Shown: in pieces, positions 1-64,000 of the stretch
Layout: each line of letters opens with the position of its first letter
Numbering within the stretch: the stretch's first letter is position 1
From: Nitrobacteraceae bacterium AZCC 2146
GTDB lineage: Bacteria; Pseudomonadota; Alphaproteobacteria; Rhizobiales; Xanthobacteraceae
Assembly (NCBI GenBank): GCA_036924855.1
Contig: JBAGRP010000001.1
Coordinates: 5,382,001-5,446,000, forward strand
Reading direction: 5' to 3'
Length of the DNA: 64,000 nt
Notes under the pieces: generated by a model
The model's database searches: none
Told to the model about the DNA's origin: nothing
What the model saw: only the letters and a program-made list of their open reading frames with translations
Position numbers and translations under genes: made by a program

Positions 1-760
1 CAGATAGTGGAGTTCGGCGCTGCAGGCTTCAATGGCTTGCCTGACGCCCGCGACCTTGTGAGCGGCCAGATTGTCCATAATGACGATATCGCCTGAGCGC
101 TGGGGACCAACATCTGCTCGACCCAGGCCAAGAAGCACTCTCCGTCCATCGGACCATCGAGAAGCATCGGCGCAACGAAGCCCGCAAGCGTGAGACCGCC
201 GACAAAGGTGACTGTCTTCCAATGACCGTGCGGAATTGCGGCGCGGCAACGCTCGCCTTTGGGCGCCCAGCCACGAAGGCGCGCCATCTTCGTCGAAAGG
301 CCGCTCTCATCGATGAAGATCAGGCGTTCGGGGTCAAGATCGTCTTGGCCATCGAACCAAATCTCGCGCGCGGCCTTTACATCCGCGCGCTCTTGCTCGC
401 TGGCGTGGGCGGTCTTTTTTTATGCGTCTGGCCGTGCCGATCGAGAAACTTCCACACAGCGGTCCTCACAACGGTCACGCCGCGTTCCTCCCGCAACCGC
501 TCGACCATCTCGTCAAGCGTTGTGTCGGGCGCCTCGGCAAGCGCGCGCAGAATGAAATCCGCATGCCCATCAAGCACGGACCCCTTCGGCTTGCCCTGTT
601 TGGCAGGGCGAACTTCCCCCGTTGCCCGCTTCAGCCGCGCCCATGTCCCGGCCGTCGCAATCCCGATCGCAAAGCGCTCCGCCGCCTGACGCGTCGATAC
701 CCCGCCTTCGATCGCCGAAACTACCCGCTCGCGTAAATCCATGCTGTACGGCTTGCCCAT
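1..760 (-). pseudogene. IS630-family transposase, two-frame, with an extra frameshift (partial)
   Basis: The first frame (760 to 377, 127 aa) starts MGKPYSMDLRERVV after a good GGAGGA site and carries a helix-turn-helix DNA-binding half. It passes a run of seven A (minus strand, 415-421). A -1 slip there continues into the catalytic DDE half (FIDESG, then LDGPMDGECFLAWVEQ), the programmed frameshift organisation known for many IS630 members. Near 97-106 the frame is lost again: downstream, the expected second catalytic block GDIVIMDNLAAHK is readable only in another frame, consistent with a small deletion. This second shift is not at a slippery run, so this copy is probably inactive. The C-terminus lies outside the window. 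Confidence 0.78.
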
Positions 761-850
761 CCCATCCTCCCGACTCAGTCGCAAAGATGGAATCAGCATT
801 CCCACCTCTAGAGAATCCCCTCCGACTCACTTTTTGGGGAATGTGCTCTA
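1..850 (-). mobile_element. IS630-family insertion sequence, one end (left end outside window)
   Basis: The element is read on the minus strand. Its outer end is at about 850, where the sequence begins TAGAGCACATTCCCC on the minus strand and is partly mirrored by GGGGATTCTCTA ending at 809, giving a TA-bounded terminal inverted repeat of the IS630/Tc1-mariner kind. The transposase starts inside it at 760 and runs off the window at position 1. Insertion at a TA is expected for this family. The insertion interrupts the gene at 851-1314, whose last residues are now encoded by element sequence. Boundaries are inferred from the repeat and the broken reading frame; the other end is not visible. Confidence 0.8.
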
Positions 851-1314
851 GCGGGCACTTCCGCCTCGCTCGCTTCTGAAAGTCGCTCTTCTAGGAATCG
901 GCGCAGGTCCCGCGCCATTGGACGAAATACCTGATCGGTGAATTCACTGATCTGAGCATCAAGGTCGTTCCCCGATCCCATGTAGTTGCGGCTGAAATCG
1001 AATGCGTCGAGCGTCTCTTCGGCTATTCGCCGGAATAGTTGAAGCTGCATGCCCAGTCGCGCCTCGCGGCCTTTGGGCCAGCGCAGCTCGCCGCTTCCGG
1101 CCATACTCTGAATGGAGGCCTCCCGCTCCGTCTGCCAAGTCTCAAAATCCAGATCGGTTTCGAGCGATCGGATGAGCCCGCCCACTGCGGGTGTCTCGTC
1201 GATCTGCTCAAACCAGTTCGCGAGGTGGTCCTTTAGAAAGCTCTCAGATGATCGCAAGACCTCGTCCGTCAGGTCATCATAGACGACCCGAAAATTCACA
1301 AAATTCCTGTTCAT
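808..1314 (-). pseudogene. Hypothetical protein, 3' end replaced by IS630 insertion
   Basis: The frame encodes about 155 native residues starting MNRNFVNFRVVYDDL, then enters IS sequence at about 850 and stops inside it, so the last dozen or so residues (ARAHSPKSESEGIL) are not native. The protein is acidic, has no signal peptide or membrane segment, and looks mostly helical. I do not recognise the family. The start ATG at 1314 has no strong Shine-Dalgarno sequence. The original C-terminus may lie beyond the unseen far end of the IS. A 12-bp perfect palindrome lies about 80 bp upstream. Confidence 0.6.
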
Positions 1315-1391
1315 GCGCTATCCGTCCTTAGCGAGCGACTCGGTACAGTGCCAACCGGGACACTGCCAGTGATTGCAAGTGAGGTATAGTT

Positions 1392-1403
1392 TCCGTATAC
1401 GGA
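1392..1403. promoter_or_regulatory. 12-bp perfect palindrome, possible operator
   Basis: TCCGTATACGGA is a perfect 12-bp palindrome in the 288-bp gap between the broken gene (starting at 1314) and kdsD. It lies 78 bp upstream of the hypothetical gene start. Nothing else recognisable was found in 1315-1602. An operator role is inference only. Confidence 0.3.
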
Positions 1404-1602
1404 TATGCGCGGCGAGGACGCTCAAACAATGCGACGGCTTATTCCAACCACCTATTTCCGCACGTGATTCTATGAATCGAATAAACGAGCGCCACAGGTC
1501 ATCCCATCAACGCCTTCCTCTGCTGCCAAGACGTGGATGCCCGGCATAAGGCCGGAGCCGGGCATGGCGGAGAAATATGCAATGTGCAGGTGAGACTGGG
1601 GC

Positions 1603-2619
1603 TTAAGCCACGCCGGCGCGCAGCAGATCGTGCAGATGCACGATGCCGACCGGCTTCCTGGTGTCGGTGACGAGCAGTGCGGTGATCTTCGACGAATTCA
1701 GAATCTCCAGTGCCTCGCCGGCGAGCAGATCGCGGCTGATGGTCTTGGGATTTTTGGTCATCACCTCGTCGACCGACACGGTCATCAGGTCCGGCCGCAT
1801 GTGGCGACGCAGATCGCCGTCGGTGACGATGCCGACCACATGGCCATTGCTGTCGATGATGCCGACGCAGCCAAAGCCCTTCGAGGACATTTCCACCAGC
1901 GCGTCGGACATTTTGGTGCCGAGCGGTTTGAGCGGCACGGCGTCGCCCGCGTGCATCAGGTCGCGGGTGTATTTCAGCATCGCGCCGAGCTTGCCGCCGG
2001 GATGCAGCACCGAGAAATCCACCGAAGTGAAGCCGCGGCCTTCGAGCAGCGCGATCGCCAGCGCATCGCCCAAGGCGAGCAGCATCAGCGACGAGGTGGT
2101 GGGGGCGAGGTTGTGCGGGCAGGCCTCGCGCGCCTTCGGCAAGGCCAACGAAACGTCGGCGGCCTGCGCCAGCGTCGAGGCGGCATCCGACGTCATCGCG
2201 ATGACGCCGATCTTGAAGCGCTTGGCATAGGTGACGAGGTTCTTCATCTCCGGCTGCTCGCCGGACCACGACAGCGCCATGATGACGTCGTCGGCGGTGA
2301 TCATGCCGAGGTCGCCATGGCTGGCCTCGGCGGCGTGGACGAAGAACGCCGGCGTGCCGGTGGAGGCAAAGGTGGCGGCGATCTTGCGGCCGATGTGGCC
2401 CGACTTGCCCAAGCCGGTGATGATCAGCCGGCCCCTGGCGTTGCGGATCAGTTCGGCGGCGGCGATGAAGGCGGTGCCGAGACCATCGGATTGCAGGGCT
2501 GCCGCGAGCGCGGTGACGCCGCTGGCTTCGGCGTCCAGGGTGCGCAGCGCCGAGGCGATCGCTTCACTGGCCTGATCGGTCATCGTCCCCTTGGCCGCTT
2601 TCGGTGTGGTGAGTGCCAT
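1603..2619 (-). CDS. kdsD: Arabinose-5-phosphate isomerase (KdsD/KpsF family)
   Basis: This 338-aa cytoplasmic enzyme would convert ribulose-5-phosphate to arabinose-5-phosphate, the first step of the Kdo pathway for lipopolysaccharide. An N-terminal SIS domain (about residues 40-170) contains the sugar-phosphate loop GLGKSGHIGRKIA and the HAAEASHGDLGM block. Two CBS domains (about 210-338) follow, as in KpsF/GutQ/KdsD. Length is normal for the family. The start could be the ATG at 2619 or an internal ATG (MTDQASE) 12 codons later; the family tolerates both. The next gene on the opposite strand is an outer-membrane protein, so the neighbourhood is envelope-related. Confidence 0.93.
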   Translation of the reverse strand: MALTTPKAAKGTMTDQASEAIASALRTLDAEASGVTALAAALQSDGLGTAFIAAAELIRNARGRLIITGLGKSGHIGRKIAATFASTGTPAFFVHAAEASHGDLGMITADDVIMALSWSGEQPEMKNLVTYAKRFKIGVIAMTSDAASTLAQAADVSLALPKAREACPHNLAPTTSSLMLLALGDALAIALLEGRGFTSVDFSVLHPGGKLGAMLKYTRDLMHAGDAVPLKPLGTKMSDALVEMSSKGFGCVGIIDSNGHVVGIVTDGDLRRHMRPDLMTVSVDEVMTKNPKTISRDLLAGEALEILNSSKITALLVTDTRKPVGIVHLHDLLRAGVA

Positions 2620-2817
2620 GCGCCTGAGTCCTAGTCGGATATTTCGACTTTTTCCTTAGCACGGCAGCCGCCCGGACGCGAAACCCGCCGCGGCCGATCT
2701 CAACGCCACATTAACCATAACCGTTTTAACTCCCTTAACCATAACGGCCCGCATGCGCCTGACAACGCCGGCGGGATTCTCGATCAAGCGATTGATTTGG
2801 TTGGAGTTTTTAAGATC

Positions 2818-4503
2818 GTGAGGACAGGTCCAGCCCCGGGCCGCCGTAACTGCGCCATCCCCCTGCGCGCGGTGTCGGCCTGTCTATGGCTCGGTGTCCT
2901 CATTCCACTCCCGGCGGCCGGTCAGGCGCTGACCTCCGATCTGTTGCGCCCGGTGCCCGGCGGTTTCGTGGCGCCGCAGAACCTGCCGCTGCGCCGCACC
3001 CCCGATCTGCCCGACGAGCCCACCGACGCATTGCGTACCAGCGCCATCGCGCCGTCGCGGATCGGCCAGTCGATCATCTATGGCAACCCCGCCGCCTATG
3101 GCGCCTCGGAGTCCGGCTTCGATTCGCTGAACCGCCGCCGCAAGAAGCCCAAACCCTATCCCGGCGCGTTCAAGCCGAAGCCGTCGCCCGGCCCCGGCAG
3201 CCCGCCGCCCGTCGTGCCGACGCCGCCTTTGTCGATTCCACCGTCGTCAAAAGCCAACAAGCCGCCGGTGTCGGCCTCGATCGCCGGCACCGTGGTCGGC
3301 CAGCCCGCGCGCAAGCGGCTGAAGCCCGACCTCGATCCCTACGGTCCGACCGGTGTTTATGTCGGCAGCTTCCTGGTCAAGTCCGCGGTCGAAATCTACG
3401 GCGGCTATGACAACAACCCCGCGCGCTTCGTGCAGCCGAGGGGCTCATCGTTCTACAAGATCGCGCCGGAGTTCCTGGCGGCGTCGGACTGGTCGCGGCA
3501 TTCGGTGGTCGTTGATCTCCGGGGATCGTTCACCGGCTACGGCAACACCTTTCCGTTTCCGGATGGGCAGATTTCGCCAGCGCCGGTCAATATCGACCGC
3601 ATCGATTTCACCGGCAAGATCGACGGCCGCATCGATGCCAGCCGCGACACCCGCATCAATACCGAAGCGCGGCTGCGGGTAGGCGCCGACAATCCCGGCA
3701 GCCCGAACATCCAGGCCGGCCTTACCAAATTTCCGCTCTACACCGTTGTCGGCGGCACGTTTGGCGTCGAGCAGGATTTCAACCGGCTGCAGATCAAGCT
3801 CGACGGCCTCGTCGACCGCACCGAATATCAGGACTCGCACCTCACCGACGGCAGCATCACCACCAACGCCGACCGCAACTTCAACCAGTATGGCGGTGTC
3901 GGCCGCGCCAGCTATGAAGTGCTGCCGGGACTGCGGCCGTTCGTCGAAATCCAGGGCGATACCCGCGTGCATGACGTGCCCGCCGATCGCTTCGGCTATC
4001 TCCGCGATTCCAACGGCGGCTACATCAAGGCCGGCACCACCTTCGAATTCACGCGGCTTTTGACCGGCGAAGCCTCGATCGGCTACGCCGCGCGCAGCTA
4101 TACCGATCCGCGGCTGGAGAATCTGAAAGGCCTGCTGACCAGTGCCTCATTGGTGTGGGCCGCGACGCCGCTGACCACGGCGAAATTCGTCTCCATCACA
4201 TCAATCGATGAGACCACGATTCCCGGTGTGCCCGGCGTGCTGACCCGCACCTACACTTTCGAGGTCGATCACGACTTCCGCCGCTGGCTCACCGCGATCG
4301 GCAAGTTCACCTACGGTACGCAGGACTACCAGGAAAATTTCCGCTTCGACAAAATCTACTCGCTGTCCGGCGACCTCGTTTACAAGCTGAACCGCGAAGT
4401 CCAGATCAAGGCGCAGGTGCGTCGCGATATCCTGGACTCCAACGTCCCTGGCGCCAGCACGGCCTCGACGGTGGTGATGCTGGGCGTGAGGTTGCAGAGG
4501 TAA
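2818..4503 (+). CDS. Outer-membrane beta-barrel protein (BBP2/DUF2320-like)
   Basis: This is a secreted protein of about 561 aa. The N-terminus has a signal peptide (AVSACLWLGVLIPLPAAG) ending near residue 35. A Pro/Lys-rich low-complexity linker (about 105-180) follows, then a C-terminal region of alternating aromatic/polar strands typical of an outer-membrane barrel (for example VEIYGGYDNNPA, TRINTEARLRVGA, ASIGYAARSYTDPR), ending in a short strand LGVRLQR. I prefer the GTG at 2818, which has GGAG about 11 nt upstream, over a TTG at 2797. Such barrels are common in Bradyrhizobiaceae; the cargo is unknown. Confidence 0.75.
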   Translation: MRTGPAPGRRNCAIPLRAVSACLWLGVLIPLPAAGQALTSDLLRPVPGGFVAPQNLPLRRTPDLPDEPTDALRTSAIAPSRIGQSIIYGNPAAYGASESGFDSLNRRRKKPKPYPGAFKPKPSPGPGSPPPVVPTPPLSIPPSSKANKPPVSASIAGTVVGQPARKRLKPDLDPYGPTGVYVGSFLVKSAVEIYGGYDNNPARFVQPRGSSFYKIAPEFLAASDWSRHSVVVDLRGSFTGYGNTFPFPDGQISPAPVNIDRIDFTGKIDGRIDASRDTRINTEARLRVGADNPGSPNIQAGLTKFPLYTVVGGTFGVEQDFNRLQIKLDGLVDRTEYQDSHLTDGSITTNADRNFNQYGGVGRASYEVLPGLRPFVEIQGDTRVHDVPADRFGYLRDSNGGYIKAGTTFEFTRLLTGEASIGYAARSYTDPRLENLKGLLTSASLVWAATPLTTAKFVSITSIDETTIPGVPGVLTRTYTFEVDHDFRRWLTAIGKFTYGTQDYQENFRFDKIYSLSGDLVYKLNREVQIKAQVRRDILDSNVPGASTASTVVMLGVRLQR

Positions 4504-4541
4504 TGCGCAGCGGCTTCTACAGCCACCTCACAGGTACCCCC

Positions 4542-4814
4542 TCAAATCCACTTCCGCACATACTTCTCCTTCTTCTTGCGAAATTTCACGCCGCTCCCGT
4601 CCGGCAGCCGCGTCGCTATGTAGCCGGCTGCGATGCAGGCTTCGCGTTGCGGCATCTTTTCGTCCGGGGCGCGTTCGGTCTCCCACCACGACGCCCGGTG
4701 CGACGCGCGCGGCAGCGCGTCGTCGATGATCTCTTCGATCGCCTCCATGCTCAGCACGAATTCGTCCAGCGTCTGTTTGCTCAGGTGGTCGCGCAGCAGG
4801 TCGTAGTCAGGCAC
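4542..4814 (-). CDS. Small conserved protein, DUF7662-like
   Basis: This is a roughly 90-aa cytoplasmic protein. I place the start at the GTG at 4814 because GAGGA sits 6 nt upstream; the frame is open further upstream but that part is low complexity. The order of blocks (DYDLLRDHLSKQ, then FVLSMEAIEEIIDDALP, then a WW/WE pair, then AGYIATRLPDGSGVKFRK) resembles a small domain found alone and attached to nuclease or regulator modules (DUF7662). That assignment is from memory of the pattern. Its function is not known. It converges with the upstream barrel gene and is transcribed away from the GGDEF gene. Confidence 0.55.
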   Translation of the reverse strand: MPDYDLLRDHLSKQTLDEFVLSMEAIEEIIDDALPRASHRASWWETERAPDEKMPQREACIAAGYIATRLPDGSGVKFRKKKEKYVRKWI

Positions 4815-5021
4815 AGGGTGTCCTCGGGGTCGAATGGCGGTGCCGTCGTCATACGCGCCTGCGCCTGAGGATGCCACAGCAGAGCTTTGGTATTCCAGCA
4901 CCGGCTTCATGCAATTGCGCCCCACCTCGCAACCCCTCGTTAACGGCGTGCGGAACCCTCCGGAGGTATTTAAGCGCTCGGCAATCATTTGCGTGCGATC
5001 AATTTTGCTCAGGAGCAAGCG

Positions 5022-6515
5022 ATGAGATCGGGGAATGCAGGGACGGGGGGGCGACGCTGGCCGCTATCGGCCAAGCTGTTGATTCTGTCGTCGCTGGTCA
5101 CGATCCTGGGCTTCTCGGCGGTGTGCGGCAGCGTCATGTTCGACATGCGGCGCGGCGAGGAGGCGCTGGCGCGACAGACCAGCGAGAACCTCGCCACCAC
5201 CATCGATGCCGATATCGGCCGCACCGTCGAACTCTACGATCTCTCGCTGCGCGCGGTGGTTTCGGGCATGACGACGCCGGAGATCGGCCAGCTCAGCAAG
5301 GAGATGCGCCAGCTGATCCTGTTCGATCACGCCGCCTCGTCCAGTCATTTCGGCGCCATCCAGGTGTTCGACGCCAAGGGCGATCTCACCATCGACGCCG
5401 CCTCGCTCGATCCGGTCAAGCAGAACAGCGCCGACGAGGAATTCTTCAAGGTGCATAGCGGCGACGGCGAGCGCGGGCTGTTCATCAGTCGGCCGATGCT
5501 GCACCGGGGCGCCTATGCGGTGGTGCTGAGCCGGCGCATTACCGACAGCGACGGCAACTTTGCCGGTGTGGTCGCAGGCTCCATCCGGTTTTCCTATTTC
5601 CACGATTTGTTCGACCGGCTGAGGTTGAATCCCGATGACAACATCACGGTGATCCGCCGCGACGGCGTCGTCATCATGCGCACCCCGTTCGACCTCGACG
5701 TCATCGGCATGGATCTCGGCAAGATGCCCGGCGTGATGCGGGTGCTGGCGCGAGGCAGCGGCTCCTATTCCGGCGTCGGCGTGGTCGACAAAATCGAACG
5801 GCTCTATGTCTGGCGCGACAGCGGCCGGCCGCTGCTGGTCATCGTCGGCCGGCCATGGGCCGGCATCTACAGCCTGTGGCAGCGGCAGGCGCTGCGGATC
5901 GGCGGCATCATGCTGGCGCTGGTCTGCTTCATCACCGCGGTGACACTGTTTCTTGCCCGCGAAATCAGCCGCCGTGCCCGCGCCGAGGACAAGCTCGAAG
6001 AGCTCGCCACCACTGACGCGCTGACCGGCCTGCGCAACCGGCGCAAGTTCGACGCCGCCATCGAGCTGGAATGGCGCCGCGCGATCCGGCAATCGCGGCC
6101 GCTGGCGCTGCTGCTGATCGACGCCGACCATTTCAAGATATTCAACGACACCTTCGGCCATCAGCCTGGCGACCAGGCCCTGATCGCCATCGCCGGCTGT
6201 ATCGCCAGTTCGGCGTGCCGCGCCGGCGATTGCGCCGCGCGCTATGGTGGCGAGGAATTCGCGGTGCTGCTGCCGGGGATTTCCGCCGAGGACGCGCTGA
6301 AGATCGCCGAAACCATCCGCCGCAAGGTCGAGGAGCTGCCGGCCGAACCGGCGATGCTCACCGTCAGCGTCGGCGTCGCCAGCCTGACGCCGCTGGTGAC
6401 GATGGAATGGAGCGGCCTGGTGGAAGCCGCCGACAAGGCGCTCTATGCGGCGAAAGCCGCTGGCCGCAATCAGTCCATGGTCGCCATCGCGCCGTATCTG
6501 CTGATGGCGGCGTAA
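5022..6515 (+). CDS. Membrane diguanylate cyclase with periplasmic Cache-type sensor
   Basis: This 497-aa protein would make cyclic di-GMP. One membrane helix (about residues 17-40) is followed by a roughly 240-residue periplasmic region of double-Cache type (FDAKGDLTIDAAS, FISRPMLHRG and YFHDLFDRL blocks), a second helix (about 290-315) and a GGDEF domain (about 325-490). The active-site motif is intact as GGEEF, and an RAGD inhibitory site lies five residues before it, so product inhibition is likely. The start ATG at 5022 has AGGAG 7 nt upstream and is preferred over the ATG 11 codons earlier. There is no EAL domain. The ligand is unknown. Confidence 0.9.
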   Translation: MRSGNAGTGGRRWPLSAKLLILSSLVTILGFSAVCGSVMFDMRRGEEALARQTSENLATTIDADIGRTVELYDLSLRAVVSGMTTPEIGQLSKEMRQLILFDHAASSSHFGAIQVFDAKGDLTIDAASLDPVKQNSADEEFFKVHSGDGERGLFISRPMLHRGAYAVVLSRRITDSDGNFAGVVAGSIRFSYFHDLFDRLRLNPDDNITVIRRDGVVIMRTPFDLDVIGMDLGKMPGVMRVLARGSGSYSGVGVVDKIERLYVWRDSGRPLLVIVGRPWAGIYSLWQRQALRIGGIMLALVCFITAVTLFLAREISRRARAEDKLEELATTDALTGLRNRRKFDAAIELEWRRAIRQSRPLALLLIDADHFKIFNDTFGHQPGDQALIAIAGCIASSACRAGDCAARYGGEEFAVLLPGISAEDALKIAETIRRKVEELPAEPAMLTVSVGVASLTPLVTMEWSGLVEAADKALYAAKAAGRNQSMVAIAPYLLMAA

Positions 6516-6548
6516 TTTCGTTTTCTCGCGTGCGCTTCACACTCGGCC

Positions 6549-6653
6549 GTCATCCTGAGGAGCGGCGCTCTTGCGCGGCGTCTCGAAGGATGGCCACCGG
6601 CGCTCGTCGCGCATCCTTCGAGGCTCGCCCAAGCGGCGAGCACCTCAGGATGA
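6549..6653. repeat. Intergenic palindromic repeat (GTCATCCTGAGG type)
   Basis: The gap between the GGDEF gene and galU holds an element starting GTCATCCTGAGG and ending CCTCAGGATGAC, with internal complementary arms (CGAAGGATG / CATCCTTCG). It can fold into a long hairpin. This is a common dispersed intergenic repeat type in Bradyrhizobiaceae. A degenerate relative with the same CTTCGAGG...CCTCAGG pattern sits in the gltB-gltD spacer near 17575-17620. It may serve as a bidirectional terminator for the two convergent genes. Confidence 0.65.
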
Positions 6654-6681
6654 CGGAGGAGCGTGTAGAGGGGCGCGGGAA

Positions 6682-7569
6682 TTACTCCGCGAGATACCGC
6701 AGCATCTCCGCGCGCAACCCGTCGCGCAGATCGGGGCGCCGCAGGCCGAAGGCGATGTTGGCGCGCAGGAAGCCGGACTTCGAGCCGCAATCGTGGCGCT
6801 CGCCCTCGAACTCGACGCCGTAGAACGCCTGGCTCTTCGCCAGCCCGATCATCGCGTCGGTGAGCTGGATCTCGCCGCCGGACCCGCGCTCCTGGGTTTC
6901 CAGGATCTTGAAGATCTCCGGCTGCAGGATGTAGCGGCCGGTGATCGACAGATTCGAGGGCGAGGTGCCCTTCGGCGGCTTCTCGACCATGCCGTCGATG
7001 GTGAAGGTGTTGCCATCGGGGCCGCCATGGCGCTCGCCGACGCCGCAGATGCCGTATTGATGGGTCAGCTCCATCGGCACTTCCTCGACCGCGACGAGGT
7101 TGGATTTCTCGCCGAGCCCGCTGGCGATATCGACCATCTGTTTCAGGCAGCCTGGTGAGTTCAGCACCAGTTCGTCCGGCAGCACCACCGCGAAGGGTTC
7201 GTTGCCGACGATGTCGCGGGCGCACCATACCGCGTGGCCGAGGCCGAGCGGCGCCTGCTGGCGGGTGAAGCTCATGGCGCCGGCTTCCGGCTGGAAGCGC
7301 GCCAATTGCTCCATTTCGGAGGTCTTGTTGCGGCTCTTGAGCGTCTCGTCGAGCTCGAACACCCTGTCGAAATGGTCCTCGATCACGCCCTTGTTGCGGC
7401 CGGTGACGAAGATGAAATGCTCGATGCCGGCCTCGCGGGCCTCATCGACCACATACTGGATCAGCGGCCGATCGACGATGGTCAGCATCTCCTTCGGCAT
7501 CGCCTTGGTGGCGGGCAGGACCCGGGTGCCGAGGCCTGCGACCGGGAAAACAGCTTTACGGATTTTCAT
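6682..7569 (-). CDS. galU: UTP--glucose-1-phosphate uridylyltransferase
   Basis: This 295-aa cytoplasmic enzyme makes UDP-glucose from UTP and glucose-1-phosphate for exopolysaccharide, LPS and galactose metabolism. The N-terminal nucleotide-binding signature GLGTRVLPATKAMPKEM is intact, followed by EAGIEHFIFVTGRNK, a FAVVLPDELV block and TGRYILQPEIF, all in normal order. The start is the ATG at 7569 (MKIRKAVFPVAG); the frame is open 39 codons further upstream but that part lacks family similarity. It is monocistronic, convergent with the GGDEF gene and divergent from the transglycosylase. Confidence 0.95.
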   Translation of the reverse strand: MKIRKAVFPVAGLGTRVLPATKAMPKEMLTIVDRPLIQYVVDEAREAGIEHFIFVTGRNKGVIEDHFDRVFELDETLKSRNKTSEMEQLARFQPEAGAMSFTRQQAPLGLGHAVWCARDIVGNEPFAVVLPDELVLNSPGCLKQMVDIASGLGEKSNLVAVEEVPMELTHQYGICGVGERHGGPDGNTFTIDGMVEKPPKGTSPSNLSITGRYILQPEIFKILETQERGSGGEIQLTDAMIGLAKSQAFYGVEFEGERHDCGSKSGFLRANIAFGLRRPDLRDGLRAEMLRYLAE

Positions 7570-7740
7570 CGAGGGGACTTTGCAATGGTCTTGAGGGGAA
7601 ACGAAACGCGCATGCAAACGTAGATTGCCCGATGCAGTTCCCTTTGCAACCGGGAACAACGGCGGATCTATGGTGTCGACATACACGCTTCAGATTAACC
7701 TTTCTGAGCGGGGTGGCGGAATTGCGCTAATGTTAAGGCG

Positions 7741-9195
7741 ATGGAAACCGTGACAAGGCCTCCTGTGGCGAGAGTGTCAGGTCTGGATTTTGCGATGAGA
7801 ATGATTCGATCGGCGGCCACCGGGCGGCAGAACACGGGGCTCGGCGCGGCTGCGCTCGGCGCACTGCTGCTGTCGGCTGTGCTGCCCCATGCCGCGCAGG
7901 CGCAATCGAATCGCGGCCCGTTCAGCCTGTTCGACAACTTCTTTTCCGGTTCGGCGCCGCCACAGGCCGCCCTGCCGCAAGCACCGTCCAGTGGCGGCGT
8001 GCAGCCATGGTCCGGCGAGGACGGCGCCTCCGGCCATCCGCTGATGACGGCGCAGGCGATCCGCGACGCCGCCAATAATTTCGACACTTGCCTGGCTGGC
8101 CTGTGGCCCGATGCCGCACGCCGCGGCATCTCGCAGGAAAGTTTCGAGCGCTTCACCGCCGGCCTGACCCCGGACCTGCGGATCATGGATCTGATGGATT
8201 CGCAGCCCGAATTCACCAAGGCGATCTGGGATTATCTCGATATCCTGGTCAACGACACCCGTCTCGCCAAGGGCCGTGAGGTGCTGGCCAAGTACAAGAC
8301 CCAGTTCGACGCTGCCGAGCGCGCTTACGGCGTCGATCGCTACATCATCGCGGCGATCTGGGGCATCGAATCCAACTATTCGACGCAGATGGGCGACCGC
8401 AACGTGCTGCGCTCCACCGCGACGCTCGCCTGCGTCGGTCGCCGCCAGGGTTACTTCAAGGACGAATTCCTCACCGCGCTGGAGATCCTGCATCGCGGTG
8501 ACCTGCGGCTCGAACAGATGCGCGGCTCCTGGGCCGGCGCTTTCGGCCCGACCCAGTTCATGCCCACCGCCTTCAAGCGCTTCGCCGTGGACGGCGATGG
8601 CGATGGCCGCCGCGACGTGGTCGACAACCCCACCGACCTGATCTTCTCCACCGCCAACAACCTGAAGAAAGACGGCTGGCAGAGCGGCCAGAGCTGGGGC
8701 TACGAGGTCGTGGTGCCCAAGGGTTTCAATTACATGCTGGCCGACAAGGCCAAGGCGATGACTTTGCCGCAATGGGAGCATCTCGGCCTCAAGCGCGCCA
8801 ACGCCCAGCCGTTCCCGCGCAATCCCGACAAGGCCTATCTGCTGGCGCCGGCCGGCGCCGACGGCCCGGGTTTTCTGATGCTGCAGAATTTTCGCGTCAT
8901 CATGAAATACAATCCGGCCGAGGCCTATGCCATGGCGATCGGCCACTTCGCCGACCGCCTGCGCGGCGGCCAACCCTTCGTGCAGCCCTGGCCGCGCCAG
9001 GAACGCGTGCTGTCCCGCGCCGAGCGGCTCGAGCTGCAGCAACTGCTGGTGCAGCGCGGCTTCTACCGCGGCACCCCCGACGGCCAGCTCGGCGGCCAGA
9101 CCCGCGAGGCGCTGCGCAGCTTCCAGGCCTCGATCGGAACGGCGGCGGATGGGTTTGCGTCGTCGGAGGTGCTGGAGCGGTTGCGCGGAAGATAG
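7741..9195 (+). CDS. Lytic murein transglycosylase, MltB type, with peptidoglycan-binding domain
   Basis: This 484-aa periplasmic enzyme would cleave the MurNAc-GlcNAc bond of peptidoglycan to leave a 1,6-anhydro end. A signal peptide (ALGALLLSAVLPHAAQAQS) ends near residue 55. The SLT_2/MltB catalytic domain covers about 100-400, with the catalytic Glu in AAIWGIESNYSTQMGDRN and the GAFGPTQFMPTAF block. A C-terminal peptidoglycan-binding domain (LLVQRGFYRGTPDGQLG, about 425-480) follows. No lipobox Cys is visible, so it is probably soluble. The start ATG at 7741 has a weak AAGGCG site; an ATG 18 codons later (MRMIRSA) is possible. Confidence 0.9.
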   Translation: METVTRPPVARVSGLDFAMRMIRSAATGRQNTGLGAAALGALLLSAVLPHAAQAQSNRGPFSLFDNFFSGSAPPQAALPQAPSSGGVQPWSGEDGASGHPLMTAQAIRDAANNFDTCLAGLWPDAARRGISQESFERFTAGLTPDLRIMDLMDSQPEFTKAIWDYLDILVNDTRLAKGREVLAKYKTQFDAAERAYGVDRYIIAAIWGIESNYSTQMGDRNVLRSTATLACVGRRQGYFKDEFLTALEILHRGDLRLEQMRGSWAGAFGPTQFMPTAFKRFAVDGDGDGRRDVVDNPTDLIFSTANNLKKDGWQSGQSWGYEVVVPKGFNYMLADKAKAMTLPQWEHLGLKRANAQPFPRNPDKAYLLAPAGADGPGFLMLQNFRVIMKYNPAEAYAMAIGHFADRLRGGQPFVQPWPRQERVLSRAERLELQQLLVQRGFYRGTPDGQLGGQTREALRSFQASIGTAADGFASSEVLERLRGR

Positions 9196-9219
9196 TTGTC
9201 GGTGTGTAGCAACGCTCGC

Positions 9220-9249
9220 TTGACATGTGTAGTTCGGGATGCGCATGTT
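9220..9249 (+). promoter_or_regulatory. Candidate sigma-70 promoter
   Basis: A perfect -35 box TTGACA (9220-9225) is followed after 18 bp by CATGTT (9244-9249). It lies in the 229-bp gap before the DapA-like gene and would start a transcript near 9256. The -10 is imperfect. Confidence 0.45.
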
Positions 9250-9255
9250 ACCTCC

Positions 9256-9386
9256 ATGATCACACGCGCCACTCAACGCAATATGAAACACCGTGCCTCT
9301 TCAGGGGACGGGGATTTGTGCGCGCGATAGATCGATACGCCCGAACACATTCACCATGGCCCCGCCGGTTTCGACGGGGTTTTTTT
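9256..9386 (+). ncRNA. Candidate small RNA or leader ending in an intrinsic terminator
   Basis: Between the candidate promoter at 9220-9249 and a strong terminator at 9360-9386 lies about 130 bp without a convincing reading frame. The terminator sits 38 bp before the DapA-like start, so the transcript is either an independent small RNA or an attenuator leader for that gene. A CCTCC stretch at 9251-9255, at the predicted 5' end, could pair with Shine-Dalgarno sequences if transcription starts slightly earlier. I do not recognise a known RNA family. Confidence 0.4.
9360..9386 (+). terminator. Rho-independent terminator upstream of the DapA-like gene
   Basis: CCCCG and CGGGG arms, with an inner CG/CG pair around a GTTT loop, are followed directly by seven T (9380-9386). 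It is oriented on the plus strand. Confidence 0.75.
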
Positions 9387-9424
9387 ATGCGTCTCCGTCG
9401 CCGGCCCAGACAGGAGACACGCTC

Positions 9425-10330
9425 ATGCCTGCCGCTTCCGGACCGCCCAGCGGTCTGTGGTTGCCCCTCGTCACGCCGTTTCGCGACGGCGCCATCGACG
9501 CCGCATCGTTGCGGCGATTGATCGCTCATTATGCCGACCAGCCGATCGACGGACTCATTCTCGGCGCCACAACCGGCGAGGGGTTGACGCTCGGCGACGA
9601 CGAACTCGAGCAACTCGTGATGGTCACGGCAATGGAGCTGCAGCATGGCGGCGTGACGCGTCCGCTCTACCTCGGCCTGACCGGCAGCGACACAAGTCGG
9701 CTGGTCGCCACGCTGGTGCGGACCGCGAACTGGCCGGTCGATGGTTACCTGATCGCCAGCCCGCATTATTCACGGCCGTCGCAGCGTGGCCTGCTGCAGC
9801 ATTTCGGGGCACTGGCCGACGCCACCGCGCGGCCGATCATGCTCTACAACATTCCGTACCGCACCGGGGTCAATCTCGACACCGCGACGATCCTGCAGTT
9901 GGCCGAACGCAGCAATATCGTCGGGATCAAGGATTGTGCGGCGGACACGCTGCAGTCGGTCGAGCTGCTGCGCCGGCGGCCGCGTGGTTTCGCCGTGCTG
10001 ACCGGCGAGGACGCCTTGTTCTACGGCGCGTTGATCCGCGGCAGCGACGGCGGCATTCTGGCGTCGGCGCATGTCTGCACTCGCGACTTTGCAGCGCTGC
10101 GGCACAGCATCCTGTCGGGCGATCCGTTACATGCATCGGCGCAGTGGCGGGCCTTGTCGGACATTGCAAAACTGCTGTTCGCCGAGCCGTCTCCCGCGCC
10201 GCTGAAGTATTGGCTGTGGCGCAGTGGCCTGATCGACAGTCCGGAAGTGCGGTTGCCGATGACGTCCATCGACGACGCCCTGGCGACTGCGATCGATCGG
10301 CGGATCTTGCGTTCCAAAGTGGAGGCGTAG
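9425..10330 (+). CDS. DapA-family aldolase/lyase (dihydrodipicolinate synthase paralogue)
   Basis: This protein of about 301 aa has the TIM-barrel family hallmarks: GATTGEG, the catalytic Tyr in LYNIPYRTG (about residue 141) and the Schiff-base Lys in IVGIKDC (about residue 169). The start is the ATG at 9425 with AGGAG upstream; the open frame before it is the terminator region. The sequence is divergent from housekeeping DapA (for example GLILGATTGEGLTLGDDE), and the usual downstream smpB is absent, so it may be a paralogue acting on another 2-keto acid. It follows a transglycosylase gene, a common location for dapA in Bradyrhizobiaceae. Confidence 0.8.
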   Translation: MPAASGPPSGLWLPLVTPFRDGAIDAASLRRLIAHYADQPIDGLILGATTGEGLTLGDDELEQLVMVTAMELQHGGVTRPLYLGLTGSDTSRLVATLVRTANWPVDGYLIASPHYSRPSQRGLLQHFGALADATARPIMLYNIPYRTGVNLDTATILQLAERSNIVGIKDCAADTLQSVELLRRRPRGFAVLTGEDALFYGALIRGSDGGILASAHVCTRDFAALRHSILSGDPLHASAQWRALSDIAKLLFAEPSPAPLKYWLWRSGLIDSPEVRLPMTSIDDALATAIDRRILRSKVEA

Positions 10331-10523
10331 CCGGGGCGAGCCGGCGACGCCTTGCTTGAGGGGAGGTCAGAGATTGCCCTCACACAACGAGGTGGACCAG
10401 ACGTTCGCGAAAGCGTCTGGCAGGTCGGTCTCGATCTCCCGCTCGCCGGCCATTTCCTGGCGTCAACGATGCTGCGTACAACGCTGGAACGTGCCAACGT
10501 GCTTGGCGCCCTCGCCGGATAGT

Positions 10524-11411
10524 TTACTCCGCCGCCTGTTGCGCCACGGTCGGGGCGTCGCCCGCCACCGTCGCGCGGCGCATGTCGCGGGGCTGCGACT
10601 GGTCGTAGCGGCGCACGCGGTGCATGGTCTGGCGGTTGTCCCACATCACCAGGTCATGGACAGTCCATTTGTGGACGTAGACGAACTTCGGCTGCGTCGC
10701 GTGTTCGTTGAGGTCGCGCAGCAGCACGCGGGCTTCCGGCACCGTCATGCCGACAATGCTGCCGGCGTGCGACGACAGGTACAGCGACTTGCGGCCGTGG
10801 GCGGGATGGGTCCGCACCAAGCGCTGCAGCACCGGCTTGAACATCTGCTTCTCTTCGTCGGTGTAGTCGAGGAAGCCGAGCGCGCCGCGTGAGGTCATCA
10901 GCGAATGTTCGCAGATCATGTCGTTGATCTCGGCCTTCGTCTCGTCGTCGAGCGCGTCCCAGGCCGCGCGCATGTCGGCGAATTCGGTGTTGCCGCCTTT
11001 CGGATTGACGACGCGCGCCGACAGCAATGAAAACTTCGCCGGGATCGGCCGGAACGAGCTGTCGGAATGCCACAGGCAGTTGCCGAGGTTGAACAGGTGC
11101 GTGCGGTTGTCCCGCGGCAGCGGCTTGCCGTCCTTGCCTAGGTTGGAGACGTCGTTCACCCCCGTCGTCAGCCGGGCGTCCTGTGCCTTGGTGACGGTGC
11201 CGCCGCGGGCGTCTTCGCGCGGGCCGAAATTCAGCGCGAAAGCTAGCTGCTGTTCGTCGGATATGTCCTGCTTCGGAAACACCAGCACCGCATGCTCGTC
11301 CATGCCGGCCTCAATCGCCGCGGCTTCCTCGCGGCTGAGCGGCCGGGAGAGATCGACGCCGGTGACTTCGCCGACGAACACCGGATGCAGTTTACGGATG
11401 GTCACGGGCAT
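10524..11411 (-). CDS. TauD/TfdA-family 2-oxoglutarate/Fe(II)-dependent dioxygenase
   Basis: This 295-aa cytoplasmic enzyme would couple decarboxylation of 2-oxoglutarate to hydroxylation of an unknown substrate. The iron-binding facial triad is visible: His-115 and Asp-117 in NCLWHSDSSF and the distal His at about 264 in DNRQTMHRVRRYD, whose Arg residues bind 2-oxoglutarate. The overall form is close to the TfdA (2,4-D dioxygenase) branch. The start ATG at 11411 has GGAGGA upstream; the longer open frame is discarded. The divergent SDR gene could oxidise the product, so the two may form a small catabolic unit. Confidence 0.88.
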   Translation of the reverse strand: MPVTIRKLHPVFVGEVTGVDLSRPLSREEAAAIEAGMDEHAVLVFPKQDISDEQQLAFALNFGPREDARGGTVTKAQDARLTTGVNDVSNLGKDGKPLPRDNRTHLFNLGNCLWHSDSSFRPIPAKFSLLSARVVNPKGGNTEFADMRAAWDALDDETKAEINDMICEHSLMTSRGALGFLDYTDEEKQMFKPVLQRLVRTHPAHGRKSLYLSSHAGSIVGMTVPEARVLLRDLNEHATQPKFVYVHKWTVHDLVMWDNRQTMHRVRRYDQSQPRDMRRATVAGDAPTVAQQAAE

Positions 11412-11596
11412 GCGCGTTATTCCTCCGTGTGGAATGGTTGATCCATTCGTGGTGCGGCTTCCGGAGTCCGGACCGCTTGCGAAAAGGCTACGCCGGACGA
11501 TGCGGATGTCAACATTCGATGAGTGTAGTGCGCTGCAAGATTGACAGTGCTCGTCGCGCTCCGCAGACAACAGGCAAATCAAAAGGAGACCAAGGG

Positions 11597-12331
11597 ATGA
11601 ACGAACTCGACTTCAGCGGCCAGCAGGTGCTGGTGATCGGCGGCTCCAGTGGCATCGGCAATGGCATCGCGCAAACGTTTCGCAGCAGAGGCGCGCGCGT
11701 GCATGTCTGCGGCACCCGCGCCAAGGCGGCGGACTACACGATCGACGAAGGTTCGGATCTGACGGGGCTCGACTACAGTTCGCTCGATGTCAGCAGCGCG
11801 GCTGCGATCGAGGCGTTTCAGCCGAAGCTCGAGCGGCTCGATGTGCTGGTGTTGGCGCAGGGCGCCGTGATCTATCGCCGCGGCGAATTCGAGATGGAAG
11901 GCTTTCGCCAGGTGATGGAAGTCAACCTGATCAGCCTGATGGCCTGCGCGACGAAGTTTCATCCGCTGCTGAAGCAGGCTGCCGGGCGGCTGATCATCGT
12001 CAGCTCGACCGCGGCCTATCACGCCACCAAGGGCAATCCGGCCTACAACGCCTCGAAGACCGGCGCGGTGGGCCTGACGCGGACGCTGGCGCAGGCCTGG
12101 GCGGAGGACGGCATTCGCGTCAACGGCATCGCGCCGGGGCTGGTCGACACCAAGATGACCAAAGTGACCACCGCCAATCCGAAGCGGCTGGAAGGCGCGG
12201 TCGCGCGGATTCCGCTGCAGCGATTGGGCACGCCGGCCGACATGGCCGGCGCGGCGCTGTTCCTGGCGTCGCCGCTGTCGGCTTACGTCTGCGGTCACAC
12301 GCTGGTAGTCGATGGCGGATTGATCCTGTGA
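11597..12331 (+). CDS. Short-chain dehydrogenase/reductase (SDR)
   Basis: This 244-aa classical SDR has the NAD(P)-binding motif GGSSGIG (about residues 15-21), the VLAQGAV (NAG-equivalent) block, the catalytic Ser in IIVSSTAAYH, and the Tyr/Lys pair in AYNASKTG. The C-terminal IRVNGIAPGLVDTKM and VCGHTLVVDGG blocks are standard. The start ATG at 11597 has AAGGAG upstream. It is divergent from the dioxygenase gene with a 185-bp shared control region in which no clear operator was seen. The substrate is unknown. Confidence 0.9.
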   Translation: MNELDFSGQQVLVIGGSSGIGNGIAQTFRSRGARVHVCGTRAKAADYTIDEGSDLTGLDYSSLDVSSAAAIEAFQPKLERLDVLVLAQGAVIYRRGEFEMEGFRQVMEVNLISLMACATKFHPLLKQAAGRLIIVSSTAAYHATKGNPAYNASKTGAVGLTRTLAQAWAEDGIRVNGIAPGLVDTKMTKVTTANPKRLEGAVARIPLQRLGTPADMAGAALFLASPLSAYVCGHTLVVDGGLIL

Positions 12332-12414
12332 TCGTTTGATATGCTTGGGCTTGAGGAACTGGAAGCGGCCTGATCGGTTACCCAGCCTGAGAGTTCTCTC
12401 ATGGAGTGACTGAC

Positions 12415-12777
12415 ATGGATAAGGACCGTTTTGCCGGCGCTGCCAAGGATGCCGCGGGTAAGGTTGAAAGCGCGGTTGGCGATTTGACCGGCGATACCGA
12501 AACCAAGGCTTCGGGCCGCGCCCGCGAGGCCTCTGGCACGGTGCAGAACCTGTATGGCCAGGCCAAGGATGCGGTGCGCGACGCCTCCGACGCCGCCACC
12601 AGCTATGCCAAGGACGCCGTCGACAGCGACATCTATCGCGATGGCACCCAGGCGATCACCAAGCAGGTGCGCGACAATCCGCTCGGCGCACTATTGGTCG
12701 CCGGCGGGATCGGCTTTGCGCTGGCGATGCTGATGACGCGCCCGCCTGCGCGCCGTCCGAGCCGCTGGGGCTACTGA
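12415..12777 (+). CDS. CsbD-family stress protein with C-terminal membrane helix
   Basis: This protein of about 120 aa starts with a CsbD-like region (MDKDRFAGAAKDAAGKVESAVGDLTGD is the pattern, residues 1-27), then a long amphipathic Ala/Asp-rich helix, and ends with one membrane helix (ALLVAGGIGFALAMLMTR, about 95-112) and a basic tail. CsbD proteins are induced by general stress in many bacteria; their function is unclear. The ATG at 12415 has GGAG 8 nt upstream; a GTG three codons earlier is less likely. Confidence 0.8.
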   Translation: MDKDRFAGAAKDAAGKVESAVGDLTGDTETKASGRAREASGTVQNLYGQAKDAVRDASDAATSYAKDAVDSDIYRDGTQAITKQVRDNPLGALLVAGGIGFALAMLMTRPPARRPSRWGY

Positions 12778-12849
12778 GCGAATTGATGGCGTAACCCATC
12801 GATCGGACCAAGGTCTCTCATCCTGAAAAGGGTGAGGGACTTTTGTTTT

Positions 12850-12925
12850 GTCATTCCCCGACACGCCAATTGGCGTGTCTGTGGACGCGCTCTTGCAGCT
12901 GACGCTGCTCGCGCCCCGGAATGAC
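12850..12925. repeat. Palindromic intergenic repeat (GTCATTCCCCG type)
   Basis: The element starts GTCATTCCCCG and ends CCCCGGAATGAC, with a 20-bp perfect palindrome (GACACGCC-AATT-GGCGTGTC) at 12860-12879. It resembles a dispersed Bradyrhizobium/Rhodopseudomonas intergenic repeat. It sits between convergent genes and could act as a terminator. Confidence 0.6.
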
Positions 12926-12934
12926 GAGGGATAA

Positions 12935-14596
12935 TTACCGCGTGAAGAAATTCGGTGCGGAGGCGGAGGGGCCGACATTGCCGGGGGGACGGGGGCCGCT
13001 GCGCGGGCGCTGCGGTGGCGGCGCGGGCTGGCGGCGCGGTTCGTCGAAGCCGAAGAAGCCGCCGAATGTCGAGGGCTGTTCGGTCGCCACTATCGGCTTC
13101 GGCTTTTTCGGCTTCGGCGGGGCGGGCGGCGCCATCACCGGAGTGATACCGTCAGTGCCGACAGTACCCGGCGACGCCGAGGCTACCGGCGTTTCGCCTC
13201 TAGCCTGTTCGCGGCCGACTTCGCGGCGCGGCCAGGCGAAATCGTCGGCGCGGCCGGCGGGCGCGGCGAGCGGCTCGCCTTTCGTCAATGTCCGTGACGC
13301 CAGCGCATCGACCGCCACCGGGCGGACGCCGGGGCCGCCGAGCAACTGATCGGTGCCGACGCTGGAGGCCACCAGCGGCACGATCGGCCCGGCCAGCGGA
13401 CGCGGCGGCGGCGCGCCGGGAACGGCACTGGCATCGGGGGGCGCGGGTTCGCTCGGCAGCGCCACCGGCCCGGAGCGCGCCGCCATCAGCCGCGTGATCT
13501 CGCGCTCGACATAATGCGCCAGCTTTCGCGCGCCGGCCTTGGTGAAGTAGACGCCATCATAGGAGCGCAGCCGGCGGATCTGGCCCTCGAAATCCGGGCC
13601 CTGCTGCAGGAAGCGGCCGCCTTCGTCGACAAAGCCGTCCCACACATCGACATAGGTGATCCCCGCCTTGCCGGCGGCATCACGATAGAGATTGTTCAGG
13701 AACAGCATGTCGGAGGTCGCCTTGGTGCCGCGCACCGCGGGCAGCCCGACCCACAGCACCGGCACGCCACGCGCCTTGAGGATGCCGATCATCTCCTCGA
13801 TCTTCTTGCTGTACAGCTCGACCCAGCGGTCGTCGCGGAAATCGACCGAGCCGCCGCCGGCCGAACGCGATCCCTTTTCGGGCGCGGTGATCGCGCCGGG
13901 ATCGGCGATGTCCTGATCGGCGTCGGCATCGGCGTCGGGCTTCGCTGCCTCGCTCGCCGTGCCGTCCGGCCTGATCTTGTCGTCCTTCTTGCCCTTCTTG
14001 TCGGCCTTGTCCGGCTCGCGGATCGCCACGCGGTCGTTGAGGCCGAGCATCACCACGATGGCATCCGGCTTCTCGGTGGCGAGAATGCCCTTTGCTGCCG
14101 CGGCCCAGTCGGCCGGCTCGCCCTTCGGCTGGTAGCGCAACAGGCCGGAGACGGTCTTGTGCTTGCGGATCACGCCCATGTCGGGTTGCTCCGAATAGGC
14201 ATCCTCGAGGCCATAGGCGAGCCAGTCGGCCATGGAGTCGCCGAGCACCAGCACGTTGCGCTCCGCCGCGCTATCGCGCTTCTCCGGCGCCGGTGCTTTC
14301 GAATAGTCCTCGCGCGGCGCCGCGCGTTTCGGCGCCTGCTGCTGGAACGGGGCAAAAAATGGACTGCTGTCGTTGTTGTTGCCGCCGCCGAACCAGCCGC
14401 CACCGCCGCCAAAACCGCCGAATCCTCCGTTGCCATTGCCGATACCGCGCTGCGGACGCGGCGGCGGTTGCGGCGGACCGCCGAAATTGAAGAACTGCGC
14501 CGAGGCCGGCGCCACGATGCCGAACAGCAGGACCACCGCCAGCGCGATCAGCGCGCCGCGTCGGCTGGACCAAGGGGAGTTCGGCTTCTGTGGCAT
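12935..14596 (-). CDS. SGNH/GDSL hydrolase-like periplasmic protein (DUF459)
   Basis: This protein of about 553 aa has an N-terminal hydrophobic segment (GALIALAVVLLFGIVAPASA) acting as signal peptide or anchor, and a Gly/Asn/Pro-rich linker (about 40-95). An SGNH domain (about 115-380) has the nucleophile block VLGDSMADWLAYGL and the GLNDR block. An acidic Asp/Ala/Lys insert (about 215-245) and a Pro-rich tail follow. The family is implicated in cell-envelope polysaccharide deacetylation or esterase activity by fold only. The start is the ATG at 14596 with GAGG upstream; an ATG 15 codons earlier is possible. Confidence 0.8.
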   Translation of the reverse strand: MPQKPNSPWSSRRGALIALAVVLLFGIVAPASAQFFNFGGPPQPPPRPQRGIGNGNGGFGGFGGGGGWFGGGNNNDSSPFFAPFQQQAPKRAAPREDYSKAPAPEKRDSAAERNVLVLGDSMADWLAYGLEDAYSEQPDMGVIRKHKTVSGLLRYQPKGEPADWAAAAKGILATEKPDAIVVMLGLNDRVAIREPDKADKKGKKDDKIRPDGTASEAAKPDADADADQDIADPGAITAPEKGSRSAGGGSVDFRDDRWVELYSKKIEEMIGILKARGVPVLWVGLPAVRGTKATSDMLFLNNLYRDAAGKAGITYVDVWDGFVDEGGRFLQQGPDFEGQIRRLRSYDGVYFTKAGARKLAHYVEREITRLMAARSGPVALPSEPAPPDASAVPGAPPPRPLAGPIVPLVASSVGTDQLLGGPGVRPVAVDALASRTLTKGEPLAAPAGRADDFAWPRREVGREQARGETPVASASPGTVGTDGITPVMAPPAPPKPKKPKPIVATEQPSTFGGFFGFDEPRRQPAPPPQRPRSGPRPPGNVGPSASAPNFFTR

Positions 14597-14641
14597 GCGC
14601 CTCGACCGCAATCGAAAGGGGAGTTCCCGGCGAGCATACAC

Positions 14642-15391
14642 CCGGATTCGGGCCGCAAGCGGGCAGATTTCGCCGCCATCAAGCGCCGCGTGCGGGCGCC
14701 GTCAAGGCCAGATTGGCGGCATGGTTTGTGCGGGTGGCGCGGTCTCACAGGTGACGTTTCAGACGGTTCCTTGCTGCAGCCACGCGCCGTCCGTCCCGCG
14801 ACGTCGCGCGAGGTGGACTTTCAGGCTTCCCCTCGAAACAGGAGGGGAACGGAGCGCCGAAAGGCGCAACCTTTTTAGTTCGTCGCTGCGTCGGCCCGGG
14901 ATGCGACCCCCGCGCCTGGCAGCGCAACGCCTCACGGCGCTCCGCAGCGCAGACAAGTTTATGCAGTCTGCGACTGCTATGGGCTTTTCTGTCCGGGGGA
15001 CCGTGCTTCCGGGTACTGGGCGCACGGACAGCCTGCCTGTTTCCGCAACAAGCGGCCCGCCGTCCGGCAGGCTTTCGCCCGCCTTTCCCGCACCCGTCCA
15101 GCCGACAAAGCGGCAGAGCCTCGGTAGTGGGCCCGGACGGTTACCCCCGGCCTCCCGAGTCCGTGCGTGCGAGGCACGTCCAACGCGCCGGCGCTTCGCA
15201 AAAACCTGACGCCGCAGGAAGTCAGGCTGTGGGTGAAGCTGCGCGCGCTGAAAGCGCTCGGCTTTCATTTCCGGCGGCAGGCGATGGCCGGCCACCCAGT
15301 GCGGGCGAATTCACCCGCACGACCACCGCAAGAGCGGGGGAGGGATAAGAGGCGTTGAGCCTCAGTGCTGGAACACGAGATCGGCTCGCCC
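14642..15391. other. Gene-free region with decayed dispersed repeat
   Basis: About 750 bp carries no convincing complete gene. Short overlapping frames in all phases are rich in Arg, Pro and Gly and look non-coding. The stretch from about 14980 to 15180 (GTGCTTCCGGGTACTGG... CCGGCCTCCCGAGTCCG) resembles a sequence I remember recurring in Bradyrhizobiaceae genomes. The only recognisable coding trace is the DUF559 remnant at 15185-15286. Confidence 0.5.
15167..15300 (+). pseudogene. DUF559 (Vsr-like endonuclease) N-terminal remnant
   Basis: The frame encodes ALRKNLTPQEVRLWVKLRA followed by LGFHFRRQ, which matches the opening of DUF559 proteins (LRKxxTxxExxLWxxLRxxxLxGxxFRRQ). After FRRQAM the similarity stops where the family would continue toward its catalytic Asp/Glu residues, and the frame ends in unrelated sequence. 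Only about 35 of the usual 110-130 residues remain. DUF559 proteins have the restriction-endonuclease-like fold of Vsr repair nucleases. This is a dead fragment. Confidence 0.6.
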
Positions 15392-15808
15392 TCACTCCGC
15401 CTCGAGCTGCGCCTTGTAGTCGTCGAGCACGCCCTGGACGCGGTAGCAGCTGGTGGGATCCGGGGTGAAGGTAGCCCAGCGTTTTTGCTCGACCACATAC
15501 ACCGTCGACTCCTTGAGGCCGCGCGCGTAGCCGGACTGCATGTTGGTCTGGTCCGATTCGGAGAGATAGTTTTTCAGCGCCTTCATCAGCGCGTCGGTCT
15601 GGCCGGCGGTGATCAGGTTTTGCGCCTCGCATCGCGCGGCTGCTGCGAAGAACGAACCGGCGCTCACGGCGACGCGGCTCGGCATCGCTGCCGCCGGCGC
15701 GATCGACAGGCCGAGCAGCACGATGCACGCCCAGCGAAGGCCGCTATGGCCGGTTCGCGGAGCGGGAAGAGACAGCATTGACGTGGGGGAAGCGCTGGAG
15801 ATGTTCAC
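15392..15808 (-). CDS. Small secreted protein of unknown function
   Basis: This 138-aa protein has an N-terminal hydrophobic signal (LRWACIVLLGLSIAPAAA, ending near residue 41), so about 97 residues would be exported. The mature part is helical and contains two Cys (AARCEAQN and TSCYRVQG) that could form a disulfide. No family is recognised. The start could be the ATG at 15808 or the one 10 codons later. It is monocistronic on the minus strand, downstream of gltD but separated by about 190 bp. Confidence 0.6.
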   Translation of the reverse strand: MNISSASPTSMLSLPAPRTGHSGLRWACIVLLGLSIAPAAAMPSRVAVSAGSFFAAAARCEAQNLITAGQTDALMKALKNYLSESDQTNMQSGYARGLKESTVYVVEQKRWATFTPDPTSCYRVQGVLDDYKAQLEAE

Positions 15809-15940
15809 GGCATCGGGGTGCCGGACTATTCGTGCTTTTCTGTGGTGGGCCGATCAGGGTCCGAAATTTTCCACATGCACTGCGCCGGTTCCGCGCGATG
15901 AAGGCGACTGACAAGCGACGCTGAAGTTCCATGAGTCATC

Positions 15941-15977
15941 CCCGCCTGATGTACCTTCGGCGCACCAGGCGGGGACG
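15941..15977 (-). terminator. Hairpin downstream of gltD, possible terminator
   Basis: TCCCCGCCTG and CAGGCGGGGA are complementary arms around a 17-nt loop, 23 bp past the gltD stop codon. There is no T run after it, so it may be a Rho-assisted or mRNA-stabilising hairpin. Confidence 0.4.
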
Positions 15978-15999
15978 ACTTGTGTTGAATGCTCGCGGC

Positions 16000-17457
16000 T
16001 TACTTCGGCAGCGTGGTTGCGCCCATCAGGAACTGATCGATCGCCCGCGCGCACAGCCGGCCTTCGCGGATCGCCCACACCACCAACGATTGCCCGCGGC
16101 GCATGTCGCCGGCGGAGAATACCTTTGGCAGCGAGGTGGCAAAGTCGGTGGTGGCGGCGCGGACGTTGCCGCGCTGGTCGAGATCGACGCCGAGCGTCTT
16201 CAGCAGGCCTTCGTGGACGGGATGCACGAAGCCCATGGCCAGCAGCACGAGATCGGCGGGCAGTTCGAATTCGGAGCCCGGGATCGGCTTGAACTTGTCG
16301 TCGACCTGCACGCAGTTGAGCTTGCTCACCTTGCCGTCGATGCCGGAGAAGGTCTGCGTCAGCACGGCGAATTCGCGGCGCGCGCCTTCGGCCTGACTCG
16401 ACGAGGTCCGCATCTTCAGCGGCCAGTTCGGCCAGGAGAGGCCCTTGTTCTCATGCTCTGGCGGGGCCGGCATGATTTCCAGCTGCGTCACCGACAGCGC
16501 GCCCTGGCGGAAACTGGTGCCGATGCAGTCGGAGCCGGTGTCGCCGCCGCCGATCACCACCACATGCTTGCCGCCGGCGAGGATGTCGCTGACGTTGCCC
16601 TGCGGCTCGCTGGAGACGCGGCGGTTCTGCTGCGGCAGGAAATCCATCGCGAAGTGAATGCCCGAGAGTTCGCGGCCGGGGATCGGCAGGTCGCGGCCGG
16701 CCTCGGCGCCGCCGGTCAAGGCGACGGCTTCGTAGGACTTCAGGAGATCGTCGGGGTCGATCGCGCCGGGGGCGCTGCCGCCGACCGGGCTGTTGTAGTG
16801 GAAGGTGACGCCTTCGGCTTCCATCTGCGCCACGCGGCGATCGATGACGTGCTTTTCCATCTTGAAGTCGGGAATGCCGTAGCGCATCAACCCGCCGGCC
16901 TTGGCGAACTTCTCGTAGACATGGACGTCATGGCCAGCGCGCGCCAGCTGCTGCGCGCAAGCGAGGCCCGCGGGGCCGGAGCCGACCACGGCGATCCTCT
17001 TGCCGGTCTTCACCGGCGCGATCTCCGGCTTCAGCCAGCCATTGTCCCAGGCGCGATCGACGATGGCGCATTCGATAGTCTTGATGGTCACCGGGTTGTC
17101 GTCGATGTTCAGCGTGCACGACGCCTCGCAGGGCGCAGGACAAATGCGGCCGGTGATCTCCGGGAAATTGTTGGTGGAGTGCAGGTTGCGCGAGGCTTCT
17201 TCCCAGTTGCCGTTGTAGACGAGGTCGTTCCAGTCCGGGATCTGGTTGTTGACCGGGCAGCCGGGCGTGCCCGGGGCCACCGAGCCGGTGCCGTGGCAAT
17301 AGGGAATGCCGCAATTCATGCAGCGCGCGGCCTGGTCGCGGAGGTCCTTCTCGCTCAGCGGAATGACGAACTCGCCATAACCCTTGATGCGCTCGGCCAC
17401 CGGCGCGTACTTGCGGTCGTGACGATCGATCTCCAGAAAACCTGTAATCTTGCCCAT
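16000..17457 (-). CDS. gltD: Glutamate synthase (NADPH) small subunit
   Basis: This 485-aa subunit supplies electrons from NADPH to GltB for glutamate formation from glutamine and 2-oxoglutarate. The N-terminal Fe-S region has Cys clusters [11 protein letters not shown] and [11 protein letters not shown]. Next comes the FAD-binding motif [19 protein letters not shown] and the NADPH motif [12 protein letters not shown], then [18 protein letters not shown]. The start is placed at the ATG at 17457 (MGKITGFLE), the family-typical N-terminus. It follows gltB by 173 bp, a spacer holding a degenerate palindromic repeat, so the two are probably co-transcribed. Confidence 0.95.
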
Positions 17458-17630
17458 GTAACCTGACGCCCCTGCAACTTGTCCCATCGTCATCCCCAAC
17501 GAACGCCAGGCGTTTGTGTGGAGGTGCGCACTCCTGCGCGCGCGCCTCCTAGGATGGAGTTCAACTTCTGTCACCCTTCGAGGCTGGCGCTTGCGCGCCA
17601 GAACCTCAGGGCGACGGTCTCGTTTGTATC

Positions 17631-22370
<4,740 letters not shown>

Positions 22371-22884
22371 GTTCGTCCTCTCAAACCCCTGAGGGTTCTG
22401 CCATCCTCGTCGGCGCACCTTGGGCGGTCGCGGCACCCTTCGGGCCACCGCTCGCACGCCGCGAGCCTCGATTTCAGAATTCAGACTGTGGTGCCCATCG
22501 TCCTCGGCGGCCACCCAAGCCTTGTCATTTCAGGCGTCTTGGCACCTGTTCATGTTGCAAGCCCTGTGCCGGGTTTGCCACCACAAATTGCGACAGTGAT
22601 GCTGTCCTAACCCGGACTTTGGCAAATTTTTTTCTATCACACAAGCGCGCGTGAGTCCTCGCCGAGATCACGGAAATGCTCAGCAAAAAACGCGTCGGCC
22701 CGTTGCGGGTTTGAGGCAGATGCGCCGCGATCCGGCCCAAGGGCTGCCGGATTCAGCGAAGAGGTTGCGCCTTGTTCGTTAACGCGGCCTGCAGGTTCGT
22801 CGGTACCGCGCGGCGGACAAGAGAGAGCGTTGAGTCAGAAGGACTGAACGCGCTCCGGGCGCGGGGGCGTCAAAGGAGCATACG
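22371..22884. other. Divergent control region between gltB and a secreted-protein gene
   Basis: This 514-bp gap has no convincing gene. On the minus strand it holds the sigma-54-like promoter for gltB. On the plus side it ends in AAAGGAG before the gene at 22885. Short frames here (for example on the minus strand to 22740) have no family features. Confidence 0.6.
22555..22572 (-). promoter_or_regulatory. Candidate sigma-54 (-24/-12) promoter for gltB
   Basis: On the minus strand CGGCACAGGGCTTGCAA matches the sigma-54 consensus TGGCAC-N5-TTGCA except for its first base. The GG (22570-22569) and GC (22558-22557) dinucleotides are separated by exactly 10 bp. It would start transcription near 22545, about 175 bp before gltB. 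Sigma-54/NtrC control of glutamate synthesis is plausible in this group, but no clear NtrC site was identified. Confidence 0.5.
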
Positions 22885-23703
22885 ATGAAGTTGTTCGTAG
22901 GATGGGTAGTGTCGGCAAGCGTCTTGGTCACGGCTGCGGCCGCGCATGCGCAGGTGCCGCTGCCACTTCGGATCAGCGGTGCACTCGTTACGACCGCCTC
23001 TGATGTTGTCGGGACAACCGTCTCTACCGTCTCTGATGTTGTCGGGACGACCGTCTCTACCATCTCTGATGTTGGCGGCCCTTACGCGATTCCGCCGGAT
23101 GTCGGCCCGCCGCGCTATGCGCCACCAGTGCTGCCGCCGCGGGAGATCACCGCCATTGTTCGTGAGATGGGCTTCTCGCCGCTCGGTGCGCCGCAGCAAC
23201 GCGGCCTCGTCTACACGATTTCGGCGATCGACATGGACGGCGAGGATGGCCGGCTGGTGATCGATGCCCGCAGTGGACGGGTTCTGCGCTTCATGCCGGC
23301 CTGGCGCATGCGTGACCGGATCGGCGAGGAAACCATCACGACCTACGGCCCCGCCGGCCCGCCGCCGCCGCCCGCGGACTATCGCCGTGCGCCACGGCCG
23401 CCCGCTTCGTTGCCAAAGGTTGCCAGCCGCACGCCAACGGTGCCAGTGCCCAAGGCCATGCCGCCGCGCGCGGTGGCGACGCCGGCGAAGCCGGTGGCTG
23501 TAACACCGACGCCTGCGCCGGCTCCGGTGCAGCAATCGGCTGTGGTGCCGCCGAAGGAGGCTGTTGAAGCGGCCCCGGCGGCCGTGGCGCCGGCCGCCAC
23601 GCCCACGCCGCCGACCGTCGCCGCGGCGCCGGTCGAAGCAAAGCCTGCAGCGCCTGCGGCTGAGCCGACACCGGCCATGCCGCCTGTACAGGGACTGGAG
23701 TAG
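22885..23703 (+). CDS. Secreted Pro/Ala-rich protein with PepSY-like segment
   Basis: This 272-aa protein has a signal peptide (VVSASVLVTAAAAHAQ) and an 11-residue tandem repeat (SDVVGTTVSTV, SDVVGTTVSTI, then a partial copy SDVGG; DNA period 33 bp, 22999-23075). A folded region (about 85-145) follows with EITAIVREMGFSPLG and GRLVIDARSGRVLRF, which resembles a PepSY-type fold. A 130-residue Pro/Ala-rich tail, possibly wall-spanning, ends the protein. The start ATG at 22885 has AAGGAG upstream. Similar proteins are frequent in Bradyrhizobium; the role is unknown. Confidence 0.7.
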   Translation: MKLFVGWVVSASVLVTAAAAHAQVPLPLRISGALVTTASDVVGTTVSTVSDVVGTTVSTISDVGGPYAIPPDVGPPRYAPPVLPPREITAIVREMGFSPLGAPQQRGLVYTISAIDMDGEDGRLVIDARSGRVLRFMPAWRMRDRIGEETITTYGPAGPPPPPADYRRAPRPPASLPKVASRTPTVPVPKAMPPRAVATPAKPVAVTPTPAPAPVQQSAVVPPKEAVEAAPAAVAPAATPTPPTVAAAPVEAKPAAPAAEPTPAMPPVQGLE

Positions 23704-23783
23704 TTTAGGCAGAACTCTTCAGCGTCGTCCCGGCCTTCGCGGGGACGACGCTGAACGCGTTTCAGATTTCGTGCCCACACAAT

Positions 23784-23811
23784 AAAAAAGCGCCCCGGTT
23801 TCCCGGGGCGC
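23784..23811 (-). terminator. Rho-independent terminator of hsp20
   Basis: GCGCCCCGG and CCGGGGCGC pair around a 4-nt loop (23790-23811); on the minus strand the hairpin is followed by six T (23784-23789). It lies 44 bp past the hsp20 stop. Confidence 0.85.
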
Positions 23812-23854
23812 TTCGTACGCACTCAACTAGCGAATCCAGCCGAAGGCTTCGCGC

Positions 23855-24334
23855 TTACGCGGCGGCTTTTTCGGCCGAGCCATCGACCACCTGCGGGGCG
23901 GCGACGGCATTGGTGGTGATCGGAATGCTGCGCGGCTTCTTGGCCTCGGGAATCTCGCGGACGAGATCGACGTGGAGCAGGCCGTTCTCGAGCGAGGCGT
24001 TCTTGACCTGGACAAAGTCGGCGAGCTGGAAGGCGCGCTCAAAGGCACGGGCGGCGATGCCGCGATACAGCACCTCGGCCTTGGCTTGGCCATTCTCGTT
24101 GGCGGCCTTTTCGCCCTTGATCGTCAGCGTGTTTTCCTTGGCGACGATGGAGAGCTCATTGGCGGCAAAGCCGGAGACCGCAACGCTGATGCGGTAGTCG
24201 TTCTCGCCGGTGCGCTCGATGTTGTAGGGCGGATAGCCCGGCGCGCCGTCGCCCGACGCCTGGTCGAGCAGGGAGAAGAAGCGGTCGAAGCCGACGGTGG
24301 AACGATAAAACGGGGTGAGATCATAGGTACGCAT
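23855..24334 (-). CDS. Small heat-shock protein, Hsp20/IbpA family
   Basis: This 159-aa chaperone would bind unfolding proteins without ATP. The alpha-crystallin domain covers about residues 35-135 (YNIERTGENDYRISVAVSGF, then LTIKGEK, then FERAFQLADFVQV and LENGLLHVDLVREIPE). The N-terminal RSTVGFDRFFSLLD segment is typical of rhizobial class A proteins. The C-terminus contains IPI, an I-x-I-like oligomerisation motif. The start ATG at 24334 has GGAGGA, which is buried in a ROSE-like hairpin, and the gene ends at a strong terminator, so it is a single heat-regulated unit. Confidence 0.92.
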   Translation of the reverse strand: MRTYDLTPFYRSTVGFDRFFSLLDQASGDGAPGYPPYNIERTGENDYRISVAVSGFAANELSIVAKENTLTIKGEKAANENGQAKAEVLYRGIAARAFERAFQLADFVQVKNASLENGLLHVDLVREIPEAKKPRSIPITTNAVAAPQVVDGSAEKAAA

Positions 24335-24426
24335 GGTGTAGTCCTCCATTGAGCGACTGTTGAGTAAACCCGCCCGCCATCGGGCCGGGCTTTCGTATCG
24401 TGCAGCCTAGATCAGGCCTGCACGAA
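24335..24426 (-). promoter_or_regulatory. ROSE-type RNA thermometer in the hsp20 5' leader
   Basis: The leader can fold into three successive hairpins on the minus strand: 24424-24399 (CGTGCA/TGCACG plus GCCT/AGGC), 24389-24369 (CCC and GCCCG paired to CGGGC and GGG with a bulged G), and 24357-24341. In the last, GTC(G)CTC pairs with GGAGGAC around a 4-nt loop and leaves one G bulged, which is the defining UYGCU / Shine-Dalgarno arrangement of ROSE elements. The Shine-Dalgarno GGAGGA is thus sequestered at low temperature. Folding was done by eye. Confidence 0.82.
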
Positions 24427-24531
24427 GGTGATATGGGAGGGGGTCAACGGTCTGCAAGAGGGCCGCACCGATTCCAATTTTCGCGCCCCAGCCCTTGATT
24501 TCCAGCATTTTTCACCTAGCCGGTCCCCGCC

Positions 24532-25479
24532 ATGACGCTCGTCTCGATTCCCGCCAACCCGGTTCCGGAAGATGTCGTCAGCGGCACCATCAAGACCCCC
24601 GACGGCGCCGAACTGCGCTTCGCGCGCTGGGCGCCGCCGGCCGGGCGCAAGGGCACGGTGTGCGTGTTCAGCGGGCGCGGCGAGTCGATCGAGAAATATT
24701 TCGAGACGGTACGCGACCTGCGCGACCGCGGCTTTGCGGTGGCGATGATCGACTGGCGCGGCCAGGGACACTCGTCGCGGCGGCTACGCGATCCGCGCAA
24801 GGGCTATGTCCGCGACTTCGCCGATTTCGAGGTGGATGTGGAAACCTTCGTGCAGCAGATCGTGCTGCCGGATTGTCCGCCGCCGTATTTCGCGCTGGCG
24901 CATTCAATGGGTGGCGCGGTGTTGCTGCGCATTGCGCACGCCGGCAAGCGCTGGTTCGACCGTATCGTGCTGTCGGCGCCGATGATCGACCTGCCGGGCC
25001 GCAGCACCTCGTTTCCGGTGCGCGCGCTGGTGCGGGTGATGCGGCTGACCGGGCAGGGCGGCAATTACGTGCCGGGCGGCAATGACGCGCTGACCGGCAC
25101 CACGTCGTTCGTCGGCAACAAGCTGACCAGCGATCCCGTGCGCTATGCGCGCAACGCTGCGATCTTCGAGGAAGACCCCACGCTCGGCATCGGCTCGCCG
25201 ACGGTGGCCTGGGCCGACGCCGCCTTCAAGGCGATGCGCGGGTTTCGCGAGGCCAGCTACCCGGTGAAAATTCGGCAGCCGATCCTGATGATGGCGGCGA
25301 GTCAGGATCAGGTAGTCTCGACGCCGGCGATCGAGGAATTTGCCTATCATCTGCGCGGTGGCGCGCATCTCGTCATCGCCGGCTCGCGCCACGAAATCCT
25401 GCAGGAGCAGGACCGCTACCGCGGCCAGTTCTGGGCAGCCTTCGACGCCTTCGTGCCGGGCACGCCGCTGTTCAAATGA
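24532..25479 (+). CDS. Alpha/beta hydrolase (lysophospholipase/monoacylglycerol lipase type)
   Basis: This 315-aa hydrolase has the nucleophile elbow AHSMGG (Ser near residue 125), the upstream FSGRGESIEKYFETV and MIDWRGQGHSSR blocks of the Hydrolase_4 family, an acid in ILMMAASQDQVVS (about 265), and the catalytic His in AGSRHEILQE (about 287). No signal peptide is seen, so it is likely cytoplasmic or membrane-peripheral. The start ATG at 24532 lacks a strong Shine-Dalgarno site. The substrate cannot be read from sequence. Confidence 0.85.
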   Translation: MTLVSIPANPVPEDVVSGTIKTPDGAELRFARWAPPAGRKGTVCVFSGRGESIEKYFETVRDLRDRGFAVAMIDWRGQGHSSRRLRDPRKGYVRDFADFEVDVETFVQQIVLPDCPPPYFALAHSMGGAVLLRIAHAGKRWFDRIVLSAPMIDLPGRSTSFPVRALVRVMRLTGQGGNYVPGGNDALTGTTSFVGNKLTSDPVRYARNAAIFEEDPTLGIGSPTVAWADAAFKAMRGFREASYPVKIRQPILMMAASQDQVVSTPAIEEFAYHLRGGAHLVIAGSRHEILQEQDRYRGQFWAAFDAFVPGTPLFK

Positions 25480-25486
25480 GAGCCCC

Positions 25487-25567
25487 GTCATTGCGAGCGC
25501 AGCGAAGCAATCCAGAGGCAGCAAGCGCAGGCTGGATTGCTTCGTCGCAAGGGCTCCTCGCAATGAC
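25487..25567. repeat. Palindromic intergenic repeat (GTCATTGCGAG type), copy 1
   Basis: The element begins GTCATTGCGAGCGCAGCGAAG and ends GCAATGAC, with inner arms AAGCAATCCAG / CTGGATTGCTT. It folds into one long hairpin. A second copy lies at 56494-56568. This is a typical dispersed element of Bradyrhizobiaceae. Confidence 0.75.
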
Positions 25568-25614
25568 GGCTTCTGCACCGCTTCGTTGAACTCGATCGCA
25601 TCTGGGAAGATCTC

Positions 25615-26250
25615 ATGCTCGGCATTCACGGTCTCTGGCTGTTCGTTCTCTCCGGTCTGCTGCTCAACATCACGCCGGGGCCGGACACCGCTTATATCGT
25701 CGGCCGCAGCGTGCAGGTCGGCTGGCGCGGCGGGGCGGCGGCGGCGCTGGGCATCAGCGCGGGTTGCCTCGTCCATGTGTTCGCCGCGGCGATCGGGCTG
25801 TCGGCGCTGCTGGCGGCTTCATCGTTGGCGTTCACCGTCGTGAAGTGGATCGGCGCGGCCTATCTGCTTTATACAGGCATCCAGATGCTGCGCGCACGCG
25901 CGCCCTCGTTGCTGCCCGAGGCCGCTGCACAGCGCGTGCTGTCGCTGCGGCAGGTGTTCTGGCAGGGCGTGCTGACCAATGCGCTCAATCCAAAGGTCGC
26001 GCTGTTCTTCCTCGCCTTCCTGCCGCAATTCGTCGATCCGGATGCGGCCAGCAAGGCGCTGGCCTTCATCGCGCTCGGATTGATCTTCATCAGCACGGGC
26101 ACGGCGTGGGGACTGGGCGTCGCGGTCTTCGCCGCCAAGGCCGCCAGCCGCGTCCGGCAATCCAGCCGGGCGCTGGTCTGGATCAACCGCGCGCTCGGCG
26201 GCGTCTTCATCTATCTCGGCATTCGCGTGGCGATGCTGGAGACGCGCTAG
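25615..26250 (+). CDS. LysE/RhtB-family amino-acid exporter
   Basis: This 211-aa inner-membrane protein has about six hydrophobic helices. The N-terminal signature LLNITPGPDTAYIVGRSVQ is the LysE/RhtB hallmark, followed by GISAGCLVHVFAAAIGLSALL, AYLLYTGIQMLR and LTNALNPKVALFFLAFLPQF. The family exports amino acids such as homoserine, threonine or lysine; the substrate here is unknown. The start ATG at 25615 has a GGGAAGA site. It converges closely with the TSUP gene. Confidence 0.9.
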   Translation: MLGIHGLWLFVLSGLLLNITPGPDTAYIVGRSVQVGWRGGAAAALGISAGCLVHVFAAAIGLSALLAASSLAFTVVKWIGAAYLLYTGIQMLRARAPSLLPEAAAQRVLSLRQVFWQGVLTNALNPKVALFFLAFLPQFVDPDAASKALAFIALGLIFISTGTAWGLGVAVFAAKAASRVRQSSRALVWINRALGGVFIYLGIRVAMLETR

Positions 26251-26290
26251 TTACTTCGATACTTCCCAAGTTACTTCAACACTTCCCACG
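26251..26290. repeat. 20-bp imperfect tandem duplication at the 3' end of the TSUP gene
   Basis: AGTTACTTCGATACTTCCCA is followed immediately by AGTTACTTCAACACTTCCCA (18 of 20 identical). The duplication covers the last codons and stop of the minus-strand TSUP gene, leaving a spare copy of its end (WEVSK-like versus WEVLK). Confidence 0.6.
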
Positions 26291-27023
26291 TCTCGATGCC
26301 GGCCAGATAGACGCCAAGCAGCATCATGGCGACCAGGAACCAGCGGCGGAACTGGTCGGGATGCATTCGCGTGCGCACCGCCTGGCCGATAAACATGCCG
26401 GCAAAGGCCATCACCATGGCAACGAGGCCCGATACCGCGATGGAGGCATTCAACAGGCCGGCGCTGGAGAGGTTGAAGGCCTGTGCGAGGGTGCAGACGG
26501 TGAAATAGACGCCGAGCGCCTGGATCAACTCGTCCTTCTCCATGCCGATCGACTGCATGAAGGGCATCGAGGGGACCACCTGCACGCCGGTGGCGGCCGC
26601 GACGACGCCAGTGACAACGCCGACGACCCCGCCGACCCATCCTTCGTTCTGCTTTGCGACGCTCAACTGGAATTTCACGAGACTGACTGCGCCATAGATC
26701 ACCAGCAGGATGCCGAGCACGATGGTGCCATAGCGCGCATAGGGGCCGGTCATCAGCCCGCGGCCGCTCCAGATGCCGAATGCCGTGCCGATCATCAGCG
26801 GCCATAGCCGGCGGATGATGTCGCGCAGATAGCCGCCGACGAAGGTCTGCCAGATATTGGTGACGATGGCCGGCGCAATGACGATGGCCAGCGCCTGCAC
26901 CGGCGGCATGGCGACCGCGAGCAGTCCCATGGATACGGTGGGCAGGCCGAGGCCGATGACGCCCTTGACGAAACCTGCGAGCCCGAAGACCGCGGCGATC
27001 AGTATGAGTGTGGAATCAAACAT
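26271..27023 (-). CDS. TSUP (TauE/SafE)-family permease
   Basis: This 250-aa inner-membrane protein has about eight hydrophobic segments. The N-terminal block AAVFGLAGFVKGVIGLGLP and the repeat-equivalent VVGVVTGVVAAATGVQVVPS are the two halves of the TSUP/DUF81 fold. The family exports or takes up sulfite, sulfonates or organic acids. The ATG at 27023 gives a normal length; the open frame beyond it overlaps the divergent LysR gene and is not coding. The divergent LysR regulator 96 bp away may control it. Confidence 0.85.
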   Translation of the reverse strand: MFDSTLILIAAVFGLAGFVKGVIGLGLPTVSMGLLAVAMPPVQALAIVIAPAIVTNIWQTFVGGYLRDIIRRLWPLMIGTAFGIWSGRGLMTGPYARYGTIVLGILLVIYGAVSLVKFQLSVAKQNEGWVGGVVGVVTGVVAAATGVQVVPSMPFMQSIGMEKDELIQALGVYFTVCTLAQAFNLSSAGLLNASIAVSGLVAMVMAFAGMFIGQAVRTRMHPDQFRRWFLVAMMLLGVYLAGIETWEVLK

Positions 27024-27080
27024 GATGCGCGCACATTGACCGATCGGCCGGGCCGGCACAATCTGGAGATTACGGAGACT

Positions 27081-27101
27081 GCCTTCGGCTGTAACGAAGG
27101 C
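27081..27101. promoter_or_regulatory. Inverted repeat in the TSUP/LysR divergent region
   Basis: GCCTTCG and CGAAGGC form a perfect 7-bp inverted repeat around 7 bp, just before the LysR gene start at 27120. The size and position suit a LysR-type binding site, but this is inference. Confidence 0.4.
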
Positions 27102-27119
27102 TGAGACGGAGATGGCGCG

Positions 27120-28013
27120 ATGCATTTCGATCTGGTCGATCTCAGGCTGTTCGTGGCGGTGGCCGAGGCATGCAGCATCACCGGCGGTGCGACGGCAGCC
27201 AATCTGGCACTGGCTTCGGCGAGCGCCCGTATCAAGGGACTCGAAGCGACGGTCGGCATATCGCTGCTGAAACGCGGCCGGCGCGGTGTCACACTGACGG
27301 CGGCCGGCGACAGCCTGCTCGGCCACGCCCGCATCGTGCTGCAGAATATCGAGACCATGCGCGGCGACATGGCCGCCTATGCCAATGGCATGAAAGCCAG
27401 CGTGTCGATGCTGGCCAATACGGTCGGCCTGTCCGAACACCTGCCGAAGGCGCTGGCGGCGTTTCTGCGCGAACATCCGAATGTCAGCCTGGAGGTCGAG
27501 GAACGCGAGAGCGCTGATATCGCGCGGGCGATTGCCGGGGGGATTGCCGATCTTGGCTTTGCGGCCGAGCACACGCTGCCCGACAGCCTTGATCGCTTCA
27601 CCTTTAGTGAGGACCGGCTGATGCTGGTGACGGCGCCGCGCAGCGATCTCGCCGGGCGTCGCCACATCGATTTCCATGAGATCATCGACCGCGACTTCAT
27701 CGGCCTCACCAATGCGACGGCGCTGCAGAACCATATCGGCAAATATGCTGCACAGTTGGGGGCGCGGTTGCGCTACCGGGCGCAGATGCGCGATTTCGAT
27801 GCGATGTGCCAGATGGCGGCGGCGGGCATCGGCGTTGCCGTGGTGCCCGAGGTCGCCGCGCGGCGCTGCGCGCGTTCGACGGCGATGGCGCTGATCCGGA
27901 TTCGGGATCCCTAGGCCAATCGCAAACTGGCGATCTGCTTTCGCAGCCTGAAGACCTTGTCGCGTCCGGCGCAGCAGATGATCGAGCATCTGCGTGCTGC
28001 CGCGCGTGAGTGA
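27120..28013 (+). pseudogene. LysR-family regulator interrupted by an amber codon near its end
   Basis: The N-terminal winged helix-turn-helix (LRLFVAVAEACSITGGATAANLALASASARIKGLE) and the substrate-binding domain (about 90-298) are intact, and a protein of 264 aa ends at TAG 27912-27914. The same frame continues for 32 more codons to TGA at 28011-28013, giving ANRKLAICFRS and AQQMIEHLRAAARE. That is the normal LysR C-terminus, and the stop sits where DPW-A would be expected (TGG to TAG). A shortened protein could still bind DNA. It probably regulates the divergent TSUP gene. Confidence 0.8.
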
Positions 28014-28043
28014 GACGGCGCGACCTAGCGAGCAATTGTTGAA

Positions 28044-28724
28044 TCAGGTCAGCGTCGAGGAGTGATCGATCAGGGTCTGGTAGCATTCGCAGGACACCCG
28101 CTCCAGAGCCGGGCGGTCGATGATTTTGATCACGCCGCGCGAATAGGAGATGATGCCGTCGGCCTGCAGCTTGCCGGCGACTTCGGTCACCGAGGTGCGG
28201 CGGACGCCAAGCATTTCCGCCAGCAATTCCTGGGTCAACCCGACCACGTCGCTGCTGGCGCGATCGGCGGATTGCAGCAGCCAGCGGGCAAACCGTGCCT
28301 CGACCGGATGCAGGGCGTTGCAGGCGGCGGTGACCCGCGCCTGGGTCAGCAGCACCTCGTTGTAATGGATGCAGAGGTTTCGCAGCGGCTCGCTGCCGGC
28401 AACGGCCTTGCGGAAATGGGGTGATGAAATCCGGGTCGCGGTCATTGGCAGTTGCACGACCACGCGCACCATCGATTTGTATAGGCCGAGCCCGGCCATG
28501 GCGCCGACGACCCCTTCACGGCCCACGGTGGCGGTCTCGATCGCCTTGCCATCGCGCATCACCGCCAGCAGCGATAGCATGCCGTTGTGCGGGAAATAGA
28601 TCTGGTCGACCTCGTCGCCTGTCTCCAGCAACACCATGTTTTGCGAAAATGTCGCCGTCGTCAAATGCGGCGCCAGCATGTTGAAATGCTCACGCGGCAG
28701 AGCGGCGAGTAGTTTGTTGGCCAT
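28044..28724 (-). CDS. Crp/Fnr-family transcriptional regulator
   Basis: This protein of about 226 aa has an N-terminal cyclic-nucleotide-binding-like beta roll (about 15-130; VLLETGDEVDQIYFPHNGMLSL, then TVGREGVVGAMAGLG) and a C-terminal winged helix (about 150-215; LTQELLAEMLGVRRTSVTEVAGKLQ). No N-terminal Cys cluster is present, so it is not an oxygen-sensing Fnr. The cAMP-contact Arg of Crp is not obvious, so the ligand is unclear. The start could be the ATG at 28724 or the ATG at 28778; neither has a good Shine-Dalgarno site. Confidence 0.88.
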   Translation of the reverse strand: MANKLLAALPREHFNMLAPHLTTATFSQNMVLLETGDEVDQIYFPHNGMLSLLAVMRDGKAIETATVGREGVVGAMAGLGLYKSMVRVVVQLPMTATRISSPHFRKAVAGSEPLRNLCIHYNEVLLTQARVTAACNALHPVEARFARWLLQSADRASSDVVGLTQELLAEMLGVRRTSVTEVAGKLQADGIISYSRGVIKIIDRPALERVSCECYQTLIDHSSTLT

Positions 28725-29019
28725 GGGGTGGAGGTGCGAAGAATTCAATGCGGTTACCCGCCCGATCGGTCGGGCCATGTGTCCGCAGGGGTGGGGAACG
28801 GCGCTCCGAGAGGGCGTTCTGCAGGAACCGGTTGATATAGGAAGCGGAAGGGGGTTTTGTCGGTACGGTACCGGGCTTAACGCCCATTTACCTGACTACC
28901 GCAACCGGACCGTTGTCGATTGGGCTGCAATGCCTGGCGCTTGCATCCCGTAGCGGCCGGCAAAGTTTATTTGTACGGCAGCGTACGAACCCGCGATTAT
29001 TGTCTCGATATCGACTGAA

Positions 29020-29202
29020 TCAGTCTTCCGAAGGCGCCGTGCGACGCAGCTCGCCGTGCGCATGGCTGTCCTGAAAATCGGCTTGCGCATCGTACTCGCC
29101 AGCGAGTCTTTCAAGCCGGTCGCGCGTGGTCGTCTCGCTAACGTCGCGGGCGAGGCGGCGGCACTTCTCGGCTTGCTTGCGCAGGTACGGAGTCGGAACC
29201 AT
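29020..29202 (-). CDS. Small conserved hypothetical protein
   Basis: This is a 60-aa cytoplasmic protein (MVPTPYLRKQAEKCRRLAR ... DRLERLAGEYDAQADF). The pattern of a YxxxAxxCRxLA motif followed by a helix ending LAxEYxxxA recurs in many short Bradyrhizobium proteins of unknown function. The start ATG at 29202 has GGGGTGA upstream; an ATG 11 codons earlier is less likely. Confidence 0.55.
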   Translation of the reverse strand: MVPTPYLRKQAEKCRRLARDVSETTTRDRLERLAGEYDAQADFQDSHAHGELRRTAPSED

Positions 29203-29357
29203 GGCACTCACCCCGCGGGTAAGGCGCGAGTCCAAGTGGGGCTCTCGGTCACCGGCGCCAAAGGATCATGGCCGGCCGGCAATGGCAAAATCATAAACCT
29301 GTTGTGTTGGGCGGGCGACTCCATTTTTGGGCAACGTCGCCGGTAAAACCTGACTGC

Positions 29358-30137
29358 TCAGCTGTTAAGCAGCTTCAGTGCGGCCTCGTGCACCCGCGGA
29401 TCTCCGGCGGCGACGATGCGGCCGCCGTTCTGCGCGGGCTTGCCCTCCCATGTGGTAACGACGCCGCCGGCGCCGGTAATGATCGGGATCAAGGCCGCGA
29501 TATCGTAGGGCTTGAGTTCGGTCTCGATGACAAGATCGAGGTGACCGGCGGCGAGCATGCAATAGGAATAGCAATCGCCGCCGTAACGCGTCAGCCGCGC
29601 GTCTTTCGCGACGCGCTGGAAAGCCTCGCGATCGCTTGCGTTCATGAGCAGCGGACTGGTGGTGAACAGGACGGCTTCTTGCAGCGATGCGCAGCGCCGC
29701 ACCGCGAGCTTGCGATCGCCCGTCGTGCCCTGATAGCGCGCCGAGCCGTTATCGCCGCTGAAACGTTCGCCGATATATGGCTGGTGCATCATGCCGTAGA
29801 CCGGCGTGCCCCGGTGCAGCAGCGCGATCAGCGTGCCCCAGATCGGGAAGCCGGAGATAAAGGATTTGGTGCCGTCGATCGGATCCAGCACCCAGACATA
29901 CTCGGCGTCTTCGCGCTCGCTGCCGAATTCCTCGCCGACGATGCCGTGCTGGGGGAAGTTCGCCTTGATCAGCCGGCGCATCACCGCCTCAGCGGCGCGG
30001 TCGGCCTCCGTCACCGGATCGAAGTCGTGGCTGCTCTTGTTGTCGACGCTGAGCGAGGTGCGGAAGAACGGCAGGATGGTTTCGCCGGAAGCGGTGGCGA
30101 GACGGCCGATGAAGGCTGTAAAATCGATGACCGTCAC
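29358..30137 (-). CDS. hisN: Histidinol-phosphatase of the inositol-monophosphatase family
   Basis: This protein of about 259 aa would dephosphorylate histidinol phosphate in histidine synthesis. Metal-binding motifs are intact: GEEFGSE (about 70), DPIDGTKSFISGFP (about 88-101) and the late GGDCYSYCMLAAGHLDLVIE (about 190-210). The sequence matches the HisN branch used by alphaproteobacteria more than SuhB itself. I place the start at a GTG at 30137 with AAAGGA upstream, giving VTVIDFTAFIGRLA; the open frame beyond is Gly/Arg-rich. A suhB-type small RNA lies about 360 bp upstream in the opposite orientation. Confidence 0.85.
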   Translation of the reverse strand: MTVIDFTAFIGRLATASGETILPFFRTSLSVDNKSSHDFDPVTEADRAAEAVMRRLIKANFPQHGIVGEEFGSEREDAEYVWVLDPIDGTKSFISGFPIWGTLIALLHRGTPVYGMMHQPYIGERFSGDNGSARYQGTTGDRKLAVRRCASLQEAVLFTTSPLLMNASDREAFQRVAKDARLTRYGGDCYSYCMLAAGHLDLVIETELKPYDIAALIPIITGAGGVVTTWEGKPAQNGGRIVAAGDPRVHEAALKLLNS

Positions 30138-30424
30138 GGCAGAATCCTTTGCGCGCCCGACTCTGGGCTCGCCGCCTCCTATACAGGGCGATATCGCCGC
30201 CCGCATCTGCGGATGGAGACATATCGCAAAGATTATGCGCGCGTGGACAGACGGCTGAATCGGATTGCGATTTCGCTAACTTTTCAAACTTTCAGCAATC
30301 ACGAATCTGGGAAAATAATGAATTTATATTCATATCTACAGTAGGTCAAAGTTCTTGTCATTTCTTCATCTACTTGAAATGGCTTGATAAATGTATGAAT
30401 CCTATTCCATTCCAACGGGGCCAC

Positions 30425-30443
30425 CCATGCAAAATTTGCATGG
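30425..30443. promoter_or_regulatory. 19-bp palindrome upstream of the suhB-like RNA
   Basis: CCATGCAAA-A-TTTGCATGG is a perfect 9-bp inverted repeat with a single central base, placed 18 bp upstream of the -35 box of the small RNA. The position suits an activator or repressor site. The core TGC-N7-GCA is loosely similar to nitrogen-regulator sites, but the match is weak. Confidence 0.5.
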
Positions 30444-30461
30444 AAATTTGTCGGAAAACTC

Positions 30462-30490
30462 TTGCGCTTTGTGCGTCGCGGCGGCATATT
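30462..30490 (+). promoter_or_regulatory. Promoter of the suhB-like RNA
   Basis: TTGCGC (30462-30467) and CATATT (30485-30490) are separated by 17 bp. They would start transcription near 30497, giving an RNA whose length matches the family. Confidence 0.55.
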
Positions 30491-30496
30491 GTTGCG

Positions 30497-30584
30497 GTGC
30501 GGTAACGCCTCGCGTTATCGCTGCCCTCCTTGGGCGTTTCCTCCCTAGACTTGGGCCGCTTGCCAACGCAAGCGGCCCTTTTTT
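30497..30584 (+). ncRNA. suhB/MmgR (alpha-r8)-type small RNA
   Basis: About 85 nt carry GGTAACGCCTCGCGTTATCGC, a hairpin (GGTAACG paired to CGTTATC), then CCTTGGGCGTTTCCTCCCTAG, a CU-rich single strand able to pair with Shine-Dalgarno sequences, then a long GC terminator hairpin and six T. This order and the conserved TTCCTCCCTAGACTTGG core match my memory of the Rfam suhB family, called MmgR in Sinorhizobium, where it is linked to polyhydroxybutyrate accumulation. Its location near an inositol-monophosphatase-family gene fits the origin of the family name. Confidence 0.8.
30553..30584 (+). terminator. Terminator of the suhB-like RNA
   Basis: GGGCCGCTTGC and GCAAGCGGCCC are perfect 11-bp arms with a 4-nt loop, followed by six T (30579-30584). 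Confidence 0.92.
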
Positions 30585-30762
30585 CTGTCTGGGGGATTTT
30601 GCCGACGCGGCCGTCGGCGAACAGGAACAGTGAGTGCCTCGCTGTATCCCGCTCAACGCCCCGATAGCTCTCGGATGCTGGTTCGCGGGATTGACGATCG
30701 AAGGCAAGACTATTTTTGGCCGAGAAAGCCTTCAGCCGAAAACCACGTCGTCAGGTCGCAGA

Positions 30763-30927
30763 TTATTTCAGGGATGTGTTGAGGTCGCCGAATTTGCCGG
30801 CCAAACTACCACCGACACCGTTCACGGCGGCGATAATGACCAGAGCAATGCCCGCGGCAATCAAGCCGTATTCGATCGCGGTGGCCCCGGATTGATCGGA
30901 CCAGAACTTCTTCAACATACGTTTCAT
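30763..30927 (-). CDS. Flp/Fap-type pilin
   Basis: This 54-aa prepilin begins MKRMLKKFWSDQSG, followed by ATAIEYGLIAAGIALVII. Processing by a TadV/CpaA-type peptidase is expected after the Gly before ATAIEYG, with the conserved Glu at position +5 of the mature pilin. The hydrophobic helix and short polar tail (LAGKFGDLNTSLK) are typical of Flp pili used for adhesion. The start ATG at 30927 has AGGAGG upstream. No tad/cpa assembly genes are nearby, so this is an orphan pilin gene. Confidence 0.93.
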   Translation of the reverse strand: MKRMLKKFWSDQSGATAIEYGLIAAGIALVIIAAVNGVGGSLAGKFGDLNTSLK

Positions 30928-31185
30928 TTGGCCTCCTGCCAGGTTGGGCGGTCAAGTTCCGCGTCGGGAACCCTGATGCCAAAAACCTAAGGTTGCATGA
31001 ATCGTAGAGGTAAAACTCTGCCCCTGAATCAAATTCAGAGAAATAGTCCATTTTAGGCTATTTTTATTGGGTTCCCGTGCTTCGGAAGGTCCGACGAAAT
31101 ACCCCAAATGGTTGAGTCGGTGGTTTCGTAGAAAAATCGTGGCCATGTGATTGCAGGGACACCAGGCCTTTTCCCGCTACTTCGC

Positions 31186-32073
31186 CTATTCGGCGGCGGC
31201 CTGGAACGGGCCGAGTTCGCCCAGCGGAATCTCCGCAATGGCGTCGGCCAGCACAGCAAAATCAGCTGTGATCTGGGCAAAGCGTTCGGTGCGCTCGCGG
31301 CGGCGTTCGTCCATGTAGATCGCGCGGTTGAGCTCGATCTGGATCGCGTGCAATCCGCTCGCGGGGTTGCCGTAGTGCTCGGTGATGAAGCCGCCGGCAT
31401 AGGGCTTGTTGCGGCCGAGCGAGTAGCCGAGCCGGCCGAAGCTGTTCTCGACCACATCGGCTAGGATTCCGGCGCAGCTGGTGCCATAGCGGTCGCCGAC
31501 CACCACGTCCGGGCGGCGCGGTTCTTCACGCGAAATGCCGATTGATGGCATCGAATGGCAATCCACCAGGATCACCGTGCCGAACGTCTGGTGGGCCTTG
31601 TTGATCAGTCGGCGCAGCGCGCGGTGGTAGGGTTTGTATAGCGTCTCGATGCGGCCGAGGGCGTCATCGACGTCGAGCCGCTCGCGATAGATCTCCTGGC
31701 CGTCACCGACTACCCGCGGAATCGTGCCGAGGCCGCCGGCGACCCGCATCGAGCGGGTATTGGCGAAACTAGGCAGCCGTCCAGTGAACATCCGCGGGTC
31801 GAGTTCATAGGGCTCGCGGTTGACGTCCACATAGGAGCGCGGGAAGTGCACGCGCACCACCGGGAAGCCGCGGTCGCTCAACCCCCCGATCAGCTCGTCC
31901 ATGAAGGAATCCTCGGAGCGGCGCAGCGCCACCACGTCGATGCGCGACGCATCGAGGAATTCCGTAGGGTAGACCGAGCCGGAATGCGGGGAATTGAAGA
32001 TGATGGGAGCACGCCAGGTCGCGGGCTCCACGATCTCGAAGGGAGGCGACAGCTCACCGTCAAACTGGGTCAT
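31186..32073 (-). CDS. N-formylglutamate amidohydrolase family protein
   Basis: This 295-aa cytoplasmic protein belongs to the FGase family. Key blocks are FNSPHSGSVYPTEF (about 26-39), PRSYVDVNREPYELDP, VILVDCHSMPSIG (about 165) and ITEHYGNPASGLHAIQIELNR. His and Glu residues in these blocks bind Zn. The family includes HutG-type enzymes of histidine catabolism, but no hut genes are nearby, so the true substrate is open. The start ATG at 32073 (MTQFDGELSPPF) is preferred; the upstream open frame is Arg-rich and unlike the family. Confidence 0.85.
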   Translation of the reverse strand: MTQFDGELSPPFEIVEPATWRAPIIFNSPHSGSVYPTEFLDASRIDVVALRRSEDSFMDELIGGLSDRGFPVVRVHFPRSYVDVNREPYELDPRMFTGRLPSFANTRSMRVAGGLGTIPRVVGDGQEIYRERLDVDDALGRIETLYKPYHRALRRLINKAHQTFGTVILVDCHSMPSIGISREEPRRPDVVVGDRYGTSCAGILADVVENSFGRLGYSLGRNKPYAGGFITEHYGNPASGLHAIQIELNRAIYMDERRRERTERFAQITADFAVLADAIAEIPLGELGPFQAAAE

Positions 32074-32366
32074 CGTCGGACGCCGTCCCTGCAGCACGGT
32101 TTTTCTGATGGCACAGTCTGGCAGAAAACCGGTGTTTTGTGAGGATTCATTGTCGATAACCACAGTCGATCTGCCAAGCAAAAAAACTTTTCGACATCTC
32201 GCCAGGGAACGGAAACGTCCGGCTTTGTTGCTTCGGAGGACGTTCCGGCGCACCATCCCGGGACGCTTTCGCGTCTCACGCGCGGTCCGCCTTCACCCGA
32301 AATTTACCAGACCTCGGGCCTAGTGGGCGAACTGGTCCTCTCATTCGGGTTCGACGTCCAACAGCC

Positions 32367-32726
32367 ATGCACAAGATCCTCCTTGCCGAAGACGACAACG
32401 ACATGCGCCGCTTCCTGGTCAAGGCGCTGGAAAACGCCGGTTTTCAGGTTTCGTCCCATGATAACGGGCTTTCAGCCTATCAGAGACTGCGCGAGGAACC
32501 GTTTGAAATGCTTCTAACGGACATCGTGATGCCGGAGATGGACGGGATCGAACTGGCGCGCCGCGCCAGCGAACTCGACCCCGATATCAAGATTATGTTC
32601 ATCACCGGCTTCGCCGCCGTGGCGCTGAATTCGGATTCGGAAGCGCCGAAAAACGCCAAGGTGCTGGCCAAGCCGGTCCACCTGCGCGAATTGGTCAGCG
32701 AAGTGAACAAGATGCTGGCGGCCTGA
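32367..32726 (+). CDS. cpdR: CpdR-type single-domain response regulator
   Basis: This 119-aa receiver domain has no output domain. AEDDNDMRRFLVKALENAG at the N-terminus, the phospho-acceptor Asp-52 in LLTDIVMPEMDG, Thr in FITGFAAVAL and Lys in AKPVHLRELV are intact. The sequence is very close to alphaproteobacterial CpdR, which in Caulobacter is phosphorylated through the CckA-ChpT relay and, when unphosphorylated, directs ClpXP to the pole to degrade cell-cycle regulators. It is monocistronic and followed by the tRNA gene. Confidence 0.93.
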   Translation: MHKILLAEDDNDMRRFLVKALENAGFQVSSHDNGLSAYQRLREEPFEMLLTDIVMPEMDGIELARRASELDPDIKIMFITGFAAVALNSDSEAPKNAKVLAKPVHLRELVSEVNKMLAA

Positions 32727-32832
32727 GGCCAGCCGGTTTTTTACGAAAAAGAGGCAAGGATTGGCCCTCCGGCGTCCTTGCCTGTCTCAACCTGAGCCGT
32801 TATACGGACCGCACCCGTAAAGACTGGACTTA

Positions 32833-32907
32833 GGGCGCGTAGCTCAGCGGGAGAGCACCTCGTTGACATCGAGGGGGTCACAGGTTCGATCCCTGTCGCG
32901 CCCACCA
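32833..32907 (+). tRNA. tRNA-Val (anticodon GAC)
   Basis: The 75-nt cloverleaf includes the encoded CCA: acceptor GGGCGCG/CGCGCCC, D arm GCTC-AGCGGGA-GAGC, anticodon stem CCTCG/CGAGG with loop TTGACAT (GAC), and T arm ACAGG-TTCGATC-CCTGT. The gene is intact because the island restores its 3' end on integration. Confidence 0.97.
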
Positions 32908-32911
32908 TTCT
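32861..32911. repeat. attL: 51-bp direct repeat in tRNA-Val
   Basis: The repeat runs from CGTTGACATCGAGG through the T arm and CCA to CATTCT. It is identical to 48286-48336, and the copies diverge immediately on either side (T versus G before, A versus G after). Confidence 0.95.
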
Positions 32912-33010
32912 AAGCCCTTGTCTCGGCTTAGTTTTTCCCCGTCGTTTGGTTTTCTGAAAACTCGTCATCTCCAGTTGGTCCCAATCTGGTCCCACTGAGG
33001 AGAATGGACG

Positions 33011-34003
33011 ATGGCTTCCATCCGTTATCACCGAGGCAAATATCAAGCTCGTGTCCGGCGTCAGGACATGCGCCCGCTGACTAAGACCTTCACCCTTCGT
33101 AAGGACGCGCTTGAATGGGCGAGGCTCATGGAGGTCAAGGCAGACCGATGTGATCTTCCTGAGGACACCAAGGTGCTTCAGACGATCACCCTCGGCGATC
33201 TCGTCAGGCGCTATCGGGACGAGGTGACCGCCCTGAAGAAAGGACGAGAAACCGAGACGCACTTCCTCAATGCATTCCTGCGGCATGCCATGTGTGCCCG
33301 GAAGGTCTCGGAACTCGGGAAGAGGGACTTCGCGGACTATCGTGACGAACGGCTCACGACATTGCAGCCCTCATCTCTGAGGCGGCAACTCGACCCCATC
33401 CAGAACATGTTTGACGTGGCAAAGGATGAATGGGGCCTCCCGATACAGGTCAACCCGGTCAAGGCGCTAAAATTTAGAGCGCCATCAAACGCACGGGAGC
33501 GACGGCTCAACGGGACCGAGTGGGAAAAGCTGCTGAATGCGGCAACTGCGGCCCGCAATCCCTACGTCACTGACATCATGCGCTTGGCGAAGGAAACCGG
33601 GATGAGGAGAAGCGAGCTGCTCCGAGTGGAAGGCAGAGACGTGGATCTCAAGAGGCGGACACTGCACATCCCCAAGACTAAGAACGGACATGCGAGAACC
33701 ATTCCTCTCACGCGGGAGGCGGTCACAATCCTCGGGCAGTATCAGGGGGAAGGGCAGCTATTCCCAATCACCCGGAATGCCCTGCGATTGGCATGGGAGC
33801 GGGTGAGGCGGAGGGCGGGGGTTCGGGACTTCCGTTTCCATGATCTGCGGCATGAAACCATCAGCAGTCTCTTTGAACGGGGTCTGACCACGCCAGAGGT
33901 GGCGCTGATCAGTGGTCACCGTGATCCCCGGATGCTGTTCAGGTATGCCCACGCGATGCGAGCGCAAATTATCGAGAAGCTTGACCGTGATCCGGTAATG
34001 TAG
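33011..34003 (+). CDS. int: Tyrosine integrase of the island
   Basis: This 330-aa recombinase has an N-terminal core-binding region (about 60-160) and a catalytic domain (about 170-325). The catalytic residues are visible: Arg in KETGMRRSELLRVEG, Lys in PKTKNGHARTIPL, HxxR in FHDLRHETISS, the second His in SGHRDPRML and the nucleophile Tyr in FRYAHAMRAQ. The start ATG at 33011 has GAGGAG upstream. Its place directly beside the tRNA attachment site is standard for a site-specific island integrase. Confidence 0.95.
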   Translation: MASIRYHRGKYQARVRRQDMRPLTKTFTLRKDALEWARLMEVKADRCDLPEDTKVLQTITLGDLVRRYRDEVTALKKGRETETHFLNAFLRHAMCARKVSELGKRDFADYRDERLTTLQPSSLRRQLDPIQNMFDVAKDEWGLPIQVNPVKALKFRAPSNARERRLNGTEWEKLLNAATAARNPYVTDIMRLAKETGMRRSELLRVEGRDVDLKRRTLHIPKTKNGHARTIPLTREAVTILGQYQGEGQLFPITRNALRLAWERVRRRAGVRDFRFHDLRHETISSLFERGLTTPEVALISGHRDPRMLFRYAHAMRAQIIEKLDRDPVM

Positions 34004-34126
34004 CCGCGATTCCGACGGCACATGGTCACCAATCTGGTACAATCACGTATAAGTCTCTCTCTATACATATTTGTACCAGTTTGACGGAGCCGGGGCCTCT
34101 TGTGAGGTCTTCTCCGGCAACGCGTG

Positions 34127-35968
34127 TTAGGTAGTCGAGAATATAGACGCGGCTGCCCTGAAACCGGTCATCCGATTAAGCGGTCCCCATTCTATGATGT
34201 TTTCATCGGCGAGGGTCTGCCTAAAGTCAGCATGCTTTCGGATCATGCGATTGAAATTGGATTGATCGCCACAACCAATATGGGTCTTAACATCACCGAA
34301 TGGCACCAGACCTTCGGGGTCGGCAGTGAGACGCTGCTTAATGTATCGCACCGCCTTACCAACGCTGCCCGATAGGTGTCGCTCTATAGGGCGCCATGAT
34401 GCCATTCTTACACCCGGAAAGATGTCAGGAAGGGCTTCAGCGATGCCGCTGCGTTGACTGGCAATGATGTAGCTTCGTGTCTCTGGACAACCACCGTCTA
34501 CGCACCGCCTTACGGCACCCCGACATAGTGCCTGTAGAATGAGATGGCAATTCTCACCGATCCGCACCGCTTCAGTGTCCTTAGAAGAGAAAGGGCCGCT
34601 CGAGGATGGCTGTCCTGCCGCCAAACGGCCCAGCGCCTCATAGTACGAGGTTCGATAAAACAGCGTTCCCGCAAGGATCACGTTCGGAACTGCCGCGTAA
34701 GCATTGGTCGCGTCATGACTGCCCCAATTCAAGAAGTGGACAATGGGGCCATTGCACGGAAGGAAGGCAGCGATAGCTGATGGCACATCCAGACCTCCTA
34801 ACCCGTTCTTGTGGTAGACGATGAGCCATTCCTCGTCCGGCCGGGTGAGTATGGTTTTCACTATGCCATCGATCAGGCTCGGACCATTCGTCCGAAATGC
34901 CGACTTGCCGCCAGCCTGTTTCCAGACATGGCAAGTATGGTTGTCATATCGCTTAGCGGCTGACGGAAGCACCTCGATGCCCCCTCGCTCTTCCCATAAG
35001 TGATAGGTCGTGCGGACCCGCGCCGAGGCATCGAGAGCCAGGAGGGGAAGGATGTCATCGGGCAATGTGTCCTTGTAGTCGAGGATCGTGTTGCCATACT
35101 TGCCATCCGTCCGAACGGTCACTGTCTTTCCGAACAGAAACCACAACGTTTCGACGGCCGCGACCTGATCCGCGGGGCCACCATTGACCAGTTGCAGAGC
35201 GTCGTTCAGCCAAACATGGTGGATGTCAGCGAGGTCGGGGATAGGTAGTTGTGTTCCATCCAGTATCTCACCAAGCTTCTGAAACAGTTCCTCCACCGCT
35301 GCGGCTAAGTCCGGATGACGGGAGCGTAATGGTTTAAACAGGAACCCCAACTCATCACGCGAGATCGTGAGGGTCCGTCCCGGAAGGATTGCTTCGTCCC
35401 ATATACGCACGTCCCGAGGGACATCCCGGAAGTGGAATGCGGACACGGCACTAAAGGCGCGATCTTCGCAGCGGCTTTCGATCATGCTGTGCGTCGTGAA
35501 CAGAACGCGGGCATGGCTGGGATTGCAGCTTCCGAGGAGGTTTAATTCTGCGTCGGCAGTCAGTACGGCGAAGTCCTCAGAGGTTAGTGCAGCCTCCTCA
35601 ACTATTGCCCTAATTTGCTCGCGTCGTCTGACGCAAACGAGAACCGATGAGTCGCCGTGAAGAGGTGAACGCAAGAGAGACTGGATGAAATGGATGACGG
35701 TCGAGGTCTTCCCAACGCCGGGATCAAGGCTCGACAAATAAACCACCGGCTCAGCCGTGTGCGTGGTCATCCTTTCTAGCGTTGTAGCAACAGCCTCCAA
35801 CGCGGCCCACATGTCCACGGTCGGTGCGTGGCCAATACTGGTGAAGGTCTGCCGCAATCCAGCGATAGTCTGGGCGGCAAGACCGGAACACCTGACAGGC
35901 ACCACTAGGTCTTTGATGCTGGCTTTCGGGAGCGTTGTGTTCGAGAAAAACGGTACGGTCGAACTCAT
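34127..35968 (-). CDS. Island P-loop ATPase/helicase-like protein
   Basis: This protein of about 613 aa has a Walker A motif LDPGVGKTSTV (about 80-90), a Walker B-like VRIWDEAIL (about 190) and intervening VLVCVRRREQIRAIVEEAAL and VLFTTHSMIESR blocks, the order seen in superfamily 1/2 helicases. The C-terminal 100 residues (IGCGDQSNFNRMIRKH) may form a winged helix for DNA binding. The start ATG at 35968 has GGGAGA upstream and overlaps by 4 nt the stop of a small upstream frame. I do not recognise the precise family. With the iteron-like repeats nearby, it could serve island replication or maintenance. Confidence 0.6.
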   Translation of the reverse strand: MSSTVPFFSNTTLPKASIKDLVVPVRCSGLAAQTIAGLRQTFTSIGHAPTVDMWAALEAVATTLERMTTHTAEPVVYLSSLDPGVGKTSTVIHFIQSLLRSPLHGDSSVLVCVRRREQIRAIVEEAALTSEDFAVLTADAELNLLGSCNPSHARVLFTTHSMIESRCEDRAFSAVSAFHFRDVPRDVRIWDEAILPGRTLTISRDELGFLFKPLRSRHPDLAAAVEELFQKLGEILDGTQLPIPDLADIHHVWLNDALQLVNGGPADQVAAVETLWFLFGKTVTVRTDGKYGNTILDYKDTLPDDILPLLALDASARVRTTYHLWEERGGIEVLPSAAKRYDNHTCHVWKQAGGKSAFRTNGPSLIDGIVKTILTRPDEEWLIVYHKNGLGGLDVPSAIAAFLPCNGPIVHFLNWGSHDATNAYAAVPNVILAGTLFYRTSYYEALGRLAAGQPSSSGPFSSKDTEAVRIGENCHLILQALCRGAVRRCVDGGCPETRSYIIASQRSGIAEALPDIFPGVRMASWRPIERHLSGSVGKAVRYIKQRLTADPEGLVPFGDVKTHIGCGDQSNFNRMIRKHADFRQTLADENIIEWGPLNRMTGFRAAASIFSTT

Positions 35969-36123
35969 GCCCCGTCTCCCAAGGTCGCAATTGTGCCGCG
36001 AAGGATCGAGAGGGCTGCCGGCAGATAGGAGGACGTTGAGACTGCGATTATCGAAGCGGTAGCGAAGAGGGCATTTATTGGTGGTCGGAAGGTGAAAAAT
36101 GAGATGGTGGGTTTCTCTTGCAT
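35965..36123 (-). CDS. Small hydrophobic ORF translationally coupled to the ATPase
   Basis: A 52-aa frame (MQEKPTISFFTFRPPINAL...) ends with TGA overlapping the ATG of the ATPase gene by 4 nt (ATGA), a common coupling arrangement. It has one hydrophobic stretch (INALFATASIIAVSTSSYL) and no recognised family. The frame is also open to an ATG at 36180. It may be real or just a leader for coupled translation. Confidence 0.3.
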   Translation of the reverse strand: MQEKPTISFFTFRPPINALFATASIIAVSTSSYLPAALSILRGTIATLGDGA

Positions 36124-36329
36124 GGTCTTTGCTTGGGTTGCTTCCAACGGGACTTCGGCCACAGGCCAGCAGCGACACACGGCGGTGAAGTCGGTGCCTT
36201 AGCGCGTCATTTGGAAGTGATTGAAAGGGGCGAACGAGAAGACGTTTAGATGGCAACAGCCGAGGTCTTCATCGCGGGAAGCGTCTCGCGAGCGAGATCA
36301 GCTTTGAAGGGGTGGGTTCGCCAGCGGCG

Positions 36330-36542
36330 TCAGGCGCTCGCAGTAGTAATGCAATAGGCAAGCGCAGCAGACATGGTGATCTCGCGAACGCCGATCCGAC
36401 TGGCTAGCGTCTTCCGCAGGAGATTGAGCTTCTCAAATGCCTCGTCGTCCACTCGGACGGATAGAACACGTTGTTTCTTGAATGCTGGCTTTGTGGATCG
36501 TTCGCGGTAGTGGACCCTGTTCGGGTGGTCTGGATGGTTCAT
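36330..36542 (-). CDS. Small basic protein, possible ribbon-helix-helix regulator
   Basis: This is a 70-aa protein with a basic N-terminus, then RVLSVRVDDEAFEKLNLLRKT and EITMSAALAYCITTA. The alternating VLSVRVD strand followed by two helices has the look of a MetJ/Arc (ribbon-helix-helix) fold. The start ATG at 36542 has AAGGA upstream. It lies upstream of the ATPase gene on the same strand and about 160 bp from the iteron-like array, which it may bind; both statements are inference. Confidence 0.5.
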   Translation of the reverse strand: MNHPDHPNRVHYRERSTKPAFKKQRVLSVRVDDEAFEKLNLLRKTLASRIGVREITMSAALAYCITTASA

Positions 36543-37082
36543 GACGTTCCTTTTTGATGGAGATGATCTGTGGATGTTCGTGAATGAGGCCAGCCGCGAA
36601 TGCCGGGCTGCTCGATGGTGAAGCTGTAGACGGGAGGTGTCTTTGGTAGACCAAGGGAATACCCCACCACGGACGCACACGCGGATCGGCGGGAGCCTCG
36701 TTGGTGCTAATGGTGGACATTGCCCCCCAAAGAGGTGCAGTTCGAGTTTCTTGCTGCTAATGGGTGGGAATTGGCACCCTGAGGTTCCTGCCCAGCGTCC
36801 CTTACTGCTAATGGGTGTGATTGCCCCCCGGTCTCGACGGTCCGGGATGCAGTATGGACGTGATTGCCTCTTGAGGGACCGGCCCACGCGCCTCTTACCC
36901 GGGAGGGATTGACCCTTTCCGTCGATGGTCCCGAATCGGGTGTGTGGTGTGTTAGGGCTTGCGGGTCCCAAAAGGGGATACGCGCAGCGTCATCTCTCCT
37001 TGATGATCTGCAATTGCGGGTTGTCCAAGCGGGCGAGTCTTGGCAAGTTGAGTTCCTTCAGGCGCATGGGGCATTTCCAATC
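36543..37082. other. Divergent control region between the island maintenance genes and hsdM
   Basis: This 540-bp region has no convincing gene. The hsdM frame is open upstream to 36864, but its residues there lack family similarity. The region carries the repeat array at 36705-36870 and would drive transcription both ways. Confidence 0.6.
36705..36870 (+). repeat. Iteron-like direct repeat array
   Basis: Three close copies of a 24-bp unit (TGCTAATGG.. GTG.. ATTG.C.CC) begin at 36705, 36755 and 36806, and a weaker fourth begins at 36848 (TGCAGTATGGACGTGATTGCC). Spacing is 50, 51 and 42 bp, about five helical turns, all in the same orientation. Units of this kind serve as replication-initiator or partition/repressor binding sites in plasmids and integrative elements. 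Confidence 0.65.
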
Positions 37083-38918
37083 GTGAACCACCAAAATCTC
37101 TCTTCCTTCATTTGGTCCGTTGCCGATCTGCTGCGGGGCGACTTCAAGCAATCTGACTATGGCAAGGTGATCCTGCCGTTCACGGTGCTGCGACGGCTGG
37201 ACTGTGTCCTCGAGCCGACCAAGGCGAAGGTGTTGGCTGAGCTTGCCGCGAAGCAGAAGGCTGGGCTGAACCCCGACCCGTTCCTCCTCCGCGCCTCGGG
37301 CCAGAGCTTCTACAACACCTCGCCCATGGACATGGCAAAGGTCATGGGAGATCAGGATCACATCCGAGAGAACCTGTTCACCTACGTTCAGGCGTTCTCG
37401 CCTGCCGTTCGCGACATCTTCGACCGGTTCGAGTTCACGACGCAGATTGAGAAGCTCGCCAAGTCTGGGCTCCTCTATCAGGTCGCCGAGAAATTCTCAG
37501 GCATCGATCTCCATCCTGACGCCGTTGACAACCACGAGATGGGTCTCGCCTTCGAGGAATTGATCCGCAAGTTCGCCGAACTCTCGAACGAGACAGCCGG
37601 TGAACACTTCACGCCCCGTGAGGTGATCCGCTTGATGGTCAATCTGTTGTTCATCGAGGATGACGACGTTCTGTCAAAGCCCGGCGTGGTCCGCACGATC
37701 TACGACCCGACCGCAGGCACTGGCGGAATGCTGTCGGTCGCTGGCGAGCACCTCGCTGTGCTGAACCCGCAGGCCCGGCTTACGATGTTCGGGCAGGAAC
37801 TGAACGACGAATCCTACGCGATCTGCAAGGCGGACATGCTGATCAAGGGGCAAGACGTTGCGAACATCATTGCGGGCAACACTTTGTCAGAGGACGGCCA
37901 CGCTCATGCGAAGTTCGACTACATGCTGTCCAATCCGCCGTTCGGTGTGGAGTGGAAGAAGGTCGAAAAGGAAGTCCGCAAAGAGCATGAGAGCCAGGGC
38001 TTCAACGGCCGGTTCGGTCCCGGTCTGCCCCGCGTGTCGGACGGTTCACTGCTGTTTCTGCTGCACCTCCTCTCCAAGATGCGCCGGGCAAAGGATGGCG
38101 GAAGCCGCTTCGGAATCGTGTTGAATAGCTCGCCGTTGTTCACGGGCGGCGCAGGGTCGGGCGAGAGCGAAATCCGTCGCTATCTGCTTGAGAACGATCT
38201 GGTCGAGGCCATTATCGGCCTACCCACAGATATGTTCTACAACACCGGCATCTCGACCTATGTCTGGATCGTTTCCAATCGCAAGCCCTCCCAGCGCAAA
38301 GGAAAGGTGCAGCTTATCGATGCGTCGTCTTTCTGGCAGAAGATGCGCAAAAGCCTCGGGTCCAAGCGCAAGGAGATGGGTGAAGCGCACATTGCCGACG
38401 TGACAAAGCTGTTCGGCTCCTTCGCCGAGGCACAACTCGCGACTGTCTCTGATGCCAAGGGCGCGGAGATCGTGCGACAGGTGATGATGGATGGTGACAC
38501 GCCACCGCCTTCGCCGGAGGGCGGTAGGGTCAAGCTCACGCCCCTGTCCCGCATCTTCCCCAATGAAGCGTTCGGCTATCGGACGATCACTGTGGAAAGG
38601 CCGTTGCGGGACGAGAAGGGCCAGATCGCTGTTGGCGCCAAGGGTAAACAAAAGGGCAAGCCGCAGGCCGAGGCCTCGCTGCGCGACACCGAGAACGTGC
38701 CGCTGTCGGAAGAGATTGAAACGTACTTCAAGCGTGAGGTACTTCCCCATGCAGCTGATGCCTGGATAGATGACGAGAAGACCAAGACAGGCTACGAAAT
38801 CCCATTCAACCGGCACTTCTACGTATTTGAGCCGCCGCGTTCGCTGCTAGAGATCGACGCCGATCTGCTGGTCGTCACCGACCGCATCAAGGCAATGATC
38901 GAAGGGTTGGTCGCATGA
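37083..38918 (+). CDS. hsdM: Type I restriction-modification system, methyltransferase subunit
   Basis: This protein of about 611 aa would methylate adenine (N6) at the site chosen by HsdS. The N-terminal HsdM helical domain begins [19 protein letters not shown]. The AdoMet-binding motif is [10 protein letters not shown] (about 220) and the catalytic motif NPPFG is in [12 protein letters not shown] (about 285). I place the start at the GTG at 37083 because family similarity begins right there; the open frame back to 36864 crosses the repeat array. It overlaps hsdS by 4 nt (ATGA). Confidence 0.93.
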
Positions 38919-40294
38919 GTTTATCGCGATACGACAGCTACAAAGACAGCGGCGTTGAGGTGCTTGGCAATGTGCCGCGTCATTGGCGTGTAGTCTCTCT
39001 CAAGAGAATTGTAGACCCATCCTTTCCAATAACATACGGCGTCGTGCAATGCGGACCGCATGTAGTAGGAGGCATACCCTACATTCGACCTACCGATATG
39101 TGCGATGAGGTCGGTGTAATCAATGAGCAAGCCTTACTCAGGACCTCTGAGGAAATCGTGTCGTCATACGCGCGAAGTGCCCTCCAAGTTGGCGAATTGG
39201 TTTGCTCGATTGGACCAAGTTTTGGAAAAGTGATGATAGTTCCTCCATCGCTTGTTGGCGCCAATTTGACTCAAGGTACTGCTCGCATTGCCGTGGCGAA
39301 GGAGCACGTTTCACGGTTTTTCTTTTGGGTCCTCCGCTCGATGCCTTCGTTCCATCAATGGGAAAGCAGCGTCGGAGGTGCGACTTTTAGGGCGCTTAAC
39401 CTTGGGCCGCTGTCAGAAACCATTGTCTGTGTGCCAAACTTTGATGAGCAAATTGCTATCGCGGCCTTCCTTGATCGAGAGACATCAAAAATAGATGAAC
39501 TGGTTGAAGAGCAGCGGCAACTGGCCGAGCTTTTGAAGGAAAAGCGACAGGCCCTCATCTCCCACGCTGTCACCAAGGGCTTGAACCCGAGCGCGCCGAT
39601 GAAGGACAGCGGCGTCGAGTGGCTCAGAGAGGTGCCTGAGCATTGGGAAATAAAGCGGCTAAAGAAGGTAATTCAAGAAGGGTCATCAATCTCGTACGGT
39701 ATTGTTCAGCCAGGAGAGCCGCAAGAAGCAGGTGTCCCGTTTATCCAGACAACCAACATGACTTCGGGGGCGTTCGAACTTGAGAGCCTGCAAAGAACAA
39801 CTCAAGAAATTGCGAGCGCTTACCCTAGATCGCAGCTACGAGGAGGCGAGGTCATTCTCGGTATAAGGGCATCGATAGGAGCTGCTCATGTAGTGTCACC
39901 CGCTCTTGCGGGCATGAATCTCTCCCGAGGAGTTGCACGGATTGCGTGCGGTTCATCTCTACTCAGCACGTTTTTAGTCAAATGTCTCCGTGGGCAATCT
40001 GTCGAGCAGTATTGGCAATTGAGCAAGCAGGGCTCAACTTTCAACGAAGTTTCGATAGATACGGTCCGGGAGCTCGCGATCGCTGTGCCACCTCTGAATG
40101 AACAGCAGGACATCGTAACTTATCTCGAAAGCGAAGTCGCGCGGTTCGACAATCTCATATCCGAAGTCAAACGAGCTACGGGCCTACTTCGAGAGCGTCG
40201 CGCCGCTTTGATCTCCGCCGCCGTCACCGGCAAGATCGATCTGCGCGGGCTTGAAGTGACCGACGAGCCCGTTCTTGACGTGGTCGCCGCATGA
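38915..40294 (+). CDS. hsdS: Type I restriction-modification system, specificity subunit
   Basis: This 459-aa protein selects the target DNA. It is built of two halves, each opening with a conserved box ([21 protein letters not shown] near residue 11, [14 protein letters not shown] near 230), then a variable target-recognition domain, then a helical conserved region ([19 protein letters not shown] near 200 and [19 protein letters not shown] near 425). The two variable domains recognise the two parts of a bipartite site. The variable parts are AT-richer than hsdM and hsdR. It overlaps both neighbours by 4 nt, so the operon is translationally coupled. Confidence 0.95.
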
Positions 40295-43200
40295 GCCTGC
40301 ACAAGGAAATCAGCTTCGAAGACGAGATTTGCTGTCATCTCGCCGCGCATGGCTGGCTCTACACAGAGGGTGATGCGGCGCTTTATGACCGCGCCCGCGC
40401 TCTGTTCCCGTCCGATCTGGTAGCATGGGTTCAGGCGACCCAGCTCAACGCGTGGCAAACGCTGGTCAAGAACCATGGCGCGGCAGCCGAGGCTGTGCTG
40501 CTCGACCGTATCCGCAAGCAACTTGATGATCGCGGTACACTCGATGTGTTGCGGCACGGCGTCGAACTGATGGGGCTGCGGCAACCGATAGCACTGGCCC
40601 AATTTAGGCCCGCTCTGGCCATGAACCCTGACATCCTCGCCCGCTACGCCTCGAACCGACTGCGGGTGGTGCGGCAAGTGCGATACTCGCTGGCAAACGA
40701 GAATTGCATAGACCTCGTGCTGTTCCTAAATGGCCTCCCGGTAGCCACGGTCGAACTCAAGACCGATTTTACTCAGAGCATCGGCGATGCCATCGACCAG
40801 TATCGCTTCGACCGTAACCCGCGATCGAAAGGACAGGGCGTCGAGCCGCTCTTGGGCTTTCCGAGCGGGGCGCTGGTGCATTTCGCGGTGAGCAACACCG
40901 AGGTCCACATGGCCACGCAGTTAGCTGGCCCCGCCACGATCTTCCTGCCTTTCAACAAGGGCAACAACGGTGCGAAGGGCAATCCCGTCAATCCCGCAGG
41001 CCACCGTACCAGCTACCTTTGGGAAGAGGTCTGGCAGCGCGACAGTTGGCTGGAGATCATCGGGCGTTATCTGGTGACCCGGCGCGATGAAAGGAAGAAG
41101 ATCACCAGCGTCACCTTCCCGCGCTACCATCAGCTCGATGCCACCCGGAAATTGCAAGCCAAGGTGCTTGAGGAAGGCGCTGGCGGCAAGTTCCTCATCC
41201 AGCACTCGGCAGGCTCCGGGAAGACAAACTCCATTGCTTGGTCCGCCCACTTCCTCGCCGACCTGCACGACGCCAAGAACCAGAAGCTCTTCTCCACCGT
41301 CATCGTCATCTCCGACCGGAACGTCATCGATGCCCAGCTCCAGGACGCGCTGTTCGACTTCCAGCGCACAACCGGCGTCGTGGCCACCATCAAGTCTGAA
41401 GGTGCTAGCAAGAGCGGGCAACTCGCGGAGGCACTCGCGGGAGGCAAAAAGATCATCGTCTGTACGATCCAGACCTTTCCGTTTGCGCTGGAGGAGGTCC
41501 GCAAGCTGGCTGCAACTGAGGGCAAGCGGTTCGCCGTGATTGCGGATGAGGCCCATTCGTCACAGACGGGTGAGGCTGCTGCAAAGCTCAAGCAGGTGCT
41601 GTCGCCCGAGGAGCTTGAAGACTTGGGAGACGGCGGCGAGGTCAGCGCCGAAGACGTGCTTGCGGCACAGATGGCAGCTCGCGCCAGCGACACCGGGATC
41701 ACATACGTGGCCTTCACCGCCACCCCCAAAGCCAAGACGCTGCAATTGTTCGGACGGCCGCCTAACCCCGATCTGCCAGCCGGTGACAACAATCTCCCAG
41801 CGCCCTTTCATGTCTATTCGATGCGACAGGCCATCGAGGAGGGGTTCATCCTCGATGTGCTGAAGAATTACACGCCCTATCGGCTGGCGTTCCGCCTCGC
41901 CAACAATGGCAAGGAGTGGGACGAAAAGGAGGTGGAGCGCGATACGGCTCTGAAGGGGATCATGCGCTGGGTGCGTCTGCATCCCTATAACATCAGCCAG
42001 AAGGTCCAGATCGTCGTCGAGCATTTCCGCGAGAACGTGTCGCCTCTGCTGGAGGGGCGAGCCAAGGCGATGGTGGTGCTAGGGAGCCGCGTGGAGGCGG
42101 TGCGGTGGCAGATTGCCATCGACAAATACATCAAGTCTCGGGGTTACAAGATCGGAACGCTGGTCGCGTTCTCTGGTGAGGTCGATGACAGCGATTCTGG
42201 CCCCGACGCCTTCACAGAGACCAGCAAAGTCCTCAATCCCGGTCTGAACGGGCGGGATATCCGCGATGCGTTCAAGGGCGATGAGTTTAAAATCTTGCTT
42301 GTCGCGAACAAGTTCCAGACAGGCTTCGACCAGCCTTTGCTCTGCGGCATGTATGTGGATCGGCGCCTTGCTGGCATCCAGGCGGTGCAGACCCTCTCGC
42401 GGCTGAATCGGTCCTATCCCGGCAAGGACACGACCTACGTGCTGGACTTCGTCAACAGCTCCGAGGAAGTGCTGGCCGCATTCAAGACCTACTATGACAC
42501 GGCGGAGCTGGAGGGCGTCACCGACCCCAACCTCGTCTACGATCTGCGAGCGAAGCTCGATGCGTCGGGCCACTACGATGAGTTTGAAGTGAATCGTGTC
42601 GTGGCCGTCGAGATGAACCCAAAGAGCAAGCAGGGTGACCTGATCGCCGCACTGGAGCCAGTTGCGGATCGCCTCCTGAAGCGGTTCAAACAGGCGAAGG
42701 AGAAGTTGCTCACTGCACAAGCGAAGAAGGACGAAAAGGCCACCGAGGAGGCTAACGGGGAGATTAATGCGCTGATCCTGTTCAAGGCCGATTTGGGCGC
42801 GTTCCAGCGCATGTACAGTTTCCTGTCGCAGATATTTGACTACGGCAACACCGCCATCGAGAAGCGGTTCATGTTCTATCGGCGGCTAATCCCGCTGCTG
42901 GAGTTCGGCCGCGAGCGCGAAGGCATTGATCTTTCGAAGGTGAAGCTTACCCACCATAACCTGAAGGATCAGGGCAAGCTGCAGTTGTCGCTCGGAGATG
43001 GTGACGCGCCCAAGCTGCCGCCGCTCTCGGAGGCCGGTTCGGCATCAGTGCATGAGAAGGAGAAGGCTCTGCTGGCGGAGATTATCGCAAAGGTGAATGA
43101 TCTGTTCGACGGCGACCTCACTGACGACGATCAGCTTGTCTACGTGAACAACGTGATCAAGGGGAAGTTGCTGGAATCGGAAGAGCTGGTCCTTCAGGCC

Positions 43201-43419
43201 AACAACAATACCAAGGCGCAGTTTGCGAATTCGCCGACGCTGTCGAAGGAAATTATGAATGCTGTCATGGATGCTCTTGTCGCCCACACGGCGATGAGCA
43301 AGCAAGCCATCGATTCTCCGAAAGTGCGCGAAGGGCTGAAGGATGTGCTACTCGGGCCGGGGCAGTTGTACGAAGCATTGAAAAATAAGGCGGGCGGGCA
43401 GGGACTAGAAGGCGGATAG
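40291..43419 (+). CDS. hsdR: Type I restriction-modification system, restriction subunit
   Basis: This 1042-aa motor-nuclease translocates and cuts unmodified DNA. The N-terminal endonuclease domain has the PD-(D/E)xK-type core (CIDLVLFLNG ... VATVELKTDF, about 130-155). The helicase part has Walker A HSAGSGKTNSI (about 305), the DEAH box in VIADEAHSSQ (about 417), FTATPKAKTLQLFG (about 475) and QTGFDQPLL (about 680). A C-terminal helical region completes the length expected for HsdR. No frameshift is seen, so the hsdMSR system appears intact. Confidence 0.96.
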   Translation: MSLHKEISFEDEICCHLAAHGWLYTEGDAALYDRARALFPSDLVAWVQATQLNAWQTLVKNHGAAAEAVLLDRIRKQLDDRGTLDVLRHGVELMGLRQPIALAQFRPALAMNPDILARYASNRLRVVRQVRYSLANENCIDLVLFLNGLPVATVELKTDFTQSIGDAIDQYRFDRNPRSKGQGVEPLLGFPSGALVHFAVSNTEVHMATQLAGPATIFLPFNKGNNGAKGNPVNPAGHRTSYLWEEVWQRDSWLEIIGRYLVTRRDERKKITSVTFPRYHQLDATRKLQAKVLEEGAGGKFLIQHSAGSGKTNSIAWSAHFLADLHDAKNQKLFSTVIVISDRNVIDAQLQDALFDFQRTTGVVATIKSEGASKSGQLAEALAGGKKIIVCTIQTFPFALEEVRKLAATEGKRFAVIADEAHSSQTGEAAAKLKQVLSPEELEDLGDGGEVSAEDVLAAQMAARASDTGITYVAFTATPKAKTLQLFGRPPNPDLPAGDNNLPAPFHVYSMRQAIEEGFILDVLKNYTPYRLAFRLANNGKEWDEKEVERDTALKGIMRWVRLHPYNISQKVQIVVEHFRENVSPLLEGRAKAMVVLGSRVEAVRWQIAIDKYIKSRGYKIGTLVAFSGEVDDSDSGPDAFTETSKVLNPGLNGRDIRDAFKGDEFKILLVANKFQTGFDQPLLCGMYVDRRLAGIQAVQTLSRLNRSYPGKDTTYVLDFVNSSEEVLAAFKTYYDTAELEGVTDPNLVYDLRAKLDASGHYDEFEVNRVVAVEMNPKSKQGDLIAALEPVADRLLKRFKQAKEKLLTAQAKKDEKATEEANGEINALILFKADLGAFQRMYSFLSQIFDYGNTAIEKRFMFYRRLIPLLEFGREREGIDLSKVKLTHHNLKDQGKLQLSLGDGDAPKLPPLSEAGSASVHEKEKALLAEIIAKVNDLFDGDLTDDDQLVYVNNVIKGKLLESEELVLQANNNTKAQFANSPTLSKEIMNAVMDALVAHTAMSKQAIDSPKVREGLKDVLLGPGQLYEALKNKAGGQGLEGG

Positions 43420-43455
43420 TTAGCGGGCGTCCCGACCCGAATGCGTCAATCCGGC

Positions 43456-44631
43456 TTAGGCGAGTGGGAGCCAGTCAATGGGGCCCGACGAATTGTCCAA
43501 TGGGCGATGTCCATCTCGGTGCATTTGTTCGAATTTTGGTTTCACCGCGTCCCAAACAACGTCAAATAAGTCCAACAATGTCATCCGGAAGCCAGCAAAT
43601 TCCTCAGCCCGAGTTGCCAAGACATGCATGTCATACTGATCTAAGGCATCAATCCTCTCGCGCACGGGCGGGTGGTGTTTGCGCGGGGGCGGGCAGTCTG
43701 CCCCAGTTTCCAACATCTCTCGTCCGCGAGCCACTAGGTCAAGCGCACCCAGTATTAGTGCCCCTCCAGCGCCGGAGACTAGAAATACGTCTGGCGCGTT
43801 TGGATCCAATTGGCTTACCGCGACTGAGACAATGCGGGCAAAGATGTCCGCTTCATGCTCTTCATCGAATGGCGATTCTTGGGAAATAGAAGCTTCGGTA
43901 ATGCCGTGCTTTAATGCGTGGTGACCGTATTCGTGAGCTATCGTGAATACTTCCATAGCATCCAGCAATAACGCTCGCACACCTAATGCTCTCCCTTCCG
44001 GTGCGGGCCCCAATCCCGCTGGGGGCGTACCTTCCATTGCGTACGACACTAGGACGCGCAGCCATTCCTCTACTATCCACGGCTCTGCGTTCAGTCGCCC
44101 CAGTATCGAAGCGGGGCTTAAGTCGAAAGTTGCGTTCACTTGGTCAACAAACGTGTGCGCCAACACCTTGCTTATTAAATCGCAGAAAGTGATAAAAGGA
44201 AGTGTGACCTCGATAATACTCGTGTCTGTCTTCAGCACAGGCATTTGACTGGCAACGACACCTGCCAGACGCGACACTCCAAAGACGACGCCATTTCGGA
44301 CCGGCACCTCTAGTTTGCGACATGCCGTCTCAACTCTGTCAACAATGGAGTTTAAAAGGAAAATGGCGCCTAAGTCGTCGAACTCAGACTTATCGGATTG
44401 ATTTTCTAAAAGTTCTAGAAATCTATCAGCCGTTTTTTCGGCATCTCCATCGTCAGCGCCAGCCCGTTTCGCGATTTCTATTATTGTCGCCCGATTGTCC
44501 CTCATCCATTTCAAATATTCTTCGCGGGTAGTAGCCACCGCGCCACTTTTTCTTGCATCAGCAGCTTGCCTTTGACGTCTGTACCCTTCGGCCGCATCCA
44601 ATGCCTCGATCTGCTCGCTATCGCTCGCCAT
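43456..44631 (-). CDS. Zinc-metallopeptidase-like protein of the island
   Basis: This 391-aa cytoplasmic protein has a zinc-peptidase motif HEYGHHALKHG (HExxH, about residue 237) followed 27 residues later by EEHEADIFA, whose Glu fits the third zinc ligand of gluzincin-type enzymes. The flanking regions are helical, with no signal peptide or membrane segment. The layout recalls abortive-infection peptidases such as Lit (U49) and IrrE-like proteases, but I cannot assign a family. It is convergent with hsdR, 36 bp away, and visibly AT-richer than the core genes. A defence role is inference from context. Confidence 0.6.
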   Translation of the reverse strand: MASDSEQIEALDAAEGYRRQRQAADARKSGAVATTREEYLKWMRDNRATIIEIAKRAGADDGDAEKTADRFLELLENQSDKSEFDDLGAIFLLNSIVDRVETACRKLEVPVRNGVVFGVSRLAGVVASQMPVLKTDTSIIEVTLPFITFCDLISKVLAHTFVDQVNATFDLSPASILGRLNAEPWIVEEWLRVLVSYAMEGTPPAGLGPAPEGRALGVRALLLDAMEVFTIAHEYGHHALKHGITEASISQESPFDEEHEADIFARIVSVAVSQLDPNAPDVFLVSGAGGALILGALDLVARGREMLETGADCPPPRKHHPPVRERIDALDQYDMHVLATRAEEFAGFRMTLLDLFDVVWDAVKPKFEQMHRDGHRPLDNSSGPIDWLPLA

Positions 44632-44661
44632 TTCATCTTGCCTTCTTGAAAGTCGATATCG

Positions 44662-45438
44662 CTACGATTTGCGTTGTTGAAAAAGGTCGGCTTGTTTCGC
44701 TTCATCGAGGCGCAAAACCCCAAGCAACTGCCAGGTCTGCGGTCGCTTTGCTTGATTGCCGAGGGCGAAGACCATGCCTTTGGCGGGGTACTCGACGTTG
44801 TACACGGCGGCCATCCGCTCAAGTGCTCCGCTATCTCCGTAGAGCTTTCGCCAGCGCCAGAACATGACGTGCGTCTCCCAGTCTCCATTTTGGTAGTCGT
44901 GACGGCCAGCGTCATCTTCAAACTGGAACCGGAAGTCGAATGGCGACGGCTCAAGCTCCGCTAACTCTTTGTCGAAGATCGACGTTTGCTGGGCAGCAAA
45001 TTTGTAAGCCTCCCGCTCCTCAGCGAGAGCGGTGGAGGTCTTCCGCTTAGCGATGAACTTCGTGTTACGAGGTCTGACGAGTGTGAGCGAGCGGCCTTGG
45101 CTCATCGCCTCCATCGCCGAGCCTGTGATCAGAGGGCTAAGGAGACGACTGCGCTCGGCTTGCGGAAGAGAATTCTCAACAGCGATGCTGTCTTCATATA
45201 CGTGACAACTCTCTTTGCGGTGGTCGCGCGTGGGAGGCCGGTATCCGAACCTGACCCAGTCCCACCGAGCGAAGCTGCTGTCACCTTGGAGGTGGCGGAA
45301 GCGAACTGGAAAGAGGCGCTTCCATTCCCCTTCTGCGGTCACGCCAGCACAGCAGACCGTCTCTCCGTAAGTCTTACTGGGCTGTGGCAGCGCCTTGATC
45401 AGCACGGCCACGCGGGAGCTTTGCTGCGTTGCGGACAT
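44662..45438 (-). CDS. Conserved protein paired with DUF488
   Basis: This 258-aa protein (VAVLIKALPQPSKTYGETVCCAGV near the N-terminus, then KRLFPVRFRHL, DSIAVENSLP, LTLVRPRNTKFI) is of a family I remember next to DUF488 genes in restriction and mobile regions; its function is unknown. The start ATG at 45438 lies inside the upstream DUF488 gene (65-nt overlap), so the two are co-expressed. An upstream ATG at 45501 is possible. No catalytic motif is obvious; two adjacent Cys (VCC) are conserved in my memory of the family. Confidence 0.65.
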   Translation of the reverse strand: MSATQQSSRVAVLIKALPQPSKTYGETVCCAGVTAEGEWKRLFPVRFRHLQGDSSFARWDWVRFGYRPPTRDHRKESCHVYEDSIAVENSLPQAERSRLLSPLITGSAMEAMSQGRSLTLVRPRNTKFIAKRKTSTALAEEREAYKFAAQQTSIFDKELAELEPSPFDFRFQFEDDAGRHDYQNGDWETHVMFWRWRKLYGDSGALERMAAVYNVEYPAKGMVFALGNQAKRPQTWQLLGVLRLDEAKQADLFQQRKS

Positions 45439-45886
45439 ATCGGCCGGGTTCGTCACCGTACAGGTGGAATGTGCTGATTCCCCTAGGTAGCTGAGCCGCA
45501 ACTATAAGTCGATGGCACTCTGCGGGTTCGCGCTCGAAGCACATAAGGCAGGTCGCCTGCTTCTTAACGAGTGCGGTTAGCTCCTTGAGCGTTGCCTGAG
45601 GTTCGGCCTGTGCGAGGTGCTTGTTATAGATCGCGCGGAACTGGTCATAGCGCCCCGCCCGTGCGGCCTCGCGACCATCCTTGGGATCGCCCAGCGCACC
45701 GAGATGAATGTAGCCCATCCCCTCCCGCTCGATCCGCTCTCGCAGCCCGTTCTTGGAGAAACCCTTCTTCCGTGACAGGGGCAGCGCCCTCACGTCGGCC
45801 AGAAGGTGGACGCCCACAGCCTTGAGCGTGGCCACGAACCGATCAATGTCGGTGCCTTCATAGCCAATCGTGTAGACAGTTGTCAT
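45374..45886 (-). CDS. DUF488-family protein
   Basis: This 170-aa protein has the DUF488 hallmarks: VYTIGYEGTDIDRFVATL at the N-terminus, LLADVRALPLSRKKGFSK (the DVR-P-S-R block), YIHLGALGDP, and the Cys-rich CLMCFEREPAECHRLIVA. The family is found near toxin, restriction and repair genes; no activity is established to my knowledge. The start ATG at 45886 follows a weak site; the open frame to 46015 is not similar to the family. Its tail overlaps the next gene by 65 nt. Confidence 0.82.
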   Translation of the reverse strand: MTTVYTIGYEGTDIDRFVATLKAVGVHLLADVRALPLSRKKGFSKNGLRERIEREGMGYIHLGALGDPKDGREAARAGRYDQFRAIYNKHLAQAEPQATLKELTALVKKQATCLMCFEREPAECHRLIVAAQLPRGISTFHLYGDEPGRYVRNAAKLPRGRADQGAATAQ

Positions 45887-46027
45887 GGGGCAAATCATTC
45901 CAGCTTGATGCGATGCTGCTCTGCACCGGTTAAGGTCTCGTTGCAACCCAAGCACGTGACGCAAATACACTGATCTGGTTCCATCGATCAGCTTGCCACA
46001 GCCGTGTCCCGGCACAGCCCGGCAAGA

Positions 46028-46567
46028 TCACTCCAAGGCGCGATACACAGACGCGCGACCGATCTTGAGGGCCTTCGCGATGGCAGATGGACCCATGCCT
46101 TGTGCCTTCATCTCGCGCACCTTCGCGGTATCGATTTTGGACGGGCGGCCCTTGTAAACGCCTGCGGCCTTGGCCTTGGCGATGCCTTCCATCTGGCGCT
46201 CCTTTCGTAGGTTCGTCTCGAACTCAGCGAACACGCCGAGCATGTCGAGGAAAGCCTTACCGGCTGCAGTGCTCGTATCGATGGGCTGCTCGGTGGCCTT
46301 GAGCGATGCCCCCTTGGCCCTCACAGCCCGCACGATGTCCTGCAGGTCGCCGATGCTACGTGCCAGCCTATCGATCCGGGTGACCATCAGCACATCGCCA
46401 ACCCTCAAAAAGTCCAATACCGTCTGCAACTCGGTGCGACCGTTGGTGGTCGTGCCTGATCGCTTCTCGGCACGGATCATGTCGCACCCGGCGGAAAGCA
46501 GAGCGGCCTCCTGTATCTCCAATCTCTGATCGGTGGTGCTCACTCGGGCGTAGCCGATAACGGTCAT
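46028..46567 (-). CDS. Serine recombinase (Tn3/Hin resolvase type)
   Basis: This 179-aa protein has the resolvase catalytic domain with Ser in GYARVSTTDQ (residue 10), VLMVTRIDRLARSIGDL, and EFETNLRKERQMEGI. A C-terminal helix-turn-helix (MKAQGMGPSAIAKALKIGRASVYRAL) binds the crossover site. Length and order match Tn3-type resolvases and DNA invertases. The start ATG at 46567 has AAAGGA upstream. A res-like cluster of half sites lies immediately upstream (46579-46662). No transposase is nearby, so its role may be dimer resolution of the island or it may be a transposon remnant. Confidence 0.92.
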   Translation of the reverse strand: MTVIGYARVSTTDQRLEIQEAALLSAGCDMIRAEKRSGTTTNGRTELQTVLDFLRVGDVLMVTRIDRLARSIGDLQDIVRAVRAKGASLKATEQPIDTSTAAGKAFLDMLGVFAEFETNLRKERQMEGIAKAKAAGVYKGRPSKIDTAKVREMKAQGMGPSAIAKALKIGRASVYRALE

Positions 46568-46578
46568 GGTCGATCCTT

Positions 46579-46702
46579 TGTCTCATATGGGTCTAGACCA
46601 CGGACGATTAGTGTCTCATAAATCGAACGTCAACCCTTGTGAGACGGTTGGGCTGTCTCACGTCGGTGCCTCGTCGGGGTATACCCTAACGGACGTTCGA
46701 TT
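46579..46702. promoter_or_regulatory. res-like site of the serine recombinase
   Basis: Resolvase-like half sites TGTCTCATA occur at 46579 and 46612, TGTCTCACG at 46654, and an inverted GTCTCACAA at 46646-46638. GTGAGAC and GTCTCAC form an inverted repeat (46639-46661). AATCGAACGTC (46621-46631) is repeated in inverse as GACGTTCGATT (46692-46702). The arrangement directly upstream of the resolvase gene resembles the multi-site res regions of Tn3-type elements. Confidence 0.55.
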
Positions 46703-46826
46703 GAGAGTGAGGCGCGTTCGCCCTCGACCATAGCTGTCGCTGACCGCCGCTGCGAAGGTATGATATGGGGTATCTCGTCGGCTGCATACACGACGAGCCG
46801 AAGGTACGTAGCAAGAGAGATCAGCA

Positions 46827-47471
46827 GTGCAGGTAGGGAAGAACGACAAGCTCGCCGGGGTGCGCTTGATCAAGGTGCGAGATTTTCTGAGGCAGCACGA
46901 TGAAAGCTTCAGCGGTGAGGCTCTTGCTGAGTTCTTCAAGGTCAATGGTGACCGGAAGCAAGAAATCGAACAAGGGCTACTCGGCGCTGGTTATTCAGAA
47001 CACCACCAGAGTGAAAAATCGCGCTATCTCGTCACGTCTCTCGGTCGGCAACTGTGCAATGCCAAGTTCGTCTCGCGGATTTCAAGAGAGCAGGCCCAGA
47101 CTCTGGTCCGATCATTTCTCGATCGGGTCGCCAGCATCAATGAGCGGGACGAACTCACGCACAGGGTTACGGGTGTTCGTGTCTTCGGCAGCTATGTTGG
47201 AGAGAGAGCCGACTTAGGCGACGTTGATCTTGCAGTAGCCATGGAGCCACGACGCGAGACCCACGTTGAGGAGAGCATCAAGCGAGCCGAGCAATCGGGT
47301 AAATCGATCCGCAATTTTATTGACCGGCTTTTCTTTGGTCAGAACGAAGTCAAGAAGATCCTCAAGGATGGAAGTCCCTACCTCTCCATTCATGACTTCG
47401 ATGAGGTGGAGAAACTGGGTACTCCCTACGAGGTGCTATTCTCACGGGATAAAGACCTGTCAAATGTCTGA
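46827..47471 (+). CDS. Nucleotidyltransferase-fold protein with N-terminal winged helix
   Basis: This 214-aa protein carries the DNA polymerase beta-type nucleotidyltransferase motif GSYVGERADLGDVDLAV (G-S then DxD, about residues 117-133), with both catalytic Asp present. The N-terminal 90 residues (FLRQHDESFSGEALAEFF) look like a winged helix. Minimal nucleotidyltransferases often act as antitoxins or toxins that AMPylate or modify tRNA. The start is a GTG at 46827 with a weak site. The next gene starts inside this one (8-nt overlap), so they form an operon. Confidence 0.7.
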   Translation: MQVGKNDKLAGVRLIKVRDFLRQHDESFSGEALAEFFKVNGDRKQEIEQGLLGAGYSEHHQSEKSRYLVTSLGRQLCNAKFVSRISREQAQTLVRSFLDRVASINERDELTHRVTGVRVFGSYVGERADLGDVDLAVAMEPRRETHVEESIKRAEQSGKSIRNFIDRLFFGQNEVKKILKDGSPYLSIHDFDEVEKLGTPYEVLFSRDKDLSNV

Positions 47472-48070
47472 GGGCCACGACGACGAAGAGCCCGGATTAG
47501 CCGACCTTATCGAGGCGAACCTGCGTCCTTGGAGCAGCTATTGGACGTGGAAGCATAAACCAACGGGGGAGAGTCGAGCTGCTTCTGAAATCCTCCGAGG
47601 CGCCGGTATCGTTGCAGAGGGCCTTGTCTCGCGTGGTGATCAAGACCCGCCTGATTGCGAAGCCAAGGTGGAAGGCTGTTTAACAGGCATCGAGGTCACC
47701 GAACTTGTCCATCAGCCGACCTTGGAACCGATCTTTGAAGGCGCTAAAGCAAAGGGCCCAAGGGAAGGAACCTACGAAAGGGGAGGCCTACTTTGTTTGG
47801 GACCGCGCCGATCTACTTGGCGCTCTCCAAGCTCGCATTGACGATAAGGACCGAGCGAAACTCAAAGGTGGGCCGTACGAGCGGTACATCCTTGTTGTCT
47901 ACACGGATGAGATGTTCCTTTCAGCCCCGCAGGTAGAACAGTGGCTGACAGGAGCGACGTTCCGAGCCAACCGCATCACCGACGTATTGCTTGGGCTGTC
48001 CTACGATCCGGCTCAGAAGAGCTGCCCAGTCTTCAAGCTTTGCGTCGTCAATTCAGGCCATGAAGGTTAG
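47464..48070 (+). pseudogene. Frameshifted hypothetical, possibly nuclease-like
   Basis: The first frame starts at ATG 47464 (MSEGHDDEEPGLADL) and remains plausible to about GIEVTELVHQPTLE. The second, +1 frame then continues SLKALKQRAQGKEP, GEAYFVWDRADLLGALQ and YERYILVVYTDEMFLSAP to the stop at 48070. The frames join at 47745-47752 if one C of an ACCG is surplus, giving about 200 aa. The DPPDCEAKVEG...GIEVTEL segment resembles a PD-(D/E)xK-type core (Asp, then E-V-T-E). Either the gene is recently broken, or this is a sequencing error or recoding. Confidence 0.55.
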
Positions 48071-48524
48071 GGTACGGGGGAATTGGGGGCCGTCCGACAC
48101 GTAACTAGCCTCTCACATTTTTAGTTAGAATTTGCAGGTGGCCCTCGAAAGCGGGCCCAATCTGGTCCCACTGAGACGCGTTTTGGGGCCGCTTGCAAAC
48201 TTTCAAAGCAGACGCTAGAAGCGATAACCAACTGAAGATGAAGGATTTTTCAGAAGGGCCAAACACGACGGAGAGCTGCTGGCGGCGTTGACATCGAGGG
48301 GGTCACAGGTTCGATCCCTGTCGCGCCCACCATTCTGTCCCTGAACCCGCAGACTGCCCCGCCGCCGACATGGGGCAAGCCGTTCAGGCGGGCGGCGTTG
48401 CCGTCTCGTGGACGTTTTTGCGCGTCAGCCCTGCAAATCAAAATTCTATTCCAAGAACAGCCATGTTCGTGGCATGATTCGGTTTCAGCTCGATGTCGAG
48501 TTTCGACCGGAAAGTAATGCCAGA
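48071..48524. other. Right border region of the island
   Basis: No convincing gene is seen. It holds attR at 48286-48336 and, after it, the upstream region of the glutamine-amidotransferase-like gene. Confidence 0.6.
48286..48336. repeat. attR: second copy of the 51-bp tRNA-Val repeat
   Basis: It is identical to 32861-32911 and includes the 3' end of the tRNA (anticodon loop side to CCA) but no 5' half, so no functional tRNA is encoded here. It defines the right edge of the island. Confidence 0.95.
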
Positions 48525-49301
48525 ATGACTCGGCCGGTAATCGGCGTGATCGGAAACGCCTATCGTATCGAGAATCGATTTGCCGTGCAGATCGTCGGAG
48601 AAAACAACCTTCGCGCGGTGGCCGAGGTCGCGAATGCGCTGCCGCTGATGTTTGCCGGTGCCCCCGATATCACCGATATCGGTGGATTGCTGGACGTGGT
48701 CGATGGCGTCATGCTGACCGGCGCACGCGCCAATGTTCATCCCTCCCATTTCGGCATCGAGCCGCATGTGCGGCACGAGCCCTATGACAATGCGCGCGAT
48801 GCGGTGGCGCTGGCGCTATGCGAGGCTTGCGTTGCGCGTGGCGTGCCGATCTTCGGCATCTGCCGTGGCCTGCAAGAGATGAACGTTGCATTCGGCGGCT
48901 CGCTGCATCCGGAGATCCGTGAATTGCCCGGGCGTATCAACCATCGGATGCCGCGGCTCGACACCGGCGAGATTCATCCGGATCCTGCGGTGGTGTTTGC
49001 CGATCGCCACGATGTCCATCTCACGCCGGCCGGCGCCTTCGCGCGCCTGCTCGGCCGGGAGACCATCACCGTGAACTCGCTGCATGGTCAGGGCATCGAC
49101 AATCCCGGCCGGCGCGTGGTGATCGAGGGTATCGCCGAGGATGGCACCATTGAAGCCATCCGCATTGCCGATGCCGCCGGTTTTGCGCTCGGCGTTCAAT
49201 GGCACGCGGAGTATGATCCGCAGCTGAATCCGATTAACCGCGCGTTGTTCCAGGCCTTCGGCGAAGCAGTCTCGGCGCACAAGCACCGCAGCTCGCACTA
49301 G
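48525..49301 (+). CDS. Gamma-glutamyl-GABA hydrolase-like amidohydrolase (peptidase C26)
   Basis: This 258-aa class-I glutamine-amidotransferase-fold hydrolase has the Cys nucleophile in FGICRGLQEMNVAFGG (about residue 110), the catalytic His in LGVQWHAEYDP and its Glu (about 225-227), and the VNSLHGQGID block. These match PuuD-type enzymes that hydrolyse gamma-glutamyl-gamma-aminobutyrate in putrescine breakdown. No other puu genes are nearby, so the substrate is uncertain. The start ATG at 48525 has GGAAAG upstream. The 3' end nearly abuts the convergent MFS gene. Confidence 0.88.
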   Translation: MTRPVIGVIGNAYRIENRFAVQIVGENNLRAVAEVANALPLMFAGAPDITDIGGLLDVVDGVMLTGARANVHPSHFGIEPHVRHEPYDNARDAVALALCEACVARGVPIFGICRGLQEMNVAFGGSLHPEIRELPGRINHRMPRLDTGEIHPDPAVVFADRHDVHLTPAGAFARLLGRETITVNSLHGQGIDNPGRRVVIEGIAEDGTIEAIRIADAAGFALGVQWHAEYDPQLNPINRALFQAFGEAVSAHKHRSSH

Positions 49302-49307
49302 CGAAAT

Positions 49308-50720
49308 CTATGGTTTTGCTGCGATCAGCAGGAATGCGCTGAGCGCCGCGGCCGCGCAGAGCGCGGCACCGACAGCGGTCGCCGTGGCGAAGGCGGTCGC
49401 AAGCGATGGCCCCGTCGCCGATATCACCGAGCCGATCAGCGCGGTGGTGACCAGGCCGCCGGTCCGCGCCACCGCGCTGTTGAATCCCGAGGCGGAGCCG
49501 ACATGGCGCGCATCGACCGACATCAGCACCGCCGTGGTGAGCGGCGCGACGGCGGCGGCCATGCCCAAGGCGATCACCACCATGGCGGGCAGCACGTCGG
49601 TCCAGTAGCTGGCGCCGGAGCCGATCCGCAGCGCCAGCAGGAAGCCGAGGGCGACGATGATCGGGCCGACGACGAGCGGCAATCGGGGACCGATCCTGGC
49701 CGAGGCCGCGCCGGCCGCCGGCGAAGCCAGCGAGATCACCAGTGGCAGCGGCAACAGTGCCGCGCCGGCCTGCGTCGCGGTGTAGCCGCCGGCTTCAATC
49801 AGGATGTAGGGCACAAGCACGAACAAGCCGCCGAGTGCGCCATAAAGCAGGAAGGTGAGCAGCGTCAGCCCGACGAAGCCAGCCGATCCGAACAGTGCCA
49901 GCGGCATCATCGCCTGCTCGCCGCAGCCCTTTTCCGCCAGCACGAACAGCACCAGTAGAAGTGCGCCAGCTGCCAGCACTGCAACGATAAATGGCGACCA
50001 GCTGTGTCCGGAGCCTTCGGTCAATGCCCAGGTGGTCAGCCCCAGTCCGGCGGTGGCCAGAACCGCGCCAAGGCCGTCGAGTGCATCTTCGCCGCCGTCC
50101 CGGTCCTTCGGGACATACAGATAGGCCAGCAGCATCGCCGCCAAAGCCAGCGGCACGTTGATGAGGAACACGTAACGCCAGCTGCCGATGTCGATCAGCC
50201 AGCCGCCCAGCACCGGGCCGATCGCGCCGCCCGCGGCACCACTCGCCGCCCAGATGCCGATCGCCCGGCCCTTGGCCTCGCCGGAAAAGGTCTGGCCAAG
50301 GATGGCAAGACTGTTCGGCATCAGCATCGCCGCGCTGATGCCCTGAACGAAGCGCGCCAGCAGCAGCCATCGCAGGCTTGGCGCTGCCGCGCAGGCCAAT
50401 GAGGCCAGCGCGAACAGGCCGACGCCAGCGATCAGCAGCCGGCGGCGGCCAAAACGGTCGCCGGCAGCACCGCCGAGCAGCAGCAGCGCGCTCAACGGCA
50501 GCAGATAGGCGTTGACGACCCACTGCAGGTCGCCGGCGTCGGCATGAAAATTGGCCGATATTGCCGGCAGGCCGACATTGACCACCGAGCCATCGACGAA
50601 AGCGAGGCTGGAGGCCAGGATCGTCGTCGCAATCACCAGTCGGGGGTGATCTGCCTGGCCGATAGGCTCGGCTGCCCGCGCAGTAGCAGCGTCACAGGGG
50701 GCATGAAGGGCGTTGCTCAT
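49308..50720 (-). CDS. DHA2-family MFS drug exporter (EmrB/QacA type)
   Basis: This 470-aa inner-membrane protein has about 14 hydrophobic helices. TM1 holds LAFVDGSVVNVGLPAI, the DHA2 signature. The cytoplasmic loop 2-3 motif GDRFGRRRLLI and the motif C region GPVLGGWLIDIGSWRYVFLINVP are intact. The protein would export toxic compounds in exchange for protons. The start ATG at 50720 (MSNALHAPC) is preferred; the frame extends 18 codons upstream without similarity. It is divergent from the amino-acid ABC operon with a 163-bp spacer. Confidence 0.92.
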   Translation of the reverse strand: MSNALHAPCDAATARAAEPIGQADHPRLVIATTILASSLAFVDGSVVNVGLPAISANFHADAGDLQWVVNAYLLPLSALLLLGGAAGDRFGRRRLLIAGVGLFALASLACAAAPSLRWLLLARFVQGISAAMLMPNSLAILGQTFSGEAKGRAIGIWAASGAAGGAIGPVLGGWLIDIGSWRYVFLINVPLALAAMLLAYLYVPKDRDGGEDALDGLGAVLATAGLGLTTWALTEGSGHSWSPFIVAVLAAGALLLVLFVLAEKGCGEQAMMPLALFGSAGFVGLTLLTFLLYGALGGLFVLVPYILIEAGGYTATQAGAALLPLPLVISLASPAAGAASARIGPRLPLVVGPIIVALGFLLALRIGSGASYWTDVLPAMVVIALGMAAAVAPLTTAVLMSVDARHVGSASGFNSAVARTGGLVTTALIGSVISATGPSLATAFATATAVGAALCAAAALSAFLLIAAKP

Positions 50721-50883
50721 GGCCGGCTTGTACGGGAACGCAGCCACCGCGACAAACCGCGTCCGGCAGTCCAATTCCGTTTTGGCCCCGATTGTGCAAG
50801 CATCCGGGCGGTCGCGCCGGCGCGCTCACCTAAAAGGTGTGGGCGATCGCCGGTGTGGGATCGAACAGTTGAGGAGAGGGCAT

Positions 50884-51798
50884 ATGAAACGTATTCATCT
50901 ATTGGGCACCGTGATCGTCGCGGCGATCTGCGCGGGCCAGGCGCAGGCGCAGGAGCTGACCGGAACACTGAAAAAGATCAAGGACACCGGCGCCATCACC
51001 ATCGGCTTCCGCGATTCGTCGGTGCCGTTTTCCTATCTCGATGACAGCCAGAAGCCGATCGGCTTCGCCATGGACATCTGCTACAAGATCGTCGATGCGG
51101 TGAAAAAGGACCTCAAACTCGACAAGCTCGAGGTAAAACTGAATCCGGTGACGTCCGCCACCCGCATTCCGCTGATCGCCAACGGCACGGTCGATCTCGA
51201 ATGCGGCTCCACCACCAACAACGCTGACCGCCAGAAGCAGGTCTCCTTCACCAATACCCACTTCCTGACCGCGAGCCGTTTCGTCTCGAAGAAGGCCAGC
51301 AAGATAAACTCGATCGATGACCTCAAGGGCAAGTCGGTGGTCTCGACCTCCGGCACCACCAACATCAAGCAGCTGACCGAAGCCAATGCGGCCCGCAACC
51401 TCGGGATTAACGTCATTGCTGCCAAGGACCATGCCGAAGCGTTTCTGATGGTCGAGACCGATCGCGCCGTCGCCTTCGTGATGGACGATATCCTGCTCGC
51501 CAGCCTTGCCGCCGGTTCGAAGGACCCCGGCGCCTACGTGATCTCGAAGGACGCGTTCTCCAAGCCCGAGCCGTACGGCATCATGCTGCGCAAGGACGAT
51601 GCGCCCTTCAAGAAGGTCGTCGATGCCGCCACCGCTGCGCTCTACACCAGCGCCGATGGCAAGAAGCTGTATGACAAGTGGTTCACGCAGACGATTCCGC
51701 CGAAGGGCCTGAACCTCAACGTGCCGATGGGCGCCGAACAGGCCAAGGCCTTCGCCAAGCCGTCGGACTCGGCGGATCCCGACGCCTACGCGATGTAA
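50884..51798 (+). CDS. gltI: Amino-acid ABC transporter, periplasmic binding protein (GltI type)
   Basis: This 304-aa secreted protein has a signal peptide (LLGTVIVAAICAGQAQAQ) ending near residue 23. The SBP_3 domain includes ITIGFRDSSVPFSYLDD, GFAMDICYKIVDAV, LECGSTTNNADRQKQVSFT and GIMLRKDDAPF, with the polar residues typical of glutamate/aspartate binders. The start ATG at 50884 has GAGGAGAGG upstream. It heads a four-gene operon with two permeases and an ATPase. Confidence 0.92.
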   Translation: MKRIHLLGTVIVAAICAGQAQAQELTGTLKKIKDTGAITIGFRDSSVPFSYLDDSQKPIGFAMDICYKIVDAVKKDLKLDKLEVKLNPVTSATRIPLIANGTVDLECGSTTNNADRQKQVSFTNTHFLTASRFVSKKASKINSIDDLKGKSVVSTSGTTNIKQLTEANAARNLGINVIAAKDHAEAFLMVETDRAVAFVMDDILLASLAAGSKDPGAYVISKDAFSKPEPYGIMLRKDDAPFKKVVDAATAALYTSADGKKLYDKWFTQTIPPKGLNLNVPMGAEQAKAFAKPSDSADPDAYAM

Positions 51799-51887
51799 CG
51801 ACAAATCTCTTGCGGCGTGGTCGGGTCAGTCATGGCCCGACCATTGCATAAGCTTTAGCCTGGGCTGTTCGTGGCGGGGGTGAATTC

Positions 51888-52619
51888 GTGAACTATAACT
51901 GGAATTGGGGGATCTTCTGGGAGCAGACGCCCGAAGGGACCGGCACTTATTTCAGCACGCTGATGAGTGGGCTGGAAGTGACGATCCTGGCCGCGCTGTG
52001 CGCCTGGACCATCGCTTTCGTCATCGGTTCACTGATCGGCATCATACGCACGCTGCCGTCACGGTGGCCCGTCATGCTCGGCAACGCCTATATCGAGATG
52101 TTCCGCAACATCCCCCTGCTGGTACAGCTCTTCATCTGGTTCTTCGTCATTCCCGAATTGCTGCCGCGGGACGCCGGCACATGGGTGAAGCAATTGCGCA
52201 ACGGGCCGTTCTATTCGGCCGTCATCGGCCTCGGCCTCTATATGTCCTCGCGCGTCGCTGCGCAGGTCACCGCGGGCATCAATTCGTTGCCGAAGGGTCA
52301 GCGGATGGCCGGTACGGCGATCGGCCTCACCACCGTGCAGACCTACCGCTACATCTTGTTGCCGCTCGCCTACCGCATCATCTTTCCGCCGCTGACATCG
52401 GAGTTTCTCAACACCATCAAGAACACCGCGGTGGCGCTCACCATCGGCGTGCTCGAACTCACGGCGCGGGCGCGCTCGATGCAGGAATTTTCCTTTCAGG
52501 TTTTCGAGGCCTTCACGGCCGCGACTGTCATCTATCTCCTTCTCAGTGGTTTGGTGACGTTCGGGATGCGCTATCTGGAAAAGCGCCTTGCCGTCCCCGG
52601 CTTCAACGAGGGGAAGTAG
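51888..52619 (+). CDS. gltJ: Amino-acid ABC transporter permease 1 (GltJ type)
   Basis: This 243-aa inner-membrane permease has about five helices and the EAA loop (GQRMAGTAIGLTTVQTYRYILLP, about residues 140-160) that contacts the ATPase. The His/Glu-type HisM domain begins near residue 25 (TLMSGLEVTILAALCAWTIAF). The start is a GTG at 51888 after GGGGGTGA. It is followed 3 nt later by the second permease, so translation is coupled. Confidence 0.92.
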   Translation: MNYNWNWGIFWEQTPEGTGTYFSTLMSGLEVTILAALCAWTIAFVIGSLIGIIRTLPSRWPVMLGNAYIEMFRNIPLLVQLFIWFFVIPELLPRDAGTWVKQLRNGPFYSAVIGLGLYMSSRVAAQVTAGINSLPKGQRMAGTAIGLTTVQTYRYILLPLAYRIIFPPLTSEFLNTIKNTAVALTIGVLELTARARSMQEFSFQVFEAFTAATVIYLLLSGLVTFGMRYLEKRLAVPGFNEGK

Positions 52620-52622
52620 CCA

Positions 52623-53315
52623 ATGTTCAGCGATTTCGATTTCAACGTCATCTGGCGAAGCCTGCCCTATCTGTTCGAGCAGGGCATGACCTTCACTCTC
52701 ACGCTGACGGTGATCGCGACCATCTGCGGCCTGATCCTGGGCACGCTGATCGCGATGATGCGGCTGTCGTCAAACGCGGCCCTGTCAACATTCGCCGCGA
52801 GCTACGTCAACCTGATGCGATCGCTGCCGCTGGTGCTGGTGATCTTCCTGTTCTACTTCCTGATGCCCTATATCGGGCAATGGATCATCCGCGCGGACCA
52901 GCCGGTCCAGGTCGGCGCCTATTCCTCGACGATGATCACCTTCACGCTGTTCGAGGCGGCGTATTTTTCCGAGATCATGCGGGCCGGCATCCAGGCCATT
53001 CCGCGCGGACAGGTGATGGCCGGCTATGCCATCGGCCTGAACTATCGCGAGGTGATGCGCTTCGTGGTCCTGCCGCAGGCCTTTCGCAACATGCTGCCGG
53101 TGATCTTCACCCAGACCATCGTGCTGTTTCAGGATACATCGCTGGTCTATGTGCTTTCGATCACGGACTTCCTTGGCGCCGCATCCAAGGTCGCACAGCG
53201 CGACGGGCGGCTCACAGAAATGTATCTCTTCGCGGCGCTGGTCTATTTCGTGATCTGCTTCACCGCCTCGTTCTTCGTGAAGCGGCTGCAGAAACGCATC
53301 AGCATTATCAGATAG
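52623..53315 (+). CDS. gltK: Amino-acid ABC transporter permease 2 (GltK type)
   Basis: This 230-aa inner-membrane permease has the same fold as its partner: TM region MTFTLTLTVIATICGLILG, the VNLMRSLPLVLVIFLFYFL segment, and the EAA loop GQVMAGYAIGLNYREVMRFVVLPQ (about 138-160). It would dimerise with the preceding permease. The gap to the ATPase gene is 45 bp. The final segment FVKRLQKRISIIR is cytoplasmic. Confidence 0.92.
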   Translation: MFSDFDFNVIWRSLPYLFEQGMTFTLTLTVIATICGLILGTLIAMMRLSSNAALSTFAASYVNLMRSLPLVLVIFLFYFLMPYIGQWIIRADQPVQVGAYSSTMITFTLFEAAYFSEIMRAGIQAIPRGQVMAGYAIGLNYREVMRFVVLPQAFRNMLPVIFTQTIVLFQDTSLVYVLSITDFLGAASKVAQRDGRLTEMYLFAALVYFVICFTASFFVKRLQKRISIIR

Positions 53316-53360
53316 TCCCCGTCAGCCCTTAATCGTACCTCCAACCTTCGGTCGATCCCC

Positions 53361-54098
53361 ATGCCCATGATCACCATCGACAATGTCAGCAAGTGGTACA
53401 ATCCGCAGTTTCAGGTGTTGAAGAACTGCACGACATCCGTCGACAAGGGCGAGGTCGTCGTGGTCTGCGGCCCATCGGGCTCGGGAAAATCAACCCTGAT
53501 CAAGACGGTGAACGCGCTGGAGCCGGTGCAGGAAGGCACCATCACCGTCGATGGACTCTCCGTCACGACGATGACGAGGGATCTGCCGAAATTGCGCTCG
53601 CGCGTCGGCATGGTGTTTCAGCATTTCGAGCTGTTTCCGCATCTGCGCATTGTCGAAAATCTTTGCCTCGGCCAGACCAGGGTGCTCGGCCGCTCGGATG
53701 ACGCGGCGAAGGTCAAGGCGATGAAGATGCTGGAACGCGTCGGCCTGACCGCCCATGCGCAGAAATATCCCGGGCAGCTCTCCGGTGGCCAGCAGCAGCG
53801 CGTCGCCATTGCGCGTGCGCTGGTGATGGACCCGATCTGCATGCTGTTCGACGAACCGACCTCGGCCCTCGATCCGGAAATGATCAACGAGGTGCTGGAC
53901 GTGATGGTCGAACTCGCCAAGGAAGGCATGACCATGATGGTGGTGACCCACGAGATGGGTTTCGCCAAGAAAGTCGCCAACCGCGTCATCTTCATGGATG
54001 CCGGGGAGATTGTCGAGGACGCGCAGAAGGAGGACTTCTTCGGCCACCCACGGAGCGACCGCGCGCAGCAATTTCTCTCGAAGATCCTGTCGCATTAA
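53361..54098 (+). CDS. gltL: Amino-acid ABC transporter ATP-binding protein (GltL type)
   Basis: This 245-aa ATPase has Walker [10 protein letters not shown] (about 39-47), the Q-loop [13 protein letters not shown], the ABC signature LSGGQQQR, Walker [14 protein letters not shown] and the switch His in VVTHEMGF, all intact. It would energise uptake of glutamate, aspartate or a related polar amino acid. The ATG at 53361 or the one two codons later may start it. The operon probably ends here; no strong terminator was seen. Confidence 0.95.
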
Positions 54099-54446
54099 AG
54101 CATCGGGGGCGGTGTCCAAGCACATATTCACTACCCAAGATTGTTATATTTGGCATTGCGCGCATTTAGCGGATTCCGCACTGCGGCAGATTAACGATTA
54201 TGTCAGAGTCCGCTGGTATCTTTGAACCTGTGAGGACGAAGGCCACCGTATCGCTGATTGAACTCCACCGGTGCGACCCAGTCTTTGTCCTCACGGACAT
54301 TCTTGAACCGGTTTCCCTCCCGATGTTCTCAGCGCTCCCTCCTCCACCGCATTGATCGTCTTCTCCAGTAATCCGATGCCCGATGGCCTCTGCGGAGGCG
54401 CGGTGCGTTCGGCCTGACCTTCGTCAACCCCGGAAAGTAAATCGAG
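54099..54446. other. Upstream region of the first chemoreceptor gene
   Basis: This 348-bp stretch contains no gene. It holds a 37-bp segment (54191-54227: TTAACGATTATGTCAGAGTC...) that is closely matched upstream of the third chemoreceptor (59096-59132), so it probably contains a shared promoter. Confidence 0.55.
54191..54227 (+). promoter_or_regulatory. Shared upstream element, copy A
   Basis: The segment TTAACGATTATGTCAGAGTC followed by CGCTGGTATCTTTGAAC matches copy B at 59096-59132 at most positions (shared TTAAC.ATT.TGTCAGA...GCTG.TATCTTT). It ends in TATCTT, a possible -10. Confidence 0.45.
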
Positions 54447-56477
54447 ATGATCAAGATCAACAGCATCGGTAACAAGTTAGGTCTCGCCGGGCTTGTCGGC
54501 ATTTTGCTGTCCATGGGAGCGGTTGCCAATCAGATGCGGACGGAAAGCGCCGTCGCTGAGGTCAATCGCCACGCCGGTGTGCAGCAGACGATCGCCGACT
54601 ACGCACGGATGACCGAGGCCGAGTTGGGCAATATGAGATTCGCCAACCGGGCCGTGCGGATGGCGCTCACTTCAGCTGAAGTCGAGAAGGGCAACGCCGA
54701 AACGCTGGCTGCCAAAGCCGCGCAGGACAAGAGCCTGGACGCGGCGTTGGCGCTCGCGGTGAAGCCCGAGACCAAGGAACGGTTCACGAAGATCAAGACG
54801 CTGGTGGGCGATTATGCCGCCGCTGCCGGCGAGATCGTTGAAATGCAGAAGAAATTGCTCGATCTCTACCGGACGCGAAACGTCGCCTCGCTGGACTGGG
54901 ACCGGCACCTTGAACAGATGCGCGGCACCACGGCCGTGACCGAAGCGGCGACCTGGCCCGACCTGAATGCGCAGCTGCAGAACGCCGACATTGCCATCAA
55001 CGCGGTGCGCGCCGCGGCCTGGCGCTATGCGGCCATGAACGAGGCGCCGCAAAAGGCGCAGATCACGAAGTACGGCGCCGCTTTGAGCAATGCGCTGGCG
55101 CGCGCCAGCGTCATGGACGAAAGCCCGCTCGTCGAGGCTGGCCTCGTCCAGCTCGGGACCGACATGAAGAAATTCATCTCCACCACCAGCGAAGCCATCA
55201 ACAACAATGACCAGAAGAACGAAATCACCCGGGCCAGGATGGTGCCGTTGACCGCGATGGTGTTGGAGCAGGTGACGCAGGCGGTGGCTGCGGCGCAAGG
55301 CGCCGTCACCGCCGCGCGGGCAGAGGCGGCCGAGAAACTGGCCGAATCGGCCCGGATCAATTTTGCGCTGAGCATGGCCGTCGTGGTGGTGCTGGTCGGC
55401 ACGATGTTGTTCTCCTTCATCGGCGTGGCCCGTCCGATGACCCGGCTGAATGGCGCCATGGCGAAAATGGCGGCGGGTAATCTCGACGTGGTGATCCCCG
55501 GCGGCAAGCGTGGCGACGAAATCGGCGACATCGCCAAGACGGTGACGGTGATCCGCGAAAACGCTGAGCAGAAGGCGCACGACGAAGCCGAGGCCCGGAT
55601 CAATCTGGACAAGGTGACGGCCGCCACACGCAAGCGCGAGATGGTCAAGCTCGCCGACGATTTCGAATATGCTGTCGGCAACATCGTCCAGACGGTGTCC
55701 TCGGCCTCGACGCAACTCGAAGCCTCGGCCGGCACGCTGACCGCGACTGCCACGCGCGCCCAGCAGCTCACCACCATGGTGGCTGCGGCGTCGGAGGAAG
55801 CCTCCACCAACGTGCAGGCCGTGGCGTCCTCGACCGAAGAAATGGCGTCGTCGGTCAACGAGATCAGCCGCCAGGTGCAGGAGTCCGCCAATATCGCCAA
55901 CGCCGCCGTGACCCAGGCGCGCAAGACCAACGACCGCGTCGCCGAACTGGCGAAGGCGGCGGCCCGGATCGGCGACGTGGTGGAACTGATCAACACTATT
56001 GCGGGGCAGACCAATCTGCTGGCGCTCAACGCCACCATCGAGGCGGCGCGGGCCGGCGATGCCGGCCGCGGCTTTGCGGTGGTAGCCTCGGAAGTGAAGG
56101 CGTTGGCCGAACAGACGGCGAAGGCGACCGGGGACATCAGCCAGCAGATCTCGGGCATTCAGGCGGCGACGCAGGAATCCGTCGGCGCCATCAAGGAGAT
56201 CGGTGACACCATCGGGCGGATGTCGGAGATCGCTTCGACCATTGCCTCCGCGGTGGAAGAGCAGGGTGCGGCAACTCAGGAAATTTCCCGCAACGTGCAG
56301 CAGGCCGCGCAGGGTACCATGCAGGTGACGTCGAACATCACCGACGTGCAGCGTGGCGCCGGCGAAACCGGCTCGGCATCGTCACAGGTTTTGTCGGCCG
56401 CGCAGTCGCTGTCCGGCGAAAGCAGCCGGCTCAAGCTCGAGGTCGGCAAATTCCTGGACTCGGTGCGGGCGGCCTAA
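54447..56477 (+). CDS. Methyl-accepting chemotaxis protein 1 (HBM-like sensor)
   Basis: This 676-aa chemoreceptor has TM1 (about 8-30), a long all-helical periplasmic domain of about 270 residues that suits a helical bimodular (HBM) sensor, TM2 (about 304-327), HAMP (about 328-385) and the signalling coiled coil (about 420-660). The hairpin tip [20 protein letters not shown] is intact, so it should couple to CheA/CheW. The C-terminus ends FLDSVRAA and has no NWETF-like CheR tether. The start ATG at 54447 has GGAAAG upstream. It is the first of four consecutive receptors. Confidence 0.93.
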
Positions 56478-56493
56478 AGGAATGCACGGCCTC

Positions 56494-56568
56494 GTCATTG
56501 CGAGGAGCTTCTGCGATGAAACAATCCGGTCCTCCAGTTGGATGCTGGATTGCTTTGCTAACAATGAC
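56494..56568. repeat. Palindromic intergenic repeat (GTCATTGCGAG type), copy 2
   Basis: The element begins GTCATTGCGAGGAGC and ends AACAATGAC, with inner arms AACAATCC / GGATTGCTT. It is related to the copy at 25487-25567 and lies between the first and second chemoreceptor genes. Confidence 0.7.
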
Positions 56569-56744
56569 GGCGGCACACGCACCGATAAAGGTGCTGATCT
56601 TTCGAGCGTTGGCGTTGCAAAAATTAACCTGAAGTTCTCACGATTCTGCAACCGTCACGACCGGCGATGCTCAGCTGCATCGTCTCCCCCGGCCCACAGG
56701 GTTGTCTCTGTTGTGCGTCCTTTCCCCCAATAAGGATTCCTCTG

Positions 56745-58748
56745 ATGTCGCTGCTCAATCTCCGAATTCGCGGCCGGCTCAATGCGGGATTTGGTGCCCT
56801 TGTGCTGCTCGGTCTGGGGATGGCGGGCTTTGCGATCTGGCAGCTCTCCGAGATTCGCGACCAGGTTGGGTCGATGAACGTCCAGTCCGGCAATACGATC
56901 CGCTCGGTGGAGATTTCCGCGGAGCTGCATGCGGCCCGCCGCGCGCTGTTGCGCTACACCTTCGACCAGGATGAAGCCTCCTTCGTCGAATCGGAAAAGC
57001 TGCTGTCGAATGTCGGCGGTCTTCTCGACGCCGCGATCAGCTCGGTGCGTGCGGAGGAACGCCGTGCGATGTACCGGGACATCGCCAAGGACGTTGCCGA
57101 GTTGAAGACCCAACGCGTCGCCCTTGGCGACACCGTCAAGCAGATGGTCGCCGGCCGCACGGCGCTGCTTGCCGAGGGCGAGAAATTGTCGAACGGCCTG
57201 AAAAAGCTGGTCATCTCCACGCGCAGCACGCCATTCGCGCAGGGGGCGACGACGCTGCAATCGGAAACGCTTCTGGTTCAGGTGGCGAACTGGCGCTTCT
57301 TCGCCGGCCGCGACCAGGACAATGTGACGCTGTTCAAGAGCAGCGTGAAGAACGCGCAGCAGCAAATCGCCGATATGGAAAAATTCGACATGCCGCCGAG
57401 TTTGCAGGCGCTGTTCGAGACCATCAAGGCGGGCCTCGTCAGCTACGCTTCCGTGTTCGACAAGGCCTCGGCCAGCCTGCTGCGGATGGATGACCTGTAT
57501 TACAAGTCGATTACGCCGACCATCGCCAGCGCGATCGAGAAGACCGACGCCGTCAAGGTCTCGACCCAGAAGGCCTTTACGGCAACCACCACCGCGAACG
57601 ATGAACGGATAGCCGGTACCATCACCGCGCAGGAGATCGTGGCGGGTGCCGTGACAGTTGCCGGTCTGCTGATCGCATTCCTGATCGCACGCGGCATCAT
57701 CGGTCCGCTGTCCGGCCTGACGGCCGGCATGAAGGAACTGGCCGACGGCAATTTCGGCGTGGTGCTGCCGGGTCTCGGTCGCAAGGATGAAGTCGGCGAC
57801 ATGGCGCAGGCGGTCGAGACCTTCAAGGTCAAGGCGGAGCAGAAGGCGCGCACGGAAGCCGAAGCCCGGATCACCCAGGATCAGGCTGCCGCCGGGCAGC
57901 GCAAGCGCGACATGGTCAAGCTCGCCGACGATTTCGAACATGCCGTCGGCAACATCGTCGAGACCGTGTCGTCAGCCTCGACACAGCTCGAGGCCTCGGC
58001 GGGCACGCTGACCTCGACGGCAGAGCGCTCGCAGCAGCTCACCATCATGGTGGCGGCAGCATCGGAGGAAGCCTCCACCAATGTGCAATCGGTGGCCTCC
58101 TCCACCGAGGAGATGGCGTCGTCGATCAACGAGATCGGCCGCCAGGTCCAGGAGTCGGCGCGCATCGCCAATGAAGCGGTCGCCCAGGCGCAGAAGACCA
58201 ACGATCGCGTCGGCGAGTTGTCGAAAGCGGCGAGCCGCATCGGCGCCGTGGTCGAACTGATCAACACCATTGCCGGACAGACCAATCTGCTGGCGCTCAA
58301 CGCCACCATTGAAGCGGCCCGCGCGGGCGATGCAGGCCGCGGTTTTGCCGTCGTCGCTTCGGAGGTGAAGGCGCTGGCCGAGCAGACCGCAAAGGCCACC
58401 GGCGAGATCGGTCAGCAGATCACCAGCATCCAGAGCGCCACCGACGAGTCGGTGCTGGCGATCAAGGAGATCGGCAGCACCATCGGCAAGATGTCGGAGA
58501 TTGCCTCGACCATTGCGTCGGCGGTGGAAGAGCAGGGTGCGGCGACGCAGGAGATCTCCCGCAACGTGCAGCAGGCGGCGCATGGCACCATGCAGGTGTC
58601 CTCGAATATCACCAACGTGCAGCGCGGCGCCAGCGAGACCGGCACGGCGTCGTCACATGTGCTGTCCGCGGCGCAGTCGCTGTCATCGGACAGCCACCGC
58701 CTCAAGCACGAAGTCAGCAAGTTCCTGGACTCGGTGCGCGCGGCTTAA
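56745..58748 (+). CDS. Methyl-accepting chemotaxis protein 2 (HBM-like sensor)
   Basis: This 667-aa chemoreceptor has TM1 (about 13-32, [18 protein letters not shown]), a helical periplasmic domain of about 265 residues, TM2 (about 300-322), HAMP ([21 protein letters not shown]) and a signalling coiled coil (about 390-650) with the intact tip [16 protein letters not shown]. The start ATG at 56745 has TAAGGA upstream; the frame extending to 56667 is Cys/Pro-rich and rejected. Its signalling region is closest to receptor 3 ([19 protein letters not shown]). It ends FLDSVRAA. Confidence 0.93.
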
Positions 58749-59394
58749 CGCGCTTCTTTTTACAAGACTTACCGATTGTCATTTCGGCGGCTCGTTGCGG
58801 TCTCGTTTACGCAAAAGCGTGAGCGAGATCGCGCGCGCGCAGGCTGCGCAAAGAGCTCATCCCGAAATCACGACTCCGTATTTTCTCTCAATGCAGCTCT
58901 TGTCGAGGTGCCCAGGGTCTGTCGTATTCTTGCGGTGGCCGCCGCGCGCGAGCGAAGTTATCGGAGGCAACCAGTAATTGTTAACGCGGAACATGGGACT
59001 TGCTGGTCGCCGGCCACCAACGGCGGTAAATATGCGATAAAATACCCCAATACCGGCGAAATTGGGTCAATTTGATTGATCGCGCGCCGCAGCCGTTAAC
59101 CATTGTGTCAGACGCGGCTGATATCTTTCAGCTCATGAGCGCGCAAACCCGTCGGACTGCCAGACAGCTACTTTTGCCAAGTTGGTCTTGCGGCTTGTCG
59201 CGCTCAGGAAGCCATACCTTTCTCTTATCCACTTTTTGCCAAGCCGAGATCGCCCGGCACTAGAAGCTCCCGGGTCAGAAGAAACGCCCCCATCACAAGA
59301 CGATCGCGAATTTGGCGATCCGACGATGCTTGAGCTCCGGCCCAGGCAACGAGCCCTGCTGACAATTTTTGTCACACCTATTTCAAGGAACGCC
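58749..59394. other. Long gene-free spacer between chemoreceptors 2 and 3
   Basis: This 646-bp spacer has short frames in all phases but none with family features. It is noticeably less GC-rich in parts. It contains copy B of the shared upstream element. Confidence 0.55.
59096..59132 (+). promoter_or_regulatory. Shared upstream element, copy B
   Basis: TTAACCATTGTGTCAGACGC followed by GGCTGATATCTTTCAGC corresponds to copy A at 54191-54227. It lies about 260 bp upstream of receptor 3. Confidence 0.45.
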
Positions 59395-61152
59395 ATGACC
59401 ATCGTCCAGAACTTGCGCATCGGCACCAAGCTCGCGATCGCGTCCGCATTGGGCATCCTGCTGGTCGGCCTGATGATCTACATGCAGATCACCGGCGCCG
59501 CAGATGTGCGTCAGGCCAATGAGAACCTGGCGCGCAGCATGACGGTTGCACTTGCCGGTGCGGAAGCCAAGGCCTCGGTGCGCGGCATGCAACTCGGCGT
59601 GCGCGAAATCATTCTGTCGCAGACGGTGGCGGACGTACAGAAAGCTTCGGATTACTTCGCCGAGCGCGAAAAATCTGCCAACAAGTTCACCGCGGACGTG
59701 GCGCGGATAGCGAAATCGGCCGAAAACCAGGCACGCGCGGCGAAGCTGTCCACCGCCATTGCCGGGTTGACGAAAGGCAAGGAGCAGATCGAGGCGGTGC
59801 GGAAGGAGGCCGTTGGCCTGGAGGCCAGGCGCGCCACCGGCGATCTGGCGATCGAGGGATCGACGCGCCTGGACAAACTGGCCAACGAGATCATCCGGAT
59901 TCGCCGCGAGGTGACGATTCCGCTCAATGCCGAGCTTGAGGAAGTTTCGAACCAGATCACCGCCTTTGCCAAGGAGCGCGGCGAAGCTGCGAAAATAGTG
60001 GCGACAAGCAAAGCGGCATCTGCCGAACAGGCCCTGCTGATCATTGGCAGCATCGTGGCCCTGATGCTGATCGGCACCTGCGTGTTCTCGGTTTTCACCA
60101 TTGCCCGACCGATGCGCGCGTTGAGCGTGTCGATGGAAGAGCTTGCCAATGGCAATTTCGCGGTGGTGTTGCCGGGCCTCGGCCGCAAGGACGAGATCGG
60201 CGACGTCGCGGGTGCGGTGGAGAAATTCAAGGTCAAGGCGCAGGAACGCGCTCGGGCCGAAGCCGAGACCCAGAAGCAGCAGGAGCGCATCGCCGCCGAG
60301 CAGCGCAAGCGGGAGATGATCAAGATGGCTGATGATTTCGAGAGCGCCGTTGGCGAAATCGTCGATACGGTGTCGTCGGCTTCCACCGAACTGGAGGCCT
60401 CGGCGGGCGCGCTGACCTCGACCGCTGAGCGGTCGCAGCAGCTGACCACGATGGTGGCTGCGGCGTCGGAAGAAGCCTCGACCAATGTGCAGTCGGTGGC
60501 CTCCGCTACCGAAGAGATGGCGTCCTCGGTCAATGAGATCAGCCGCCAGGTGCAGGAGTCCGCGCGCATAGCCAATGAAGCAGTCGAGCAGGCGCAGAAG
60601 ACCAACGATCGCGTCGGCGAATTGTCGAAGGCGGCGAGCCGCATCGGCGCGGTGGTCGAGCTGATCAACACCATTGCCGGCCAGACCAATCTGCTGGCGC
60701 TGAATGCTACCATCGAGGCAGCCCGTGCTGGCGACGCCGGTCGCGGCTTTGCGGTGGTGGCTTCGGAAGTGAAGGCTCTAGCCGACCAGACAGCGAAAGC
60801 CACCGGCGAGATCGGCCTGCAGATCACCAGTATTCAGAGCGCGACGGACGAATCGGTGCTGGCGATCAACGAGATCGGCAGCACCATCGGCAGGATGTCG
60901 GAAATTGCCTCGACCATTGCGTCGGCGGTGGAAGAGCAGGGTGCGGCAACACAAGAGATCTCCCGCAACGTCCAGCAGGCGGCGCATGGCACCATGCAGG
61001 TGAGTTCGAACATCAGTGACGTGCAGCGCGGCGCCAGCGAGACCGGCACAGCGTCGTCCCAAGTGTTGTCCGCGGCGCAGTCGCTGTCATCAGACAGTAG
61101 CCGGCTGAAGGTTGAGGTCAGCCGATTCCTGAACTCGGTGCGCGCGGCTTAA
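59395..61152 (+). CDS. Methyl-accepting chemotaxis protein 3
   Basis: This 585-aa chemoreceptor has TM1 (about 12-32, [20 protein letters not shown]), a four-helix-bundle-size periplasmic domain of about 180 residues, TM2 (about 214-238), HAMP ([21 protein letters not shown]) and a signalling coiled coil (about 305-570) with an intact tip. The start ATG at 59395 has AAGGA upstream; the frame open to 59182 is rejected. HAMP and signalling parts are nearly the same as receptor 2, while the sensor differs, a sign of recombination or gene conversion. It ends FLNSVRAA. Confidence 0.93.
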
Positions 61153-61478
61153 TATTACTGTCGCAATAACAGGCATCGTTCCGGCTTGCGTTCGCAAGCT
61201 TGCTTCCCGGGACGACAAGGTTGAGCGCCTGACAGCGATCGCCGCGACCGGCTGCAGAGGCTGTGAACGATAGCTGCGCATGCGAGCTATGTCGTAAAGC
61301 ATTTTATGCTGCACCGCTTCTTAACTTTATGCCGCGAAACTGTAGGTGCGAATATTGATTCTCGGAATCGCGGTCAGTGCTCGACTGGTAATCGCTATTC
61401 GTACCGCACTCTTAGCCGCTCGAAAAAAACATTCGCGCTCCAGCGCACCAACGGTCGAAAACCGAGGGACCCTTCATC
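61153..61478. other. Spacer between chemoreceptors 3 and 4
   Basis: This 326-bp stretch contains no gene. No close match to the shared upstream element was found here. A short hairpin (GGCTTGCGTTCGCAAGC near 61181) is present. Confidence 0.5.
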
Positions 61479-63158
61479 ATGCTCGCCAGCCTATCCATTC
61501 GCGCCAAGATCACCGTGGTCGTTTCATTCCTGCTTCTCGCCATGTCGGCGATGGGAGCGCTGGCGATCAAGCAAATGTACGCCATCAACGGCGCTACCAC
61601 GGATATCGTGACGAGCTGGCTGCCGAGCGTGCGCGTGCTGGGCGAGGTACGTGCCGCGTCGATCACATACCGGGCCGTCGTTCGCGCGCATTTGCTGGCC
61701 AGCGATGCGGCCGGCAAGCAGGCGCAGGAAGAAGTCTTGGCGAAATATAGCGATGCGCTTGAGAAGGCTCGCAAGACTTACGAGCCGCTGATCACCTCGC
61801 CGGAAGAGCGCGCTATCTATAATGAGTTCGGCAAGTTCTGGGCCGACTATGTCGCGGACGTGAAGCAGGTCCTGGTGCTGTCGCGCAAGAACGAGGGCAA
61901 CGAGGCTCGCGACTTCAACAGTAAGGCGACGCAGATCAGCGTCAAAGCCGACGATGCTCTGCAGAAGGACGTCGAGCTGAACAACAAGGGCGCCAATGCC
62001 GCTGGCGACCAGGCCGCGGAAGGGTTTAGTGCTGCCGTGAAGATGGTCGTCGGTGCACTTGCTCTGGCGATCGTTGTCGGCGTCGGCGCTGCGATTCTGC
62101 TGGTGCGCGACGTTTCGACCGGCATCAAATCCATTGTGATGCCGATGCAGGCGCTGGGCACGGGCGATTTGTCGGCGATGGTGCCGCATCAGGGCGAGAA
62201 GACCGAAATCGGCACGATGGCGGACTCGCTGCAGGTGTTCAAGCAGGCGCTGATCGACAAGAAGGCTGCTGATGAAGCGGCCATGGTCGACGCCGAAGCC
62301 AAGATCGAACGGGGCCGTCGCGTCGATGGCATTACGCGCGATTTCGAATCGATGATCGGCGAGATCGTCGAGACGGTGTCGTCGGCCTCGACCGAACTGG
62401 AAGCCTCCGCCGGTACGCTGACCGCGACAGCCGAGCGCTCGCAGCAGCTCACCACGATGGTGGCCGCGGCGTCGGAAGAAGCCTCCACCAATGTGCAGTC
62501 GGTCGCATCGGCCACCGAAGAGATGGCCTCGTCGGTCAACGAGATCAGCCGCCAGGTGCAGGAATCGGCGACCATTGCCGGCCAGGCGGTGGACCAGGCG
62601 CGCAAGACCAACGATCGCGTCGGCGAATTGGCAAAAGCCGCGGCGCGGATCGGTGACGTAGTTGAGTTGATCAACACCATTGCCGGGCAGACCAACCTGC
62701 TGGCGCTCAACGCCACCATCGAAGCGGCGCGTGCCGGTGAAGCCGGTCGCGGCTTCGCGGTGGTCGCTTCGGAAGTGAAGGCGCTGGCGGAGCAGACCGC
62801 AAAAGCCACCGGCGAGATCAGCACGCAGATTTCCGGGATTCAGGCGGCGACGCAGGAGTCCGTCGGCGCCATCAAGGAGATCGGCGACACCATCGGCCGG
62901 ATGTCGGAAATCGCCTCGACCATCGCTTCGGCGGTGGAAGAGCAGGGAGCTGCGACGCAGGAAATCTCCCGCAACGTGCAGCAGGCCGCGCAGGGCACCA
63001 TGCAGGTTTCATCGAACATTACCGACGTGCAGCGCGGCGCCAGCGAGACCGGCTCGGCCTCGTCGCAGGTGCTGTCGGCTGCACAGTCGCTGTCGTCCGA
63101 CAGCAACCGGCTGAAGGTCGAGGTCGGCAAGTTCCTCGGCGCGGTGCGGGCGGCTTAA
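61479..63158 (+). CDS. Methyl-accepting chemotaxis protein 4 (4HB-type sensor)
   Basis: This 559-aa chemoreceptor has TM1 (about 8-30, ITVVVSFLLLAMSAMGALAI), a periplasmic domain of about 150 residues with 4HB_MCP features (ITYRAVVRAHLLASD), TM2 (about 188-212), a HAMP unlike those of its neighbours (GTGDLSAMVPHQGEKTEIG) and a signalling coiled coil (about 285-545) with intact tip. Its signalling part is closest to receptor 1 ([19 protein letters not shown]). It ends FLGAVRAA. The start ATG at 61479 has a GAGGGA site 9 nt away. Confidence 0.93.
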   Translation: MLASLSIRAKITVVVSFLLLAMSAMGALAIKQMYAINGATTDIVTSWLPSVRVLGEVRAASITYRAVVRAHLLASDAAGKQAQEEVLAKYSDALEKARKTYEPLITSPEERAIYNEFGKFWADYVADVKQVLVLSRKNEGNEARDFNSKATQISVKADDALQKDVELNNKGANAAGDQAAEGFSAAVKMVVGALALAIVVGVGAAILLVRDVSTGIKSIVMPMQALGTGDLSAMVPHQGEKTEIGTMADSLQVFKQALIDKKAADEAAMVDAEAKIERGRRVDGITRDFESMIGEIVETVSSASTELEASAGTLTATAERSQQLTTMVAAASEEASTNVQSVASATEEMASSVNEISRQVQESATIAGQAVDQARKTNDRVGELAKAAARIGDVVELINTIAGQTNLLALNATIEAARAGEAGRGFAVVASEVKALAEQTAKATGEISTQISGIQAATQESVGAIKEIGDTIGRMSEIASTIASAVEEQGAATQEISRNVQQAAQGTMQVSSNITDVQRGASETGSASSQVLSAAQSLSSDSNRLKVEVGKFLGAVRAA

Positions 63159-63205
63159 GTACAGCGCGCATCAAACCTCACGCGAAGCGTGAATGTGCAC
63201 CGATC

Positions 63206-64000
63206 CTACTTCACATTCGACAGCACCAGCGTCGCTACGTCCATGTAGGTCCGCACCAGCGGCGCCACGAACCGGTGCGCGGCGGTCTTCGACACCAGCA
63301 TGTCGTGCAGGATCAGATGGTCGATGCCGGTGGTCAGGAAACAGGCCATGGCGTCGCGTGGAGTTTCGACGATCGGCTCGCCCTTGACGTTGAACGAGGT
63401 GTTGAGCAGCACTGGCACGCCGGTCAGCGCTTCGAATTCCTTCAGCAGCCGGTACAGCACCGGATTGGTGTCCTCGGTCACGGTCTGTACCCGTGCGGTG
63501 CCGTCGACATGGACGATCGCCGGAATTTTCGCGCGCCATTCCGGGCGGACCGGCTTGGCGATCAGCATGAACGGCGAATCTCCATCGCCTTCGAAGATTT
63601 CATGGGCGCGGTCGGCGAGCACGATCGGCGCGAACGGCCGGAACGGCTGGCGATGCTTGACGCGGGAGTTGAGGATGTCCTTCATCTCCGGCTTGCGGGG
63701 ATCGGCGAGAATGCTGCGGTTGCCAAGCGCGCGTGGTCCGAATTCGGAGCCGCCCTGGAACCAGCCGATCACCTGTTGATCGGCGAGCAGTTTTGCGGTG
63801 TCGCGGCAGATGTTGTCGCTGCGCACCGCGCTGGTCTGAATCCGCACCATCGCGCGCTGCGTGGCGGCCTCGACGTCGGCATCGGGATAACTCTTGCCGG
63901 TGTAGGAGTGTTTCATCACAAAGGAACGCGGCTGTTTCTGCACCTCGAGCAGGCCGTAATAGGCGCAGCCGATGGCGATGCCGTTGTCGCCGGCCGCGGG
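63206..64000 (-). CDS. Carbamoyltransferase, NodU/CmcH family (partial, C-terminal part)
   Basis: The last 264 residues are in the window; the gene continues beyond 64000. WFQGGSEFGPRALGNRSILADP, HRQPFRPFAPIVL, and GVPVLLNTSFNVKGEPIVETP are the hallmark blocks of the C-terminal YrdC-like/transfer half that uses carbamoyl-adenylate. The visible upstream part (AGDNGIAIGCAYYG) belongs to the Kae1-like N-terminal domain. The family carbamoylates Nod factors, antibiotics or surface sugars; without neighbours the acceptor is unknown. It is convergent with receptor 4. Confidence 0.9.
   Translation of the reverse strand, partial: PAAGDNGIAIGCAYYGLLEVQKQPRSFVMKHSYTGKSYPDADVEAATQRAMVRIQTSAVRSDNICRDTAKLLADQQVIGWFQGGSEFGPRALGNRSILADPRKPEMKDILNSRVKHRQPFRPFAPIVLADRAHEIFEGDGDSPFMLIAKPVRPEWRAKIPAIVHVDGTARVQTVTEDTNPVLYRLLKEFEALTGVPVLLNTSFNVKGEPIVETPRDAMACFLTTGIDHLILHDMLVSKTAAHRFVAPLVRTYMDVATLVLSNVK

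Follow-up and report, generated by a model that had tools for sequence, protein, structure and literature searches.

A 15.4-kb island at a tRNA-Val gene that looks like a member of an unnamed family of small integrative elements with a DinG-like helicase

Results

Boundaries and gene content of the insert

The window (the whole 64-kb stretch of DNA analysed here) holds one tRNA gene according to ARAGORN, tRNA-Val(GAC), and two copies of a 51-bp direct repeat, the left lying inside this intact gene and the right being an orphan that carries only the tRNA 3' part (Table 1). The copies are 100% identical, constitute the longest direct repeat reported across 31.5-50.5 kb and comprise the final 47 nt of the tRNA gene together with 4 nt past it; the copy-to-copy distance is 15,425 bp, giving an insert of ~15.4 kb. 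Its G+C content per kb is 52-61%, compared with 54-71%, mostly >59%, in the flanks. A preliminary description of the window had proposed an island bounded by identical tRNA-Val repeats, with an integrase at the left border, a resolvase and no conjugation genes, and we recover each of these features: the integrase matches the Phage_integrase family, the resolvase likewise has its family match, and a Pfam scan of 13 island ORFs returned 0 matches to conjugation families and none to a relaxase family. Overall that description is supported yet incomplete: it overlooked the helicase and the 71-aa protein gene on the minus strand (34127-36545), and the nucleotidyltransferase pair it listed is broken. 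Its label of defence-type island agrees with the type I restriction-modification (R-M) and PDC-M19A/B matches, as an assignment by family match alone.

Table 1. Features of the insert and its target site, in window coordinates
Feature	Position	Strand	Evidence or remark
tRNA-Val(GAC), target gene, intact	32833..32907	+	ARAGORN
attL, left copy of 51-bp direct repeat	32861..32911	+	inside intact tRNA gene; single copy at relatives' empty sites
Probable integrase arm-type site, left; two 7-mers spaced 11 bp	32977..32999	+	same layout before int in 10/10 loci
Tyrosine integrase, 330 aa	33011..34003	+	PF00589 E 2.1e-25
DinG/XPD-like SF2 helicase, 613 aa	34127..35968	-	family hallmark; ORF readable from 36256
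71-aa protein gene upstream of helicase	36330..36545	-	no Pfam match; 67% identical to L087 copy
3-4 similar stretches ~40-50 bp apart, upstream of 71-aa gene	36703..36870		by eye; candidate operator or origin
hsdM, type I methyltransferase	37083..38918	+	PF02384, PF12161; PADLOC MTase_I
hsdS, specificity subunit	38915..40294	+	PF01420, two stretches
hsdR, restriction subunit	40291..43419	+	PF04313, PF18766; TIGR00348 below its cut-off
M78/U41-like metallopeptidase, weak match	43456..44631	-	PF06114 E 0.0035, below cut-off; PADLOC peptidase_U41 E 1.9e-7
PDC-M19B candidate defence protein	44662..45501	-	PADLOC E 3.4e-33
DUF488 protein, PDC-M19A candidate	45374..46015	-	PF04343 E 8.4e-32; PADLOC E 1.9e-31
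Serine resolvase, 179 aa	46028..46567	-	PF00239 E 2.5e-38
Nucleotidyltransferase-like protein	46827..47471	+	weak PADLOC PDC-S09 E 4.7e-4; L099 homologue weakly matches Pol-beta palm
Partner gene of nucleotidyltransferase, frameshifted	47464..48070	+	intact homologues of ~200 aa exist
Probable integrase arm-type site, right	48153..48175	+	96% identical to left; right-end copy in 7/7 elements
attR, right copy of 51-bp direct repeat	48286..48336	+	orphan, tRNA 3' part only

Each end of the insert carries a pair of 7-mers (consensus NGTCMCA-N4-NGTCMCA, 11-bp spacing), one pair lying just ahead of the integrase start and the other ~110-155 bp inward from the right end. Among loci with integrases of the window's clade, a set that leaves out L098, L102 and L108, the pair precedes the integrase in 10/10 (9 exact; L091 with one mismatch) and recurs at the far end of 7/7 elements (5 exact; the window and L087 with one mismatch). 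Two other one-mismatch pairs were found, one elsewhere in the window at 61044 and one in L096, while 400 kb of control DNA, read on both strands, contained 0 exact and 2 one-mismatch pairs; because the motif was derived from the same loci, this background count measures rarity and is no independent prediction. The layout and its recurrence suggest that the paired 7-mers are probably integrase arm sites. We also considered whether arm sites and integrases change together, as the variant GGTCCCA occurs in both the window and L088. However, the L083 integrase is equally similar to that of the window (56%) and is accompanied by the common form, and we therefore do not claim such co-change.

Empty and occupied sites in congeneric genomes

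We searched for the left flank with the tRNA and for the right flank in the host genome (a single 7.64-Mb contig) and in 17 congeneric genomes. Identical sequence in named records places Blastochloris and Pseudolabrys in the family of the host. A plain empty site, with the right-flank peptidase C26 gene no more than ~200 bp after the tRNA, is present in 10 of the 17 (G001, G002, G003, G004, G008, G013, G014, G015, G016 and G017), and two more (G006, G010) have a short extra spacer of ~0.7 kb. Other inserts occupy the same tRNA in two genomes (14.3 kb with a 24-bp repeat in G005; 51.4 kb in G007), and the remaining three are uninformative, with the flanks 1.16 Mb apart in G009 and contig ends in G011 and G012. 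The present insert was seen in 1/18 congeneric genomes, host included. When the joined window flanks were compared with the 12 empty loci, 4 aligned as one piece across the junction and 8 as two pieces around a spacer, the first piece overrunning the junction by 34 and 3 bases in two of these eight.

The preliminary description had predicted that relatives would show an empty site with one copy of the 51-bp sequence, and had named an uninterrupted gene order, without a break at the repeats, as the finding that would speak against an island. The plain and the spacer-bearing empty sites bear out the prediction, and the relatives do break at the repeats. Because the site is empty in some relatives and otherwise occupied in others, we regard tRNA-Val(GAC) as an insertion hotspot and the island as a clean insertion. 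Judged by its sequence, the 15.4-kb insert is foreign DNA in the tRNA-Val gene, with the features of a tRNA-targeting integrative element.

Restriction system and other cargo

The insert encodes a predicted type I R-M system consisting of hsdM, an hsdS with two target domains and an hsdR with a nuclease N-terminal domain and a helicase domain. All three genes are open and of the expected sizes, in agreement with the intact hsdMSR set described before: HsdM has 611 aa from GTG 37083, a start codon that we chose, and HsdR has 1042 aa, compared with 1044 and 1054 aa in two relatives. In L106 and L107 the helicase has relatives of HsdR (74-75% identity) and HsdM (68-85%; a two-piece match in L107) nearby, whereas HsdS there is only 31-34% identical, as if the specificity subunit had been replaced; a more distant hsd set lies near the helicase in L101.

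The metallopeptidase-like gene that had been grouped with hsdMSR is present, as a weak match, but it is convergent with hsdR and lies outside the hsd operon. The minus strand reads in the order resolvase, DUF488 protein (PDC-M19A), PDC-M19B and metallopeptidase-like gene. The DUF488 pair reported earlier is present, with PF04343 and PADLOC PDC-M19A/B matches, and the adjacency of M19A and M19B fits the PDC-M19 candidate system, whose two-gene definition we take from the PADLOC model names. A third role in this system for the metallopeptidase found no support: of 397 genomes of the order, 3 have a homologue (E 1e-15), none of the nine other window genes tried has a match in the 15-16 kb around its distant homologues L129 and L130, and the gene after the pair in L110 is a DUF2971 gene. 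By sequence, neither the metallopeptidase nor the DUF488 protein matched a solved structure at E 0.01.

The nucleotidyltransferase operon of the preliminary description holds in part, as the nucleotidyltransferase-like gene is there and its second gene is frameshifted. Compared with 7/7 intact homologues, this partner gene is split over two frames, the first part reaching to 47727-47796 and the rest starting from 47711-47729; the frameshift may be a real change or a sequencing error, and the broken gene may point to decay. In L099 (Bradyrhizobium) a nucleotidyltransferase of 50% identity lies ~4.5 kb away from the helicase. A homologue of the partner gene (P0124) and a 79%-identical helicase (P0015) each come from an 18,273-bp ENA contig, which is probably one and the same.

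The helicase and its neighbours

The minus-strand helicase is named by none of the four family libraries used, Pfam and PADLOC among them, and matches the DinG/XPD-like SF2 fold structurally across both motor domains and the inserted domains. The four-cysteine set of FeS-cluster DinG/XPD proteins is absent from the conserved columns: in an alignment of 41 sequences only C482 and C494 are invariant, with C112 nearly so. Bacterial and CRISPR-associated DinG helicases are 10-14% identical to the island helicase, whose alignment differs in having no conserved four-cysteine set. Two relatives are fused proteins (L083, 932 aa; L102, 910 aa) in which the helicase follows a RepB-type primase domain with PriCT-2, and for this reason a role of the helicase in element replication is likely. 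No primase domain was recognised among the island ORFs scanned.

The 71-aa protein upstream is perhaps a ribbon-helix-helix regulator, as judged by eye. It is no general core gene, having a match among 397 genomes of the order in its own genome only and otherwise only in L087, and no plasmid match was found. The similar stretches upstream of its gene were considered as an iteron origin, since those of the window resemble those of L087 and a matrix trained on the two loci together recovered them. However, with a matrix from L087 only, the window copies did not stand out, control DNA reaching equally high scores; we therefore claim no shared origin motif.

A wider family of tRNA-bounded elements

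A pattern scan of species genomes based on the helicase alignment returned 29 loci, of which 24 are labelled as alphaproteobacterial and four as from other groups (L098, L111, L113, L114), with L109 labelled as Proteobacteria only. Near the helicase we found an integrase profile match in 21/29, a resolvase in 11/29 and a tRNA in 16/29, compared with 0, 0 and 3 in 20 fixed 20-kb control stretches from three same-family genomes; L092 and L093 are the same records as the profile-seed sources L080 and L081, and the counts are 19, 9 and 14 of 27 when they are set aside. At the 8 loci lacking an integrase, the helicase match is always within 10 kb of a contig end.

A tRNA accompanies the helicase at 23 distinct loci; 13 of these have a direct repeat of at least 16 bp at the tRNA 3' end and 10 have none. 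The repeats of these 13 bounded relatives measure 17-164 bp (only 17-18 bp in four), enclose 5.5-14.8 kb and lie at tRNAs for Val, Leu, Thr, Ala, Arg, His and Phe. Every one encloses an integrase and a helicase match, and 8/13 also a serine resolvase. Nine of the helicases are full-length with a profile E <1e-110, three are distant (L084, L086 and L087; profile E 1e-32, 2e-11 and 7e-6) and one is a fragment (L118, 315 aa). With L086, at tRNA-His, the window's own genome contains a second element, a more distant one.

A cargo scan of 60 mechanically chosen ORFs of at least 120 aa gave Pfam or PADLOC matches to GmrSD (L084), NACHT (L086), Mrr (L115) and a C5 methylase (L118) in the bounded relatives, and in L087 to a UG6 reverse transcriptase accompanied by a DnaG-like gene. 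Some matches are left unassigned, since the group tables list families but not their members. Together with L110, at least 6/13 bounded relatives have defence-type cargo; just two of these six, L110 and L115, have one of the nine close full-length helicases. The hsdMR, DUF488 and nucleotidyltransferase modules of the island recur near related helicases in other genera; four of the cargo loci (L099, L101, L106, L107) have no boundary repeat. The island seems to belong to a family of small tRNA-targeting elements, apparently without a name so far, that combine an integrase and a DinG-like helicase with exchangeable anti-phage-type genes.

Discussion

Integration, boundaries and family membership are established by sequence comparison, and the island is a real, probably functional element. 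Our best reading is that it is a helper-dependent, self-excising, probably self-replicating defence element. We consider it reasonably probable that a 15.4-kb integrative element was inserted by its own tyrosine integrase at the 3' end of tRNA-Val(GAC), and that it belongs to a family of 5.5-15.4 kb tRNA-targeting elements with a core of integrase and DinG-like helicase, to which a serine resolvase is often added and, in two members, a primase fused to the helicase. For the island we infer a cycle of excision, replication, resolution, transfer and protection as follows. As the layout suggests, the integrase would bind the paired 7-mers inside both ends and recombine the 51-bp cores, and the resulting circle would be copied with the helicase together with host primase and polymerase, a step modelled on the fused relatives. 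The resolvase, to judge from its family, would reduce multimers; the element would then move with a putative helper, either phage or conjugative; and the cargo (type I R-M, DUF488 pair, nucleotidyltransferase pair) would, given the families involved, protect both host and element. Transfer is the weakest step, as no conjugation or capsid genes were recognised. Our confidence in the family reading is slightly lowered because three of the 13 bounded relatives have distant helicases and one a fragment, and most of the defence cargo is found there. Only tentatively do we entertain a broader proposal, that of an unnamed family, mainly from alphaproteobacteria, of satellites that integrate at tRNAs and replicate autonomously. 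It would be defined by paired 7-mer arm sites and a DinG-like helicase, on its own or as a primase-helicase, with a resolvase in many cases, and would shuttle R-M specificity, DUF488 and nucleotidyltransferase modules between genera, with a wider circle with distant helicases carrying GmrSD, NACHT and reverse-transcriptase cargo.

The identity of the helper bears on two other explanations. We find it somewhat unlikely that a helper phage induces the island and packages it in particles, in the manner of a PICI or PICMI. The island is small and has an integrase, a replication-type gene, defence cargo and no recognised structural genes, traits shared with PICMIs as presented in the available text of PMC10803314 and with tmRNA islands, one of which is moved by a jumbo phage, in that of PMC12595487. 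L115 furthermore encodes a terminase-RNaseH-like domain, and an IMG/VR contig encodes one relative of the helicase. Against phage packaging, there is no AlpA match (PF05930; E. coli control positive) in the whole host genome, nor a PICMI-type primase domain in the island ORFs, and the helicase occurs in 0/50,697 phage records. A conjugative element might instead lend its relaxase to the island through an oriT mimic. Such a route suits an island with no recognised transfer genes and fused relatives carrying a RepB-type primase, and the helicase and resolvase are also plasmid-type functions, but the helicase is rare on plasmids (3/72,556 plasmid records) and we judge mobilisation of this kind unlikely. 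The absence of a relaxase from the 13 scanned island ORFs is neutral in this respect.

The remaining explanations deny the island its present mobility or the helicase a replication role. The frameshifted cargo gene and the presence of the insert in a single congeneric genome could mean that a once mobile island is now stationary, with helicase and integrase as remnants; we give this little credence, as the 51-bp repeats are perfect, the integrase, helicase, resolvase and hsd genes are open, and arm-type sites are found at both ends. It is more doubtful still that the helicase is a defence protein carried as cargo and without a replication role. Other helicases, such as the YprA family, are central to defence systems according to the available text of PMC12458937, and PDB titles place DinG in type IV CRISPR effectors as well. 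However, the island helicase recurs amid changing neighbour genes, is fused to primase domains in two relatives and has no PADLOC match.

For the preferred reading, a helper-dependent integrative element, we found no description of the helicase family in the literature searched (titles and abstracts, open-licence papers only), and the core of integrase and DinG-like helicase was likewise not found described in open-licence literature; the element is otherwise of a known kind. An ordinary-looking defence island is thereby tied to a recognisable mobile family whose hallmark gene is unnamed in four family libraries. The hallmark helicase, the arm-site pattern and the tRNA boundaries together offer a way to find such elements and mine their cargo, and uncharacterised genes beside defence-type cargo are reasonable defence candidates.

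In P4-like, PICI and tycheposon elements, too, variable cargo accompanies an integrase and a primase or helicase module, a likeness of general layout. Tycheposons are named in the available text of PMC11389934. PICMIs of Vibrionaceae, as described in the accessible part of PMC10803314, resemble the island in being small and without structural genes and in carrying an integrase, their own replication gene and R-M and other defence cargo at a hotspot. They are defined there by int, AlpA and a DUF3987-type primase and insert at fis, whereas the island has no AlpA match, a DinG-like helicase in place of the primase and tRNA-Val as its site. The Pseudomonas tmRNA islands I23, I44 and I55, in the text available from PMC12595487, likewise have a tyrosine integrase, direct repeats at the 3' end of an RNA gene and defence cargo without transfer genes. 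AlpA, YqaJ and RadC are frequent in them, in contrast to the helicase, resolvase and tRNA site here; I55-type islands pair a tmRNA site with AlpA, and the site here is tRNA-Val, with no AlpA match. Within the helicase family, L110 of Microvirga alba shares the integrase, arm-type sites, resolvase, helicase (45%) and DUF488/M19B pair (60 and 59%) with the island, but it spans 8.6 kb between its repeats at tRNA-Thr, no hsdMSR was found in it, and the DUF2971 gene after M19B replaces the metallopeptidase.

Cargo of the island and of related elements

In the window's island, the partner gene of the nucleotidyltransferase is frameshifted relative to all seven homologues tested. The metallopeptidase-like gene is rare: of the 397 genomes from this order, three contain it at E 1e-15, and one of these is the window's own. 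Among helicase-bearing elements bounded by a tRNA 3'-end repeat, one in tRNA-Arg (L087) has as its cargo a UG6 reverse transcriptase (PADLOC E 1.6e-275) together with an exonuclease of RNase T type and a primase resembling DnaG. Another, in tRNA-Leu of a Hwanghaeella MAG (L115), encloses a gene whose 764-aa product contains a terminase RNaseH-like domain, a possible link to phage.

Other elements and inserts

Besides the island, the window's own genome contains another tRNA-bounded element, at a tRNA-His gene (9.2 kb, with a 17-bp boundary repeat), which encodes an integrase, a resolvase, a distant helicase and a NACHT protein. The same tRNA-Val is occupied by different inserts in two congeneric genomes, one of 14.3 kb encoding an Arm-DNA-bind_3 integrase and an 868-aa protein with Prim-Pol and PriCT-2, and one of 51.4 kb with a large serine recombinase directly after the tRNA. 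In Ruegeria, a distant hsdMSR set lies between two helicase genes equal in length and score, perhaps reflecting a tandem of two elements or a duplication.

Coordinates of the features discussed
Feature	Location
Metallopeptidase-like gene	window 43456-44631
Nucleotidyltransferase partner gene	window 47464-48070
Reverse transcriptase, primase and exonuclease	L087:9376-15344
Protein with terminase RNaseH-like domain	L115:13853-16144
tRNA-His element (L086)	G000:C1:2979288-2988455
14.3-kb insert (L044)	G005:C1:802500-820000
51.4-kb insert (L041-L043)	G007:C1:1037600-1092500
Ruegeria helicase genes	L101:306-2210 and 9851-11755
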